The notes below the pieces were generated by a model. That model made no database searches and had not been told where the DNA came from. It saw only the letters and a list, made by a program, of their open reading frames with translations. The position numbers were made by a program, and so were the translations under genes. This document shows, in pieces, positions 1 to 64,000 of a stretch of 64,000 nucleotides of DNA. Position 1 is the first letter of the stretch. Each line of letters begins with the position of its first letter. This DNA is from Acaryochloris sp. CCMEE 5410. GTDB lineage: Bacteria > Cyanobacteriota > Cyanobacteriia > Thermosynechococcales > Thermosynechococcaceae. The stretch lies in the NCBI RefSeq assembly GCF_000238775.2, contig NZ_AFEJ02000001.1, positions 1,550,001 through 1,614,000 of the forward strand, in the 5' to 3' direction.

Positions 1-1
1 G

Positions 2-283
2 CATCCTGATACAGCTCATGAGGTGTCTAACGAAGAGATACATGCTAATCATGTTGAAGCGTTTAATGCCTCCATGAGACGACGTAATGCAACCTTTCGA
101 CGCAAGACGAATACCTATGCAAAATCTAGGAAGAGCTTGCAGAGAACACTCGATGTATTTTGGTTGATTCACAACTTTACTCGGGTTCATTTCACCACAA
201 AAGTTGTTCCTGCTGTCAAGTTAGGAATACTCAAGACTCGGCTTTCATGGCCACAAATACTCACGATGAGATATGCTGTCTAA
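2..283 (+). mobile_element. IS1-like transposase, C-terminal part only (runs off left edge)
   Basis: The reading frame is open from base 2 to the stop at 281-283 and has no start inside the window other than an internal GTG at 23, so this is the 3' end of a longer gene. The translated segment has the pattern NHVEAFNASMRRRNATFRRK followed by TNTYAK and LDVFWLIHNFTRVHFTT. This resembles the C-terminal part of IS1-type DDE transposases common in cyanobacteria: the Glu in the HVEAFN motif is in the place of the catalytic Glu, followed by an Arg-rich helix. The catalytic Asp residues would lie outside the window. I could not find the matching terminal inverted repeat in bases 284-553. The family assignment is from motif memory and is moderate. 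Confidence 0.6.
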
Positions 284-553
284 TCCAGCAGCGAAAATAC
301 TTCTAGCATTCCCATCACTCGGAACCATTACCGAAGTCTCGTGTGTGAAGACTAATGATGACTTAGTCTTTAATCTTCTCAAGTTTGAGTAGAGAAAGTA
401 TTATTCTCCCATTTCCAAATCTTATAACCCAAGAGTTCAGAACATTCGGTATGATTCTGAGAACAGAGTAGAGCGGCTGAACCGAAATAAGCCAGCTATA
501 CTCCTAATATATAGATCTTTACGATTGTCGTTTATCATTCCACTTTTGAATTC

Positions 554-1225
554 ATGGTCTACGGAACATCCTCTGCTCGGGCTGAAATGAGTGAACTGCG
601 GCGTCTGCGGACGCTCTTGCCACCTGAACTGCAAAGCTGGGTCACCGTAGAAGCGACAACAGCCACCAACGCTTCCCTCATTACCTGCGAAGAGTTAGGT
701 CAAGATGAGGTGGAAATCCAAATTGATCTGCTTAAGTGGGAGCAATTTGCGAAAGATCAGCGCAATCTCCTGTTTTGGCACCAAGTCGCTCGGATTCAGA
801 ACGATACGATTCCCCGAGATGGCTGGGAAATGGCTGCTCTGGCTATTGGTTTAGGGGGGGCGGTCGGTGAGCTATGGGTCCAAGATGGGTTGCTGCTGAT
901 GTTGGCCTTAGCCCTATGTGGTGTATCAGGATGGCGACTGTATCAACGCAATAACTCCCAGAAGAGTGTTGATGATCTAACGGCTGCGGATCAAAAAGCG
1001 ATCGCCCTCGCGACTCGCTTTGGCTATACCCTCCCCAATGCCTATAAAAGTTTAGGTAGTGCCTTAAAAATCTTGATTGACCAATCTCCTAGCCGTCGCA
1101 ACCGCAAGCGCTATGAAACCCGCCTCCAGGCTTTAAAAGATAGTGCTGCAGAAGCAAAAGCGAGAAGCCAATCGATGCGTGCAGAGCAGCGGAATCGGAT
1201 GCCCGATATGAACTATCCTTCCTGA
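554..1225 (+). CDS. DUF3318 family protein
   Basis: This 223-residue protein matches the cyanobacterial DUF3318 family, which has no assigned function. Family-like stretches are SELRRLRTLLPPELQSWV near the N-terminus, LLFWHQVARIQNDTIPRDGW in the middle, a glycine-rich hydrophobic segment (about residues 95-125, AIGLGGAVGELWVQDG then LLLMLALALCGVSG) that could span or sit on a membrane, and ATRFGYTLPNAYKSLGSALK. The C-terminal 40 residues are basic and probably helical. The ATG at 554 is kept because family members have a short leader before the MSELRR segment; a downstream start at 587 is possible. Its 3' end overlaps the convergent exoribonuclease gene by 13 bases. Function is unknown. Confidence 0.85.
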   Translation: MVYGTSSARAEMSELRRLRTLLPPELQSWVTVEATTATNASLITCEELGQDEVEIQIDLLKWEQFAKDQRNLLFWHQVARIQNDTIPRDGWEMAALAIGLGGAVGELWVQDGLLLMLALALCGVSGWRLYQRNNSQKSVDDLTAADQKAIALATRFGYTLPNAYKSLGSALKILIDQSPSRRNRKRYETRLQALKDSAAEAKARSQSMRAEQRNRMPDMNYPS

Positions 1226-3255
1226 GCCGTGTCAGGCGAGGCTGTGAAACATTCTTGCAGCTGAATCCGATCCAAACGGGGATTCACAGACGCCACTTTG
1301 ACATCCAGCCGGTCCCCCAAAACAACCGGGTGATCCAGGCGCATCACAAGTTCTAGCCCTAAATCTTCTAGCAAAATTAGGGCTAGATTCTCGTGCTCAC
1401 GCAACCATCGCAGCACCATAGCCGGCCAGACCGTCTGACCATGTTGCCTTAAATACTCCAAACTCCAATAGCGATTGGTTTGTCGTTCTAAAAGGGTGGC
1501 TTCATAGGCGGCGGTAGTCACGCTGGGTATGAGGGTTGTTAAGTCAGTTTTACTAAAAGGCAATTCTTCGTCTCGAAGATGAGCTTTAATTTGAAAATGA
1601 GCGACTAAATCTGCATAGCGACGGATGGGGGACGTGACTTGGCAGTAACAATCCAGGCCCAAGCTGGCATGGCGAGCGGGACTAATGCTGACCTCACTGC
1701 GAGGCATACAGCTACGAATCGCGCAATAGCGAACAAATCCTGGTGCCAGCTGTAATAGCTCTTCTTCCGGCGGTAGTTCAGGCTGAGGCTGGTGGCGAAA
1801 GGGCAATGGTAAATCATTATCTTGACCATAACGGGCGGCCACTTCCCCCGTTAAGATCATCATTTCAGCGACTAGGTTACGGGCAGAAGAATCGTACAGA
1901 ACCTGAATGTCGACCTTCTCTCCCTCCACTTTGATGGAGGATTCCGGCATCTGAATGCTGATGGCGCCTTGGGATTTCCGCCAGGCTTGGCGTTGTTTGG
2001 CCCAGTGGGCCAAAGCTAATAGTTCCGACTCTGCCTCTACCCCAAGCTCCAGCATTTCATCCACATCGGCATAGGTCAGGCGATAGGTAGGCTGGACCTG
2101 GCTACAGCGAATCTCATAGGATTCAATCGCCCCTTCTGCGGTGAGGATGACGCCAAAACTGAGGGCACAACAGATTTGTCCCTGAACCAGACTCATGGGC
2201 CCCGTAGACAGTTCCGTTGGGAACATGGGAATCATGCCCGTGGGTAAGTAAACCGTTGTCCCTCGGCGTTGAGCTTCTTGGTCTAATTCATCGCCTAGGG
2301 TGATCCAGCGACTGGGGTCAGCAATATGGACCCAGACCCGCTGTTTGCCGCCTGGTAGAAACTCTAAGCTGAGGCCGTCATCGATCTCGGATGTGCTTTC
2401 ATCATCAATGGTATAGACTTTCAAACTGGTCAAGTCGTGACGTTCAGCATGTAAGTCTGGTGGGGGCATTTTCAGCAATTGATCAACGGCAGCGAGAACA
2501 GACGACGAAAATTGAACGGGAGTTTTGCTGCGATACAGATGTAAATTTTGGTGAGGCTCCCAGACCTTCACATCGACTAACAACTGAAACGCCGCATCTG
2601 GCGAGGTGCCTCGCTTCAAGGTCGACAATACTTCAGTGGCTGTTGAACGAGTGGTGGCCTCATCTCCTAAAGCAGCAAATTTTTCCAACGCTTGGAGATA
2701 GGTGCGATCGCATCCTTGCCACTCTACGGTATCACCCGCAATTACTTGCTCTAGTTTTTGATAAAAAGCTTGTTGTTCTTGCTGACGCTTAGCTTGCTGC
2801 TCAAGCTGATGCTGAAGTTCTGCAACTTGGCTAGCAGAACGGGGTTCAAAGCGATCCCCTTTCTGCTTAAAGTAAATGCGGTCATCGCTTAATAGGCAGT
2901 GAGAGGCATAGCAAAGAGGCGGGCTTTGGTCCGAAAACAATAGCTGGGCCAAGTCGGCAGGAGCAACTGACTGGGAGTCTTCCAGCAGAATTTCCCAAGC
3001 GACTTCTAGGCTGCTTGGATCAATGTAGGACTCAGCCTCTAACTGAAATTCAGCAATCTCAGAGGGCGTATAGGTTTTCCCCGAAACCACAAAGGTGAAT
3101 TGTCGAGGATGAAGCGTGTGGGTTTGTCCCGTTTGATCAACAACAACCCAGTTCTTCTTACCTTCAGGCCGATCTAATACGCCCAATTGAAAGGGACGCT
3201 GCCCTTCGGCACAATCGCCCCGTCTTTTGAATTCAATTAATGTTCCTTTCTCCAC
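1213..3255 (-). CDS. RNase II/RNase R family 3'-5' exoribonuclease
   Basis: The 680-residue protein has an N-terminal cyanobacteria-specific region, then the RNB catalytic domain, and an S1-like OB fold at the C-terminus (residues about 610-665). The RNB active site is visible as TIDDESTSEIDDGLSLE (about residues 280-296), with the clustered Asp residues that bind metal and cleave RNA processively from the 3' end. Later RNB signatures include SPIRRYADLVAHFQIKAHL. Length fits the short cyanobacterial and chloroplast RNB enzymes rather than E. coli RNase R (about 810). It lies directly downstream of rpsR and rpmG on the same strand, a gene order often seen in cyanobacteria, so it is probably co-transcribed and serves mRNA or rRNA turnover. 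The choice between RNase II and R type cannot be made from sequence alone. Confidence 0.93.
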   Translation of the reverse strand: MEKGTLIEFKRRGDCAEGQRPFQLGVLDRPEGKKNWVVVDQTGQTHTLHPRQFTFVVSGKTYTPSEIAEFQLEAESYIDPSSLEVAWEILLEDSQSVAPADLAQLLFSDQSPPLCYASHCLLSDDRIYFKQKGDRFEPRSASQVAELQHQLEQQAKRQQEQQAFYQKLEQVIAGDTVEWQGCDRTYLQALEKFAALGDEATTRSTATEVLSTLKRGTSPDAAFQLLVDVKVWEPHQNLHLYRSKTPVQFSSSVLAAVDQLLKMPPPDLHAERHDLTSLKVYTIDDESTSEIDDGLSLEFLPGGKQRVWVHIADPSRWITLGDELDQEAQRRGTTVYLPTGMIPMFPTELSTGPMSLVQGQICCALSFGVILTAEGAIESYEIRCSQVQPTYRLTYADVDEMLELGVEAESELLALAHWAKQRQAWRKSQGAISIQMPESSIKVEGEKVDIQVLYDSSARNLVAEMMILTGEVAARYGQDNDLPLPFRHQPQPELPPEEELLQLAPGFVRYCAIRSCMPRSEVSISPARHASLGLDCYCQVTSPIRRYADLVAHFQIKAHLRDEELPFSKTDLTTLIPSVTTAAYEATLLERQTNRYWSLEYLRQHGQTVWPAMVLRWLREHENLALILLEDLGLELVMRLDHPVVLGDRLDVKVASVNPRLDRIQLQECFTASPDTAQEG

Positions 3256-3340
3256 TTAATTGGCTCATCCAATTTCAGTAGTTATGGCAAGTACGAACTA
3301 GCCCGTAGCAGGGGTAGTTCTATCAGTCGATACCTACCCT

Positions 3341-3556
3341 CTAACCTTCGCGGTTGATGAAAGGAAGGAGTGCCAAGACTCGAGCCTGCTTGATGGCTCG
3401 GGTCAAATCACGCTGCTGACGAGCGGTGAGGCCAGTAATCCGTCTAGGCAAGATCTTGCCGCGCTCAGTGATAAAACGACGGAGGAGATCAACATCCTTG
3501 TAATCAATCGGATCACCTGGCTTGATCGGAGAAACACGGCGGCGATAGTAAGGCAT
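3341..3556 (-). CDS. rpsR: 30S ribosomal protein S18
   Basis: The 71-residue basic protein begins [11 protein letters not shown] and contains the S18 signature region [19 protein letters not shown] followed by [32 protein letters not shown]18 binds the platform of the small subunit together with S6. Length is typical for cyanobacteria and plastids. It is 33 bases downstream of rpmG (L33) and about 85 bases upstream of the RNB exoribonuclease on the same strand, which supports a three-gene operon. Confidence 0.98.
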
Positions 3557-3589
3557 AAGGTCTTGAATAAACGTCTAATAGGTGGACAA

Positions 3590-3778
3590 CTACTTGATTT
3601 CTTTATGGTTTGTATGCTTATTGCAATGGGTGCAGAACTTTTTCAGTTCCAGACGAGACGTGGTATTACGTCTATTTTTCGTGGTTGTGTACCGGGATAC
3701 CCCTGGCGATCGCTTATTGGAGTTGGACCGACATTCGGTACATTCCAATGTGACGATGATCCGAACACCTTTTGCCAT
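3590..3778 (-). CDS. rpmG: 50S ribosomal protein L33
   Basis: The 62-residue protein starts [16 protein letters not shown] and ends with [15 protein letters not shown], the L33 pattern with two CxxC pairs (ECTEC and FCTHC) that can hold a structural zinc. The segment [20 protein letters not shown] is characteristic. It is a component of the large ribosomal subunit near the E site. It is the first gene of the apparent rpmG-rpsR-RNB operon; its promoter should lie in 3779-3870. The positive-strand reading frames over this gene are shadows. Confidence 0.97.
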
Positions 3779-3879
3779 GTGTTTTTACCGCATCAAAATT
3801 TCTAATTGGACACAAACGATAATTATCTCATGATTAGTCAAAAATCAGCTACTTTTTTTAACGATGAACTGAGGTCAAG

Positions 3880-5241
3880 TTACGATTTACCTCTTTCATC
3901 GGCTTGGGCAGACCGCCAAGACAAACATTCATAGACCTTGACCAGATCTTCAGCTTGTCCGACATTCCCTGGGAACAAGACGACTGGTAGCTGAGAAAAC
4001 CTATGGCCTGGTGCCGCTTGCACAATACAACATCCCGGTAGGATTTGGCCCAATAGTCGCACAGATGAGAGGTTGAGCCCTCGTGCCAAGATGGTATTCG
4101 AGGTCATTCCCCCCTTACTGACTAAGTACCCCAGACGAGTAGGTAGCTGTTGGACAATATTTGCCAACAGATCAGACACCAAACTGTTAAAGTACAGCCG
4201 CTCCGACAAGTCCGTAAAACTGAGAGGCGGCCGACTCGTATAAATGACCGGGGTATTGTGTCGGTGAAATATGGTATCCGCCTGTGCCAGAACTTGGCCT
4301 CTGATTTGGCTACTCTCAACTTCCCTATTTTGGAGAGGTTTTAGATCAATTTCGATGCCCTCAACTTGAGGCAAAGCCAGTAAATTCTTAAGCTGAACCG
4401 TCGTTTTCTGGACATAAGAGCCAACTATAAACACACCTGGATGCGAGCTTTGCACCGTTTCCCCCATTGCCACCGCCGGAATGGGCTGTGGGGGCAAATC
4501 TCCAAAGGCGCTCAGCAAACTCGCCGCACTGCGAAATAAGAAGTGTTTTCCCTGAGTAGAAGCCGACAAGGTGAGTTTGGCAAAACGATCCAGATCGGCT
4601 TGTTCAACTGCATCAACCACTACATATTGATTGTCTTGTAAGCTGAGTAACCACTGTAAATCCTGGGAAGTGGATGCAGAAAAATGTAGAACTTGTGAGG
4701 CAGGAATTCGCCCTTCTGTTTTCTCAGCTATGTAGTCTGGGAGAAAACTATGCCGATAACCAAAAACGGGATCCTGGGCAAATTCAGTCTCATGCACAGG
4801 GACAAGCTGATTTTGAGTTTGGATGTAGTGAATACCGTTTTGGGTCATTCTGCCGCCTTCCAGGAACGCCGGAACCAGAAACTGAGCATCAAAAGGTCCC
4901 AGCTCTTCCGTGATCACATCTGTTTCTAAAGGATAATGGCCCCGTAAGGTGGAATCTGAGCGACTGACAATCAAATAGGGTTGGAGGCAGGCTTTGGTCT
5001 TGATTGACTGAGCTTTTGCCATTGCCATCTTCAAGTTGCGGCATACTTCCCGTGTCACTTGAGCTGCATCTGCAGCTGATCTGCCACGGGTATTAGTCAG
5101 AATAAATAGAAGCGGCGATGAGTCTAATAGTCCCTGGTAGAGGGTTCCCACATCCCATTGCAACAACAATAAGCAACTATGAACGGTTTGCGATCCGGTT
5201 GGATCATCATCCAACACCACAATTTTGGGTGAGTCAGCCAT
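3880..5241 (-). CDS. four-carbon acid sugar kinase family protein (former DUF1537)
   Basis: This 453-residue protein shows the two-domain organisation of the OtnK/DtnK kinase family. The N-terminal sugar-binding domain starts IVVLDDDPTGSQTVHSCLL; the DDDPTG motif is the family hallmark. The C-terminal nucleotide-binding domain contains LGYLVSKGGMTSNTILARGL and a final P-G-N-V-G-Q segment. Characterised members phosphorylate four-carbon acid sugars such as threonate or erythronate for catabolism. The substrate here is not predictable, because the usual neighbours (dehydrogenase, aldolase, isomerase) are missing. The start ATG at 5241 shares one base with the TGA of the upstream PNPOx-like gene (TGATG), so the two are translationally coupled. 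Confidence 0.88.
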   Translation of the reverse strand: MADSPKIVVLDDDPTGSQTVHSCLLLLQWDVGTLYQGLLDSSPLLFILTNTRGRSAADAAQVTREVCRNLKMAMAKAQSIKTKACLQPYLIVSRSDSTLRGHYPLETDVITEELGPFDAQFLVPAFLEGGRMTQNGIHYIQTQNQLVPVHETEFAQDPVFGYRHSFLPDYIAEKTEGRIPASQVLHFSASTSQDLQWLLSLQDNQYVVVDAVEQADLDRFAKLTLSASTQGKHFLFRSAASLLSAFGDLPPQPIPAVAMGETVQSSHPGVFIVGSYVQKTTVQLKNLLALPQVEGIEIDLKPLQNREVESSQIRGQVLAQADTIFHRHNTPVIYTSRPPLSFTDLSERLYFNSLVSDLLANIVQQLPTRLGYLVSKGGMTSNTILARGLNLSSVRLLGQILPGCCIVQAAPGHRFSQLPVVLFPGNVGQAEDLVKVYECLSWRSAQADERGKS

Positions 5242-5789
5242 CAGCCCTCTGCCATCAATCCGGTTGGATAGCCATCAATGCTGACTTGATTCTTCTGGGC
5301 TTGATAGTCTCGCAGACCCTCCTCCCCTTTTTGGGTTGCCCATTGAATCAGCCGATCTCGATCGCCTTGGTAGTCGTAGAGAGGAACACCAAACCCACAA
5401 GATGTTTGTACAGATTCAATATGCAGCGCGACAATCTGTCGTGCTCCCGGCAGGGCATCGAAGGGTTTGAACCAGTCGGGCCAGGTGCGATCCCAGGGGC
5501 GAATCACCTCTCCTTGCCCGTACAATCGCAGAATTAATGGATCCCCTGCAAAGCTACAGAACATAATGGTTAACCGTCCGTTCTCAGCCACATGGGCACT
5601 CGTTTCATTGCCACTGCCTGTCAAGTCTAGATAAGCAACTTCATTGTTACCCAGACATCTGAAGGTATTCATGCCCTTAGGAGACAAATTGACACGGCCC
5701 TGATGCGGAGCCGATGCCGTAAAAAATATTTGTTGCTTTTGAATGAAGGCTTGTAACGCTGGGGTTAGCTCAGAATAAAATTTAGCCAT
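5241..5789 (-). CDS. pyridoxamine 5'-phosphate oxidase family protein
   Basis: This 182-residue protein has the split-barrel FMN-binding fold signature of PNPOx-like proteins: an N-terminal FFTASAPHQGRVNLSPKG strand-turn, EVAYLDLTGSGNETSAHVAE where FMN phosphate contacts are expected, and RLTIMFCSFAGDPLILRLYG. Such cyanobacterial proteins are poorly characterised flavin- or haem-binding reductases and are not proven PdxH enzymes. The C-terminal CGFGVPLYDYQGDRD motif is shared by this subgroup. The stop overlaps the start of the downstream sugar kinase gene, so a two-gene operon is likely; no functional link between the two families is known to me. Confidence 0.82.
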   Translation of the reverse strand: MAKFYSELTPALQAFIQKQQIFFTASAPHQGRVNLSPKGMNTFRCLGNNEVAYLDLTGSGNETSAHVAENGRLTIMFCSFAGDPLILRLYGQGEVIRPWDRTWPDWFKPFDALPGARQIVALHIESVQTSCGFGVPLYDYQGDRDRLIQWATQKGEEGLRDYQAQKNQVSIDGYPTGLMAEG

Positions 5790-6046
5790 GACACAGTTGA
5801 GGGCAACCTCGAAGATTCCTGAACAAAAATAGCCACATCAAATATAAAAAAAATCTAAAAATCAAGCGATATAGGTAAAGTTAAACGGCAATACGCTCTA
5901 TTTGAAGCAGGGCATAGCTTAGATAGCTCAGAATCAGCTATTTCCTGGGTACCAATCTGATTAACTGTCCCAAATGGACTTGTGCAAATTTCCTATGTTC
6001 TCGATAATATTAGCTGGAAAGTATAAATGCTTAGAGAAACAATATT

Positions 6047-6541
6047 ATGCTCCGACTCAAATCCGCCTTAATCATAGGACTTTTAAGTGCCCTTTCTCTG
6101 ACTGCCTGTAGCGAAGCAGGTGATGCGGTTAAGGATACAGCTGACAAGGCCAAAGAAACCGCCGCTGAAACCACCGAGAAGGTAACCGATACTGCAACTG
6201 AAACTGCAGAAAAAGCTAAAGATACTGTTTCAGATACCGTTAACAAAGGTGCAGACCTCGTTGCCCTCAAAGATAACGTCTCCACCATGAAGGATGGCGT
6301 TACCTCAACCCTAGATGCTGCAAAATCTGGAGATTTTGACACTGCAAAAACAGAATTTGCCAAAGTACAGGACGCTTGGCCTGCACTCAAGGACAGCATC
6401 AAACCTGACTCTGCTCAATCCATTCAAGATGGTATTGAGGCTGTCAAGACCAACCTAGGTGAAGGCGAGCCCAACAAAGACAAAATCGTTAGCGCTCTCC
6501 AAAACCTGCTGACATCTGTCAAAGACATCAAGCTAGGCTAG
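6047..6541 (+). CDS. putative lipoprotein with LEA-like repeat region
   Basis: The 164-residue product begins with a short basic leader, a hydrophobic stretch and the lipobox LTAC (cysteine at residue 21), so it should be lipidated and membrane-anchored. Residues about 24-68 form a low-complexity Ala/Thr/Lys/Glu/Asp region built of repeats like KDTADKAKETAAETTEK, resembling amphipathic LEA-type or apolipoprotein-type 11-mer helices. The C-terminal part, DTAKTEFAKVQDAWPALKDS, looks like a helical bundle. No catalytic motif is seen. Function is unknown; an envelope-associated stress or spacer protein is a guess. A hairpin plus T-rich stretch follows the stop. Confidence 0.8.
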   Translation: MLRLKSALIIGLLSALSLTACSEAGDAVKDTADKAKETAAETTEKVTDTATETAEKAKDTVSDTVNKGADLVALKDNVSTMKDGVTSTLDAAKSGDFDTAKTEFAKVQDAWPALKDSIKPDSAQSIQDGIEAVKTNLGEGEPNKDKIVSALQNLLTSVKDIKLG

Positions 6542-6573
6542 AGTTCCATATTTCTAAACTTGTAATCAATGGT

Positions 6574-6610
6574 AAGGGCTAGAAAATGTAACTATTCTCT
6601 AGCCTTTCTT
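6574..6610 (+). terminator. probable rho-independent terminator after the lipoprotein gene
   Basis: AAGGGCTAGA (6574-6583) pairs with TCTAGCCTT (6598-6606) with one bulged G, followed by TTCTTATCTCTTCTT. It lies 33 bases after the lipoprotein stop. The T tract is interrupted, so strength is uncertain. Confidence 0.5.
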
Positions 6611-6668
6611 ATCTCTTCTTCAGGGGCCATGCTAGTCTGCAGCCAGATGGGCAGTCCAAGCTTCCAAG

Positions 6669-7271
6669 CTATTCAAAATCAGGACTAACTTGAAAGGCTG
6701 GATCGAGCAATCGGACTTCATAGGCTTCATCTGGAGCAATGGTCCACAAGGTATCGGCAAAGGTAACGGATTGACCTGGCCCAATGGTGCTGGGTTTGGG
6801 TTGAGCGCTGCCGGTTTGCAACAGATTTCCCCGTCTATCTAGAATTTCGTAGTTGACTGCAATGACGGTCACTAGCTGATCATTTTCATTGGTGAGAATT
6901 CCAGACAGATGAGATGAGCCGTTGAGCTGAATGATGTAGTCCAAGTCAATATCTTCGACCTTAAGATTACGAAGTATCTTCTGCAGCTTTACTTCTCGAT
7001 CGTCACGGGCAGCATATTTGGGTTGAACGGTCGATTTTGGTCTAGCACGCTCCGCTGATTGTTTGAGATTGATTAACTGCTGCCAATAGGACTGAAATTG
7101 CTGGTTTTGCGCCGCTGTCTCACCAATAATGACAATATCCTGTTCAGCCTGAGCAATAGTGGGTAATGCGAGGGGCAGCATCGCTAGCAAGCTCAACAGA
7201 GCTTTCAGCAGTGGAGTTGGAGAATTGCGGTTCATCATTTCGCTCTTAGCCTTTTTATCGCGTGTATTCAA
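6669..7271 (-). CDS. secreted protein of unknown function, FxLYD-like C-terminal domain
   Basis: The 200-residue protein has a Sec signal peptide: a basic start, then a hydrophobic core ALLSLLAMLPLALPTIAQA, cleaved probably before EQD. An internal ATG (MNRNSPTPLL, about residue 13) may be the true start because the first 11 residues are very polar. The mature part has a helical segment (residues about 45-80) and a C-terminal beta-rich domain (about 95-190) with HLSGILTNENDQLVTVIAVNYEILDRRG and a turn before GPGQSVTFADTLW. This arrangement is like FxLYD or DUF3426 domains that model how much a residue chain is modified by context. No enzyme motif is visible and the role is unknown. Confidence 0.65.
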   Translation of the reverse strand: MNTRDKKAKSEMMNRNSPTPLLKALLSLLAMLPLALPTIAQAEQDIVIIGETAAQNQQFQSYWQQLINLKQSAERARPKSTVQPKYAARDDREVKLQKILRNLKVEDIDLDYIIQLNGSSHLSGILTNENDQLVTVIAVNYEILDRRGNLLQTGSAQPKPSTIGPGQSVTFADTLWTIAPDEAYEVRLLDPAFQVSPDFE

Positions 7272-7436
7272 GTCCCCTTTTCAACCCTAACGAACGGAAA
7301 CTGGAATGCGTGTGATCAGTCATAAATCTTGCAATGCAGGGTTTGAATTTCGCCAATTCTTAAAACAGTCCACAGACCCGATGTGGTGAGATTTTTTAGA
7401 TTATTATCACCCCATCTGCTTCATGAGGATGAATGA

Positions 7437-8435
7437 ATGGTCAATGCCTATGCGGCCTTTGAACAGGGGGGAGTCCTTCAGCCCTTTGAGTATGATCCTG
7501 GACCGTTAGGTCGCCAACAGGTGGATATCCAAGTTGAGTATTGTGGTATCTGCCACAGCGACCTCAGCATGATTAAAAACGAATGGGGGATGACCCAGTA
7601 TCCCTTTGTGCCTGGCCATGAAATTGTCGGTATTGTGGCTGAGGTCGGCTCTGAGGTGACGCCCCTGCGGGTGGGCCAGCGCGTCGGATTGGGGTGGTAT
7701 TCGTCTTCCTGTATGCATTGTGAATGGTGTATGGGAGGCGATCACCATCTTTGTCTATCTGCTGAAGGCACTATTGTGGGCCGACCCGGTGGATTTGCTG
7801 ATCAGGTTCGGGCCGATCAGAGCTGGGTGGTGCCCATTCCAGAGTCCATTGATTCGGCGGTTGCAGGTCCCCTCTTCTGTGCCGGAATTACGGTATTTCA
7901 GCCGATCATTCAATGTGGCGTCCAGCCCACGGATCGAGTGGCAGTGATTGGTATTGGTGGACTCGGCCATTTAGCCCTACAGTTTCTCAATGCCTGGGGA
8001 TGTGAAGTGACGGCGTTATCCACTCAACCTGACAAGGAAGCCGAAGCCCGCAGATTAGGCGCTCACCATTTTGTCAATACTCGCGATCCAGCAGCATTGC
8101 AGGCAATCGCAAATTCCTTCGATTACATCATTTCCACTGTAAATGTGTCTTTAGAGTGGTCCATCTATCTCAATGCGCTTCGGCCTAAAGGTCGACTGCA
8201 TTTGGTTGGGGTGGCCCCTGATCTTTCTTTACCTGTCTTTCCCTTATTAGGGGGGCAGCGATCCATCTCAGGCAGTCCTGTAGGGAGTCCAGCCACAATC
8301 ACTAAAATGCTGAACTTTGTAGCTCGCCATGGGCTTGCACCTCAGACTGAGGTTTTTCCTCTCGCTCAAGTCAATGAAGCGTTAGAGAAGTTACGCAGTC
8401 AGCACCCTCCCTATCGTTTGGCCCTGAAATGCTAA
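7437..8435 (+). CDS. zinc-dependent alcohol dehydrogenase (Ahr/YjgB-like)
   Basis: The 332-residue medium-chain dehydrogenase has catalytic zinc ligands in YCGICHSDL (Cys) and VPGHEIVG (His), with a third Cys in AGPLFCAGIT. Structural zinc cysteines are in SSCMHCEWCMGGDHHLC. The Rossmann fold is marked by VAVIGIGGLGHLALQFLNAWG. It should interconvert aldehydes and alcohols with NAD(P)H. Sequence flavour is close to the E. coli Ahr/YjgB group of broad aldehyde reductases, which in cyanobacteria can reduce fatty aldehydes, but substrate and cofactor are inferred only. Its 3' end overlaps the start of the RmlD-like gene by seven bases, so the pair is probably co-transcribed. Confidence 0.88.
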   Translation: MVNAYAAFEQGGVLQPFEYDPGPLGRQQVDIQVEYCGICHSDLSMIKNEWGMTQYPFVPGHEIVGIVAEVGSEVTPLRVGQRVGLGWYSSSCMHCEWCMGGDHHLCLSAEGTIVGRPGGFADQVRADQSWVVPIPESIDSAVAGPLFCAGITVFQPIIQCGVQPTDRVAVIGIGGLGHLALQFLNAWGCEVTALSTQPDKEAEARRLGAHHFVNTRDPAALQAIANSFDYIISTVNVSLEWSIYLNALRPKGRLHLVGVAPDLSLPVFPLLGGQRSISGSPVGSPATITKMLNFVARHGLAPQTEVFPLAQVNEALEKLRSQHPPYRLALKC

Positions 8436-9331
8436 GTTCTAACGATTCCGCTCCAACCCCTAAGCTGCTGATAACGGGTGCCAGTGGCTTTTTGGGATGG
8501 TATCTCTGCCAGGTTGCCCAATCCAGATGGCAGGTCTTTGGCACCGCTTATTCCCATGCCGTCGAGATCCCTGGATGCTCGATGGTGACGGTTGATTTAC
8601 GGGATTTTGCTAGCCTCAAACAGGTTTTGCAAACGGTTCAGCCGGATGCGGTCATTCACGCTGCTGCCCAAGCACGTCCCCATGTCTGTCAAGCCGAGCC
8701 CCAATCGACCCATGCTATCAATGTAGAGGCGTCCTGGACCCTCGCTGACTTATGTGGGGAGTCTCAAATTCCATTGCTGTTTGTCTCAACCGATTTGGTT
8801 TTTGATGGGCAAGATCCTCCCTATCAGGAATCTGATCTGGTTTCCCCCATCAATACCTATGGAGAACAGAAGGTAAAGGCAGAGCAAGGCATGGTGGAAC
8901 GCTACCCTTCCACAGTGATTGCTCGTATGCCTTTGATGTTTGGTGTGACGCCCCATGCAGCCAGTTTTATTCAACCGATGATCCAGAATTTAGAGGCAGG
9001 CATAGCGTTGCAGCTATTTGAGGATGAGTTTCGAACCCCTGTGAGTGGATTGGATGCGGCGCGTAGCATTCTGCTGGCGCTCGCCAAGGGGGAAGGATAT
9101 ATTCATCTAGGTGGCAAAGAACGTCTCTCTAGATATGAGATGGGGCAACAGTTAGTAGACTGCTTAGGATATCCGCCTAGCCTATTATCTGGCTGTTCTC
9201 AGATAGATGTATCCCTGTCTACTCCCCGCCCTGCAGATGTCTCTTTAGATAGTTCTCTCGCCTATTCTCTGGGCTATGAACCGAAGGTTTTTGGCCAGGC
9301 GCTTCGTCAGCTTGAATTGGGTTCAGGTTAA
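8429..9331 (+). CDS. RmlD-like NAD(P)-dependent sugar-nucleotide/SDR reductase
   Basis: The 300-residue extended short-chain dehydrogenase has the nucleotide-binding motif LLITGASGFLGWYL near the N-terminus, the DAVIHAAAQARPHVCQ segment, LFVSTDLVFDGQDPPY and the catalytic NTYGEQKVKAE (YxxxK). This is the domain plan of dTDP-4-dehydrorhamnose reductase. However, no other rhamnose genes are nearby, and many such cyanobacterial proteins have other substrates. The ATG at 8429 lies inside the end of the upstream alcohol dehydrogenase gene. The stop overlaps the convergent Ycf20 gene by four bases. The specific reaction is not assigned. Confidence 0.85.
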   Translation: MLSSNDSAPTPKLLITGASGFLGWYLCQVAQSRWQVFGTAYSHAVEIPGCSMVTVDLRDFASLKQVLQTVQPDAVIHAAAQARPHVCQAEPQSTHAINVEASWTLADLCGESQIPLLFVSTDLVFDGQDPPYQESDLVSPINTYGEQKVKAEQGMVERYPSTVIARMPLMFGVTPHAASFIQPMIQNLEAGIALQLFEDEFRTPVSGLDAARSILLALAKGEGYIHLGGKERLSRYEMGQQLVDCLGYPPSLLSGCSQIDVSLSTPRPADVSLDSSLAYSLGYEPKVFGQALRQLELGSG

Positions 9332-9678
9332 CTGCCCAACATAAAGGCAATCACAAATAAACCGTAGGTCAGTCCTAGTTTGAAGGTATTGAGAGCTTCT
9401 CCCCAGAGGGCTTTGCGAGCATTGCCCCGATTGCGATGAAAGATCCAGTTCACTACTTCTGTAAACAAGAGGACTAGGGCGGCGACGGTGATGTCGAGGT
9501 AGGCTAACTGACCTGCGATCGCAGCAAAGGATACGCCAATATAAATCCCAAACAACAGCGCAATCACCAGCACCGAAATCCGCCGCCAAGGGTTACGCAA
9601 TTCTTGCTTCAGTTGCTGGCCTAGACCAGAGACTAAGGTATTGAGACGGGTATTCTGCATTAAAAATGTTCCCTGCAA
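9328..9678 (-). CDS. Ycf20/DUF565 family membrane protein
   Basis: The 116-residue protein matches the Ycf20-like DUF565 family of cyanobacteria and plastids: LNTLVSGLGQQL, then RNPWRRISVLVIALLFGIYI, and a second half with TEVVNWIFHRNRG and FKLGLTYGLFVIAFMLGS. Three hydrophobic segments (about residues 35-57, 62-82 and 97-115) suggest an integral membrane protein. In algae the family has been linked to non-photochemical quenching, but the bacterial role is not established. ATG codons at 9678 and 9660 (MQNTRLN) are both possible starts; the second is closer to family N-termini. Confidence 0.85.
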   Translation of the reverse strand: MQGTFLMQNTRLNTLVSGLGQQLKQELRNPWRRISVLVIALLFGIYIGVSFAAIAGQLAYLDITVAALVLLFTEVVNWIFHRNRGNARKALWGEALNTFKLGLTYGLFVIAFMLGS

Positions 9679-9681
9679 CAG

Positions 9682-10002
9682 TTATGACTGAACCTGGGTT
9701 GAAATCCAGTTGAGATAGGGCATCGAACCTGCCGTCACGGGCAAAGCAATGATCTCTGGTACATCATAGGTGTGTAATTCACGCACTTTCGTTTCTAAGT
9801 CCGCAAATTTATCCTGTTGAGTCTTGATCATCAACTGCCATTCTGGCTCATTCTGCACCTTGTTATCCCAGGTATAGATGGATGATACGGGAAATAGACT
9901 GACACAGGCCGCCAGGTGATCTCGAACGAGAAGCGCTGCGATCGCAACCGCTTCATCTTCAGAAGAGGCAGTAATCATCACCACAATCGCGTCTGTTTCC
10001 AT
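9682..10002 (-). CDS. cutA: divalent-cation tolerance protein CutA
   Basis: The 106-residue protein has CutA1 signatures: VMITASSEDEAVAIAALLV, LAACVSLFPVSSIYTWDNKV and VRELHTYDVPEIIALPV. CutA proteins form very stable trimers with a ferredoxin-like fold and were named for copper tolerance in E. coli. Their actual function remains unclear and metal sensing is disputed, and in cyanobacteria they have not been firmly linked to copper. The Cys in LAACVS is the conserved one. Its start lies just upstream of Ycf20 on the same strand (three-base gap to that ORF), so the two may be co-transcribed. Confidence 0.93.
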   Translation of the reverse strand: METDAIVVMITASSEDEAVAIAALLVRDHLAACVSLFPVSSIYTWDNKVQNEPEWQLMIKTQQDKFADLETKVRELHTYDVPEIIALPVTAGSMPYLNWISTQVQS

Positions 10003-10299
10003 GCTCGAAAATCACTAGTTGGGTTCAACAACAGTGTATCGGCTATTGGGTCTAATCTGGCATGGCAGTCTGATCAATGCTTAGGATTCGCATTCGCAGA
10101 TGACCCATCAACCATAACCCTAAATATTTCTTATTTTGGATTAATCCGGAACTATACAGCAAATTCAAAGAATGAGAGCTAAAAATCTTATTTTTTTGCT
10201 CAAGGCTGATAATTCACCACCATTAACGATGCCAGGCAAACTGTATGTCTAGGGCACCTTAAAGGATATGCAGCTTAGATTAAGACCACATCTTTGAAT

Positions 10300-12462
10300 A
10301 TGGTCAACGAGTCCTCACCGAAGCGCTGGGAATTCAGAGCCCAAGACATTCCCGCGCTCTTTGCATCCGAAGCAGACTGTGACCTTCTTTTGCAGTCGTA
10401 TCGTGTGCGCGCTGATGGCATTATGGTGGCCATGAACGGCTTTTTATGCCTTGTTTGTTTTGCCCTTGCTCCCCTACGCAATACAGGAGCTGCAGCATTA
10501 GCGATTGGAGTTCCGACATTGCTCCTCTCCCTTTGGCTAAGACATCGCCATTCGGGTGAGTTAGGGACGCGACTCTATATGGCCTGTGGCTTTATGATCT
10601 ACACGGCTTTAATTATTCATCAGAACGGAGGTGTGACCGAAGCCCATTTTTCTGCCTTTGGACTGATTGGGGTCCTCCTTTACTATCGCGACTGGCGCAC
10701 CATTCTTACTGCTACCGTATTTATCTACTTACATCATTTCGTCTTGGGTTATGGCCAAACATTAGGTTGGCCCATTTATGTGTTTGCTGACTCCCATTTT
10801 TGGCGGATGTTTGTCAGTCATGTGCTCTATTTCCTTCCCTTTGTGGGGATGATGTCCTATCTCTCTATTTGGCTACGACGAGAAGGCTATGAAAACCAAC
10901 AGGATCTAATTGCCCTTAGACAAGCAGAACAGGAATTAATTCAATTTAATGAAGTCCTAGAAAAGCGGGTTGAAGAACGGACGTTTGCATTGCAAGCCGC
11001 AAAACTGGAAGCGGATCGTGCCAACCAGGCTAAAAGCGAATTTCTGGCCAATATGAGTCATGAACTCCGTACTCCCCTCAACGGCATCCTCGGTTACGCC
11101 CAAATTCTTAGCCGTTCCAAAACTCTATCCGCTGACGATAGAAACGGGGTAGGTGTCATATTAGATAGCGGTTCCCACCTATTGTCACTGATCAACGATG
11201 TCCTTGACTTAGCCAAAATCGAAGCCGGTAAACTGGAGCTTGTTCCGACCACCACATCTTTACCTAACCTCTTGCAAAGGGTCGTGGATATCTGCCAAAT
11301 CAAGGCCACGCAGAAGGGACTTCAGTTCTCGTATAAACCTAGTCCCCAGTTACCTGAAGGAATATTGGCTGACGAGAAATTGCTTTCTCAGGTACTGATC
11401 AATCTCATCGGCAACGCGATTAAGTTTACCAATGCGGGGACTGTGACCTTCCAGATTGAAGTCTCCAAGGGGAGTGATGAACAGGTTTCTCTAATGTTCA
11501 AGGTGATCGATACAGGCAGGGGCATTGCCGAAGAAGATATAGACAAACTATTTGAGGCATTTGAACAAGTTGGAGATCATCACAAACAGTCTGAAGGAAC
11601 TGGATTAGGTCTCGCCATTAGCCAACGCATTGTTCAACTCATGGGGGGGACGATTCACATCAACAGCAAGCCGGGGGATGGTAGCGAATTTTGGTTCATA
11701 CTAGACTTCCCGCTGGTCGAAAGTGGGAAAAAGCGACAACCCTTCCGATCTCGTCAGCGGATCATCGGCTACCAAACTTCCCACAACCGACAGGGTGAGA
11801 TTCCCCTTACTCTTCTGGTTGTAGATGATCATGGGGAGAATCGAGCTGTTTTGCTCAATCTGCTTGAGCCTCTTGGATTTACTGTGATTGAAGCAGAAGA
11901 CGGTCAAGTCGGGTTAGAGCAAATTCGCCGACACCGCCCGGATTTAATCATCACCGATCTAGCCATGCCCATCATGGATGGTTTTGAGTTTCTGCGGCAT
12001 ATTCGTGAAGACGAAAACTTTAAAGCAACGAAAGTGATTGTCTCTTCTGCTTCAGTATCACGATCAGATCAGCAGATGGCCTTGGAGCAAGGTGGAGATG
12101 CCTTTTTAGCCAAACCAATTGAGATCAGCTTACTCTTTCAAATGATCGCTGAACAATTAAGCATTAGCTGGCTCTATGAGGAGGGGGAGCAACCTCTTGC
12201 ATCTGAGACGGTCCCAACTGAGATCATCCTACCCTCGACTACAGTGCTCGAAGAGCTATTCGCTTTATCTCAGTACGGTGACGTATTTCGTCTAAAGGAA
12301 AAACTGAATGCATTGGTAGAGTCAGATCCGATGTATACTCCTTTCGCTCAGCCCATTTTGGAATTGACCAAGTTATTTATGGTCGAAGAAATTGCAGAGA
12401 TGCTGAGCACCCAGTTAGAAGAGAAACTGGCTCTATCGGTTGCGAGTAAACCAACAGATTAA
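10300..12462 (+). CDS. hybrid sensor histidine kinase/response regulator
   Basis: With ATG 10300 as start (a TTG at 10294 is the alternative), the 720-residue protein has an N-terminal membrane domain of about six helices (residues 40-200). Its segment [18 protein letters not shown] followed by LYYRDWRT is typical of a sensor domain seen in chemoreceptors and diguanylate cyclases. A coiled coil follows, then HisKA with the phospho-accepting His in [19 protein letters not shown] (about residue 254), and HATPase_c with N, G1 (VIDTGRGI) and G2 (GTGLGLAI) boxes. A receiver domain has the phosphorylatable Asp in [12 protein letters not shown] (about 553) and Lys in LAKPIE. About 100 C-terminal residues form a helical tail with no recognisable HPt His. 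The signal and output are unknown. Confidence 0.92.
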
Positions 12463-12711
12463 AAAAACAGGCGTTCTTCACTACACGTTCCTAGCCCTTT
12501 AGTAATGAGGCTGGCAAATCATGGTGCGTGCTAAGGATCTATCTCATATATTTTGGCTAAGATAAATATTCCTAAATACCGGATAGTAAATCTTTCCCTG
12601 GGAACAGTATGATAAACCCCTTTCAAATTCCGTTTTCAGTTTGATCGCGGACGCAGGGATTTTATTTTCATGCTTAAGCCTTAATTCCATCGCACTTCAC
12701 ACAAGGCATCC

Positions 12712-14325
12712 ATGCAAATTATCTGGCTTCTGATTAAAGCATCTTGGATCAGTGCGACCCTAGCGATTCTGACTGGGATTACCAGTGGGGTTTGCAGTGC
12801 CCGGCTGATTGCTTTGGTTAATTCTGCCATTAGCCAGAACGCTACTCAGTCACTGCTTATCTCCTTTGCCGGGTTGTCTGTTTTGGCCTTTGTGACCGGG
12901 AGTCTGTCTCAGTTTCTACTGGTTGATCTGGCCCAAAATTCTGTCTATCAATTGCGCCTGCGTTTGAGTCAGCGAATACTTGCATCTTCCCTACGACAGC
13001 TAGAACAGTTAGGCCCCAGCCGACTGTTTGCTGTCTTAACCCAAGATGTGCAGGCCATTTCTAATACCGTTTTTGTGATTCCATTCTTGTGTATTGACCT
13101 TGCGGTCGTGGGTGGATGCTTGATCTATCTGGGTTGGTTGTCGATTTGGGTCTTTCTGATTGTGGCGGCTTTTATGGTCGTTGCGATTCCCTTGGTCCAG
13201 CTGTTGCTCAACTTTGCCTATCGCTATTTGAATCTGGCCCGTCAAGAAGATGATCAACTGTTTACCCATTTTCGGAGCATCACCGATGGCCTCAAAGAAC
13301 TGAAGCTGCATTCTGTCCGCAGGCAGACTTTTTTTACCGAAGATCTATCTGTCAGTGCGGGGAAATCGCGTCAGTTCCAAAAAAATGCCTTTAAGTTTGC
13401 AGCATTATCTAGTGGCGGCGGCCAGTTCCTATTCTTTCTGCTGCTGGGGGTACTTCTGTTTGGCGTCCCCGAGATCTTACCTTCCACTCAAGCCGTTTTA
13501 CCTGCCTATATCCTCACCCTGTCTTATCTGATGGGACCTTTGGGAAATATTATCCAACGCTTGCCCAATCTCGCCAGCGCCAATGTCTCCATTCAAAAAG
13601 TCAACCAAATGGGATTGAAGCTGGCTGAACATGCTGAGGTAGAAACGGTTGTAACCAAACCCACTCCCAAGGATTGGAACCAGTTGAAATTAGCAGGGGT
13701 GGTCCATACCTATCAAGATCCAGGGGCAGATCATCAGTTTAGGGTGGGACCGATTGACCTGACGATTAATTCAGGAGAACTCGTCTTTATTGTCGGCGGC
13801 AATGGCAGTGGCAAATCTACTCTGGCAAAGCTGATTACAGGTTTATACACCCCTGAGTCAGGAGAGATCCATTTGGATGCTGAACCAATTGTAGATACTA
13901 ATCGTGAGTGGTATCGGCAGCTTTTTTCGACGGTTTTTGCAGACTATTATCTGTTTGAACGATTAATCAGCGAGGAGTTCTCTACCCTGGATGCCCAAGC
14001 TCGGGCCTATTTGCGCAAATTAGAGCTGGAGCAGAAGGTCTCCGTACAGGATGGACAGCTATCCACCACGGGACTCTCTCAAGGCCAGCGAAAACGGTTA
14101 GCCCTGTTGTCTGCCTATCTAGAGAATCGATCCATATACTTGTTTGACGAATGGGCTGCGGACCAAGATCCCATTTTTCGGGAGATCTTTTACACGCAAC
14201 TGTTAGCAGAACTCAAACAGCGAGGCAAAACCGTACTTGTGATTAGCCATGATGACCATTTCTTTCATCTGGCAGACCGGATTATCAAGCTCGATTATGG
14301 TCGAATCGAATCTGATCAGGACTAA
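12712..14325 (+). CDS. SyrD/PvdE-type cyclic peptide ABC exporter, C-terminus altered by IS insertion
   Basis: The 537-residue half-transporter has an N-terminal six-helix permease domain (residues about 10-290) and an ABC ATPase domain: Walker A VGGNGSGKST, signature LSQGQRKRLAL, Walker B IYLFDEWAADQDP and H-loop VISHDDHF. The fold and the Walker B variant DEWAADQ are typical of the cyclic peptide or siderophore exporter family (SyrD, PvdE). No peptide synthetase gene is near, so the substrate is unknown. The stop codon at 14323-14325 belongs to the inserted IS: its left inverted repeat starts at 14317, so the final Gln-Asp and stop are IS-encoded. Removing the IS and one target copy gives an uninterrupted end reading ESDEYLAGKQR, stop at 15482-15484, eight to nine residues longer. 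The ATPase core is intact. Confidence 0.88.
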   Translation: MQIIWLLIKASWISATLAILTGITSGVCSARLIALVNSAISQNATQSLLISFAGLSVLAFVTGSLSQFLLVDLAQNSVYQLRLRLSQRILASSLRQLEQLGPSRLFAVLTQDVQAISNTVFVIPFLCIDLAVVGGCLIYLGWLSIWVFLIVAAFMVVAIPLVQLLLNFAYRYLNLARQEDDQLFTHFRSITDGLKELKLHSVRRQTFFTEDLSVSAGKSRQFQKNAFKFAALSSGGGQFLFFLLLGVLLFGVPEILPSTQAVLPAYILTLSYLMGPLGNIIQRLPNLASANVSIQKVNQMGLKLAEHAEVETVVTKPTPKDWNQLKLAGVVHTYQDPGADHQFRVGPIDLTINSGELVFIVGGNGSGKSTLAKLITGLYTPESGEIHLDAEPIVDTNREWYRQLFSTVFADYYLFERLISEEFSTLDAQARAYLRKLELEQKVSVQDGQLSTTGLSQGQRKRLALLSAYLENRSIYLFDEWAADQDPIFREIFYTQLLAELKQRGKTVLVISHDDHFFHLADRIIKLDYGRIESDQD

Positions 14326-15452
14326 CGCATTGACAGAAATTACCCCCAATGTTCAAGAGAGCCATCCCAGCAGTGGTTGTTCAAGAATGAATTGTCGAGC
14401 AACCTCTTGATATAACTTGCGTTGTAGGGCATACCAGTTGTCTATCTGTTGGTGCCAAACTTGTAATTCCAGCTCCACAAAAGCCCTAAGAGCACAAAAC
14501 ACATGGGTATGAACAGCCTCAGTTAAACGCACACGAAACCGCTGAAGTCCACACAATTGTTTGCCTGCACGATGAAAGCATTCAATGCCCCAATGGAGTG
14601 TGTGTAAATGCTCAAACTCAGCTTTACCTGCAATAGCAAGCTCCTTCGGGTCTGGCGCATACAGAAGGTAATAGCGACACGATTCGTTTTGAATCGCTGG
14701 CAAAAAACCTTCACGATGCCCACCCCTTTGAGGTAAACATGTAATCCTTGTTCAGGGATGACAAGGGTATCCACGCGTTGATACTGGCTCTGGCCCAATC
14801 GCACCTGTCGATTTTTGGCAACACCAACCAGGAATCCCAATTGCACGTCTTTGAGTAAATTGAGATTGGCCTTGGATGCATACCAAGCATCGCTGGTGAA
14901 GGTCGTCGGTCGAAGCCCCCAAGCTAAAACCTCTTGGAGCATTTCCTGGAGATATTGATTCTTGGTTTGCCCTCCTGTTTGTCATAAATACGATAGTTAA
15001 TGGGGACTCTCAAGCCATTGGGACTGGTGTAGTACAGGGTGATTAAGGGGATTCCCAAATCGGTTTGCTATGTTTGCTACTCCAGTAATATCCCAACAGG
15101 TCCATTTTCTTGGGGTTGCTGTAGAGTTTCTCAAGAACAGTATCATCAGCACTCAAAACGCCTCCGGTCAGCTCAATCCATTCATTGTCTGCAAGTAAAT
15201 CAAATAGATCTTTGGGCTCATAGCGTTCTCGAAGCAAAAAGCGGTTGATGCTGTCGTGAGAAACATCTTTGAGGATTTCTGCCATATGGCTGCATCCATC
15301 TCCTTGGGGTTGAGCTAGGAGATAGCGGACATAAAGGTCTTGGGTGCACTGAGCAGTTGAAGGCTTGCTGGGTATTCGCAACAGAGGGAGAACATTAACG
15401 GCCTTTATCTTTCAACCCACAAAATAAAACCCGTGTCAATGCGTAAGTCCTG
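14317..15452 (-). mobile_element. Insertion sequence, 1136 bp, with 19-bp ends and 5-bp target duplication
   Basis: The left end CAGGACTAACGCATTGACA (14317-14335) and the right end (15434-15452) are inverted repeats matching at 18 of 19 bases. The 5-bp direct repeat CTGAT flanks them at 14312-14316 and 15453-15457, as expected of a target-site duplication. The single transposase gene is on the minus strand and is broken (separate entry). End sequences containing GGACTTACGCA are common in cyanobacterial IS4-superfamily elements, including IS701-type. The element probably cannot move by itself now. It sits exactly at the 3' end of the SyrD-type exporter gene. Confidence 0.88.
14353..15381 (-). 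pseudogene. IS4/IS701-like DDE transposase, frameshifted at three places
   Basis: Four consecutive minus-strand reading segments join into one transposase-like protein. The first (15381-15043) has VSHDSINRFLLRERYEPKDL and GGVLSADDTVLEK, where the Asp in LSADD is a likely catalytic residue. The second continues as TLYYTSPNGLRVPINYRIY then DKQEG (about 15050-14965). The third contains TFTSDAWYASKANL, a likely second catalytic Asp, to about 14700. The last has CRYYLLYAPDPKELA and LHWGIECFHRAGKQL, where the Glu in WGIECFHR is the likely third catalytic residue. Frame changes near 15050, 14965 and 14700 make it non-functional unless they are sequencing errors. Family assignment is by the motif pattern D, D, E and not by search. 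Confidence 0.8.
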
Positions 15453-15529
15453 CTGATGAGTATCTGGCTGGTAAACAGCGTTAAGCCATTAATGATGAAC
15501 CAAGCCAGCGAGGATTTGATTTTCGAAAA

Positions 15530-16405
15530 CTAGCCCACTAATGCAGGTTCACCCACTCGACCAGAGAGCACTGGCGCTGCATCAAATAAGTCAGAGCACA
15601 GCACTTCGCAGGAATTATTCGGACTTTCAATCAGCTTGATGCGATGAAGTTCGGCTCCAATTTTGAGGATCGGCTCTCGCAAGAGTTTGGCGATATAGAA
15701 TGCAATATTTTCAGCCGTGGGAACGACCTTTTCAAAGTAGGGAATGTCTTTATTCAAGAAGGTATGGTCAAGGGGTTCTAGGACCACATCGTCGACCAGG
15801 CTTTGGAGAGCGACTAAATCCACAATCATGCCTGTCCGGGCATCCACCTCACCTTTGACGGTCACTTCTAGGTGGTAGTTATGGCCATGACCATGAGGTC
15901 GAGCGCATTTGCCATAGATTTCGCAGTTTTCTTCAAAACTCAGTTCGGGAAGTGCCAATCGATGCGCAGCACTAAAATGACTTCCAACAGTTAAATAGGC
16001 TTCCATGCCAGCTCCTTTATAGTCGGCCCAAAGTTTGGGATGTTCAAAAAGTTGAATATTTACTAATGGCAAGTGGGGGGCTAACCGCTGCCAGATCACC
16101 CGGGCCAGATGCTCCGTGGTAGGCAAGGTTTCCTGAAACTCGGGCCATACCTCATTTAGATAGGAAAAATTGAGGGGGTCAGTAACCTCCCGCTTAATCA
16201 CTTGCTTGACATCCGAGAGATTTAAAACCATCCCATATTGATCGAGTTCGCCCCACATGGAAACAAACAGTTCATAGTTATGGCCATGACCCGGGGAACG
16301 CGTACATAGACCAAATTTTTCCTGATTTTCTGATGCAGATAGCTCAGGTAACCAATACCGATGGCTGGCAGAAAACTCAGCGCGTCGGTGGATAAGACAT
16401 TTCAT
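15530..16405 (-). CDS. tandem 6-pyruvoyl-tetrahydropterin synthase/QueD-fold protein
   Basis: The start is taken as ATG 16405 (MKCLIHRRAEFSASHRYW), because the 18 upstream residues of the longer frame look non-coding. The protein, about 291 residues, is two fused PTPS-like domains of about 140 residues each. Domain 1 has FSASHRYW and FGLCTRSPGHGHNYEL; domain 2 has FSAAHRLALPEL and YGKCARPHGHGHNYHL. In this family the His residues of SASH and HGH bind zinc and the Cys of the C-x5-HGH type motif is catalytic. Both copies keep the Cys and the HGH triad. Related single-domain enzymes make 6-carboxytetrahydropterin for queuosine or tetrahydropterins. The role of the tandem form is not certain. It lies between crtB and the IS. 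Confidence 0.88.
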   Translation of the reverse strand: MKCLIHRRAEFSASHRYWLPELSASENQEKFGLCTRSPGHGHNYELFVSMWGELDQYGMVLNLSDVKQVIKREVTDPLNFSYLNEVWPEFQETLPTTEHLARVIWQRLAPHLPLVNIQLFEHPKLWADYKGAGMEAYLTVGSHFSAAHRLALPELSFEENCEIYGKCARPHGHGHNYHLEVTVKGEVDARTGMIVDLVALQSLVDDVVLEPLDHTFLNKDIPYFEKVVPTAENIAFYIAKLLREPILKIGAELHRIKLIESPNNSCEVLCSDLFDAAPVLSGRVGEPALVG

Positions 16406-16509
16406 AACAGGGCAAACCGTAGCAACAGCCGTTCTTCGTTGGAGACACGGCGATAACATTTCTTAAAATTTTAACCTATGGCTCAGGTTCTCTGGGTGAA
16501 GCCAAAAGC

Positions 16510-18883
<2,374 letters not shown>

Positions 18884-19172
18884 TTATGTCCCTTGGATTA
18901 CAGCGTCTTTTCTGAACCACCGACCTACCAAGTGGGGGTTCACAGCCCTAATTATACCTTTGCAAACTGTAACAATTCAGAAAATCTGAAAAAAATATAA
19001 ATTTTCTGAAATTAACGAATGCAGATATTGCATGACACCTTCTACTTTGGTGAGATTCATCGCCACCAGGTTTTGGATTCAACTTGCTGTACTGGTAAAC
19101 CGCTCAAACCCTGTCAGTACAAGATCTTGTTATATTTAAGAGCAACTTAAGCTTTTCACCCAGTTCCCTTCA

Positions 19173-20159
19173 ATGAACATTCTCTTTGTCCTGATTGCTC
19201 TTCTCGCCCTGGTTACCGTTGGTATTGCAGTTTACCTACTCACTGCCCGCAGCTATAATTCTGCGGACTCTGTGGCCAACTCCTACGATCAGTGGACGGA
19301 AGACGGCATTTTAGAATTTTACTGGGGTGAACATATTCATTTAGGGCATTATGGCTCCCCTCCCCATCGTAAAAACTTCTTGCAAGCCAAATATGATTTT
19401 GTCCATGAGATGGTGGCCTGGGGCGGGCTGGATAAATTCCCAGCCGGGACAACCCTTTTAGATGTGGGCTGTGGCTTCGGCGGCAGTAGTCGAGTCTTGG
19501 CCAAAGACTATGGTTTTTCCGTTACTGGGGTAACCATTAGTCCTAAACAAGTTGAGCGGGCTAGGGAATTAACCCCAGACGGGGTAGATGCTCAATTCAA
19601 AGTGGATGATGCCATGGCTTTGTCTTATCCAGATGCCAGCTTTGATGTGGTCTGGTCCGTGGAGGCTGGCCCCCATATGCCCGACAAAGCCGTATTTGCC
19701 AAAGAGCTGATGAGAGTCCTGAAGCCTGGTGGTGTATTAGTGCTTGCAGATTGGAACCAACGGGATGATCGCCAAAAACCCCTGAACTTCTGGGAGCGAC
19801 CTGTGATGCGCCAACTGCTGGATCAATGGTCCCATCCTGCTTTTGCTAGTATTGAAGGCTTTTCTGAAGAACTGGCTGCCACGGGGTTCGTCGAAGGCAA
19901 GGTGATTACGTCCGATTGGACAAAAGAGACATTGCCGTCTTGGTTAGATTCTATTTGGCAGGGCGTAGCCCGTCCGGCTGGCTTAGTAAAGTTTGGTTTT
20001 TCTGGCTTATTAAAATCTTTGCGAGAAGTCCCTACGATTTTGTTGATGCGGTTGGCCTTTGGGACTGGACTGTGTCGATTTGGTATGTTTCGGGCTCAAC
20101 GTGCCCATACGCCCATGAATTCCCATGCAGGCACGGTCAGCGAAATAGCTCAGGTCTAA
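19173..20159 (+). CDS. 2-methyl-6-phytyl/solanyl-benzoquinol methyltransferase (Sll0418-like)
   Basis: The 328-residue protein has a hydrophobic N-terminal anchor (residues 1-24) and a class I SAM-dependent methyltransferase domain. Motif I is LDVGCGFGGSSRVLA; later motifs are VDDAMALSYPDASFDVVWS and LKPGGVLVLADWNQRD. The pattern SNSYDQWTEDGILEFYWGEH-type (SYDQWTEDGILEFYWGE here) and EAGPHMPDKAVFAKELMRVL recall Synechocystis Sll0418. That enzyme methylates MPBQ and MSBQ for tocopherol and plastoquinone. The assignment is from memory of that protein; the related gamma-tocopherol methyltransferase is a less likely alternative. It is divergent from the crtP-crtB operon, a location sensible for a prenyl-lipid gene. 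Confidence 0.88.
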   Translation: MNILFVLIALLALVTVGIAVYLLTARSYNSADSVANSYDQWTEDGILEFYWGEHIHLGHYGSPPHRKNFLQAKYDFVHEMVAWGGLDKFPAGTTLLDVGCGFGGSSRVLAKDYGFSVTGVTISPKQVERARELTPDGVDAQFKVDDAMALSYPDASFDVVWSVEAGPHMPDKAVFAKELMRVLKPGGVLVLADWNQRDDRQKPLNFWERPVMRQLLDQWSHPAFASIEGFSEELAATGFVEGKVITSDWTKETLPSWLDSIWQGVARPAGLVKFGFSGLLKSLREVPTILLMRLAFGTGLCRFGMFRAQRAHTPMNSHAGTVSEIAQV

Positions 20160-20201
20160 AGGGATTTTGAGTAGGGGCTATTTCTATCGGCTTTGCCTCT
20201 G

Positions 20202-21368
20202 TTAAGCAGCGGCAGCAATGCCCAAATTTTGATAGTAGGAGAATAGACGTTTGAATACCACGTTCTCGTCGTAATCCTTTTCCACGCGCTGACGTCCTGC
20301 TGAGCCATAGGCCGTTCTTAAGTCGGGATCGGCCAGCAATGTCCTCAGAGCCTCGGCCAACGGAGTAGTGGTTTGGGACGGAACGATCAATCCTGTTTGA
20401 CCAGGAAGAACGGCTTCGCGGCAACCGCGAATATCTGTCGTGACTACGGGCAAACCCATTGCCATCGCTTCCAAAATTGAGCGGGGTAATCCTTCATGGG
20501 CAAAGGTTGCCAGGACAAAAATATCCATTAGCCCTAGCATTTGGGGAATATCCGTCCGATCCCCAGTAAACGTGACATGGGACTTGAGGTTAAGCTGTTC
20601 AATTTTTGCAGTCAGCTGGTGGTAATAAGGTTCTGGATCAGACTTGAGTTCCCCACCCACCACTAAAATATGCAGTTGGGGAAATTCTTCCACCAACTGT
20701 GCTGCTGCTTCAATTAAATATCCACTGCCTTTGGTCCGGGTTAATCGCCCAACCGTACCGACAATTAGTTTGGCAGAAGCCGGAATCCCAAACTCATCTC
20801 GCAAACGAGATTGGTGATCGGACTCTAAAACACTGCGACTAAATCGATCAATATCAACTCCATTGCCGAGGTAGCCCAATTTCGATTCAGGGCACAACTT
20901 CTTTTGGGCAGCCGTCTCTATATCTTCATGATTTTGGGACAAAATCAGGTTGGTGATTTTGGCACATCCATATTCAATCGCAAAATATATCTGGTATTGC
21001 AGGGGTGGAGTCAGTTGATGAAAAGGCAGACCGTGGGAGGTATACACAATCGTGGGAACCCCAGCCAGCTTTGCCGCAATTCGTCCTAACACTGCGGCAA
21101 TCGGAGTATGGACATGGACCAGATCGTAAGCTTGCGATCGCATCAACTGGATCAGACCCTGTATAGTCTTGACGTTTAAAAGGGGGGAAATCTTACGATC
21201 AATTTGAATCGGGTGAACCGTATACCCCTGGGCCTGTAGACGATCGACTGCACTATCGGGGGAGCAGGCAATCTCAACGGTAAGCTGTTGCGATCGCAAG
21301 TAATCAATTTGAGGTAATAACAACGTTTCCGCCGTGGCCCCCAAAGCGCAAACGTGCAAAACTTTCAT
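20202..21368 (-). CDS. GT4-family glycosyltransferase
   Basis: The start is taken as ATG 21368 (MKVLHVCALGATAETLLLP); the longer frame to 21395 adds nine polar residues that overlap the divergent gene's leader. The protein, about 388 residues, has a GT-B fold. The N-terminal domain carries HVHTPIAAVLGRIAA, and the C-terminal nucleotide-sugar domain carries KLIVGTVGRLTRTKGSGYLIEAAA and the E-x7-E motif HEGLPRSILEAMAMGLPVV. It should use a nucleotide-activated sugar to extend a polysaccharide or lipid-linked glycan. It stands at the edge of the exopolysaccharide locus, transcribed away from it. Confidence 0.88.
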   Translation of the reverse strand: MKVLHVCALGATAETLLLPQIDYLRSQQLTVEIACSPDSAVDRLQAQGYTVHPIQIDRKISPLLNVKTIQGLIQLMRSQAYDLVHVHTPIAAVLGRIAAKLAGVPTIVYTSHGLPFHQLTPPLQYQIYFAIEYGCAKITNLILSQNHEDIETAAQKKLCPESKLGYLGNGVDIDRFSRSVLESDHQSRLRDEFGIPASAKLIVGTVGRLTRTKGSGYLIEAAAQLVEEFPQLHILVVGGELKSDPEPYYHQLTAKIEQLNLKSHVTFTGDRTDIPQMLGLMDIFVLATFAHEGLPRSILEAMAMGLPVVTTDIRGCREAVLPGQTGLIVPSQTTTPLAEALRTLLADPDLRTAYGSAGRQRVEKDYDENVVFKRLFSYYQNLGIAAAA

Positions 21369-21414
21369 ATTTTCTTTGTTTACCCCTCTTCTCACTCAAG
21401 TAGACTTTAAAAAA

Positions 21415-22838
21415 ATGGGCAAAGAACTGATGCAAAAAAAGATACAAAAAGCTAGTTCAGTACTATGGAGTTGTATTTTTTTATCAGCATACTTTAATGC
21501 TAGTACCAATGGAGTAATTGCCGCTGAAATAAGCAGCACACAATCCCAAAAATATGAAAAGAGCAACCTAGACTTCCCCAATCCAGAACGAGGTTTTTTT
21601 TTCCATATAGTCCTTGGGGGACTCAACCTCGCCCTAACCTAGAGTTAAATGAGCTAAAAAAGTTAAGGACTCAAAACATAACATTAGCTCGAAGAATCTA
21701 TCTCATCTCTGAGTTTAGAACACAACCCTTATCACAATCATTTCTAGATAAAGTATCTACGGATCTTTCAACAGCCCGAAAGTCCGGAATAAAGCTAATC
21801 ATCAGATTTGCCTACAATTGGCTGGGAGGAGGGGAAGACACCTCTGTTGAAAGAATAGTTTCTCATTTGGATCAGTTAGAACCAATACTGAAAAACAATT
21901 ATGATGCGATTGCTTATCTAGAAGCAGGATTTATTGGATACTGGGGGGAATGGAATCGATCAACTAATGGACTACGAACCAACCCTCAAGCAAGAAGAAA
22001 AATATTAAAAAAATTACTATCCGTTCTGCCTCCCGAACGAATGGTTGCCCTAAGATATTCCTATTACAAAGGTGATATTTTTAACCAACAACAACCGCTC
22101 ACTGAGAGCGAAGCCTTCAATAGAAGCGGTAGAGCCAGAACCGGAGCACATAATGATTGCTTTCTAGCTGAAATCGACGATTGGGGTACGTATAACCACA
22201 CCGATCCGAAGATTATTAACCAGCAGAAGGCTTTTTTGAACTTAGATAACCGATACCTTGTACAGGGTGGTGAGGTCTGCAATCCTAGCCCATATGATGA
22301 CTGTCCCAACGCTCAAAAAGAGCTAGCCTACATGCGCTGGAGTACCTTAAATAGCTTCCCTTCTGATGGGAAAAGCATATTAGCAGACTGGGTGACTCAA
22401 GGCTGTATGGACAACATCAAGCATCGCCTCGGTTATCGGTTTAGGTTAATCAATGCAGAAATGCCCATCAAAATTGCCGCTGGTGAACCATTTAGCTTAA
22501 ACTTTTCAGTCATAAATGAGGGTTGGGCCAATGCCTACAATCCTCGAGAGTTAGAAATTATTCTTCGCCACAAATCAACAAGACGGAACTATACTCTACT
22601 TACAGAAGAAAATCCTCAATTTTGGATACCTGGGCAAAAGACCACTATCAATATCCTTGTCCAAACTCCCAGTACCTTACCATCGGGGACATATGAAGTA
22701 TTTTTGAATCTTCCAGATCCATCGAAGCAATTATCCCATCGGCCAGAGTATTCGATCAGACTAGCAAATAAAGGCACTTGGGAAGAAGACACTGGATTCA
22801 ATTCACTACAGATGAACCTAATCATTCGAAGCAAGTAA
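21415..22838 (+). pseudogene. DUF4874/DUF4832 secreted protein, frame broken at a T9 run
   Basis: From ATG 21415 the protein starts with a signal-peptide-like sequence and reaches NPERGFFFH, the N-terminal signature of DUF4874, after which the frame ends at 21642. The next frame is open from the T run onward: FPYSPWGTQPRP, ITLARRIYLISEFRTQPLS, then EAGFIGYWGEWNRSTNG and a C-terminal beta-sandwich part with NEGWANAYNPREL (DUF4832). Joining the frames needs one inserted or two removed T in the run at 21594-21602. Two-domain proteins of this sort are secreted, probably polysaccharide-acting (a TIM-barrel fold is plausible, with Glu residues in GYWGEW). Its location next to Wzx/Wzy-type genes fits. 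It could be a pseudogene, a sequence error or a slippage-controlled gene. Confidence 0.75.
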
Positions 22839-22909
22839 ATCGCATCCAAAACTTTAAAAAACACTTTATTTAAATTCTGATTAACCTCAGAGATATTTAG
22901 GAAAAGTAG

Positions 22910-24295
22910 ATGGAGCAAAGTAAACCACAGAAACTATTTTCTTCCCTAAAAAAAATAAAGAATAACTCCCTGAACAACCAGATTTTCAGTGCCACACTGA
23001 TTGTAGTGATGCTGACAGTAGGTGTCAAAATTGCTTCTTTTATTAAAGATCTGGTTGTAGCTTGGCGTTTTGGCACCAGAGATGAGTTAGATGCCTTTTT
23101 GATTGCCTTGGTCGTTCCATCTCTACTCAGCAATGTTGTCGCATCTTCTTTCAACTCTGCCCTTATTCCTACCTATATACAGCTTAGAGAAACTAAAGGT
23201 ATATCTGAAGCGAATAAGCTATTCTCCAATTTGATGGTCTGCGTTCTAATAATATTAAGCCTACTATCAATATTGATGTTAGGTTTTGCCCATCTATATT
23301 TGCCATTTCTTGCAGCAGGCTTTGATGAGCAGAAATTGGCTCTAACGTTTAGAATACTTTGCACCATTTCTCCCATCATTCTCCTAGACGGAATCATTTG
23401 TAATTGGCGAGCAGTATTGAACGCGGAAGAAAATTTTACTGTAGCTGGTGTTGCCCCAATCTTTACCCCCATTGTGACTATTATTCTCCTTCTACAGATC
23501 CATTCATGGGGTGTTTATACTTTAGCGGTTGGATTATGTGCTGGGATGATCTTAGAGGTACTGGCAATAGGACTCACACTCAGCAGAAAAGGGATTCCAC
23601 TCATCCCCAAATGGCAAGGATGGGACGACAATTTAACCCATATTTTTAAGCAATATCTTCTGGTCTTATCTGGAGCTGTTTTACTTTGCAGTGCCGTTCC
23701 AATTGATCAAGCAATGGCAGCAATGCTATCACCCGGAAGTGTGGCCTCACTGAACTATGGAAATAAAGTAATTGCTGCTCCCATGGGGCTTTTTACCAGT
23801 GGTTTAACAGCTTCAATCATACCGTATTGCTCAAAAATGTATGCCAATGGAGACTGGATAAAAATCAGGCAAACGATTAGACAAAATCTAGGTTTAATTG
23901 CACTTATTGGCACTGCCTTAACCATAACAACCATTATCTTTTCAGAGCCAATCGTTCAACTTCTTTTCCAGAGAGGTTCTTTCGTTGAAAAAGATACTAA
24001 AATCGTTAGCCAAATACAGTCTTTATACTCTCTGCAAATCCCATTTTATATCGGAAACCTATTTTTAATTCGCCTAGCTAGCTCAATCAAGCAGAATCAT
24101 CTTCTCCTTTGGGTTTCCGGCTTAGATCTCATCCTCAATATAGTCCTGAATTATATATTTATCAACATAATAGGGATCAAAGGGATAGCACTTTCAACTA
24201 GTATTGTCTATATATTTTCTTTCTTTTTTCTCTTCCTGCAAATCAACAGATATACGATTCAAGAAGCTAAAAAACTTAAAGTCGCAAGATATTGA
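22910..24295 (+). CDS. MurJ/MviN-like lipid-linked oligosaccharide flippase
   Basis: The 461-residue protein is polytopic (roughly 12 hydrophobic segments) and follows the MOP-superfamily MurJ pattern: SATLIVVMLTVGVKIASFIKDLVVA, WRFGTRDELDAFLIALVVPSLLSN and PLGLFTSG-like region APMGLFTSGLTASIIPYCSKM. The essential arginines of MurJ appear to have counterparts (WRFG and KDLVVAWRFGT). MurJ flips lipid II, but a copy inside a polysaccharide locus with glycosyltransferases and a polymerase is more likely to act like Wzx and flip the repeat unit. The main chromosomal murJ is not in the window. AT-rich codon use differs from genes around 1-20 kb. Confidence 0.82.
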   Translation: MEQSKPQKLFSSLKKIKNNSLNNQIFSATLIVVMLTVGVKIASFIKDLVVAWRFGTRDELDAFLIALVVPSLLSNVVASSFNSALIPTYIQLRETKGISEANKLFSNLMVCVLIILSLLSILMLGFAHLYLPFLAAGFDEQKLALTFRILCTISPIILLDGIICNWRAVLNAEENFTVAGVAPIFTPIVTIILLLQIHSWGVYTLAVGLCAGMILEVLAIGLTLSRKGIPLIPKWQGWDDNLTHIFKQYLLVLSGAVLLCSAVPIDQAMAAMLSPGSVASLNYGNKVIAAPMGLFTSGLTASIIPYCSKMYANGDWIKIRQTIRQNLGLIALIGTALTITTIIFSEPIVQLLFQRGSFVEKDTKIVSQIQSLYSLQIPFYIGNLFLIRLASSIKQNHLLLWVSGLDLILNIVLNYIFINIIGIKGIALSTSIVYIFSFFFLFLQINRYTIQEAKKLKVARY

Positions 24296-24432
24296 GGAAA
24301 ATACTAATGAAATTAGCATATAAAGAATCATCATAAAACTTCAAATGATGATTCATTCAAGAATAAATAGTTTTCAAGCTATAGTTCTTAGAAAAAACTA
24401 GGCAACCTAATTTATATTTCATATTTAAACCC

Positions 24433-25545
24433 ATGAAAAATATAGCTTTTTTACTACCGACTCTTCACGGTGGAGGTGCCGAGAAAGTAGTTATTGCCTT
24501 AGCCAATGGTTTTATAGAAAGAGGTATACCGGTTGATTTAGTACTAGTCAATTCAGAAGGTGAATATTTTAATCAGATTCATCTCGCGGTTAATATTGTC
24601 GATCTCCAGCAAACCAGAGCTTTGAAGGCTGTAATACCTTTAGTTAAGTATTTACAAAGCTCTAAGCCATCTGTACTCATCTCCCACATGAGCCGAGCCA
24701 ATCTTGCAGCCATCATAGCCAAAAAATTGTCCAGGGTAGATACGTCTCTAATCTTAGTGGAGCACAATACCCTATCTGCCACTCAGTCAAAACTATTCCG
24801 GGCTAAATTATTTCCATTCTTCATGAAACTGCTATATCCCCAAGCCGACACAATTATTGGTGTTTCTCAAGCAGCGTCAAGAGACTTAGAAAAATCATTA
24901 AACTTGAAGGCAGGGTGCATTCAAACGATATACAACCCAGTTGTAGATAAGACCTTAGGTTTAATGGCGGAGCAACCTATACAACATCGATGGTTAGAAA
25001 CTGGCTCCCCTCCTGTATTTTTGGCGGTCGGTAGATTGACTGCACAAAAAGATTTCGATACCGCCATCAATGCATTTGCAATCGTCAGAAAAAAAATCCC
25101 TTCCCGGCTCATGATTTTAGGTGAAGGGGAACTAAGACCACACATTGAAGACCTGATTTCCACCCTCGATATTGCCCAAGATGTCCTTATGCCTGGTTTT
25201 GTGCAGAATCCGTTCGCATACATGCGTAAAGCAGCAGCATTTATCCTATCGTCTCGATGGGAGGGATTAGGGAATGTTCTGATTGAAGCAATGGCATGTG
25301 GCACTCCAGTTATTTCCACTAATTGCCCCCATGGACCCAAAGAAATCTTGGAAAATGGCAAATATGGCCAATTAGTACCTGTCGGTGATACGAATGCCCT
25401 CGCCAAAGCCATGCAGAACGTCTTAGAAACTCCCATAGACTGTGAACGTCTGATTGAAAGAGCTAATTACTTTTCAGTCGAGCGTGCAATCACTCAATAT
25501 CTATCAGTTATTGGCATTAACGAACCCTTGAAATTGACTCTATGA
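24433..25545 (+). CDS. GT4-family glycosyltransferase (EPS locus)
   Basis: The 370-residue GT-B protein starts IAFLLPTLHGGGAEKVVIALA, the N-terminal glycine-rich loop and helix of GT4 enzymes. The acceptor/donor domain contains PPVFLAVGRLTAQKDFDTAINAFA, and the E-x7-E motif is WEGLGNVLIEAMACGTPVIS. The GGGAEK opening is typical of glycosyltransferases that build O-antigen or capsule repeats. Its stop overlaps the next gene by four bases (ATGA), so it is coupled to the Wzy-like polymerase. Confidence 0.9.
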   Translation: MKNIAFLLPTLHGGGAEKVVIALANGFIERGIPVDLVLVNSEGEYFNQIHLAVNIVDLQQTRALKAVIPLVKYLQSSKPSVLISHMSRANLAAIIAKKLSRVDTSLILVEHNTLSATQSKLFRAKLFPFFMKLLYPQADTIIGVSQAASRDLEKSLNLKAGCIQTIYNPVVDKTLGLMAEQPIQHRWLETGSPPVFLAVGRLTAQKDFDTAINAFAIVRKKIPSRLMILGEGELRPHIEDLISTLDIAQDVLMPGFVQNPFAYMRKAAAFILSSRWEGLGNVLIEAMACGTPVISTNCPHGPKEILENGKYGQLVPVGDTNALAKAMQNVLETPIDCERLIERANYFSVERAITQYLSVIGINEPLKLTL

Positions 25546-26903
25546 TCTTGTTAGCTTATCTTGGGTTAGTCATTTTCATTGTTATATTTGAACTTATCAG
25601 GGATAAACAGGCTTTAATTGATTTCCTAAGTTTTTTTAATGTTCTTTTCTGCTTGGCATTTCCTTTGCCAGGGATATTCTTACTTTTTTCAGAGCACAGC
25701 AACCTAAATACATCTATCCTCAAAGGAACGACGATTAACCTTAATAGTTTCCAAGTCCCTTTACTAATTTTTTTGACTTATTTTTTTGTTGTCATAGGAT
25801 TCCATTTAGACTCTGCGATTAACTCTGCCAATAGAATTTACATCAAAGAAAAGAATAGTGGCTATTTTGTTGTTACCTATGCACTGATTTTATTGTTAAT
25901 ATCTTTTCTTTCAATCGTAATCTATAGCGTTCAAAACGGTGGACTTGTCAATGCAATCTCTAATGCATCCTTACTCCGTTCTACCGTCATTGAAACGCCT
26001 CAATTCTCTTTAGTTAAGAGATTCTTCTTGCTATCTTTTATGGGATCTTTCTTAATATCTTCCATCCTATTCAACGATAAATCAAAGGGAAAAAGCATCC
26101 AATTATTGATTGTATTTATATTTTCCATTGCTATTTCTTTACTTTCTTTTTTTCTGATTGCAACCCGCGCAAATATTCTAAGATATGTACTCACATTCTA
26201 TTTGGTATATTCCATCAGAAAAGGTAAACACTCCTTGGGTGTCGTAATATTCTTTATTACATTACTCGCAATCATTTCTTCCTACGGGAAAGAAATCTTT
26301 GGAAGTTTAATCTACCTTTCAGATGGTATTGATGCTGTTACGGATAATTTTCAGAATAGTATTGACGCCAATATACAGTCAGAAAGCGACCAATCTAACG
26401 TACTGGATGAATTCAGTGCTCCATTTTTCTCAATATTTGCAGCTACAAACTCCACCTATGAACTCAGGCTGTTGAGTGACTGGTTCTATGGATTAGCATC
26501 ATTTCTCCCTGATCGGATTTATGAAGCACCACCAACTGTCTCTTATTACAATACAAATTTCTTAGTTAATACGGATAAATATGAAATTCCGTCTGGCTTT
26601 ATCTCTTCATGTTTATATAGTATGTCTTGGCCAGGATTAATTATTTTTAGTTTATCCTACGGATGGATAGGGAGATTTATCCAGCAAGTCACTTATAATC
26701 ATTCACTTGAAATTCATTGGATGCAATATATATATGTCTACTCTGCATTAGTTTGGTCAGACTATACGATATATGCAGATCCCAAAATATTACTTCAAAC
26801 ACATTTTTGGTTTTTTATTTCATGTTTCTTTCTGGTTGTATTATCAAGTAATTTAGTTGTATCTGATAAATATTCAATTGCAAGAATGAGGTCAGATAAG
26901 TGA
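25542..26903 (+). CDS. Wzy-like polysaccharide polymerase
   Basis: The 453-residue protein has roughly ten hydrophobic segments and a large loop (about residues 255-345) between late transmembrane helices, the plan of O-antigen polymerase-type Wzy proteins. These proteins are too variable for motif proof. Support comes from location: it overlaps an upstream and a downstream glycosyltransferase gene by four bases each (ATGA at 25542 and GTGA at 26900). Wzy would join lipid-linked repeat units in the periplasm after flipping by the MurJ-like protein. It has very AT-rich codon use. Confidence 0.78.
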   Translation: MILLAYLGLVIFIVIFELIRDKQALIDFLSFFNVLFCLAFPLPGIFLLFSEHSNLNTSILKGTTINLNSFQVPLLIFLTYFFVVIGFHLDSAINSANRIYIKEKNSGYFVVTYALILLLISFLSIVIYSVQNGGLVNAISNASLLRSTVIETPQFSLVKRFFLLSFMGSFLISSILFNDKSKGKSIQLLIVFIFSIAISLLSFFLIATRANILRYVLTFYLVYSIRKGKHSLGVVIFFITLLAIISSYGKEIFGSLIYLSDGIDAVTDNFQNSIDANIQSESDQSNVLDEFSAPFFSIFAATNSTYELRLLSDWFYGLASFLPDRIYEAPPTVSYYNTNFLVNTDKYEIPSGFISSCLYSMSWPGLIIFSLSYGWIGRFIQQVTYNHSLEIHWMQYIYVYSALVWSDYTIYADPKILLQTHFWFFISCFFLVVLSSNLVVSDKYSIARMRSDK

Positions 26904-28033
26904 AGAACAAAAAAACGATATTATTTATAATCACAAACTTTGATAGAAATGGAGCGCAAGTCATACTCTATAACATCTTGTCCAAAATAGATCGCTCACT
27001 TTTTAAGCCCGTCGTTATTTCTTTAATGAGCACCTCTGATTTCAATAATCAATTCCAAGAATTAGAAATCCCCATATATGCATTAGGGATGCAACAAAGA
27101 CTTCCCAATATAACTCACCTTTCCAAATTAGTCTCAATTATCAAAAAACATCAGCCAGATATCATTCAAGGGTGGATGTACCATGGCAATATTGCTAGCT
27201 GTTTTGCCTCTTTATTCAGTTCTCATTCACCTCCAGTAATATGGAGTATTCACCACTCAATAAATGAACTCTCAGCTGAGAAATTACTCACTCAACTCTT
27301 GATCAGAATTGGAACCTTACTTTCTTCGTTTACCAGGGAAATAGCTTATGTTTCCAAAACAAGCCAAGAGCAGCATGAAAAACTAGGATATGCGACTCAA
27401 AAAAGTTGTGTTATACCCAACGGCTTTGATACTTCGCTATTTGTCCCTTCCGCTGAAAAAAGGAACGCTTTTAGAAATGAACTTAACTTAACAGAAGCAG
27501 AGACTGTGATTGGTATCGCTGCCCGATACCATCCTATGAAGGATCATCATAATTTTCTTACGGCTGCAGCGCTACTTGTCCCAAAATTTCCTAACGTCCA
27601 TTTTGTCCTTGTGGGGGATGGGGTAGATGAATCCAACACAACCTTAACTGAATTAGTTAAAACAGCAAGACTTCAAAAGCATGTTCATTTGCTTGGCAAG
27701 CGAATAGATATGCCAAATATTTTCGCAGCCTTAGATATATTGACCTCTGCTTCTGCATATGGGGAGGCTTTTCCATTAGTCGTTGGTGAAGCGATGTCTT
27801 GCCAAGTGACCTGTGTGGTAACAGACGTTGGAGACTCAGCTTTTCTAGTTGGGGATACTGGGATAGTGGTACCCACTAAAGATCCTGAATCCCTAGCGAA
27901 TTCTTGGAGTACATTAATCACACGAACTCCAGAGCAGAGATTTCTGATGGAAAAAGCTGCCAGACAAAGAATTCTTGACTCTTTTTCATTAGAGTCAATT
28001 GTGAAACAGTATGAGGGCATGTATGTAAGCTGA
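26900..28033 (+). CDS. GT4-family glycosyltransferase (EPS locus, second)
   Basis: The 377-residue GT-B protein starts at GTG 26900, which overlaps the TGA of the Wzy-like gene. N-terminal ILFIITNFDRNGAQVILYN is the typical NGGAQ-type loop with Asn-Gly-Ala-Gln. The C-terminal part has IGIAARYHPMKDHHNFLTAA and GEAFPLVVGEAMSCQVTCVV, a GT4 E-x7-E variant. A PDIIQGWMYHGNIAS segment also appears in many EPS glycosyltransferases. It should add a sugar to the repeat unit, but donor and linkage are not predictable. It is the last gene of the co-directional run 21415-28033. Confidence 0.9.
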   Translation: MKNKKTILFIITNFDRNGAQVILYNILSKIDRSLFKPVVISLMSTSDFNNQFQELEIPIYALGMQQRLPNITHLSKLVSIIKKHQPDIIQGWMYHGNIASCFASLFSSHSPPVIWSIHHSINELSAEKLLTQLLIRIGTLLSSFTREIAYVSKTSQEQHEKLGYATQKSCVIPNGFDTSLFVPSAEKRNAFRNELNLTEAETVIGIAARYHPMKDHHNFLTAAALLVPKFPNVHFVLVGDGVDESNTTLTELVKTARLQKHVHLLGKRIDMPNIFAALDILTSASAYGEAFPLVVGEAMSCQVTCVVTDVGDSAFLVGDTGIVVPTKDPESLANSWSTLITRTPEQRFLMEKAARQRILDSFSLESIVKQYEGMYVS

Positions 28034-28150
28034 GAGTCTACCTATGGCCAAAATCTCTCGATATTGAGGACCTCATAGAAAATTTACGCCTGGTCGCAAG
28101 AATAGTTTTCCCATCGCTATAGAGATGAAACTGTCAAATTATCTCAACCC

Positions 28151-29758
28151 TCATGAAGCAAGGGATGAAATAATGGCAATAACGCGATCCAAATCTGCAT
28201 CTGTCATGCCAGAACCAGACGGCAAGCAAATACCATTATTAAACAAATCTTCGGACACTGTACCGCCAATATGGTCGCATTTAGCAAACAGTGGCTGCAG
28301 GTGCAAAGGTTTCCAAACGGGTCGGGACTCAATTTGATGATCCCGTAGAGCTTCTTGGACCCTATTTCGGCTCACTCCAAATTTGCGAGGGTCAATCAGC
28401 ATACAGGATAACCAGTGCGTTGCCCGTCCGAAAGTGGGCTCCGGCATTAAGGTTAGCCCAGGTAATGACCCCAGATCTTGAAGATATCGATGATAGATGC
28501 GACGTCGGGCAGCGACTTTTTTGGGTAAGAGCCTGAGTTGGCCCCGACCTATACCCGCTAACACATTACTAAGACGATAGTTATATCCCAAGTGGGAATG
28601 TTGATAATGAGGAGCTATATCTCTGGCTTGCGTCGACAAGAAACGAGCTTTGGCAATTAACGTTGCATCTTCTGAAACCAACATTCCTCCACCAGATGTT
28701 GTGATAATTTTATTGCCGTTAAAAGAGAACACCCCCAGTCGGCCAAAGGTGCCCGTAGCTTTGCCCTGATAGTTTGCTCCCAGCGATTCAGCAGCATCCT
28801 CAATCAGGGGAATATCATACTCATTGCAGAGTTCTAAAATCGGTCCAAGATCCGCACTTTGACCGTACAAATGGACTAAGACAACGGCCTTTGGTAATTT
28901 ACCTAGGCGAGCCCGCTGTCTTAAGGCCTGCGAGAGTAAATTTGGGTCCATATTCCAGGAGGTGCGATCGCTGTCTATGAAAACAGGCACTGCCCCTTGA
29001 TACAGAATCGGATTCGCGCTAGCAACAAAGGTCAGTGTCGAACAAAATACTTCGTCACCTGGTTCAACGCCTACCAGCTGCAACGCTAGATGTATGCCAG
29101 CCGTACCTGAACTCAGGGCTGCTGCATGGGAAATTCCCACTGCTTCACTAAATTCCTGTTCAAAGGCATCTAAATGTGGCCCTGCAGGCGCAATCCAATT
29201 GGTTTCAAACGCATTCACCACAAAGCCCAATTCATCCGTACCCAAATGTGGTGGAGATAGAAGAATTGGGGGTGCTGTTTTTTGGATATCAAGGTCTGAA
29301 TGGTCAGCAGTATTCGGTTCGCTGGTATCGGGAGTTCTATTCTCTGAGGTTTCAGATTGAAAGTGTTGCAAGAAAAAGTTAACGGTATCTTGCTGAATCC
29401 AACCTTTTCGCACAGAAATTTCCCCAAATTTGAGATCAGACTGTTCCTGAACTTGGAGAATTTCAGAAATTTGACGTTCATCTAGTAGATCAGCTGCTTG
29501 CAGATATTGTCCAATAGGCTGATAAGCAGATTGTGTTAGTAGTTGTGGGAATTTATCTACAAAAAAATGGATGGTGGACGTTTTTAAGGTACCTTGCGAA
29601 GCTAGAATTTCGCCAATTTTGAGATTGTTGCATTCTGCCTGCGTTTGCAACGCTTTTTCAAGCTGCTGAGTAGAAACTAAGCCCGCTTTTTTGAGAACAG
29701 ATCCTAATGGTTTGAATGGAGTTTTAGTGATAGAGCGATCTAAAGGAGTATGTAACAT
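28151..29758 (-). CDS. DegT/DnrJ/EryC1/StrS aminotransferase fused to an N-terminal repeat domain
   Basis: The start is taken as ATG 29758 (MLHTPLDRSITKTP); the longer frame to 29800 is unlikely to be used. The first ~125 residues are two repeats of about 60 residues: repeat 1 has LGSVLKKAGLVSTQQLEKAL and LKIGEILASQG; repeat 2 has IGQYLQAADLLDERQISEIL and LKFGEISVRKGWI. They resemble MshEN-like or GspE N-terminal helical domains. After a linker (about 150-175) comes a full sugar aminotransferase: GTDELGFVVNAFETNWIAP, ALSSGTAGIHLALQLVGV, EDAAESLGANYQGK and the PLP-lysine in FSFNGNKIITTSGGGM. It would add an amino group to a nucleotide ketosugar for the polysaccharide. The N-terminal domain may bind a ligand or a partner. 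Confidence 0.88.
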   Translation of the reverse strand: MLHTPLDRSITKTPFKPLGSVLKKAGLVSTQQLEKALQTQAECNNLKIGEILASQGTLKTSTIHFFVDKFPQLLTQSAYQPIGQYLQAADLLDERQISEILQVQEQSDLKFGEISVRKGWIQQDTVNFFLQHFQSETSENRTPDTSEPNTADHSDLDIQKTAPPILLSPPHLGTDELGFVVNAFETNWIAPAGPHLDAFEQEFSEAVGISHAAALSSGTAGIHLALQLVGVEPGDEVFCSTLTFVASANPILYQGAVPVFIDSDRTSWNMDPNLLSQALRQRARLGKLPKAVVLVHLYGQSADLGPILELCNEYDIPLIEDAAESLGANYQGKATGTFGRLGVFSFNGNKIITTSGGGMLVSEDATLIAKARFLSTQARDIAPHYQHSHLGYNYRLSNVLAGIGRGQLRLLPKKVAARRRIYHRYLQDLGSLPGLTLMPEPTFGRATHWLSCMLIDPRKFGVSRNRVQEALRDHQIESRPVWKPLHLQPLFAKCDHIGGTVSEDLFNNGICLPSGSGMTDADLDRVIAIISSLAS

Positions 29759-31783
29759 CGATTTAGCAATCTCATGAAGAAAATGAACATGGACGCACAC
29801 GAGAAACTAATTTAGAATTGGGAATCCCATGAGGCTTGAACAAAGGATTTCGCCATTAATGCACTCAATCTTCGTGAAGTCCTTTTAGTGCATTATTTTG
29901 GCTAGGTGATCTAGCCTACATAGTCACTATTCTAAATTTTAGATATCTTGAGGAGCTGATATTGAGTGACACAAGAGGCTCTCACTCAGAAAAGACCACA
30001 CTCAAATGCCTTGTGACACTTCACTCCGCTTGAATGACTGATGCTCACGCCGTAACGACAGTAGGGATATGAGCAAGGTTGATGATTAGAATATTTGAAC
30101 TAGTTGCGTCACCAAAACCATCACCCCCCCAGAATCGTTGATGTAAAGAATAAGTTGGACGCTTTTTTATTTCAAGTCTTGTGGAAATATGAAGTATCCT
30201 AAATCAAATCTACCATAATCTTTGTGTTCCTTGACACAAGAAGTTGTGCTTTCATCACCAAGATTTACTAATGAGCATCTAACTATCTGTTTTAGGGCAA
30301 AAAATGGATGTAGCTTTTTTTTATACTGAAAAGTGGTTTTATTCCAGGATCAAAATTTAATCTATACACAAGTACTTATACATATTTTTTTAAGATCAAG
30401 TAAAATACTCAATAAGCTAAAAAACATCTATGGCTACCACTAAGAAGACTCAAAACGGTTATTGAGGTAGACAAACTTATATTATGAATGTCTATTTATA
30501 TAGCCATCACTCTAGTTATATCCTCAAAAAAGTAAGATATTTTTGGTCGGAATTATTTTTGATTTTAGAGATATGATATGAAAATGATCTAATTTGAAAT
30601 AAACTCGTTAATATACTCTGATAATATATCTTGAAAATAAAATTCATAAGAAGCTGAATGTCAAACTAATCTATCTATTAGAAAATAAGATTTATTTGAT
30701 GGTTAGTAAATGAAATTATGCGCATTCTTCTTATACTCATGTCCCATTTGTACTAATACCATTCTAAGCGATGAGATTTTACTCAGACGACTAAAAATAA
30801 AGACTTATAAAAATAGTGGCATTCCAATTTCCCGTAAGACTTCATACAATTTACTCTTCCATTTGGAAAGAATATGTAGCAGGTATCATTATTAGATTAG
30901 TCAATACCTTATACTTGTAAGATAAAATTCCATCAAGTCAGCAGATGTGATAAGCAAGTTAGTAAGACCAATGATTACTATAAAATCTATGCCTTACCCA
31001 CAAGTGGATTAAACGCATATGCAGAAGCATTTTTGGTGCTAAGACAAATGTTTCAATATCCCGTAGATTGGCCTTTTCCACAGCATCGTCAACGACAGAA
31101 TAGGGGTTCAACCTCCTCGCCGTGCCCACTAGGCATTCTCTGGGGCAAAGAATAAGGGGGGTTAGCTCACCTCAAGTCTTTTGCTGGTAAGTACTTCAGG
31201 ACTTGTGGGTAAGGCATAGACTATAAAATAGTGGAGGGAAGACCATACAAATTTTGAATACCATTCAAAATGTATTTAATACAAGAGATATATCAGCTTC
31301 TATAACGATAAATCTCACTATGCTTAGGTCAATTGGATAACTAACTTAGTAAGTCTGAATACTCTTAAGAGTGAACTTTGATAAATATGAAATAAGCAAT
31401 CAACTGCCTTTTTGTAACTAGCAATACAATTGAGATTCAATTCAGCAAAATCTTGGAACAGGCGCTATGGTCTCTCTGAGAGTAAAATATCCCGAACGAG
31501 TTCAAGAACGACTACTTCACTTCTAATACTAAGATGACAGAGTCAATAGAGTTGCGTTGATGAATGATAGTGATCAAGTCCAGCATAAATATCATCTATA
31601 TTAAGACATGCGTTCTCTTAAATTTTTATCTGACTAACTAATGATTGAGTATCAGCTTAAACATGTATAAGTAAATATATCCGGTTTTTAAAAGCTAGAT
31701 AAAACTAAGAGCTAGAGCTGAGGAATTAGAAAATTATTAATGTATTTTTCTACATTTTTTTTGCACAATAGGAGTTGGCATTA
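29759..31783 (+). other. 2-kb AT-rich stretch without an intact gene
   Basis: No convincing coding gene lies between the aminotransferase start and the tyrosine-autokinase start. It holds the 235-bp inverted-repeat element (30986-31220), a 9-bp inverted repeat TAATGCACT / AGTGCATTA (29857-29865 and 29887-29895) just upstream of the aminotransferase gene, and many stop codons in all frames. A 61-codon frame at 30710-30895 is the only open piece and has no recognisable homology. The rest may be a long upstream regulatory region for the autokinase gene or decayed sequence. I see no tRNA or CRISPR here. Confidence 0.6.
30986..31220 (+). mobile_element. 235-bp deletion-derivative/MITE with 20-bp perfect ends and 8-bp target duplication
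   Basis: The ends TCTATGCCTTACCCACAAGT (30986-31005) and its exact reverse complement (31201-31220) match at all 20 bases. The 8-bp direct repeat CTATAAAA flanks the element (30978-30985 and 31221-31228). Inside, a reading frame from 31006 to the TAA at 31153-31155 (49 codons) ends CPLGILWGKE and looks like the C-terminal tail of an IS transposase. So this is probably an internally deleted IS that can be moved only in trans. The parent IS family was not identified. Confidence 0.85.
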
Positions 31784-34417
31784 GTGTTAGCCTCTCAAAT
31801 CAGTAAATCAAGGAAATTTAGGCTAATCCTTCAACGCCATTGGCTACCATCTTCAGTAGCTTTCATTTTGGTGCTAACCCTCGGAACACTCGCAATAAAG
31901 CTGCTATACCAGCCTCTCTATGTCGCTGAGGGCCAATTGCGATTTACAAAAGTGAACCCCATTTCTAAACTCACTACATTAGGTACCGAAATTGGGAATT
32001 TAGATCCCCTTGATTTAGAGGGAAGGCCCCTTGAGACCGAATCTGCTGTCATTCAGTCCACGCCTCTTCTGCAAACAACCTTAAACAAACTAAGCACCCA
32101 GGAAGAGATTGATTACCCACTAGATCTCAAAGGTTTTCGGCAAAATTTTGTTATTGCAGATGTTAAGGGAACAGATATTCTCCGAATTACCTATAAATCC
32201 ATTAATTCTGAGCATGCTGCTGCCGCAGTAAATTTATTGATGGAGGTTTATCTTGAGAACCATCTTCAAGACAATCGAAACTCCATTGAGACGGCTAGCA
32301 AATTTATCTCAGAACGAATTCCTCAATCAGAAAAGACTGTTCAAAATGCTGAAAGAGCACTCCGACAATTTAAGCAGAAAAATCAGATTGTAGACCTGAG
32401 TAACCGAGAGCAAGATGCCGAGGCAAAAATTGCTGAATTACAAGGAAAAATCAGTGATGCCCAAGCTCAAATTGCACAACTTCAAACTGAAGCAAATGTA
32501 CTAAGTAATCAATTGGGCATGACGCCGCAACAAGCCATGGCAGCAGTTAGCCTAAGCCAATCTGCCGAGATTCGCGATGTGCTCACCCAGCTACAACAAA
32601 CTGAGTCTCAGCTCGCCCTACAGACTAACCAGCTTACGGCCACTCACCCTACGGTTCTCGGTCTAGCTCGGGATGTAAACAAATTAAAAGCTCTGTTCCA
32701 ACAACGTGCCCAGAAAATACTGGGGACAGAAGTAGCCGCCCCTGAACCCTTGATTGGTTCCCTGCAAGAAGAGTTGACTGCTGACCTCGTCAAATTAGAG
32801 GCCCAAAGACAAGGCTTAGTCAGTCAGGTCATTGCTCACTCAAAAACTTTAGAATCCTATAAGCAACAACTCAATATTTTCCCTGGTTTGGCAGAAAAGC
32901 AGCGAGAGTTAGAGCGAAAATTGGAGGCAGCACAGTCTACCTATGCTTTACTCTTGCAAAAACAGCAGGAGATTTTAGCTGAGGCGAATCAAAAAGTGGG
33001 GAATGCGCGAGTTTTGGTCCCCGCTCAAATTCCAAAATCGCCAGTTACACCGAGTCAAGCCGACTATTTGGCAACTGGATTATTAGGGGTGTTAGCCTTC
33101 TTCTCTACTGCCTACATACTGGAAACCCTGGATAAATCCATTCGGACTGTCGAAGACGCCGTGCATCAATTTGAGTATCCTCTATTGGGGGTTATTCCCG
33201 CGTTCGGGAATTCTAATCATTCGCTGTTTTACGATGGGGGATTACAACAATTAGCCCCTAAACTATTCCTCAGAGATTTTCCTGATTCACCGGTCAGTAA
33301 CGCCTTTCGAATGCTACAAGTTAGCCTAAAATCGATACAAACAGGCCGCCATTGCCAAACTTTAGTGGTGACAAGTACATCGCCCCAAGAGGGGAAATCA
33401 ACGGTGGTCGCAAATTTGGCCATGGCCCTTGCCCAGGCAGGAAATTACGTTCTGGTTGTGGACGGTAATCTTCGAAATCCGTTCCAAGACCGTATGTGGG
33501 ATGTCTCGAATGAATTCGGCTTAAGCAATGTCTTGTTTGGGCAGGCTGATTTAAAGTCAGCGACTCAATCGGTCACTGCCCATGTGGATGTAATGACAGC
33601 GGGTAATCTTCATGCCAATGCCATGGGGATCTTGGAATCAAAACATATGACTGTGATGCTCAATGCAGCCAAATCTACCTATCACTATGTTCTGATTGAT
33701 GCTCCTTCTCTAAACTCAGCAGCAGATGTATCTATTTTGGGAGGGCGAGCGGATGGCATTGTAATTGTGGTTAAACCTGGTATCGCCAACCTTCCCAATA
33801 TAGCTGCAGCAAAAGAGCTATTGATGCGCTCAGGACAACAAGTAAAGGGGCTGATTATCAATGGCGCTTTATCACAGGATCAACCCTACGGTACCTTCCA
33901 GGCTCACTCCATGAACGGTCAGGTGGCTCCCCAGCCTTTGCCAACCCCATCCTCTAGTATTTCGTTCAATCCAAATCCTTTCCCCGATTACACCCCTGAA
34001 GCCCCATCGCAGGTTTTAGTACAGCCGAAGAGTCAAGCCCCCGATGAACTCCCGTTGCGGGATTTACAAGATCAAGTTGAGCATTTGCGGGCAGTCTGGA
34101 TCCGATCGGTTCAGTTTGTAGATGAACAAGAAGAAGAGCTGGTTCAACTGCACCATACAGTGTCTGATTTGCAAGAGCAGATCCGCGATGCAGGCGGTTA
34201 CTCCCACAGTTCTTCGGCAGCAACGGATCTGATTCGGCTAGAGCTTCGGTTAGCCCATGAAAAAGAACGGTTGCGCTTGTTTGAAAAAACTTTGGCTGGG
34301 CAACGGCAACGTTTACAGTCCCAGCAGGCGGTTTTTCAACATCATCTAGGACTGCTCCAGCGACGGATTAAGCGAATTGTGGGCCATCTCAATCAGGATC
34401 ACCATTGGCATGCTTGA
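31784..34417 (+). CDS. polysaccharide tyrosine autokinase (Wzc-like BY-kinase) with coiled-coil tail
   Basis: The GGAG at 31771-31774 is nine bases before GTG 31784, which I take as start; a TTG at 31775 directly follows it and is less likely. The protein, about 877 residues, has an N-terminal Wzz domain with membrane helix (about 20-45), a long periplasmic coiled coil with GNVR-like region ending at a second membrane helix (DYLATGLLGVLAFFSTAYIL), and a cytoplasmic P-loop domain: Walker A TSPQEGKSTVVANLA, Walker A' LVVDGNLRNP and Walker B VLIDAPS. These proteins control polymer length and export by autophosphorylation. The Walker A' has Asn where the usual motif DxDxR has a second Asp. The final 130 residues are a coiled coil without a tyrosine cluster. 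Confidence 0.88.
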   Translation: MLASQISKSRKFRLILQRHWLPSSVAFILVLTLGTLAIKLLYQPLYVAEGQLRFTKVNPISKLTTLGTEIGNLDPLDLEGRPLETESAVIQSTPLLQTTLNKLSTQEEIDYPLDLKGFRQNFVIADVKGTDILRITYKSINSEHAAAAVNLLMEVYLENHLQDNRNSIETASKFISERIPQSEKTVQNAERALRQFKQKNQIVDLSNREQDAEAKIAELQGKISDAQAQIAQLQTEANVLSNQLGMTPQQAMAAVSLSQSAEIRDVLTQLQQTESQLALQTNQLTATHPTVLGLARDVNKLKALFQQRAQKILGTEVAAPEPLIGSLQEELTADLVKLEAQRQGLVSQVIAHSKTLESYKQQLNIFPGLAEKQRELERKLEAAQSTYALLLQKQQEILAEANQKVGNARVLVPAQIPKSPVTPSQADYLATGLLGVLAFFSTAYILETLDKSIRTVEDAVHQFEYPLLGVIPAFGNSNHSLFYDGGLQQLAPKLFLRDFPDSPVSNAFRMLQVSLKSIQTGRHCQTLVVTSTSPQEGKSTVVANLAMALAQAGNYVLVVDGNLRNPFQDRMWDVSNEFGLSNVLFGQADLKSATQSVTAHVDVMTAGNLHANAMGILESKHMTVMLNAAKSTYHYVLIDAPSLNSAADVSILGGRADGIVIVVKPGIANLPNIAAAKELLMRSGQQVKGLIINGALSQDQPYGTFQAHSMNGQVAPQPLPTPSSSISFNPNPFPDYTPEAPSQVLVQPKSQAPDELPLRDLQDQVEHLRAVWIRSVQFVDEQEEELVQLHHTVSDLQEQIRDAGGYSHSSSAATDLIRLELRLAHEKERLRLFEKTLAGQRQRLQSQQAVFQHHLGLLQRRIKRIVGHLNQDHHWHA

Positions 34418-34469
34418 TGGATTGTATGTTGCCCTTTCTGATTGCGGATCTACCTCAATAGCGAGGAAA

Positions 34470-34781
34470 CTAGGCTGAAGTTTTGAGGCTGTCTAAAACA
34501 GACGCTAATAAACCAGGGAATAGGTCATCGAGTTCTTCTCGCCGCAGAGAATTATGATGTTGAGTCCCTTCTTTGCGCGAATAAATCACACCAGACTCCC
34601 GCAAAATTTTGAAGTGATGGGAGAGGGTGGATTTCGCAATTTCACAATCGAAGGCATTGCAGGTCAATTCACCTGAAGTGGCTAGTTGATTCACAATATC
34701 TAGTCGCACGGGATCTCCCAGGGCGTACAACACAGCCGCCAAGGAGATCTGCTGCGGTTCTGGGTGGAACAAAATTTTCAT
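34470..34781 (-). CDS. ArsR-family transcriptional regulator
   Basis: The 103-residue winged-helix protein has the ArsR pattern: LYALGDPVRLDIVNQLATSG, then STLSHHFKILRESGVI as the recognition helix with wing residues RKEGTQHHNSLR. ArsR-family proteins repress genes until metal or oxidant binding releases DNA. Two cysteines in LTCNAFDCEIAKS (C-x4-C) sit in or next to the DNA-binding helices, so thiol or electrophile sensing is possible. It is divergent from thioredoxin across an 80-base gap that holds a perfect palindrome, the likely operator. No metal transporter is nearby. Confidence 0.9.
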   Translation of the reverse strand: MKILFHPEPQQISLAAVLYALGDPVRLDIVNQLATSGELTCNAFDCEIAKSTLSHHFKILRESGVIYSRKEGTQHHNSLRREELDDLFPGLLASVLDSLKTSA

Positions 34782-34818
34782 AGTTGCATTATGCCATGGG
34801 ATGATTTATATTTTAATT

Positions 34819-34835
34819 ATTCGAGATTCTCGAAT
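34819..34835. promoter_or_regulatory. putative ArsR operator
   Basis: ATTCGAGATTCTCGAAT is a perfect palindrome of two 8-base arms around a central T. It lies in the 80-bp gap between the ArsR start (34781) and the thioredoxin start (34862), where it could repress both genes. Confidence 0.7.
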
Positions 34836-34861
34836 ATACGAACAATTAAGGAGGCTCCATT

Positions 34862-35185
34862 ATGTCTTCTACTACTGCTATCAATGACACCACCTTTACT
34901 ACAGAGGTGCTTGAGAGCCAGCAGCCTGTTCTCGTTGATTTTTGGGCCCCTTGGTGTGGACCTTGCCGCATGGTCGGTCCCATCGTTGATGACATCGCTG
35001 CGGACTACCAAGATCAAGTCAAAGTCGTTAAGTTCAATGTGGATGAGAGTAGCGATGTTGCCAGTCGATATGGCATTCGTAGCATTCCCACACTAATCGT
35101 CTTTAAGGAAGGCCAACCCGTTGAAACGCTGGTAGGGGCATCTCCTAAAGCAACCTTGGTTGAAGCCTTAGACAAACATCTATAA
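34862..35185 (+). CDS. trxA: thioredoxin
   Basis: The 107-residue protein has the classic active site [18 protein letters not shown], the cis-proline segment [13 protein letters not shown] and the conserved C-terminal [16 protein letters not shown]. It is a cytosolic dithiol-disulfide reductant for reductases and redox-regulated enzymes. An AAGGAGG ribosome-binding site (34848-34854) precedes ATG 34862 at normal spacing. It is divergent from the ArsR gene and followed, 118 bases later, by an Old Yellow Enzyme gene on the same strand. Together they look like an oxidant/electrophile-responsive pair. It may not be the main cellular thioredoxin. Confidence 0.95.
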
Positions 35186-35209
35186 GACTCCTGATTTTTC
35201 GTTCCTGAT

Positions 35210-35237
35210 GGTAAGGCGAAGCGCGCGCCGCCTCACC
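35210..35237 (+). terminator. hairpin between thioredoxin and Old Yellow Enzyme genes
   Basis: GGTAAGGCG (35210-35218) pairs with CGCCTCACC (35229-35237) with one mismatch. The loop is AAGCGCGCGC and a GTTTACTTTGTTTTG stretch follows. It may partly terminate or stabilise the thioredoxin transcript; it is not a strong canonical terminator. Confidence 0.4.
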
Positions 35238-35303
35238 GTTTACTTTGTTTTGCCTGGTAGGCAAGTTCAGTTCTGATACTCCAAACCAACAGGAAGAGTT
35301 TCC

Positions 35304-36404
35304 ATGTCTATTTCATCATTGTTTGACCCCATTCGTCTGGGTGCTGTTGACCTCCGCAACCGAATGGTAATGGCACCATTAACCCGAGGTCGATCCGGCC
35401 CGGATCGAATTCCCAACGCTTTAATGGCTGAGTATTACCAGCAGCGGGCGAGTGCAGGTCTGATTATTACAGAAGCGACTCAAGTTTCTGAGCAAGCGGC
35501 GGGCTGGTCTGAAACGCCAGGGATTTATTCTGAAGCCCAAATTCAGGCTTGGCGCCAGGTGACTGATGCCGTTCATCGGCAAGATGGCAAGATTTTCCTG
35601 CAACTTTGGCATACGGGACGGGCCTCTCATCCAGATTTTCAGTTGAATGGGGCACGACCGATTTCTGCCTCGGCGATTAAGCCAGCGGGTGAAGTTCATA
35701 CCCCGCAGGGTAAAAAAACATTTGTGACCCCCAGGGCTGTGAGTCTGGAAGAGATTCCAAGTATTGTTCAAGACTTTGCTCAAGCTACTGGCAATGCTCG
35801 AAAAGCGGGATTTGATGGGGTTGAAATCCATGGGGCTAATGGATACTTAATTGATCAGTTCCTTCGAGATGGCACCAACCAACGGCAAGACGCCTATGGG
35901 GGCACGATCGAAAAACGAGTCCGGTTTCTGTTAGAAGTTATCGAGGCGGTGGTGGATACCTGGAGTGCTGATCATGTTGGCGTTCGACTGTCTCCTACGA
36001 ATGCCTTTAATGACATGAGAGATAGTAATCCGATCGCAACCTTCACGCATGCAGCCCAAGCCCTCAATACTTATAATCTGGCCTATCTTCATGTCCTTGA
36101 AGCCTTGCCGGGTCATATGCTGGCGGTGGAAGGCGAGCGGGTGACTCCCTATATTCGACAGGTTTTTCAAGGTCCACTGATGATCAACGGTGGCTATGAT
36201 GCGGTCAGTGGTGCGGCTGCGATCGCAAACCAAGAAGCCGATGTAGTCGCCTATGGCGTCCCGTTTATTGCTAATCCTGACTTACCGGAACGCTTTGCTA
36301 AACAAGCCCCCCTCAATGAACCCGACCCATCCACGTTCTATACCCGGGGGGCAGAAGGCTATACGGACTATCCATTTTTAGACCCGTTAGAGACTGCCGC
36401 ATAG
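35304..36404 (+). CDS. Old Yellow Enzyme family alkene reductase
   Basis: The 366-residue FMN protein follows the NemA/OYE pattern: FDPIRLGAVDLRNRMVMAPLTRGRSG, FLQLWHTGRASHPDF, the substrate-binding IHGANGYLIDQFLRDGTNQR (His and Asn for the substrate carbonyl, Tyr for proton donation) and RQDAYGG. OYEs reduce activated alkenes such as maleimides, quinones and enals with NADPH. Such genes are often induced by electrophiles. The ArsR-thioredoxin-OYE arrangement fits that use, but co-regulation is inferred. A rho-independent terminator follows the stop. Confidence 0.93.
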   Translation: MSISSLFDPIRLGAVDLRNRMVMAPLTRGRSGPDRIPNALMAEYYQQRASAGLIITEATQVSEQAAGWSETPGIYSEAQIQAWRQVTDAVHRQDGKIFLQLWHTGRASHPDFQLNGARPISASAIKPAGEVHTPQGKKTFVTPRAVSLEEIPSIVQDFAQATGNARKAGFDGVEIHGANGYLIDQFLRDGTNQRQDAYGGTIEKRVRFLLEVIEAVVDTWSADHVGVRLSPTNAFNDMRDSNPIATFTHAAQALNTYNLAYLHVLEALPGHMLAVEGERVTPYIRQVFQGPLMINGGYDAVSGAAAIANQEADVVAYGVPFIANPDLPERFAKQAPLNEPDPSTFYTRGAEGYTDYPFLDPLETAA

Positions 36405-36440
36405 CAATGAGCAATTTTTCCTGATACTTTCCTAGATCGT

Positions 36441-36477
36441 CTCGTGGTTTCCCGTTGGGTGACTACGAGGCTTTTTT
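36441..36477 (+). terminator. rho-independent terminator after Old Yellow Enzyme gene
   Basis: CTCGTGGT (36441-36448) pairs with ACTACGAG (36462-36469, one G-T pair), with a CCC/GGG extension near the loop. A GCTTTTTT tract follows (36470-36477). Confidence 0.75.
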
Positions 36478-36490
36478 GATCGGTGAATTT

Positions 36491-36524
36491 GCACCTAAAA
36501 ATTAATGATGTATTTTTTAGGTGC
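36491..36524 (-). terminator. hairpin terminator between convergent genes (minus-strand DUF1348 gene)
   Basis: GCACCTAAAAA (36491-36501) is an exact inverted repeat of TTTTTAGGTGC (36514-36524). Read on the minus strand it lies about 20 bases after the DUF1348 stop and ends in A/T runs, as expected for a terminator usable in either direction. Confidence 0.6.
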
Positions 36525-36543
36525 ATTGTCTCAATCGGGGCCA

Positions 36544-37035
36544 TTACAACCCTAAGTCGGATAGGCCAGGATGATCGGCAGGACGGGGGCCTAAGGGCCA
36601 GTGGAATTTGCGATCGCCCTCCTGTATCGGCAGATCATTGATACTGGCAATACGGCGTTTCATGAGACCTAGCTCATTAAACTCCCAGTTTTCATTCCCA
36701 TAGGCGCGAAACCAACTCCCCGAATCGTCATGCCATTCATAGGCAAAACGCACAGCAATTCGGTTATCGTGGGTGGCCCAGAGTTCTTTAATCAGACGAT
36801 AGTCCAATTCTTTCGCCCACTTGCGCTGCAAAAAAGCCACAATTTCGGCACGACCTGAAACAAACTCAGCGCGGTTTCGCCAAACACTATCAACGCTATA
36901 GGCCAGAGATACTTTTTCAGGATTTCGACCATTCCAGGCATCTTCGGCAAAGCGGACTTTATCGGTTGCAGATTCGATATCAAAGGGAGGCAAAGGGGGT
37001 TTTGCAATATCTTCAGGCATAGGAAAACGATTCAA
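36544..37035 (-). CDS. DUF1348 / SnoaL-like (NTF2-fold) protein
   Basis: The 163-residue protein matches DUF1348, an NTF2-like family: [71 protein letters not shown] and a C-terminal [12 protein letters not shown]. The fold has a cone-shaped pocket used in other families for isomerase, hydrolase or binding roles; DUF1348 itself has no established activity. It is convergent with the OYE gene. A stretch of about 400 bases separates it from the divergent substrate-binding-protein gene. Confidence 0.88.
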
Positions 37036-37433
37036 AGTAGAAAAACAATGAGCCTGGAGGGTTGGCTGGATTGCGGATTAGCCAAACCTAGAGCCACACT
37101 CAGTCCCCAAGGATAGGGAGTTCTGTTCCCTGAAAGGGTAGTCTATGATTCAAAATGCTATTTCCGAGGCAACACCAATTATTCTGAGGTTGTCTCTCTA
37201 TCGAGCAGCATTGGCCCCATAACGACGGGATATTTTACGCCTTAAGTCGTATTGAATTTTCTCAAGGGGCGTCTTTGAATAGAGGGGTTTAGTCTAGAAC
37301 GCTTCAGCCAGTAGAGTCTCCGCTATCAGTGCTGAGTCGTTGAGACCCATGAACCAACCCACTATCCGGGAGACAAGCGTTATCGTCTTTAGAGAAGTGG
37401 CGATCAGCAAATAGATTGTTTCGGCTAGCCACC
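37036..37433. other. 398-bp intergenic stretch between divergent genes
   Basis: I see no gene, tRNA or repeat here. It should carry the promoters of the DUF1348 gene (minus) and the lipoprotein gene (plus). Confidence 0.5.
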
Positions 37434-38690
37434 ATGGCTTTCTCTCAAAGTAGAAGACAGTGTTTATCCATCATCCTGCTCATGGCTTTGGGATGGCTAC
37501 CTGGATGTCAACTGCCTCGTCAGACTATACCTAATGAGGGAGCTTCGGGTAGCACGATTACCTTCGGTTCAGTCTTGGCTTTAGCTGGACAAGAAGAGGG
37601 GTTGGGCAATCGTATGAAGATCGGTTTAGAAACGGCCTTGAAGGATCAAAAAGTGAAAGGGCGATCCATTCGTCTGATCTTCAAAAACGACTATTACGAA
37701 CCGGCTAGTACTCGACAAGCCACCCAAGAAATCATCCAAGACCAGATCTTTTTAATGATTGGCAATGTGGGGACACCGACGGCCAAAGTATCTCTCCCCA
37801 TCCTGGCCGAACAGAATATTCCTGCGGTCGGCTTTTTCACCGGCTCGGGAATTTTGAGACCCGGCAAAGGTCCCATCGTTAATTATCGTGCCAGCTATGC
37901 GCAAGAAATTAAGGCGGTGGTTCAACTGGCAATTCGCAATGGAGTAACGCCTGAACAAATCTGTGCCTATGTCCAGAATGACAGCTATGGCATGTCTGGT
38001 TTAGCAGGGTTAAAGTCAGCCCTGATCGCGACAAAGGGCGATGCAGCGATTATTCAATCCTTTGACAAGATCCTTACTATGGCGGGGGATAATCCCCAAC
38101 GCAATCATATTGGCCCCGTTGGGGTCTATGCGCGCAACACGCCGAATGTAGTCCCTGGCTATCAGTCCATCAAAGCCTGGGAAAAAAACAGTGGCGTCAA
38201 GTGTCGCCTCATCGTCACAGTCGGCTCCTACAGTAACATTGCTCGCTTTGCCAGCCACCTGCAACAGCAAGGTGAAAAAAGGATTATCTCAGCGGTTTCC
38301 TTTACCGGAGGCGACGATTTTATGCTCGATTTAGAAGAGTATGGCATTCGTGACCGCGTGATCATGACTCACGTCGCTCCTCTCCTGGATTCCAACCTGC
38401 CCATCGTTCAAGAAGCGAGAACGAAACTGGAAAATGAATTTGGCCATGTCTCCTTAGAAGGCTACATTGTGGGCAAAATGACCCTGCGTATCTTAAAAGA
38501 TATTCCAGGAGAAATCACACGCGACAGTTTTATGCAGCAAGTTGCCCGTTCTCAGTTTGATTTAGGAGGCGTCACGATTAATTTTGTTGAGAACCATAAC
38601 CAAGGGTCAAATTTAGTGATCTTGAGCTACTTAACCCCTCAAGGATTCAGAACTTTAGACGCTGCAACCTTCAAAGCAATGCTCCAATAA
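37434..38690 (+). CDS. branched-chain-amino-acid-type substrate-binding lipoprotein
   Basis: The start is taken as ATG 37434 (MAFSQSRRQC). The N-terminus has a basic segment, hydrophobic stretch and the lipobox LPGC, giving a lipoprotein. The remainder is a periplasmic binding protein type 1 fold as in LivJ-type receptors: SVLALAGQEEGLGNRMKIGL, LIFKNDYYEPASTRQATQEI, then QIFLMIGNVGTPTA and a C-terminal lobe with SLEGYIVGKMTLRIL. No ABC permease or ATPase genes are adjacent, so it may act as an orphan receptor. It lies 39 bases before a second periplasmic-binding-protein gene on the same strand. Confidence 0.87.
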   Translation: MAFSQSRRQCLSIILLMALGWLPGCQLPRQTIPNEGASGSTITFGSVLALAGQEEGLGNRMKIGLETALKDQKVKGRSIRLIFKNDYYEPASTRQATQEIIQDQIFLMIGNVGTPTAKVSLPILAEQNIPAVGFFTGSGILRPGKGPIVNYRASYAQEIKAVVQLAIRNGVTPEQICAYVQNDSYGMSGLAGLKSALIATKGDAAIIQSFDKILTMAGDNPQRNHIGPVGVYARNTPNVVPGYQSIKAWEKNSGVKCRLIVTVGSYSNIARFASHLQQQGEKRIISAVSFTGGDDFMLDLEEYGIRDRVIMTHVAPLLDSNLPIVQEARTKLENEFGHVSLEGYIVGKMTLRILKDIPGEITRDSFMQQVARSQFDLGGVTINFVENHNQGSNLVILSYLTPQGFRTLDAATFKAMLQ

Positions 38691-38729
38691 CCGGAGGTTA
38701 AGTGTGCATCCTACTAGACAGTGACGTTG

Positions 38730-40838
38730 ATGAGTAAAACACCCCCAGGAGAGGCCCCCCATCCCCACTATCCAGGACCAGAGCTGAATCCAACGCTTCT
38801 AGACGAGAACGAGGGGCAGCCCTTGATAGAGAGCTTTCAGCGAGTCAATTTAATCTCCGAAGATTACCTGCGGTTAGCTGTCATTCAACAGGAAGCCAGC
38901 CAATTTCAGCTTTCTTTAGCCACCTATATTCATCAACTCGAACAATATAATCAGGCACAACAGTCTACTAGCCCTCCCAAACCCCCTCTCCTCAAGCCGT
39001 TTTCGATTCTGGATGCCAAGGTAAGTGATTTTGTCGCTTGGCTTGAAATGATTTCGATCATCAAGCTGGCAACGGTCCTGGGGGAAGCAGCTATTCTCAT
39101 TGCTTTTATTTCCTATCTTTTCTCTATCCCTTATCAACAGCAAAAGAAGATAGAAGATGCGCGGAATGTTCTGGTCGATCAAAAGGGGCAACAACATAGT
39201 GATGGCAGAATAGCGGCCCTCAAAACCCTCGATTCACTCTGTGCGAGTAATGCTGGCCTGCAGGCCCCCAAGGCCCAAATGGTCGGCATTCAACTGAATC
39301 AATGCCACAAACTCTCGGTCAGTCTCCATAGTATTCAGCAATGGCCTTTCCAATTTTTCGAGCATCAAGGGATTGATTTATCCCACGCCAACTTAGAACA
39401 GGCCAATCTTGCCCATGCCAATCTTGAAAAAGCCAACTTAAAGGGCAGTAATTTAAAGGGCATCAACCTGAGTGAAGCAAATCTACAGGGCGCAAATCTG
39501 CAAGGGGCCAATTTAGAGGGAGCCAACCTGGAAGGAGCCAACCTGCAAGGGGCTAACTTTACGGATGCAGTATTGCATAAAAGCTTACTCAATAATGCCA
39601 ACTTCACGAAGGCCAATCTAACCCGGGCAAAAATGCACCAGGTTCAAGGAATATGGACCAAATTCAACCATGCAATCCTCCATCGTACGGATTTATACCA
39701 AGCCAACTTGAATCGTTCCATCCTCAAGGGGAGCGATTTGTACAAAGCTAACTTGGAGAATAGCTCCCTCCAATCGGTAGATTTTTTAGACGATGCCAAC
39801 TTGCGATCGACGAACTTAAAAAGGGCCGATCTCTCTAAAGCTAGCTTTTGGGCACTCCATCAACTCAAACGGGCCAAGCACTGGCAGTCTGCCATCAAAA
39901 GTCCAAATTGGATGCAAACCATTGCCCGTCCTCGCTCACCTCGCTTACGAATTGGCTTGATCAAATCAGCCGATAGCACGATCTTTAAAGCCTATGAATT
40001 GGGGATGCGGCGGGCTGCCAATCGGCGGGTAGAAATTTGGAGTTTGCTATCTGCCTCTGGGGTGGAAAATGAAGCCCAAACTATCCAGGAACTGATTGAT
40101 TCCGGGATTGATGCCATTGTGTTGTCTCCAGAGGATCCATTAGGGTCTATCCCAGCCCTTGAAAAGGCTTACCAAGCTGGCGTGGTGGTAATCACGGTGG
40201 ATTTTTGTTTTGACAAAGAAACCGCAAAAGATATGGTGTTTGCCTGTTTCAACACCAATAGCTTAAAGATGGGAGCCGATTCTGCAGAACACCTCACCCA
40301 ATGGGCTGCCACCCATCTCCAGGATCAGCCTTTAAATATTGGTGTGGTGGATAGTGCGGAATATGAACGGTATTACCCCAACTATCAAGGCTTCCTCAAC
40401 GGCATGGCGGCCTCCGACGTTACCTGGAAAGAAGTTTCGTCCGTAGATGCAATTACACAAACCGACATTGCTCACATTAAAGCAATGCTGTCGGAGAATC
40501 CCCAGATCAATATCTTATGGGGCGGATCCAACTTGGCCACAGAACTGTCTGTGGCAGCAGTGGAAGACTTAGGGTTGCAAGCAAAAGTCAAAGTTTTTGG
40601 CATTCTGGATTTATCGAAAGACAAGGCTCGAATGCTATTAGATCCCAACAGTCCTCTACAATCAATCATCGATCAGGCTGGCGTCAAAATCGGCTACAAA
40701 GCCGTCCATACCGCTGTGGAAGTTTTAAGACACAAAAAAACTCAGTACACTGAAGATCCGATAGACCACCGGCTATTGACCCAGACCGATAAAGCGGCTG
40801 TCAAAGAGCTATTAACTGAAGCCAACAGCATTCAGTAG
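38730..40838 (+). CDS. pentapeptide-repeat protein with transmembrane helix and sugar-binding-like (PBP type 1) C-terminal domain
   Basis: ATG 38730 (MSKTPPGEAPHPHYP) is preferred to the GTG at 38721. The 702-residue protein has four parts: a proline-rich N-terminus (about 1-100); one membrane helix, ILIAFISYLF (about 125-140); a long run of pentapeptide repeats (about 210-385) with the A(D/N)LxxAN pattern, e.g. LEQANLAHANLEKANLKGSN; and a periplasmic-binding-protein type 1 domain (about 395-690) like sugar ABC receptors, e.g. IGLIKSADSTIFKAYELGMRR and DSGIDAIVLSPEDP. With one helix, the repeats and the sugar-binding-like domain would lie on the same side, probably periplasmic. This fusion is unusual. 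It follows a substrate-binding lipoprotein gene. Confidence 0.85.
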   Translation: MSKTPPGEAPHPHYPGPELNPTLLDENEGQPLIESFQRVNLISEDYLRLAVIQQEASQFQLSLATYIHQLEQYNQAQQSTSPPKPPLLKPFSILDAKVSDFVAWLEMISIIKLATVLGEAAILIAFISYLFSIPYQQQKKIEDARNVLVDQKGQQHSDGRIAALKTLDSLCASNAGLQAPKAQMVGIQLNQCHKLSVSLHSIQQWPFQFFEHQGIDLSHANLEQANLAHANLEKANLKGSNLKGINLSEANLQGANLQGANLEGANLEGANLQGANFTDAVLHKSLLNNANFTKANLTRAKMHQVQGIWTKFNHAILHRTDLYQANLNRSILKGSDLYKANLENSSLQSVDFLDDANLRSTNLKRADLSKASFWALHQLKRAKHWQSAIKSPNWMQTIARPRSPRLRIGLIKSADSTIFKAYELGMRRAANRRVEIWSLLSASGVENEAQTIQELIDSGIDAIVLSPEDPLGSIPALEKAYQAGVVVITVDFCFDKETAKDMVFACFNTNSLKMGADSAEHLTQWAATHLQDQPLNIGVVDSAEYERYYPNYQGFLNGMAASDVTWKEVSSVDAITQTDIAHIKAMLSENPQINILWGGSNLATELSVAAVEDLGLQAKVKVFGILDLSKDKARMLLDPNSPLQSIIDQAGVKIGYKAVHTAVEVLRHKKTQYTEDPIDHRLLTQTDKAAVKELLTEANSIQ

Positions 40839-40917
40839 TTAGCAGCGAAAAAGTATTTCAAAAATCATACTAACTATCTTAAAAATTAAATATTAACTAA
40901 AAAGAGAAAATATTAAT

Positions 40918-41253
40918 ATGGATTTTTATACGCTTTTGGATAGAATCAAGAAGCAACCCAGCCTTTTTCTTGCAAGACCTAGTACATATGATTTCCAGTC
41001 ATTTTTGTTTGGCTATGAATATGCGAAATCTTTGTATGGAAACTCACAAACTGAGGAAGAAAAAGAATTTTATCAATTTATAGAATGACTGAGAGAAGAA
41101 TTCCCAATAAAAACAAATCATTCATGGACCAATATAATCATGTTTTACTCTTGCGATGAACATGATACATTAACTAAGTTTTTTGGTTACTACTCAGGCT
41201 TAAATCATTGTGTTGAGAATGAAGGCCTGACTCTCTCTGGAGCTATGTTTTAA
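40918..41253 (+). pseudogene. small immunity-like protein with in-frame TGA
   Basis: ATG 40918 opens a frame encoding MDFYTLLDRIKKQPSLFLAR and YDFQSFLFGYEYAKSLYG, then stops at TGA 41086-41088. The same frame continues for 54 codons (LREEFPIKTNHSWTNIIMFY, then CDEHDTLTKFFGYYSGL) to TAA at 41251. The total of 111 codons and the helical start recall small bacterial immunity-like proteins of polymorphic toxin systems, but I cannot name the family. A single TGG-to-TGA change (Trp) would make the stop. No SECIS-like need is suggested by context. An adjacent toxin gene is not seen. Confidence 0.65.
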
Positions 41254-41532
41254 GCACAACAGGAGTCAAATCACAATCGTCCATTGAACAAGAAATCTTC
41301 TCATCAAAAAATTTGTGAAGCTGATAAATGGATAATTATCCTTGCTGCCATAAACTAAACTGCTTGATTGCACCAAATGTTGTGGTCGAGGGTATTTTAT
41401 AAATATGAGGGAGATTTTCTAGTCAAAAAACTAAAACAAAAACATATTTATATATGAAGAAATCAGACTTCCAGAATATTTCTACTTGGTTTCTGACTGC
41501 TATTTCCAAGTAAAAATAGGTGATTTACAGCT

Positions 41533-42300
41533 ATGAGTGATATTCGTGAGTGCTACGAGACTTTTGATCTAGAGCTAGATGCCAGCTTAAGTGATCTGAA
41601 GCTAGCCTATAGAGATCTAGCTGCCGTATGGCATCCAGACCGCTTTACAGATAATCCTAGATTACAGGCAAAAGCAGAGGAAAAATTAAAGCGGATTAAT
41701 AGATGTTATGACATCCTGAAGGCTCATAACTCTCAAAACAGTTCTGCTCATTCTCCACCTAAAGCCACTAAAAAGCCGACTACCCACAAAACAAATAGTG
41801 AACAGAAAAAGCAACCCATAAAGAAACCTGCCGATCTGAGTAGACTAAGGGATCAGCTCCTAATGGGAGATTGGTGCCAAGCAGATCTAGAGACCCAAAA
41901 TATTCTATTGTCATCATCAAATAGACAGTCTGAAGGGTGGCTACGACCCAAAGATGTCGATAACTTACTATATGAAGATCTTCAATCAATAGATAAACTA
42001 TGGAGTGAATTCAGCCATCAGCGTTATGGTTTCAGCATTCAGAAAAAGATATGGGAAAGCTTGAGCTGTCAATCTGCCTTTTGGACCCCCGTATATGAGC
42101 AAAAGTTTGGGGATGCTCTTGGTTGGAGGGAGAACGGTTTTTGGATTAGACCAGAGAAAAGCTTTGAGTATTCACTAGGAGCATCCGAAGGCTGCTTTCC
42201 CAGGTTATATATCTTTTCATTATGGGGATGGTGGTCTTATTCAAACCGCAAAATCGGTAAATTGCGGTTTGAGTTCGAGAGAATTTTCCTTCGTCTCTGA
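41533..42300 (+). CDS. DnaJ-domain / GUN4-domain fusion protein
   Basis: The 255-residue protein has an N-terminal J-domain: IRECYETFDLELDASLSDLKLAYRD-type helices with the HPD motif in AVWHPDRFTDNPRLQ (about residues 30-45). A basic, proline/lysine-rich linker (about 68-100) follows. The C-terminal ~150 residues match GUN4: LLMGDWCQADLETQNILL, the conserved IDKLWSEFSHQRYGFSIQKKIW and a Trp-rich end. Authentic GUN4 binds protoporphyrin IX/Mg-protoporphyrin and activates Mg-chelatase. The N-terminal J-domain would recruit Hsp70, so this may be a chaperone adaptor or a porphyrin-linked protein. Several GUN4-domain proteins in cyanobacteria have other roles. chlH lies about 20 kb away. Confidence 0.85.
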   Translation: MSDIRECYETFDLELDASLSDLKLAYRDLAAVWHPDRFTDNPRLQAKAEEKLKRINRCYDILKAHNSQNSSAHSPPKATKKPTTHKTNSEQKKQPIKKPADLSRLRDQLLMGDWCQADLETQNILLSSSNRQSEGWLRPKDVDNLLYEDLQSIDKLWSEFSHQRYGFSIQKKIWESLSCQSAFWTPVYEQKFGDALGWRENGFWIRPEKSFEYSLGASEGCFPRLYIFSLWGWWSYSNRKIGKLRFEFERIFLRL

Positions 42301-42329
42301 GCCTCTGACTATCGCAAAGTCGCTTTTTC

Positions 42330-44249
42330 CTAACTATTCCTCCTGAGCATTTTTTGGTAACGCCCCAAAGCAGTCAAGGGAAAATGCTGCTGGTAGAGAT
42401 GGTATTTCAGATAGAAATGGCAAGGAAATCCTGTGCCAGTGAAATAATCTTCATCCCAGGTGCCATCCATCTTTTGCGTGGTCGTGAGGTAATTCACGCC
42501 CCGCTCAATCGCAGCATCGGCATAGGCAGAGGTCGCTTCCCCCGCCGACAACAGTCCCATAATGGCCCAAGCCGTTTGGGAGGCTGTGCTAGGCCCTTGG
42601 CCTTTCAGCTTAGGGTCATCGTAGCTGGCACAAGTCTCGCCCCAACCCCCATCCGTATTTTGGCAACTCACCAACCAAGCCGCTGCGTGCTGAATTTGGG
42701 ATTGCCAGCCTTGGGGATCGATCAAGGCTAGGGCAGCCAATACGCCGCTCGTGCCATAAATATAATTTACTCCCCAGCGTCCAAACCAGCACCCCTCCGG
42801 TTCTTGCTCAGCTCGCAAATATCGAAGGGCTCGATCCACACTGTTTTTCCCTGTCGTTTGATGGCAACGACCGATCATTTCTAACACTCGGGCCGTGACA
42901 TCGGCAGTATTGGGGTCAATCATGGCTTTCAGATCCCCATAGGGCAAAGCGTTCAGCCAGTCTTGATCGTTATTGATGTCGAAGGCCGCCCACCCTCCAG
43001 GACGGCATTGCATCGTGGCGATCCAGTTTACGGCTCTGGCAATGGCTGCATCCTTTGCCTGCTCGTCCGGTAGCTGGACCTCGTTTAAGGCCATAACCAC
43101 AACGGCGGTATCATCCACATCGGGATAAAAGCGATTGTCAAACTCAAAGGCCCAGCCCCCAGGTAAACCGCCTGGATTTTTGATGGACCAATCTCCGTAA
43201 TCTAGGATTTGCTTATCCAGCAGCCATTCTCCTGCTTTCACTAGGGCAGGATGATCAGGCGCTAGCCCCGACTCAGCCAGTCCCCGCACGACCAAGGCGG
43301 TATCCCAGACGGGTGAGATACAGGGTTGAATCCAATATTGGTCTTCGGTTTCAAGAGCAAAGGCATCCAACGCCGCCATGCCCCGTTCAATAATTGGATC
43401 GTGGACAGCATAGTCCAGGGCCTTCAGGCCCAAAAGAGAATTAAGCATGGCCGGGATAATTCCACCCCAATCCCCTGTTGCTTCTTGACGCTCCAAAATC
43501 CAGCGTTCAGCAGCGCGAATCCCTTCTTCTCGAAAGGGAACGAGATTGGTCGATTCAGCAAATTTGAATAGGCCATCTAAATAGATAAACGCATCGGTCC
43601 ATTCATTGCTGAGGGGCAGATCAAACTGGGCGCGATTTCGTCCTTCTACATAGAGTTCATCCAGATTGAACCCAGCTTCCACGGCATAGACCGGCTCCCG
43701 ATCCATCACGATCAGCAAGGGAACGGTACTGCCCCTGGCCCAACTCGACATCTCATAAATGGTGAAGGGAAATTGTTCAGGCAACAACATCACCCAGGGC
43801 GGTAAGGAAGGAATACCTCGCCATTCATAGCAGCCGATCAGGGCTAAATGCAGCTTGGTAAACACGCGGGTGCGACTTATCCCCCCATGCTCCAAAATAA
43901 ACTGCCGTGCTCGCACCATGGCCGGATCTTCCATGGGCACGCCTAAGAGCTTCAGGGCCATATAGGCTTCGACAGAAACGCTGATTTCCCCTCCATCGCC
44001 GAAGTAGAGTTCCCAGCCGCCGTGATCTCGCTGTTGCGATCGCAAATACGTCTCCACTTTCTCCAAGGGCCGACTGCGATCTGTTCCCCAAATCTTATGC
44101 AGCAGCACCACTTCAGAAGTAATCGAAACATTGGATTCCAGCTCCGCCCACCAATAGCCCTTCTCGTCTTGCTGGGTGAGCAAATAGCTTTGCGAAGCTG
44201 CGATCGCAGCTTCGAGGGTTTTTGGATTCACTCTGTCTCGAACAGCCAT
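42330..44249 (-). CDS. shc: squalene-hopene cyclase
   Basis: The 639-residue protein cyclises squalene to hopene for hopanoid membrane lipids. The catalytic acid motif DxDD is in RFYPDVDDTAVVVMAL (about residues 373-378). QW repeats are plentiful: QQDEKGYWWAEL, QEATGDWGG, QEPEGCWFGRWGVNYIYG, QNTDGGWGE and QKMDGTWDE. Length is right. It is a monotopic enzyme of the membrane interior. No adjacent hopanoid genes (hpnC/D/E) are seen, so it stands alone, which is usual in cyanobacteria. Confidence 0.96.
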   Translation of the reverse strand: MAVRDRVNPKTLEAAIAASQSYLLTQQDEKGYWWAELESNVSITSEVVLLHKIWGTDRSRPLEKVETYLRSQQRDHGGWELYFGDGGEISVSVEAYMALKLLGVPMEDPAMVRARQFILEHGGISRTRVFTKLHLALIGCYEWRGIPSLPPWVMLLPEQFPFTIYEMSSWARGSTVPLLIVMDREPVYAVEAGFNLDELYVEGRNRAQFDLPLSNEWTDAFIYLDGLFKFAESTNLVPFREEGIRAAERWILERQEATGDWGGIIPAMLNSLLGLKALDYAVHDPIIERGMAALDAFALETEDQYWIQPCISPVWDTALVVRGLAESGLAPDHPALVKAGEWLLDKQILDYGDWSIKNPGGLPGGWAFEFDNRFYPDVDDTAVVVMALNEVQLPDEQAKDAAIARAVNWIATMQCRPGGWAAFDINNDQDWLNALPYGDLKAMIDPNTADVTARVLEMIGRCHQTTGKNSVDRALRYLRAEQEPEGCWFGRWGVNYIYGTSGVLAALALIDPQGWQSQIQHAAAWLVSCQNTDGGWGETCASYDDPKLKGQGPSTASQTAWAIMGLLSAGEATSAYADAAIERGVNYLTTTQKMDGTWDEDYFTGTGFPCHFYLKYHLYQQHFPLTALGRYQKMLRRNS

Positions 44250-44570
44250 AGCTCTTAAAATTCAGTCAATTGTGACGACAGTCGATTCATCTTACCGGAT
44301 TCCGCAAAGGTGCAGCACAATGGTGGTTCCACTCTCCTATCTGGAACACATTCTTAGAGGGAGGAGTCTATGTTAAATAACTGTTTCCCCACCCAAATCC
44401 CCCTACCCCCTTTACTCAAGCGATCACCTTCCGGCATTCTCCCTTCAATCCGTGAAGCGGTCAGGATATCGCTTGGGTATGATGAGGGAGTACTTAGTGT
44501 CTGAAACATTTTGCAAGCTCCCCTTGAACCGTTCTGCACCCCACTTTTTGAGAGGCCCAGCTGACTAACA
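44250..44570. other. 321-bp intergenic stretch between divergent genes
   Basis: I see no supported gene here. A minus-strand frame at 44354-44923 runs through this region and into the DUF928 gene but has no protein-like motifs and is rejected. The stretch should hold the promoters of shc and the DUF928 gene. Confidence 0.5.
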
Positions 44571-45437
44571 ATGTCTAAATATTGTTCTACCCCTGCAACA
44601 CGGATCGCGACCTTAGCAGTGGGAGGCTTAGTGGGAGTTCTATGGTGTGCCTTACCTAGCCATGCTGGATTTAAGCCACCTGGAGATCTATCAAAACCTG
44701 GTAATCGTCGAGGGCTAGCGACACGAGCCGTCGAACCCAGGAAAGGGCCGTTAAACGAAAGTACACCTCGAAGACCTTCCCGAGTGGTTCCGATTCCCTT
44801 ACCCAGGCCGGATGCACCCCCCATCTGGGAATTACCGGATGACCCCGCCTTTTCGCCAGGGCCGGGCCAACCCAAAACCTGTACGGCCAGTGGTCGCCCC
44901 ACTCTCACCACATTGGTGCCCAAAAGTAATATTGGCTTCAGTGCAACGGCTTACCCGACCTTTTATTGGTTTACTCCCACCCATAGCTACCGGATTGTTC
45001 AGTTCAGTTTGTACGAGGTGGGGGCTAACGGTCGCTCTAAGAAAGAAGTCTATTCCACGACTTTCCAGGCTTCAGGCCAAGCAGGGTTATCTAGAATTGC
45101 GATTCCCGATCAAGTCTCCACCCTCGCCTTGAAACCCAAGACAGATTATCAATGGGTCGTGGGACTCTTCTGCACCCGTAAAGGCCGAAATGGTATCATC
45201 GCCAATGGCTGGATTCGCTACGTACCGCCTACCCAAGAAGTCGCTAAAAAGGTCTCAAAATCTAAACTCAAGGACCAAGCGGATGCCTTCGCAGAAGCGG
45301 GCTATTGGTATGATGCCGTCCAGGCCTTAGCTGCCGCACGCCGGGAGAAGCCTGAGGATAAACGTCTCAGTAAGACATGGAAAACTCTATTTGAAGCAGA
45401 CGCCGTTCAACTGTCGGGGATTGCTGCTCAGAAATAG
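44571..45437 (+). CDS. DUF928 domain secreted protein
   Basis: The 288-residue protein has a signal peptide: VGGLVGVLWCALPSHAGF hydrophobic core, cleaved near SHA-GF. A proline-rich, basic linker (about 32-95) follows. DUF928 then covers about residues 100-275: TLTTLVPKSNIGFSATAYPT followed by FYWFTPTH, SLYEVGANGRSKKEVYSTTF, ALKPKTDYQWVVGLFC and DAFAEAGYWYDAVQALAAAR. The family is cyanobacteria-specific and has no defined role; some copies sit next to CHAT-like or two-component genes, but none is seen here. It should be periplasmic. Confidence 0.87.
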   Translation: MSKYCSTPATRIATLAVGGLVGVLWCALPSHAGFKPPGDLSKPGNRRGLATRAVEPRKGPLNESTPRRPSRVVPIPLPRPDAPPIWELPDDPAFSPGPGQPKTCTASGRPTLTTLVPKSNIGFSATAYPTFYWFTPTHSYRIVQFSLYEVGANGRSKKEVYSTTFQASGQAGLSRIAIPDQVSTLALKPKTDYQWVVGLFCTRKGRNGIIANGWIRYVPPTQEVAKKVSKSKLKDQADAFAEAGYWYDAVQALAAARREKPEDKRLSKTWKTLFEADAVQLSGIAAQK

Positions 45438-45522
45438 CCCAGTATCCAATAACATCTAGAGCGTTGTCTAGGTGCATCCCTATGTTCTCAAGGGCAGTAC
45501 GGAAGACTGGCACAGCGCTCTC

Positions 45523-46533
45523 TCACTTCAACCTGAATAATTTGCGAATGGGGCGTGAGGATCTAGCTTCTAGTGAGGTGATCAATTCATACTCTCCTGG
45601 GCGAAACTTTTTCTTAGAGGGTGTAATCCCTAAGGTAAAGGTTCCCACCTTGCGATCTAGATCATTCGTTTCTCGAAACACTTGGATGGGGGGAATTTTG
45701 TCATCCTTGGTCTTGCCAAGATAGCGGAGGATATAAGTGATTTCAGAATCTCCTCGGAATTGCACATTGGCAATGCTGGGTAGTTTAGCTGTAAAGGCTA
45801 GCGTCTTGATTTCAGTGGAGAGTTCACTCAAATCTTCGGCACAGGGGTCTTCCGCATCGCTACTCCCCTCACAAATTTTGATGCTACTGACGCTGTTATT
45901 TAGACCCGCATCTTCAATGTCCCCTTCGTTGCGCTTGCTGACATCCTTAGGATCTGTCCAAACCGAAAAGATCTGCTCTTCGGACAGCGGTTTTTGATTA
46001 CCAATGCCTTCCGGCGTTAACGTCACTCGATAGATACCAGGCTGTAGGTCAACCTGATCCAGCTGCAGGGCCACTTCTCGTTTACCCTTCGGGACATCAT
46101 AAACATTGCTAAACACCTCAGACTCTTGGTCAGGCTCTGGCCAGTAATCCAGGGTGGCTTTAACCTGATTTGCTGTTTTACCTTTGCGGAGTTTCGCGCT
46201 GACCGTAATGGTTTGAGTCTCTTCCAAGAAAGCAATCTCATGCTTTTCACACTGACCGTCTACCGGCGATTTACAAACAGCCACATTGGTAAAGCGGACC
46301 AGATTTCCCCCTGTAATGCCAAGAGCGACGAATAAAATTATCACAGCCAGAAATATTTTCAGAAACCGAGGCTTCAGCCAGGGAAAACGCTGATTGAGCC
46401 GGTCCTGAATGGGGGGAGCCACAATAATGACGGCGAGTAGTGCAATGATAAAACCAAGCCACTCTCCTGAAATCAGCAAACCTAAACTCATTAGGAGCGC
46501 TATCACTGCTAGAAGCCACTGCAAAAATTTCAT
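45523..46533 (-). CDS. membrane protein of unknown function with two extracytoplasmic Cys-containing modules
   Basis: The 336-residue protein starts with three hydrophobic segments (residues about 3-23, 25-43 and 58-80). The remaining 255 residues form a beta-rich extracytoplasmic region. It carries two short cysteine modules, CKSPVDGQCEKHE (about residue 88) and CEGSSDAEDPCAED (about 229), each with a nearby acidic residue. This could be two related Ig-like domains, each opening with a small disulfide loop. GIYRVTLTPEGIGNQKPLSE and GEYELITSLEARSS are the equivalent strand motifs. I do not recognise a named family. It is alone on the minus strand between DUF928 and the DHFR-like gene. Confidence 0.7.
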   Translation of the reverse strand: MKFLQWLLAVIALLMSLGLLISGEWLGFIIALLAVIIVAPPIQDRLNQRFPWLKPRFLKIFLAVIILFVALGITGGNLVRFTNVAVCKSPVDGQCEKHEIAFLEETQTITVSAKLRKGKTANQVKATLDYWPEPDQESEVFSNVYDVPKGKREVALQLDQVDLQPGIYRVTLTPEGIGNQKPLSEEQIFSVWTDPKDVSKRNEGDIEDAGLNNSVSSIKICEGSSDAEDPCAEDLSELSTEIKTLAFTAKLPSIANVQFRGDSEITYILRYLGKTKDDKIPPIQVFRETNDLDRKVGTFTLGITPSKKKFRPGEYELITSLEARSSRPIRKLFRLK

Positions 46534-46656
46534 GGTTTTAGCAAAATATCACCAATTCCCCCACCGTTTTATAGCACTAAATCGTCTATTTACTTTACTG
46601 AAATAGTAATTAAGAACTCTGGGTGAAGCCAAAATTTAGCAGGTCAAACGTCACCT

Positions 46657-47199
46657 ATGGGCACAAAAGTTTCAGTTTTTATTGCGACCAGCTTAGATGG
46701 ATTTATCGCCAGAACCAATGGAGACATCGATTGGCTCAATGAGGCGAATGCAGTAGTCCCAGAAGGGGAAGATTGTGGCTTTCAAGCCTTTATGGCCTCG
46801 GTGGATGTCTTGGTCATGGGGCGTAAAACCTATGAACAGGTTCTATCTTTTGGAGCGTGGCCCTACGGTCAAACCCGAGTCATTGTTTTGAGCCGAACTC
46901 CTATCCAATTTCCAGATGCTTTGCCTGCGTGCATTACCCACTCAGCAGACCCCCCACTCATGCTCTATAATCGCCTTGTCCAAGAAGGAGCCCAGCATTT
47001 ATATATAGATGGTGGGGCTACAATCCAGCGATTTTTGGCGGCGGGTCTGATTGATGAACTCACCATTACCGTGATCCCTATTCTGTTAGGCGAGGGGATA
47101 TCTCTGTTCGGTTCCTTGGCAAAAGAGATACCGCTGACCCTCCTCAGCTCCCATTCCTATGACTTTGGATTTGTCCAACTTAAATATGCTGTTCCTTGA
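46657..47199 (+). CDS. dihydrofolate reductase-like / RibD C-terminal domain protein
   Basis: The 180-residue protein matches the DHFR-like family close to RibD-C: VFIATSLDGFIARTNGDIDWL, DVLVMGRKTYEQVLSFGAWPY, HLYIDGGATIQRFLAAGLIDELTITVIPILLGEG-type segment (seen as HLYIDGGATIQRF) and the C-terminal FGFVQLKY. Proteins of this group bind NADPH, but most have unproven substrates. It is not a RibD since the deaminase domain is missing. Nothing in the neighbourhood suggests a pathway. Confidence 0.86.
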   Translation: MGTKVSVFIATSLDGFIARTNGDIDWLNEANAVVPEGEDCGFQAFMASVDVLVMGRKTYEQVLSFGAWPYGQTRVIVLSRTPIQFPDALPACITHSADPPLMLYNRLVQEGAQHLYIDGGATIQRFLAAGLIDELTITVIPILLGEGISLFGSLAKEIPLTLLSSHSYDFGFVQLKYAVP

Positions 47200-47778
47200 C
47201 ATGGGCTCCCTGCTCCCGCAGATGCATGGACAGCATGGTGGTGCGATCTCAGATCTGTATTGCGGTTTGATCCTTCAGACGATCCCATCCTCATCACTGC
47301 CCCTTCAACTCAAGGATGATCAGGTCGTAAAGTTATGGCCAGCTGATCTCAGCACAATACTTCAAGTGTTTGAATTCCTTTGAGACCCGCGTTTAAGAAC
47401 GGTTCAAACAATGCCGAACAGTTAAAATCTTCAACATCTTCCGGATATACCAAGATCACATCACGCTGTGGCACAGATGGAGCATGATAAAGACATCTCA
47501 ACGGTTCATCAGTTAAGTCAAATCAGTTAAGACATTTGAGAAAAAAGAAACCTGTAAGTGCTGTCTCGTTATCATCAGTAGTCAGCATCGTCTCCATCCA
47601 TTAAGTGCGCTCTCCCATTCAACAAAGGAATTTAAGATCAAGAAGCAGATAACTCTAACCTTTAGACTACCGGAAAACATCAGCGTTGACCGGTAGTCAG
47701 AGCCATCTCCCTCACAAACTTTAGGGTGATCCAGTCCTAAAAACCCCAATATTGACCCATCAAACGCTCCTCATATTT
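47200..47778 (+). other. 579-bp stretch between DHFR-like and ctpA genes, with an upstream hairpin
   Basis: A 74-codon frame (47159-47383) overlaps the end of the DHFR-like gene and is likely a shadow in its first third; I cannot name the rest. The region otherwise contains a 9-bp inverted repeat at 47665-47698, described separately. No RNA gene is recognised. Confidence 0.5.
47665..47698 (+). promoter_or_regulatory. stem-loop upstream of ctpA
   Basis: GACTACCGG (47665-47673) and CCGGTAGTC (47690-47698) form a perfect 9-bp stem around a 16-base loop. It lies about 80 bases before ATG 47779. There is no following T tract, so this is more likely a regulatory or processing hairpin in the leader than a terminator. 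Confidence 0.5.
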
Positions 47779-49101
47779 ATGGTTATTCTTCGGCCCCAGG
47801 TTGCCCTGCTATCGACTGCCCTCTCAATTGCAACCCTCACAATCGCTTTCCCCACCCCTAAGACTTGGGCAGCCCCAAACTCCGACTCGTCCAAGGCCAT
47901 CATTGACGAAGTTTGGCAGATTATCAAAAATGATTATTTAGATACAACCTTCAATGGTACAGATTGGCCCGCTATTCGCAGCCAATACCTAAACCGTACC
48001 TATACTTCCAAAGAAGAAGTCTATGATGCAGTTCGAGAAATGCTAGACCAGCTTGAGGATCCTTATACTCGCTTTTTGGATCCTCAGCAGCTTAAAAACA
48101 TGCAAATCAGTACTTCAGGCGAACTAACCGGAGTGGGGGTACAAATCACTCAGGATGAAAAGACGAAAGACATTACTGTTATTGCTCCGATTGAAGGCAG
48201 TCCTGCTGCCCAAGCAGGGCTCTTAAATCAAGATGTGATCATTCAAGTAGATGACACCAGCACTGAAGGGATGGATATTGATGAAGCGGTTAAGTTAATT
48301 CGAGGCCCCGTTAACTCTAATGTGACCCTTACCGTTTTACGGGGGCAGGATCAGTTGAGTTTTAAGATCAAGCGGGCTCGTATTGAAATCCATCCGGTTC
48401 GATTTTCCTCTCAAACGACTCCATCTGGTCCTGTGGGCTATATCCGCCTTAACCAATTTAGCAACAATGCCACTTCTGAGATGCGCGAAGCCATCCAAGA
48501 ATTGGAAAAACAAAAGGTCACTGGATTTGTTCTAGACCTGCGCTTAAACCCGGGTGGATTGCTATATTCCAGCACTGAAATTGCCCGAATGTGGATGGGG
48601 GAAGGAACAATTGTGGCTACTGTGGACCGTGAAGGGGGCGAAGATAAACTCACGTCTGATAAGAATACTCTAACGGATAAGCCGCTTATCATCCTGGTGG
48701 ATGGAGGGTCTGCCAGTGCTAGTGAGATTCTGGCTGGGGCCTTGCAAGATCACCAACGCGCTGTTTTGCTCGGCACTCAGACGTTTGGAAAAGGACTGGT
48801 GCAATCTGTACAGCCTTTAGAAGATAATTCGGGGTTATCTATAACGGTTGCCAAATACATGACTCCCAAGGGTCGAGATATTCATAAAAAAGGTATTGAG
48901 CCCGATATCGAAGTAAAACTTACCGATAAGCAACGGAGCGACCTGTTCCAAAACCCACGCAAACTAGGCACAACCTCTGATCCTCAATATGTGAAAGCTG
49001 TAGCCGAACTCAATAAGCAAGTTGAAAAGCATCGTTGGGATAATGTCACCGTTGCCACCCAATATCTGTGCTCATACCTTACATCCTTGATCGTGAATTA
49101 A
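47779..49101 (+). CDS. C-terminal processing peptidase (S41)
   Basis: The start is taken as ATG 47779 (MVILRPQVALL); a TTG at 47752 adds nine residues. The protein, about 440 residues, has a signal sequence (about 1-30), then a PDZ domain (LTGVGVQITQDEKTKD to VNSNVTLTVLRG) and the S41 catalytic domain. The Ser/Lys dyad is the third Ser of GGSASASEILAG (about residue 313) and TFGKGLVQS (about 338), 25 apart as in the D1 processing protease. It should act in the lumen or periplasm, cutting C-terminal tails, for example precursor D1. CtpA, CtpB and CtpC cannot be told apart confidently. A duplicated or stem-loop-rich end region with an ISKra4-like element follows. Confidence 0.93.
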   Translation: MVILRPQVALLSTALSIATLTIAFPTPKTWAAPNSDSSKAIIDEVWQIIKNDYLDTTFNGTDWPAIRSQYLNRTYTSKEEVYDAVREMLDQLEDPYTRFLDPQQLKNMQISTSGELTGVGVQITQDEKTKDITVIAPIEGSPAAQAGLLNQDVIIQVDDTSTEGMDIDEAVKLIRGPVNSNVTLTVLRGQDQLSFKIKRARIEIHPVRFSSQTTPSGPVGYIRLNQFSNNATSEMREAIQELEKQKVTGFVLDLRLNPGGLLYSSTEIARMWMGEGTIVATVDREGGEDKLTSDKNTLTDKPLIILVDGGSASASEILAGALQDHQRAVLLGTQTFGKGLVQSVQPLEDNSGLSITVAKYMTPKGRDIHKKGIEPDIEVKLTDKQRSDLFQNPRKLGTTSDPQYVKAVAELNKQVEKHRWDNVTVATQYLCSYLTSLIVN

Positions 49102-49213
49102 GAACGTTGCGATCGCACCCGCTAAACCAGCCAACGCCCCCTCAGCAAAGGCAAGGCATATGATCAATCCCTACCTGTAGGAGAAAAATTTTTGACCACC
49201 GGGAATAGCCGAC

Positions 49214-50358
49214 GGGAGCATGTCACCTTTGCAGATTGTTTTGAAATCGTTCAGGATACAAGTGTTGCCCAGAAGTCTTCATCAATGAACTCCGAAAAAG
49301 CAGCTCAACTCAAAGTCCATCTTGATGCGATAGCCCAATTACTGTACGAAGAAAGCGATCCAGAGAACCTGAAGACGCTAGAAGGTATTGAGATGACGGT
49401 GCGTCAGCAAATTCAGACCCATGTCAGTCCCGAACTCGGTCATTTTTATCCGCACAGCTACTGGCACAGCAGCAGGCCGCAACCGACGCCTGAAAAGCAC
49501 CTTGGGCGTTCTAAGCATTACAACTCAACAGGCACAGCATCTAGCCGTTTCCCCCTATCGTCAAATCAGTCCTCATTTAGAGAATTGTTGCTTGCGCATC
49601 AGTGCCAATGTCTCCTATGCTCAAACTGCTAAAGATGTGGCTTATTTAACTGGGATTCAGGTACCAGCCAAAACCCAGCAGCGATTGGTGCATCAACAAC
49701 GGTTTCCTACCCCCAGGCTCATGAAGCTTTAACCGAAGTGAGTGTAGATGGTGGCAAAGTGCGCATCCGCACCCCTTTAGGACACCCTTGTCAGTGGAAA
49801 GACTATAAAACCCTGGCAACGCATGTGGGACTCATCGCGGATTATCACAATAATGCCCGGCTCATTGACTGGACTCACCAGCAACCGTTAGCCTCTCCAC
49901 TGACTTGTTTAGGGGATGGTCATGATGGCATTTGGAATATCATTCGTCAGCTGAGCATACCTGAGCAACGGCGAGAGATTCTGGACTGGTACCATCTGGT
50001 GGAAAATCTTCATAAGGTCGGTGGGTCCCTCAAACGTCTGCACCAGGCTGAGCAGCTCTTATGGCAGGGGAAGGTTGATGAAACCTTGGCTCTATTTGAG
50101 TCATTGAAGAAAAAGCAGGCCCAAGTCTTTTGCAACTATGTTCGCAAACATCGGCATCGGATCGTCAATTATGACTATTACCAGAGTGAGCAAATCTGCT
50201 CTATTGGGTCTGGGGCTGTTGAATCTGCTATCAAGCAGATTAGTCGCAGAGTCAAAATTTCAGGGGCGCAGTGGAATGAAAGTAATGTCCCGCAAGTGCT
50301 GGCACATCGGTGTGCTTACCTCAATGGCTTAATTGGAATGCAAAGGTGACATGCTCCC
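49214..50358 (+). mobile_element. ISKra4-like insertion sequence, 1145 bp, 20-bp perfect ends, 9-bp target duplication
   Basis: The ends GGGAGCATGTCACCTTTGCA (49214-49233) and the exact reverse complement (50339-50358) match at all 20 bases. The 9-bp direct repeat ATAGCCGAC flanks it (49205-49213 and 50359-50367). The target was the left arm of a hairpin, ATAGCCGAC...GTCGGCTAT (50359-50386). The transposase is frameshifted (separate entry). Target-site length and end sequence fit the ISKra4 family. Confidence 0.9.
49285..50349 (+). pseudogene. ISKra4-family transposase, frameshifted
   Basis: ATG 49285 (MNSEKAAQLKVHLDAIA) starts the ISKra4-type N-terminal region, then the frame changes near 49440 into FIRTATGTAAGRNRRLKSTL and CLRISANVSYAQTAKDVAYL. 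It changes again at the C5 run around 49710, after which it reads EVSVDGGKVRIRTPLGHPCQ, GDGHDGIWNIIRQLSI and SIGSGAVESAIKQISRRVKI. The Asp in SVDGGKVR, the Asp in GDGHDGIW and the Glu in GAVESAIKQ fit a DDE triad. At least two frameshifts make it inactive unless they are sequencing errors. The second looks like a one-base loss in a C run. Confidence 0.82.
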
Positions 50359-50386
50359 ATAGCCGACGAATTGCCACGTCGGCTAT
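50359..50386 (+). terminator. hairpin at the IS insertion target
   Basis: ATAGCCGAC (50359-50367) pairs perfectly with GTCGGCTAT (50378-50386) around a 10-base loop. The upstream arm also survives at 49205-49213, separated by the IS. It may have been the terminator of the ctpA gene; no strong T tract follows. Confidence 0.5.
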
Positions 50387-50480
50387 AGGGCTAATATTGA
50401 ATTACTTTATAGACCTAAAACACAAGATCTGAAGAACTCTTCATAGCAGTCAACGTCAAAGTTTTTATTGCCCCGATAGT

Positions 50481-51635
50481 TTAAATCGCACTATTAGAGA
50501 CTTTTAAATTAGTCCTTTTGGAGGTCAATGAAAGATATATTTCTCTCAATCTTTTATAGGAATGGGCAATATCATACTGCTTGCATTTTTCTTTTGCTTC
50601 GCTACCCATAGATTGCGCCACTTCTGAATTTTTCAGCAAGAAAATTAGTTTGTTGGCTAATAGCTCACAATCCTTAAACGGAATAATAAAACCAGTTTTC
50701 TGATCATCGATTGCAGATCCCATGCCTCCTGCAGTCGTACCCACAACCGGTTTGCTCATATTCATTGCTTCCACTAAAGCAATTGGTAATCCCTCCCATA
50801 GGGAAGGCATCGCCACAACATCAGCGAGGGCCAATAAGGTCGGAACATCTTCGCGATAGCCAGTGAAAATAACCTGATCAGCAATACCTTCACTTTGAGC
50901 AAAGGACTGGAGCATTTCTAAATCTGGGCCAGCCCCGACCAACAAGAAACGGGTATTTGGAAACTCTTTTAAAATTGAGGTTGCAGCTTTCAGTAGGTAA
51001 ATTTGACCTTTTTGAGTGTCCAATCGACCTACATTACAAATCACCTTTTCTCCAGGTTGAATACCTAGCTTTGATCGTTCATGATCGACGACTTCTTGAG
51101 CAGGAGCCTTAAACTCTTTTAGCGGTAAGCCATAAAATAATGTTTCTACTTTTTGGGGTTGAACTTTACGCGCGGTCACCATAAAGTCGCGTACAGGTTC
51201 TGAACAAGCTATCGCTGTTGTTGTCAAGGGCGATAATAGGGCATCCACTGCCGTCAGATAAAGTGGCTGTTTAGGAAAAACTGCATGTTCATGAACAATA
51301 TTGGGCAAACCTTTTGTGGTTCCAACTAAGCGCCCAAATGTCGTAGAACCATATCCACTTAAGTGTAGAATATCGGGTTTTTCTTGCTCAATTAATTTTG
51401 AAAGATCTAGAAAAGTCCTAGGATCAAATTTACTTCGGCCCAAGAAGAATACTGGAACTCCTTGACGTTCAAAAATTTGCGCTGCTTCCTCAGGTGCTCG
51501 TAAGCTACAAATGCTGAACCGAATCTCCTGTGAATTGAAGCAAGGAATCCACCGCTCGATAGCCTTAGATACACCATGAATCTCTGAGCCAGCAACGCTC
51601 AGCTTATCCATGACATGCATTACATGAATAGCCAT
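50481..51635 (-). CDS. GT4-family glycosyltransferase
   Basis: The 384-residue protein starts MAIHVMHVMDKLSVAGSEIH, the GT-B N-terminal loop typical of GT4 enzymes. Later motifs are KVICNVGRLDTQKGQIYLLKAA, ANTRFLLVGAGPDLEMLQSFA-like segment (FLLVGAGPDLEML) and the E-x7-E site LWEGLPIALVEAMNMSKPVV. It should transfer a sugar to a lipid or polysaccharide acceptor. It sits alone between the ISKra4-like element and a murE remnant and is not part of the EPS locus at 20-34 kb. It has AT-rich codon use similar to that locus. Confidence 0.88.
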   Translation of the reverse strand: MAIHVMHVMDKLSVAGSEIHGVSKAIERWIPCFNSQEIRFSICSLRAPEEAAQIFERQGVPVFFLGRSKFDPRTFLDLSKLIEQEKPDILHLSGYGSTTFGRLVGTTKGLPNIVHEHAVFPKQPLYLTAVDALLSPLTTTAIACSEPVRDFMVTARKVQPQKVETLFYGLPLKEFKAPAQEVVDHERSKLGIQPGEKVICNVGRLDTQKGQIYLLKAATSILKEFPNTRFLLVGAGPDLEMLQSFAQSEGIADQVIFTGYREDVPTLLALADVVAMPSLWEGLPIALVEAMNMSKPVVGTTAGGMGSAIDDQKTGFIIPFKDCELLANKLIFLLKNSEVAQSMGSEAKEKCKQYDIAHSYKRLREIYLSLTSKRTNLKVSNSAI

Positions 51636-51958
51636 ATATGAAAATTTTAATCAATAGTTTACATAGTACTATAGATTCTTTAATCCAGATTTTTTGTAAC
51701 TTAAATTACAATCCTGAGCCATTTTTACCTAGCTACTAAATTTACCCATCGAGAAGTCATAACTGAGTATTTAGATCGCAAAAAAAAAATTGGCAGAATT
51801 AAAATATCGATAATTCAAATAGGTCTATTACTACTAGTGAAAATCACTTTTTAGGTTCATTAACCCTCAACTAACCTTGAAGAAAATTCTAGCTTTTTAT
51901 CGGAATATGTCGATCAGTAGTCTACAAACAAGTTTGACGACATGGAGGAGATGATGAT
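51636..51958. other. AT-rich stretch between glycosyltransferase and murE remnant
   Basis: I see no supported gene. It should contain the promoter of the minus-strand glycosyltransferase. Confidence 0.45.
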
Positions 51959-52099
51959 GCGATCGCACCAGCTAAACCCGGCGATACTATTCTTATTGCG
52001 GGCAAAGGCCATGAAGATTACCAAATTCTCGGCACTGAAAAAATCCATTTCGACGATCGCGAAGTAGCACAAGCAATCTTATCTCAGCGTTTTGGCTAA
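51959..52099 (+). pseudogene. 3' remnant of murE (UDP-N-acetylmuramyl tripeptide synthetase)
   Basis: The frame from GCG 51959 to TAA 52097-52099 gives 46 codons with [20 protein letters not shown] and [13 protein letters not shown]. This is the recognisable C-terminus of MurE, with the conserved GKGHEDYQ motif near the end of the ligase. There is no preceding MurE coding in the window, and the region before 51941 is unrelated. It is a decayed fragment or a 3' end duplicated by a rearrangement. The intact murE must be elsewhere. Confidence 0.82.
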
Positions 52100-52298
52100 C
52101 AACTGCTGATCAGGTAACTCCACTTATCTTCGACGGATTGGTTGATAGTGCCGAATAACCACTGATTCTTCACGTACCACATGAGTTGTAAGAAGTTTTA
52201 TTCAAAGCTTGTGGACTTTGGGGTTGCGCTCAAGACAACATAATTGATGTGATAATCTCACAGAGCTAGCTCTTGACCAATGCCAAGTCTCTGATTCA

Positions 52299-52794
52299 AT
52301 GGCAATTTATCATCGCTTAGAGTCCCCCACTCAGACATCAGAAGATGCCAAGCAACAAGTGATTAGCCAAGAAATCTGGGGCAGACCACCCCGAGGTAGT
52401 GAAACGGCTAAGGTCAAAGCTTATGTGGGTTCCCTACCAACAGGAGCACGAGGGATTGAATTCACAACTGACATTAAGCTAGGGCTTGCTGAAAAAGTCT
52501 GAAACAGCTTGAAACCCCTATAGCTGCGTGATTTTTTCAAGTTATACGAACAACTTAGTGCAAGGTAAAATTGCTTGAAACGTCGCAAAATCGTTAATTG
52601 GCCTTGCACATGAAAATGTTTTCACAAGCTATAACAACCATATATCAATACTTTTGACTTTTTCAGCAAGCCCTAAGCTAGATCCCGGCTCACCACCAGG
52701 ACATGCTTATTGGAGTGGACCTCGAACTGGGGTTAAACTGCAGGGCGACTTCGCTACACTCAAGGTGTTGACCATTATCAATCGTCAACAATGA
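52299..52794 (+). pseudogene. small protein gene of unknown family, split by a 192-bp MITE
   Basis: From ATG 52299 the frame encodes 61 residues, with ISQEIWGRPPRGSETAKVKA and YVGSLPTGARGIEFTTDIKL, up to the target duplication at 52475-52481. The MITE then adds LAEKV and a stop. After removing the MITE and one TAAGCTA copy, the frame continues in register from 52681: DPGSPPGHAYWSGPRTGVKL, ending at TGA 52792-52794. The restored protein would have 98 residues. Its stop overlaps the ATG of the next ORF (ATGA). I recognise no named family; its Gly/Pro-rich core GIEFTTDIKLDPGSPPG suggests a compact conserved domain. The gene is now broken. Confidence 0.75.
52482..52673 (+). mobile_element. 192-bp MITE with 18-bp perfect ends and 7-bp target duplication
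   Basis: The end GGGCTTGCTGAAAAAGTC (52482-52499) is repeated as its exact reverse complement at 52656-52673. The direct repeat TAAGCTA flanks it (52475-52481 and 52674-52680). It has no transposase gene and interrupts a small ORF. Its ends resemble those of common IS1182/IS5-like elements, but this is not verified. Confidence 0.88.
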
Positions 52795-53132
52795 CAAATA
52801 TTTCTGCCTCCAATAAGCTTGTAGAACTCGTTGAGGTTACCTCAGCGGTGGTACCCATTGCTGTATTCCAGCAAAGTCCAGCGGAACTTTCCGAGCAGAA
52901 CTCAATAGAATTTCAAGATGGGTTTGATGACCTAGACTATCTTAAATTCTCGTTATTGCAGTTGCCCTCTGGTAAGCCGACTACCCTTGTCTATCATCAA
53001 AATTCTCCTAACCCAGGCGTTGAAATTTGTGTCATCGCAGATGAATCGAACCGAGAAGGAGTAATCCAAGAGGTTATGCAACTTTTAAATCTACCCACCA
53101 CAGCTTTAATATGCGTGCATCCCGAGATTTAG
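52791..53132 (+). CDS. small acidic protein of unknown function
   Basis: The 113-residue frame starts at ATG 52791, sharing four bases with the stop of the MITE-split small gene (ATGA), so it was probably in an operon with it. Segments include DGFDDLDYLKFSLLQLPSGK and NPGVEICVIADESNREGVIQ; a single domain of alternating strands and helices is likely. No signal peptide or membrane helix is seen. I recognise no family. With its partner broken, expression may be lost or changed. It lies 78 bases from the end of the convergent pPIWI_RE gene. Confidence 0.65.
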   Translation: MTNISASNKLVELVEVTSAVVPIAVFQQSPAELSEQNSIEFQDGFDDLDYLKFSLLQLPSGKPTTLVYHQNSPNPGVEICVIADESNREGVIQEVMQLLNLPTTALICVHPEI

Positions 53133-53210
53133 GACAAGAGATAAATTGGATAGATTCTTCTGCAATAGCAGTACAATCGTAATTTCTGGAGGAAAGAAAC
53201 TATGTGTTCG

Positions 53211-55725
53211 CTAAGGTATTTCTGAATCGTCTTCGTTAAAGGCCCACTCCTTCAGCTTTTCAGCTAGTGATAGTGGCAATGGGTATTCGCACTCATCAGG
53301 AGTCCACCAGTGCAGTGCTCTGAGTTTGTGGGTAATTGCATGATGCAACTCAATTTTTTCGGGTGACGGGGTAGCGAAAATATTATGAGCGCGTGGCTGA
53401 GGAACCTTCCAGCCACTTAATGGTGATGGAACACGAGGAACATCTACACCCTTACGTCGAGATGAATAAGCTTGAAAACGACTCATATTCCTTCGCTGTG
53501 CATTGCTAGTTCTGGGTTTTCGAGCGATGCTCAGTACAGTTTGAGTAAATGATGTCTCTTCGAGGTCACAGGCTTGTGGAACAAATATTCCCCCAGCAAA
53601 AGACGCAGTCTCTTCCTCGAAGTTCTCTGAATCCATTGGCAGACCGTATCCAGTAGGGACTTCGTGATACATCCCATCACGAATACGAATGAGATGAATC
53701 TTGGTGGTAGGTGGATGGTCAGGATCAAATTGACTGTCTTGCAACCATTGCCAATATCGACGGGCGTTCTGAGCATGGGCAAATAGGTAAATATCATCAG
53801 CGCTGGAATACATTAAGCTTAGTTGACTTAACATAGTGTTGATGACTTGCTCCGTTTTCCCTGATTGATTCTTAGCTGCTTGGGCATGGGCCAATTTACA
53901 AATTGCGGCAGGCATGGACAGAAACTCTAGACTTCTCTCCGGCAGCAGAACACCAACCTCATTCTTGTGGATACAGACCAAAACTGGTTCATTGAAGCTT
54001 TTTGAGGCTGTCTTATTATTGCGACTGATGATATAAAAACCAGCATAGACCGTGTTATCAATGCTGCTTGCCTCTATGCTGTCAGAATTCACTTCTGATA
54101 ATGGGATATTTTGGTCAAAGGGCAAAATGGCGTCTAAAATCGCACTCAATGCAGGATTATCAAGATCCTTGACCTCTTTGGTCTCGTGCCCCACTTCATC
54201 GCTCACCTCTGTGGAGACAATGCACTGCGGAACAAGATTATATTTTGGTAGTTGAGATTTTAAGTGGGATTTCGGATCACGCCCATCACGATAGCTAGGA
54301 TGTTGTTTAGAAAGAATTTCAATGATGATTGGAGTCGGTTTATTTGGTTGGTTTTGCTGACCAAATTCTTTAATATGCTGAAGGTTGGGGATGCTCCGAT
54401 TATTCCGCTTTTCTTCCACAATAGGATCTGATAGTCCTTGTAACGGACGAAAATCTAGCTTCAGGCTGTTTCCGAAGTAGTGCTGAGCGACCTTCTCCAA
54501 AGCTGCTTGAACCTCTTCTGTACAGCAGCAAATCAGATGCGTCTGGCTGTCTATACGCTCTTTGAGAAAGTTTTTCACAGATTGATCAAGTTCAGGTAGC
54601 TTACCCTGCGACGGCTTCTTGATTTCTGGATTAGACTTAAATCTCTGTTGAAGGTTGGATTTAGTCTCTCTAGAAATAGACAGCTTCTTCCACGGCTGAG
54701 TCAAGCTGACACTCGACGGCAGCACTGCCTTAATCTGCTGGAGGAAGGCTCTCTCATCTGCGAACGGCACTCCTGTCCCCCATCCGGCTTTTTGGTGGCT
54801 GCGGGCAGGAATCAAAATGTCAGTGTGGTCTGTGTCAAGAAAGTTCAGTGGACTGGCCAGCACATCTGCAATAGCAGGAAGCCTCACAGTTAGGCGTTCT
54901 AGAATCCTAAGTATTCGCTGCCTTTTCCATTGAGGAACATAGTCATCCTCTTCTTGGCGGTAGTTAGCTTCCAGACTAGTGAATGCGTTAGGATCTTGAA
55001 GATTATAGTCACCTAGCCAGGGTTGCGATCTCCTCACGTAGCAGTGCGTCGTTCTCTTCTTTAGCCGGATACCCGATTCTTCCTTCTGCTTGACGATCCA
55101 GCGTTTCATTTTGAAATGCAGGTTTATTTTCCGGGTGTCCAGGTCACTCTGGGTGGAGAGAATGACAGCAACTGATGTCCGATGATTGTGGATTCCTCGA
55201 AATGGGGGCCAGGAGACTAACTCAACTGTATTGCTACTGCGTCCTGGACCGAACAGGTGGATGTTCCCCTAATTGGTATTGGTGCTGGGTGAGCTGTAGT
55301 GCAAGTGCCCATGCAGGTGCCCAATACTCCTGATCCGTTGCAGTAACTTTAGACCAACGAAACTGCTCTGGTCTGCAATATGGCATCAGTGCTGCGTGTG
55401 CTGACTCTGGATAGCAAACCTCAACCCACTTTCTAAAGATCAAGGCAAGGGCCTCTGGCTCAATCAGTTTAGAGGCTAAAAATGCTTGAGGGTTAGGCTT
55501 TTGATCTTTGCCAATTCTCAGACGGTTGATCGCTCGAAGTTGTGGCAGCAGTAACCGGAGCGTACCTAGAAGTGGAGTTGTCGGTGCCCTCTTCTTTGGC
55601 TCATCATAATGGGCCTCGAATTTCTCTAGATTGGGCAGCGGCATTGTATAGCCCGTAATCCCTTCGGTGAGCGTGTCGGTGTACTCAAGGGACAGAGGCT
55701 GAAAGTATTTGTATTTTGTGCTCAA
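53211..55725 (-). pseudogene. pPIWI_RE protein gene (prokaryotic PIWI, DUF3962/RNaseH_pPIWI_RE), frameshifted
   Basis: Two minus-strand frames, 55725-55234 (163 aa) and one open from about 55270 to 53211, join into a protein of about 838 residues. The region between them reads SSNTVELVSWPPFRGIHNHR then TSVAVILST, so the second frame starts well before its first ATG (55109). The join needs removal of one base, for example in the C4 run at 55266-55269. The joined protein follows the pPIWI_RE plan: N-terminal X domain, a MID-type region with IIIEILSKQHPSYRDGRDPK (about 465-485), and an RNase H-fold region with GFYIISRNNKTAS, LIRIRDGMYHEVP, FAGGIFVPQACDLEE and an end like EYPLPLSLAEKLKEW. The TTG start at 55725 overlaps the helicase TGA. 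A MPLPNLEKF start at 55644 is also possible. Confidence 0.82.
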
Positions 55726-58700
55726 AGCTTTACTCCAGTAACAAAATGGGTCAGTCGGTTCAGCGGATGGTAAATCGGGCCATACAGCGTCTCAATGATT
55801 GGGCTAGACTCTCCACCTTTGCTAATCGCATCTCCCAGCAGCGTGCGGACAGCGCGTATCACTGAGTTTTTCTCTGTATCACTAGCTGGATCGCCTTTTG
55901 CAGTATTGGGCATGAAAGCTGCATCGGTGAACCAAATCACGGTCGGACGTCCCCCACGGGTACTGCGTCCAATCAACTGAGTCAGGTTGACAGCTAGAGT
56001 CCAGACCAAGGGATCCTTGAGTGCAATATCTGCAATGGAATCTGGCAAATTAGAGAAAATCTGAGGAACTTCGAGAACCACATCTCGAACCTGTCGGGCA
56101 CGTCTTTGCGTGACCTCAACAGCACGTCGGCCCATGATGTCAATGGTTTCTTTATTGACTGCGCTGACAACAACTTGATTATCGTCTGGACGAGGATGTT
56201 GTCTGACCACAATGACAATGCCGCCGAAGTATGGCTCTCCGCTATTGGGATGCATTAGGTTGACGGCACGAGAGATTGCACCCATCGGAGCAATCAGCAG
56301 TTCTTTACCGCCGTCTGGAAATTCGGTCAACTTAGAACGAGCCACTTGATCGTGGGATTTCCACTGACCATCAGCAACTACATAGGAGGCTTTATCCTGG
56401 TACGGATGCTTGAGCACGTTGTAGAAGGTCTCAGCCTCCGCATAGCTGTTAGTGACCAGCAGTAAATTTTTGCGATCAGCCCCAAAGCTAGTCTCTAAGT
56501 AGTCTTGGAACAGATCAATCAGTGCCTTGCTGTGCTTAGGAGAGCGGCACAGCCCAGAAACCATATGGCCAATATTTTCTGTGCGTCGTTCCCCCTGACT
56601 GCCCGAGATGAAAACGGGATTGCCTGCATCGTCTGAGACAGGGCAGTAGAAAAACTCACTGTCCTGGGCCACAGCTTTCCTTTTTCTAGAGGGAGGCTCA
56701 ATCAACAGTGTCGGTGGCAATTGAACATGGAAAGGATAGGATTGAGCTTGCGTCCCCGAATAGCTGGTTGCGGAGGTCAGCAAGAGGTTCGCTGGGGTCA
56801 TGCCATCCACATTAAATATTGAGTACCACTGACTTAGCAATGCTCTACCTACCGCGATACCGCGAAAAATATTGAGATGTCCTTGCGTAAATTGGGCGCT
56901 CGTTACGGAACCCACTGGAGAATTAGGTAGCAGTCCGTTGAAGTCTCGGGGGGGTGTGATGGGTAAGGTTGATTCCAGGGACAAATCAGCACGCTGTCTC
57001 GCGGAGATATGCTTGCCCAACGCTCCTAAGACGTGTGCGGAGTAGATTGCGAGCTGCAGCAACGTCGCCAGATTAATGATAAAACAGTCAGAATCAGTAG
57101 AGGTAGGTTCCAACGTAGCTAAATCAGTATCCCAGCGTGTTGTGAGGATAAAGTCTTCGCAGTAGGGATGGGGGACCGCCGTCAACAGATCACCAGCTAG
57201 AAGTACACCTGATACTCGCGCCAGACTCTCAACCAGCCTTCGATCAGCAGATTCAAGTCCTGTTAGATCGGGCTGTACAAGATTATCTTGCACCCGCTTA
57301 AAAAGCTCACGATAGCGCTCGTAGCTACGTTCACGTTTGTTAACGGTCTGCTGCCGTACTTTATGAACACTTCGTTCCACATGGGCTAGTCCCGACAGGT
57401 GTTTCGCCAGCTTGTCGAAGAGAGTCCAGGCACTAAAGATCCTTCCTTCCCGTGTGTAGGCTTGTAGTAACCTCTCGATGGCTTGCTTCGAAGATTTACC
57501 CTTCAGACTTTCGGCAATATTCCGTATCAAATACATGAGAGCACCGATACTACGATTAGCGAGATGCCGCTGATCTTCTGAATACTCTAGATAAGGGTCG
57601 TTCAAAACTCCAGGTACAACAACTTCACCTTCCAGAGGACCTGTTACGTGCTGATGAGCTTCTGTTCTTGTCCACGTATCTACAGTCTTAAAAGACGCCA
57701 GTGCAACGGTTGGGTAAAAAATTTCATCCAGCTTGGGCTGAGCTAGGTCCACTTCGTCAATGATGAATAAATCAGTGGTCAGGGCAAGATACTCCAACAT
57801 GGTGAGGTTCTCAGCCAAGTCATGACTGGCCACTCTCTTGTGAATAAAACCTGGCAGAGTCCCAACAATGAGCTGTGCCTCTTTCAATTCGTCAGCATTG
57901 ATATGTCGGGGGCAGATAGGTACCAATGGACAGTCAAATTTCTTCTCGGCCTTGTCTTGAAGCTTTTGAAAGCATGGAGGTCGGCTGCGTTGCCCCTCTG
58001 CGGGTTGGGGAATGCTTGGGTCAGCTAGGGCATAAAGTGGACAGGCTTGACTTAACCATCGAAAGCCAGGATGCGTAAAGGGCTGCTGTGAATTACTGAA
58101 CATCACAGCCTGATTTAAACGACTGAGATGTTTGTGTCGCTCTGATTCACCGATAACGGGTACTGCCCGAATGCCAATCTTCTGAGCAAACTCTAGCCAA
58201 TCTTGAACTTCGCCGACGCTGTTGGTTGCGATCGCAACCCGCTTCCCTCTCTCTATCAACAGGGCCACTAAGCAATCAATTAGAGTGGATTTTCCGCTTC
58301 CAGTTGGTCCCAGGATATGGGCCTGACCATTAATGCAGATAGCCGTTGCGATCTCATCGTTTTGAATATCCCGATATACAGATTGCTGCAAAACAGCTCC
58401 CGCATCATATCCAATCTGAGATTGTAGAGCTGTGCCTTGCGCAAATAAGTCAGTTAGCTCAACCTGGATGGAGTCACAACTGCTTGAGGTGTCGATGTTC
58501 GGGACACTAGAAACGTATGACGCACCAATGGACGCCAGCGTTGCCGGAATGCGGATATTTCGTTGCAGCTTTGGATTGAGATTGAATGTATATTCTCCAA
58601 CCGGAGCAGGTTTATATTCTTGCGTGAGAAAGTGCAGTGGGTCTTCCGTCAATACACGTTCATAGGTGGTATAGCGCTCAAGAACCCTGTTTCTGGTAGG

Positions 58701-59045
58701 CGTGATTGTATTTGCATCGTAGTCAATGTCGAACCCAAGCCAGCTTGAGATTGGACTTTCAGCCAGTTCGTCATAGGCGCGCAGGGCTAGCTCCCAACTA
58801 ATGGAACTCTGAAACTCCGATGCTAAGTGGCGTAGATGCGTCAGAATATGCCACTGATCGTTTGTGATCCCAGGTTCGCGGTACCCTTGCAGCAACCAAT
58901 GAGCCTTCTCAATCGGCTGATGGGGGAAGTAAGTAAGCAGTGCATACAGCAATAGCTCTGTACGGATAAAAACTGAAACCTTCGGCAACCCAATGCCTGA
59001 AAACTTTCGTCTGAGAGATACTAGCCAGGTTGTCCTATCCCTCAC
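55722..59045 (-). CDS. DinG-like superfamily 2 helicase of the pPIWI_RE island
   Basis: The 1107-residue protein starts at GTG 59045, overlapping the nuclease gene's TGA. Helicase motifs in order: Walker A in HILGPTGSGKSTLIDCLVAL (about 240-250); a Cys set C-x22-C-x13-C-x5-C beginning QACPLYALAD (about 333-376), as in XPD/DinG 4Fe-4S domains; Walker B in LTTDLFIIDEVDLAQPKLDE (about 428); motif III-like LLTSATSYSG (about 758); LLLVTNSYAEAETFYNVL; and motif VI NLTQLIGRSTRGG (about 1022). It should unwind duplex or R-loop-type substrates with ATP. Location between the nuclease and pPIWI_RE genes is that of the reported three-gene island. No premature stop is seen. Confidence 0.87.
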   Translation of the reverse strand: MRDRTTWLVSLRRKFSGIGLPKVSVFIRTELLLYALLTYFPHQPIEKAHWLLQGYREPGITNDQWHILTHLRHLASEFQSSISWELALRAYDELAESPISSWLGFDIDYDANTITPTRNRVLERYTTYERVLTEDPLHFLTQEYKPAPVGEYTFNLNPKLQRNIRIPATLASIGASYVSSVPNIDTSSSCDSIQVELTDLFAQGTALQSQIGYDAGAVLQQSVYRDIQNDEIATAICINGQAHILGPTGSGKSTLIDCLVALLIERGKRVAIATNSVGEVQDWLEFAQKIGIRAVPVIGESERHKHLSRLNQAVMFSNSQQPFTHPGFRWLSQACPLYALADPSIPQPAEGQRSRPPCFQKLQDKAEKKFDCPLVPICPRHINADELKEAQLIVGTLPGFIHKRVASHDLAENLTMLEYLALTTDLFIIDEVDLAQPKLDEIFYPTVALASFKTVDTWTRTEAHQHVTGPLEGEVVVPGVLNDPYLEYSEDQRHLANRSIGALMYLIRNIAESLKGKSSKQAIERLLQAYTREGRIFSAWTLFDKLAKHLSGLAHVERSVHKVRQQTVNKRERSYERYRELFKRVQDNLVQPDLTGLESADRRLVESLARVSGVLLAGDLLTAVPHPYCEDFILTTRWDTDLATLEPTSTDSDCFIINLATLLQLAIYSAHVLGALGKHISARQRADLSLESTLPITPPRDFNGLLPNSPVGSVTSAQFTQGHLNIFRGIAVGRALLSQWYSIFNVDGMTPANLLLTSATSYSGTQAQSYPFHVQLPPTLLIEPPSRKRKAVAQDSEFFYCPVSDDAGNPVFISGSQGERRTENIGHMVSGLCRSPKHSKALIDLFQDYLETSFGADRKNLLLVTNSYAEAETFYNVLKHPYQDKASYVVADGQWKSHDQVARSKLTEFPDGGKELLIAPMGAISRAVNLMHPNSGEPYFGGIVIVVRQHPRPDDNQVVVSAVNKETIDIMGRRAVEVTQRRARQVRDVVLEVPQIFSNLPDSIADIALKDPLVWTLAVNLTQLIGRSTRGGRPTVIWFTDAAFMPNTAKGDPASDTEKNSVIRAVRTLLGDAISKGGESSPIIETLYGPIYHPLNRLTHFVTGVKL

Positions 59046-60103
59046 AACAATGCCCTCTTCGCCTGCTTGACTAATTCTGACTCTGAGAGTATAGGAGGCT
59101 CTCCGACATACTGAGCCTCAATCGTTGCTTGATAGGCGAGGTTGTTCCAGCGATAGTCAGGGACGATAAAAAAAGATGTCGACTGTCCAATATCAGGAAT
59201 CTCATCTTGCCCCAGCGTGTGAACTAGCTTTGTAGCGCTCCCCCAGTCTTTGGCGTCGACGGCCCAAATCTCTCCGTTTGGAAAGGTTACTTTCAGGTCT
59301 GCTTGATCAAGCTGTGGCCACAGTTCGACTGTCAAGCCCATATCCTGCAAAGTTTTTGCTAGGCGCAACTCCAGAAGAGAAGGTCTAATCAAGCAAATCA
59401 CTGTGTCCTCTATTGGTGCTCTGCTCACTTCTTCTGTTAGGGGTTTGCAATAGCCAAGCTCTGCAGCCGCACAATCCAAGTAACCGCCACAGGTTTTACA
59501 AAGCGGTAGCGTACTGGACTGTGGCGGGGCTTCCCGGTATGCCTGCATGAGAAAATCCTGCACAGACTCTATTTCTGGGTTGTCCGACCGAAAACGGGCA
59601 ATCTCAAATTCCGAGGGAAAGGGATGCTCAGCAATAAAGCGACGGATAGATACGTAAACACTGTCAGGTAGGCTGAGTCTTCTAATTTCATTCATCAGGT
59701 CGAGAATGTAGCTTTGATTTTGATCTCGCTCAAGATTTAAGGCATATTCACTGGCCCATGCTTCGCATTCCTCAGACGGTCGCGATAGTTCTTCAATCAG
59801 CGGCTCACCTGGGAAATCAACCAACTCAGCAAAATCAGGGTCTATTGCTTCTGTTGATTTGCGGGCAGCCTCAATCAAGCAGAGGATAGAGGGGTGCTTC
59901 ATTTTCCTGCCTTTCGGTTCATCACCCTGCAGTAGCCATTTCAGGCTCAATGATTGGAAGGCTTCGTATAATGGCTGTGGGAATGGCTGAGCCGCATCAA
60001 CGATGTATGCAGGCTGACCATGATTGATGCGATCGCAGACAGTCACGAGCCCCTTACACAGCTTAATAAATAGAATTTCTTTTGGATTGAATTGTTTATA
60101 CAT
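59042..60103 (-). CDS. REase-fold nuclease protein of the pPIWI_RE island, with zinc-ribbon-like motif
   Basis: The 353-residue protein (ATG 60103) has a helical N-terminal part, a C-x2-C-x6-C-x8-C type motif CKTCGGYLDCAAAELGYCKP (about 202-222), and a C-terminal restriction-endonuclease-like core. That core shows RPSLLELRLAKTLQDMG with a possible Glu, DQADLKVTFPNGE and WAVDAKDWGSATKLVHTL, giving D...D-x-K as the metal-binding active site (about residues 262 and 279-281). It matches the third gene of pPIWI_RE islands. The product would cut DNA or RNA. It leads the operon: its stop overlaps the helicase start (GTGA), and the promoter must be in 60104-60330. Confidence 0.85.
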   Translation of the reverse strand: MYKQFNPKEILFIKLCKGLVTVCDRINHGQPAYIVDAAQPFPQPLYEAFQSLSLKWLLQGDEPKGRKMKHPSILCLIEAARKSTEAIDPDFAELVDFPGEPLIEELSRPSEECEAWASEYALNLERDQNQSYILDLMNEIRRLSLPDSVYVSIRRFIAEHPFPSEFEIARFRSDNPEIESVQDFLMQAYREAPPQSSTLPLCKTCGGYLDCAAAELGYCKPLTEEVSRAPIEDTVICLIRPSLLELRLAKTLQDMGLTVELWPQLDQADLKVTFPNGEIWAVDAKDWGSATKLVHTLGQDEIPDIGQSTSFFIVPDYRWNNLAYQATIEAQYVGEPPILSESELVKQAKRALL

Positions 60104-60330
60104 TTGCCCTTGAGACGATTATCAAGTGTCTACAGCATTGCTTTCCGTCTCACAGATCGATGCCAACATCAGCACTATACCTGCTAGGCTTTTATGGGAT
60201 TTGATGAGTTAGATTACTTTAGTACAAATTTACTAAAATAACAAGCTTTCTCGTTGTGGAAACCTATATTTGCAATAACAATGCAACCTAGAAAATCTAC
60301 CTTTTATGTATCAATAGACAGAGCTAGACA
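60104..60330. promoter_or_regulatory. divergent promoter region between pPIWI_RE operon and toxin-antitoxin pair
   Basis: This 227-bp AT-rich region separates the nuclease start (60103, minus) from the UPF0175 start (60331, plus). It should carry both promoters. I see no strong palindrome that would serve as an operator. Confidence 0.55.
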
Positions 60331-60585
60331 ATGCATAATCTTTCCATTCAGCTACCTGATGATGTTTTTGCCACTTTACGTAAAGATCCTGAAGAGCTTG
60401 CACAAGAGATGCGAATTGCGGCTGCTGTGAAATGGTATGAGCTTGGGGAAATTTCCCAAGGTAAAGCTGCCGAGATCTCTGGTTTAAATCGGGCAGAATT
60501 TATTAACGCTTTAGTTCGGTATAAGGTTTCACCTTTGCAATACACAGCAGAGGAATTGATTGATGAACTTGCAGATGCCAATTGA
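60331..60585 (+). CDS. UPF0175 family antitoxin
   Basis: The 84-residue protein matches UPF0175: an N-terminal strand IQLPDDVFATLRKDPEEL, then AAAVKWYELGEISQGKAAEI as the first part of a helix-turn-helix and SGLNRAEFINALVRYKVSPL, ending in EELIDELADAN. These proteins are the usual upstream partner of DUF3368 PIN-like toxins and are thought to bind both toxin and promoter DNA. Its stop overlaps the start of the toxin gene. It is divergent from the pPIWI_RE operon. Confidence 0.9.
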   Translation: MHNLSIQLPDDVFATLRKDPEELAQEMRIAAAVKWYELGEISQGKAAEISGLNRAEFINALVRYKVSPLQYTAEELIDELADAN

Positions 60586-61066
60586 GAGGGTTGTCGTTGA
60601 TGCCTCTCCCTTGATTATTCTGTTTAAAGGTCAGCTAGAACAGCTCTTGCCCAAGCTATTCAACGAAATTATCGTACCGGCCGCTGTTTGGGAAGAAGTA
60701 ACTGATAGCAAAGAGGATATTGCAGCACGGGCATTACCAACCACGTCATGGGTTAAACGACTGGAGCTTTCGGAAATTTCTGGTGAAATTTTCGCCTGGG
60801 GATTAGGTGCTGGAGAGTCAGAAGTCTTGAGTTATGCATTTAACCACCACCAATACTGGGCTATTGTTGATGACAAAGCAGCTCGTCGCTGTGCGAAGAC
60901 CTTGAGAATCCGAACATTAGGAACAGGAGGTCTTCTTGTGCTGGCAAAACGTAGAGGGGTGATTCCATCAATCATCCCAGCGTTGAAAGCCATTGAGTGT
61001 GCTGGTCTGTGGCTATCGCAAGATGTAATCAAATTGCTAATGCAGCAGGCAGGAGAGGATGATTAA
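60575..61066 (+). CDS. DUF3368 PIN-like toxin
   Basis: The start is taken as ATG 60575 (MPIERVVVDASPLI); 60563 is an alternative. Both lie inside the antitoxin end, giving translational coupling. The protein, about 163 residues, shows the PIN-type acid set: VVVDASPLIILFK (first Asp), IIVPAAVWEEVTD (Glu), LGAGESEVLSYAF (Glu) and YWAIVDDKAARRCAKTL (Asp pair). DUF3368 is the toxin family that pairs with UPF0175; PIN toxins are RNases. The pair at the border of the pPIWI_RE operon could stabilise the island. Confidence 0.9.
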   Translation: MPIERVVVDASPLIILFKGQLEQLLPKLFNEIIVPAAVWEEVTDSKEDIAARALPTTSWVKRLELSEISGEIFAWGLGAGESEVLSYAFNHHQYWAIVDDKAARRCAKTLRIRTLGTGGLLVLAKRRGVIPSIIPALKAIECAGLWLSQDVIKLLMQQAGEDD

Positions 61067-61070
61067 TCCT

Positions 61071-64000
61071 TTAAACGCTCACCCCTTCTAATTCTTCATC
61101 CGTTAGCTCGTACAAGGCTCGGAGTTGATCCAAGGTATCTTGATCAGGACTCCAAAATCCTCGACCCTGCGCCTCCAGCATTCTGCCTACAATATTGCGA
61201 AAGGCTTCGGGATTGGCTTGGCGAAGTTTTTCCGCCATCTCAGCATCCAATGCATAGGTATCTGCAGCTTGGTCATAGACCCACCCTTCCTGGAAATCAG
61301 CAGTGCCACCCCAGCCAATGAGTGCCGTCATCCGCTGAGAAATCTCGTAGGCCCCGCCAGAGCCTTGATCCGCCATTGCATCTGCCCATTTAGGATTGAG
61401 AAGCTTAGTTCGGTACTCCATCCGCAACAGCGAATCTAAATCACGAGGGGTCGTGTCTTTGGAGAAACTTTCAACAAAATTGGCTTTGACCTTGCTGCCC
61501 CGCTGTTGCTCCGCTGCTAACTTCAGACCACCTGTATTCGCATAATATTCCTGAATATCCGTCAAACCATATTCCACAGAGTCAATTTCTTGGACGATTT
61601 GCTCTGTACTCTTCAGTAAGGTTTGCAGAACCTCAGGGCGGGCTTGGCCTTTGTCATTACGACCATAGCTAAAAGCATTCCGATCGCTCCAGGTTTGCCC
61701 CAACTCATCCGAAGATTCCCAGTTGGAGTCCGTCACCCGGTCATTGACCAAAGAGCCAAAATCCCCGGCAGGGTTAGAAAAGAGACGAGCAGAGACGTTC
61801 TCGACTCCCTGCTCTTTCAAGGCTAGGGCATGTTTGCGAATAAAGTTCTGGTCTGGGGGTTCGTCTGCTTCCGCCGCTCGTAAGAACAGGTCATCCAACA
61901 GCTCAATAATATTGACAAAGCTATCTCGGAAGATGCCAGACAGATTCGCCAAAACATCTACACGGGGGTGATCGAGCTGATCTAAGGGCGTCAGACCATA
62001 GCGAACAATTCGTCCTGTCCCTTCTTTAATCGGTTCTGCCCCCACGAGTTCTAGAAGAATACCGATGGATTCCCCGCGAGTCTTAATGGCATCTAATCCC
62101 CACAGCATCACGGCGACGGTTTCTGGGTAGCTGCCTTTTTCTTCCAGGTTTTGCTCCAATATCTTACGAGCAATCTCCCGACCTCGCTCATAGGCGGCAG
62201 GGGAGGGCATCCGATAGGGGTCAAGGGCATGGATATTTCGTCCTGTGGGTAAGACCCCGGGACCATCACGGAGCAAGTCTCCACCAGGGGCTGGGGGTAC
62301 GTATTCTCCGTTTAAGCCCCGCAGTAAGTTGGTGAGTTCATCCCCAGTTTGGGCCAGTAGACTCCGGATTTGTAGGGCTTCTTCCAACTTAGGCGTACTG
62401 CCATTGAGTTCAAACCGTTGGCGAATTTGATCGGATTCTTCACCCGTAGCAACGGCTGCGATCTCATCCTCTGGTAACTCTTCTCCAAAGTAAGCCTGAA
62501 GGTAACTTTCCAGCTTTTCAGCATCGGGGGATTCCCCTAGTACATGCAGCCCAGAAGAGAATAACCGCGTTTCTAAAACTTGCAGATATTCATATAGCTC
62601 CACTAGATAGTGGTTAAAAGCGTCGGCACTAAACATGCGGGCATTCTCAGGGGTAAATTCAATACCCAACTGCTTGGCTTCCTGGAACGGACAATCTGCA
62701 TCAATTCCCGCATCAATAATCTTTTTGCAGATGGCCTCCCGCAGCACCGCATTTTTTTCTGGATCTTCTCGGTATTCCTGGATCAGATCGCGCAAGGCGG
62801 CTAGCTCTTTGTAGAGTTCAGCTCGACCATAGGGTGGGACATTATGGGAGATCAAAACGCCATATCCTCGACGCTTTGCCAAGATCGACTCCGAAGGATT
62901 ATTAGCCGCATAGATATAGAGGTTAGGAATGTTCCCCAACAGCACATCCGGCCAGGAATAGCCGGTATTCCCCAGGGGGCTGCCGGGGAGCCATTCGACG
63001 GTGCCGTGCATGCCAAAATGAATCACCCCATCGGCTTGGAAGCCATTTTGCAGCCATTTGTAAAAGGCCGCATATTGAGGATGAGGCGTTAAATCCCGCT
63101 CAAACATCAGACGCATGGGGTCACCGGATAAGCCTAGCGGCGGCTGCACACCAATCCAGACATTCCCCATCTGAATGCCGCCGACGCTAAATTCCTCGCC
63201 ATTAGTCTTAATCCCCGTCCCCGTTAGGGAGTCCCACTGCTTTTCAATCCGATGGGTCAGCAAATATCCCAGCCACCGTTCCAGCTGGCGGACATTGACG
63301 GAGGTGCTTCCAGCATGACCATTCATCTGGGCTGGATCGACTAAGCCATTATCTGCTTCCCGCACCCAGTTGACGATTTCTTCGCCATCTTCTGGTAAAT
63401 CTCCCACGTTATAGCCTTGGGATTTTAGGGATCTGAGCAGACTTAAGAGAGATTTCGGCACATTCAGTAGCGCTGCAGTTCCAGTCGCCCCGTATCCCGG
63501 TGGAAATCCATAGAGGAGAATGGCTAACTTCCTATCGGCTATTGGTTTCTGGCGGAGGGCAATCCACTGTTTCAGCCGTCCGGTGAGGCGATCGACCCGT
63601 TCGGGCACAATGTAAATATCATTACCAACCAGCCCACCTAGGGGAATCGTATCAATGGCGCCATCGAGTTCGGGCAGGGCATAGAGCACCACACTCTGCA
63701 ATCCACCGATTCCTTGGCGAGTCCAGGAATAAATATCTTGAATTAGCAAAGGGGCGGCAACCAGATAAGGCACATTCTTGGCACTGAGAATCTGCTTGGC
63801 CACGGCCACTTGCCGTCCCGCTTCCATCGATCCTGCGGGACCGCCGACGAGGGGGAAACCAATTGTCGAGACAATCGCATCTACCTCCGCTGCCTTTTCA
63901 GACAAAGACAGAATTTCCTTGGTGCCCTGTTGCCGTTGATCCTGTTCGTGGCGGGTGGTCATTAAATCCCGCACGGCCACATGGCCTTCCACCCCGTTAA
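61071..64000 (-). CDS. chlH: magnesium chelatase subunit H, partial (continues past right edge)
   Basis: The minus-strand frame is open to the right edge (about 976 codons visible); ChlH is about 1330 residues, so the N-terminal third is missing. The visible part includes NGVEGHVAVRDLMTTRHEQD at the start, GFPLVGGPAGSMEAGRQVAV, HFGMHGTVEWLPGSPLGNTG, LSNPAGDFGSLVNDRV-like segment (LFSNPAGDFGSLVN) and the end IVGRMLEAQGRGFWSPDQDT. ChlH binds protoporphyrin IX and, with ChlI and ChlD, inserts Mg for chlorophyll. CobN (cobalt chelatase) is related; the C-terminus and cyanobacterial form fit ChlH. It is convergent with the toxin gene and ends four bases after it. Confidence 0.9.
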   Translation of the reverse strand, partial: NGVEGHVAVRDLMTTRHEQDQRQQGTKEILSLSEKAAEVDAIVSTIGFPLVGGPAGSMEAGRQVAVAKQILSAKNVPYLVAAPLLIQDIYSWTRQGIGGLQSVVLYALPELDGAIDTIPLGGLVGNDIYIVPERVDRLTGRLKQWIALRQKPIADRKLAILLYGFPPGYGATGTAALLNVPKSLLSLLRSLKSQGYNVGDLPEDGEEIVNWVREADNGLVDPAQMNGHAGSTSVNVRQLERWLGYLLTHRIEKQWDSLTGTGIKTNGEEFSVGGIQMGNVWIGVQPPLGLSGDPMRLMFERDLTPHPQYAAFYKWLQNGFQADGVIHFGMHGTVEWLPGSPLGNTGYSWPDVLLGNIPNLYIYAANNPSESILAKRRGYGVLISHNVPPYGRAELYKELAALRDLIQEYREDPEKNAVLREAICKKIIDAGIDADCPFQEAKQLGIEFTPENARMFSADAFNHYLVELYEYLQVLETRLFSSGLHVLGESPDAEKLESYLQAYFGEELPEDEIAAVATGEESDQIRQRFELNGSTPKLEEALQIRSLLAQTGDELTNLLRGLNGEYVPPAPGGDLLRDGPGVLPTGRNIHALDPYRMPSPAAYERGREIARKILEQNLEEKGSYPETVAVMLWGLDAIKTRGESIGILLELVGAEPIKEGTGRIVRYGLTPLDQLDHPRVDVLANLSGIFRDSFVNIIELLDDLFLRAAEADEPPDQNFIRKHALALKEQGVENVSARLFSNPAGDFGSLVNDRVTDSNWESSDELGQTWSDRNAFSYGRNDKGQARPEVLQTLLKSTEQIVQEIDSVEYGLTDIQEYYANTGGLKLAAEQQRGSKVKANFVESFSKDTTPRDLDSLLRMEYRTKLLNPKWADAMADQGSGGAYEISQRMTALIGWGGTADFQEGWVYDQAADTYALDAEMAEKLRQANPEAFRNIVGRMLEAQGRGFWSPDQDTLDQLRALYELTDEELEGVSV

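Follow-up and report, generated by a model that had tools for sequence, protein, structure and literature searches.

Three consecutive minus-strand genes in the window (the whole 64,000-nucleotide stretch of the Acaryochloris sp. CCMEE 5410 genome analyzed here) are, judged by the residues they encode, a divergent variant of the pPIWI-RE three-gene island that lacks both the catalytic acids and the hallmark Glu of its PIWI protein. The interpretation we favor, with moderate confidence, is that of a horizontally acquired, divergent pPIWI-RE restriction island, in which a guide-binding PIWI sensor would act together with a helicase and a restriction endonuclease (REase), and which is broken in the window strain. 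Three-gene islands of this kind were predicted by Burroughs, Iyer and Aravind in 2013, in whose study an Acaryochloris REase served as a query, and who proposed that PIWI detects hybrids of DNA and RNA on invading DNA and then brings in the DinG helicase and the REase, resulting in R-loop-directed restriction (PMC3702460). The pPIWI-RE family is already known, and its islands have been little studied; the acid-less, Glu-less clade described below is a divergent variant of it.

Gene layout and domain content

59042 to 60103, minus strand: REase-fold gene, first gene of the island (353 aa, ATG start), with a Y helical domain and a nuclease core
59042 to 59045, minus strand: GTGA four-base overlap of the helicase GTG start and the REase TGA stop
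55722 to 59045, minus strand: DinG-like SF2 helicase gene (1107 aa, GTG start), with a Z domain and Fe-S Cys residues
55722 to 55725, minus strand: TTGA four-base overlap of the PIWI TTG start and the helicase TGA stop

The first-pass annotation had reported three minus-strand genes at positions 53211 to 60103, joined by two four-base overlaps, and the open reading frames and both overlaps were found exactly there. Their order (REase first, a DinG-type helicase second, and PIWI last, with ends that overlap) is the canonical order of pPIWI-RE islands and was also found in the sibling islands. In three of these (genomes G420, G536, and G591), the GTG and TTG starts and the GTGA and TTGA overlaps are identical to those in the window, a recurrence that argues against chance. 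PADLOC labeled the three products PprRE, PprDinG, and PprPIWI. With Pfam, the REase matched pPIWI_RE_REase (PF18154; 1.7e-26) above the cut-off and pPIWI_RE_Y (PF18156; 1.7e-4) weakly, below the cut-off of that profile. The helicase matched pPIWI_RE_Z (PF18155; 5.9e-29) in Pfam and PprDinG (1.7e-105) in PADLOC. Together with the PIWI matches described below, all profiles that had been named beforehand as a check (pPIWI_RE X, MID, RNaseH, and REase, and DinG type) were thus recovered, and the assignment to the pPIWI_RE family stood, on the basis of both profile collections, the intact siblings, and the published family description (PMC3702460).

The motifs noted earlier for the REase (D...DAK and a Cys motif) and the helicase (Walker A, DEVD, and QLIGR) were likewise confirmed. 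In the REase, they correspond to E245, D269, D283-A-K285, and a zinc-knuckle-like C202xxC205; in the helicase, they correspond to GPTGSGKST (residues 246 to 254), DEVD (430 to 433), and QLIGRSTR (1023 to 1030), accompanied by four Fe-S-type cysteines (C335, C358, C372, and C378). The active-site motifs of both proteins, including all four helicase cysteines, were kept in all nine islands aligned, as was C202xxC205, whereas a second zinc-knuckle Cys pair of the REase was less regular among them.

The window island therefore has in common with the described pPIWI-RE islands (PMC3702460; PADLOC PprRE/PprDinG/PprPIWI) the gene order, the overlapping ends, a REase with Y domain and Cys motif, a DinG-like Fe-S helicase with Z domain, a PIWI protein with X, MID, and RNase H domains, and the hallmark Arg of the latter. 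It differs from them in its compact REase (353 aa, compared to about 380 to 510 aa in most relatives), its interrupted PIWI gene, and, together with its whole clade, in the missing hallmark Glu and a His in place of a catalytic Asp. Sequence searches against solved structures yielded nothing useful, the sole match being the P-loop of JetC (E 0.064), and structure prediction for PIWI and REase from two-sequence alignments reached pLDDT values of 30 and 40. Since these shallow alignments gave unusable models, statements on the folds of the window proteins rest on profiles. Near the island there was no Rfam match, and a scan upstream of it found no promoter or terminator.

Active-site residues of the PIWI clade

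The closest comparison is provided by the intact island of G420, whose REase, helicase, and PIWI proteins are 68%, 69%, and 58% identical (PIWI over its whole length) to those of the window. Within the family of G420, 218 genomes were searched; this added the intact islands of G536 and G591, placing the siblings in Nostocaceae, and also returned G561, G547 (apparently the genome of Nostoc sp. CHAB 5715), and a fragment in G538. In Nostoc sp. CHAB 5715, which was also matched independently, a deletion fuses the remains of helicase and PIWI. In G561, the REase is split, and a helicase without its C-terminal part shares a single frame of 1725 codons with PIWI. The window, G420, G536, G591, G561, and Nostoc sp. 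CHAB 5715 are the six members of what we refer to as the acid-less clade. In a helicase tree, the window, G420, and CHAB 5715 grouped together at 100/100, on a stem that is 2.2 changes per column long; the group is firm, but the placement of so long a stem is uncertain. Comparison of PIWI clade profiles gave 99.5% probability against the HK-01-like clade and 1% against the G125-like clade (A8).

None of the six PIWI proteins has an acid anywhere in strand 1 of the RNase H fold, i.e., at the first catalytic position, where the D525-equivalent column was placed by spacing in an alignment that did not contain the PsPIWI-RE sequence. At the second catalytic position, where most relatives carry Asp or Glu, all six have a His (His650 in the window) within an invariant HxQNAR motif. 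Of the two hallmark residues in the beta-sheet extension, the Arg is kept (R682 in the read-through protein) and invariant in the clade. The Glu is absent from all six members, which carry A/S-H-N at and beside the site, and the clade sequence PRxHNI stands where the family has this residue. For the window copy, MAFFT, HMMER, and hhalign each placed no acid near this site. Outside the clade, the Glu is present in most aligned PIWI proteins, those of Calothrix PCC 7716 (p3) and Microvirga being different. With both the hallmark Glu and an intact PIWI gene missing, the island was filed as a divergent variant rather than as a strict pPIWI-RE island.

How these replacements affect function can be judged from PsPIWI-RE of Pseudomonas stutzeri, an RNA-guided DNA nuclease that cuts single-stranded DNA with the catalytic residues D525 and D610 (Huang et al. 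2022; PMC10991935). It belongs to the same protein family, shares the MID-PIWI architecture, and is encoded alongside a DinG helicase gene; in contrast, the window PIWI lacks both acids. Since the E718A mutant of PsPIWI-RE was still active (PMC10991935), a PIWI protein without the hallmark Glu need not be inactive, whereas the missing catalytic acids speak against PIWI doing the cutting. Even so, purifying selection acts on PIWI in the siblings (dN/dS of 0.144 to 0.226, mostly about 0.15), which shows the Glu of the family name to be dispensable in this lineage. The first-pass annotation had seen no settled mechanism for such islands; this overlooked the PsPIWI-RE biochemistry, but was correct in that this work leaves the mechanism of the whole island unsettled. 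In the literature, we found no experiment on defense by any three-gene pPIWI-RE island and no test of a whole island.

In the intact siblings, the acid-less PIWI would hold a short guide and, thus guided, find matching or hybrid-forming invading DNA of plasmids or phages. It would then recruit the Fe-S DinG-like helicase into a putative complex, the helicase would open the target DNA, and the REase-fold subunit would cut it. We infer guide use, target type, complex formation, and a defense phenotype, as well as the inactivity of the window copy. A similar logic, at least by analogy, is known from the DdmDE plasmid defense system, where a guided sensor of the Argonaute family recruits a helicase-nuclease (PMC12904381); however, DdmDE consists of two genes, uses a classical pAgo, and combines helicase and nuclease in one protein. 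Type I/III restriction and Mcr systems likewise combine REase and helicase with no obvious self-cleavage (PMC3702460), but the window island has no methylase or specificity subunit and has a PIWI protein instead. The residues described above fit a PIWI that only senses, with cutting left to the REase. A tentative further step, which we consider possible at best, would be to regard the clade as a mechanistic type of its own, in which PIWI would serve as nothing more than a sensor, perhaps recognizing R-loops or other structures rather than cutting by guide, and all cutting would fall to the REase. As PIWI cannot plausibly cut in G420, G536, and G591, a division of labor between sensor, helicase, and REase would be directly testable in these intact siblings.

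The interrupted PIWI gene

55234 to 55725, minus strand: 5' piece of the pPIWI_RE gene (163 codons, TTG start), ending at an out-of-frame TAG
53211 to 55268, minus strand: remaining open frame of the pPIWI_RE gene (685 codons), with the rest of the X domain, MID, and the RNaseH domain
55251 to 55266, minus strand: frameshift lesion, 16 nt compared to 24 nt in G420 and CHAB 5715 (net -8)

A PIWI protein with MID and RNase H regions had been described as the product of the third gene; both domains are present, but in the window they are not encoded by a single uninterrupted gene. The full-length PprPIWI profile matched with its positions 2 to 159 in one frame and 159 to 717 in a second, which indicates a single frameshift in an otherwise complete gene. 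The X domain was detected on the two pieces separately (pPIWI_RE_X, 2.6e-7 and 1.5e-6; Pfam), and the remainder matched RNaseH_pPIWI_RE (2.6e-19) and MID_pPIWI_RE (4.4e-6). In the read-through protein, the pPIWI_RE_X match improved to 1.6e-21, and X, MID, and RNaseH_pPIWI_RE all exceeded the Pfam cut-offs. Downstream of the lesion, the remainder contains no stop codon; its first standard start is an ATG at 55109. At the lesion site, the sequence YQLGENSFKFLFGPG is invariant in five in-frame relatives (G420, G536, G591, G561, and Nostoc sp. CHAB 5715).

The lesion is probably a real mutation, because homopolymer errors do not typically remove a net 8 nt and because a survey of about 30 further genes of the window showed no comparable split. 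If the break instead reflected an assembly or sequencing artifact, or if the gene were read through by frameshifting, the island would be intact and working. This would agree with the open remainder, with a dN that is not raised (see below), and with the identity to the intact G420 protein over its full length, and the lesion could combine an assembly error with a natural difference in loop length. Such an explanation is nevertheless unlikely, as the change is unlike a one-base homopolymer slip, the other surveyed genes are all unsplit, and the five relatives share an invariant sequence at the site. Programmed frameshifting or conserved recoding was ruled out, since these five are in frame at the lesion, none of them needs recoding, and a conserved slippery site is absent.

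In our favored reading of a broken restriction island, a short deletion in the early part of the PIWI gene would have put the remainder out of frame, leaving REase and helicase open. Because the PIWI gene is frameshifted, the window strain is unlikely to produce a complete system; the PIWI sensor is probably not produced, and the island has probably been inactivated recently. The ratio of PIWI to helicase dN was about 1.31 for the window, compared to about 1.39 for the intact pair G420-G591. Since PIWI dN relative to that of the helicase is thus not raised and relaxation is not visible, the loss, if real, would be recent. Elsewhere in the genome (8.09 Mb, 23 contigs), neither the REase nor the PIWI family is represented a second time, and classical Piwi (PF02171) had no match in the whole genome, nor among the Pfam results for the island proteins.

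Distribution, genomic site, and likely role

53133 to 61071: variable segment adjoining the chlH 3' end, replaced in G293 by a 1.7-kb TPR plus Fic/Doc module
60331 to 61066, plus strand: UPF0175/DUF3368 pair, divergent from the island

By profile search, PprPIWI was present in 14 of 386 cyanobacterial genomes, and the RNaseH_pPIWI_RE domain was present in one of the seven genomes of the genus. In the window, the island and the UPF0175/DUF3368 pair lie between chlH and a 113-aa ORF in common with G293. The chlH 3' flank varies among relatives in the genus: murE adjoins chlH in G292, and a TPR plus Fic/Doc module is found in G293 and G295. In a first survey of islands, the window, G042, G070, G378, and CHAB 5715 had an interrupted or cut PIWI; in the damaged islands examined, the REase frame was open in five of six and split in G561. 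With few islands and unequal gene lengths, we claim no bias of lesions toward PIWI. This patchy, often damaged pattern of gain and loss points to accessory conflict genes. Related helicases were found on 25 plasmids, where their annotated neighbors include an Eco29kI-type restriction-modification pair, a restriction endonuclease, and DNA methyltransferases with helicases. Scans of genome contigs with single sequences, scans of viral contigs, and a DNA-level plasmid search returned no relatives, and no phage records with relatives were found. The guided conflict system proposed in the first-pass annotation is therefore upheld in part: patchiness, the variable site, and plasmid-borne relatives near restriction-modification genes support, by context, a role in conflicts between elements, whereas the frameshift and the missing catalytic acids and hallmark Glu weaken or qualify the proposal.

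A housekeeping role in replication or repair, such as R-loop removal or replication fork rescue, would account for the only phenotype reported, ciprofloxacin sensitivity and filamentation of a P. stutzeri piwi-re deletion mutant, which points to replication (PMC10991935), and would suit the action of DinG helicases on R-loops (PMC3702460). It is rather unlikely, since genes found so rarely in genus and phylum, often decayed, plasmid-borne, and at a variable site do not behave like housekeeping genes.

REase and helicase might also function in the window as a two-gene restriction unit for which PIWI is dispensable, given that in both the window and G042 these two are open and PIWI alone is damaged. 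PIWI is, however, kept in all complete islands and selectively maintained in the siblings, and as the last gene of the operon it can be damaged without touching the others, which makes such a unit improbable. Re-initiation at the ATG at 55109, from where the open frame covers MID, RNaseH, and the last part of X, could yield a 632-aa MID-PIWI protein working like a short Argonaute, but is very improbable given the lack of an obvious ribosome-binding site upstream, the spacing of about 125 nt between TAG and ATG, the loss of most of the X domain, and the absence of this form from the relatives examined.

As a restriction island with a broken PIWI gene, the window locus would be an apparently recent case of sensor loss with nuclease and helicase still open. 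The adjacent UPF0175/DUF3368 pair is toxin-antitoxin-like, corresponds to PDC-S70 in PADLOC, and probably belongs to the variable segment of the island.

Variable site at the chlH 3' end

In one genus relative (G292), only about 18 bp separated murE from chlH, TPR and Fic/Doc genes filled this gap in two others (G293 and G295), and the pPIWI-RE island occupied it in the window. The murE-chlH gap (window positions 51958-52100 and 61071; loci L057, L060, and L061) is named here as a candidate integration hotspot. A leftover of the murE 3' end was found near chlH. Also recorded in this part of the window:

52480-52675, 196-bp element whose terminal inverted repeats (TAGGGCTTGCTGAAAAAGTC) are 20 nt long and perfect
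52791-53132, 113-aa ORF kept at the same site in G293
60331-61066, UPF0175/DUF3368 gene pair immediately adjoining chlH (PADLOC candidate PDC-S70)

The 196-bp element was absent from the corresponding position in G293 and is a MITE-like insertion. The 113-aa ORF had no Pfam match, and the UPF0175/DUF3368 pair resembles a toxin-antitoxin module.

Altered islands and giant pPIWI_RE proteins

In G561 (locus L095), which belongs to the same PIWI clade as the window, a single frame of 1725 codons comprised the helicase without approximately its last 235 residues and the entire PIWI, and the REase was split; the joint frame may reflect either decay or a natural fusion. On a Hymenobacter plasmid (L074), three annotated ORFs spanned the PIWI region (8685-11605), preceded by apparently full-length REase and helicase genes, and this is possibly another broken PIWI.

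Rhizobial plasmids encoded giant pPIWI_RE proteins (L076, 527-9826, minus strand; L075, from 8669 on). The Bradyrhizobium elkanii protein was 3100 aa long, with an AAA_22 domain at residues ∼2417 to 2543, and the Microvirga gene measured 10.2 kb. A separate 7.2-kb gene annotated as RNaseH came after PIWI in Azospirillum ramasamyi (L073).

Other proteins in the window

38721-40838, 705-aa protein with pentapeptide repeats and a periplasmic-binding-protein domain
41533-42300, DnaJ-GUN4 fusion protein

The domain pairing within the 705-aa protein is unusual. The Mg-chelatase H subunit, a known partner of GUN4 domains, was encoded ∼19 kb from the gene for the DnaJ-GUN4 fusion.
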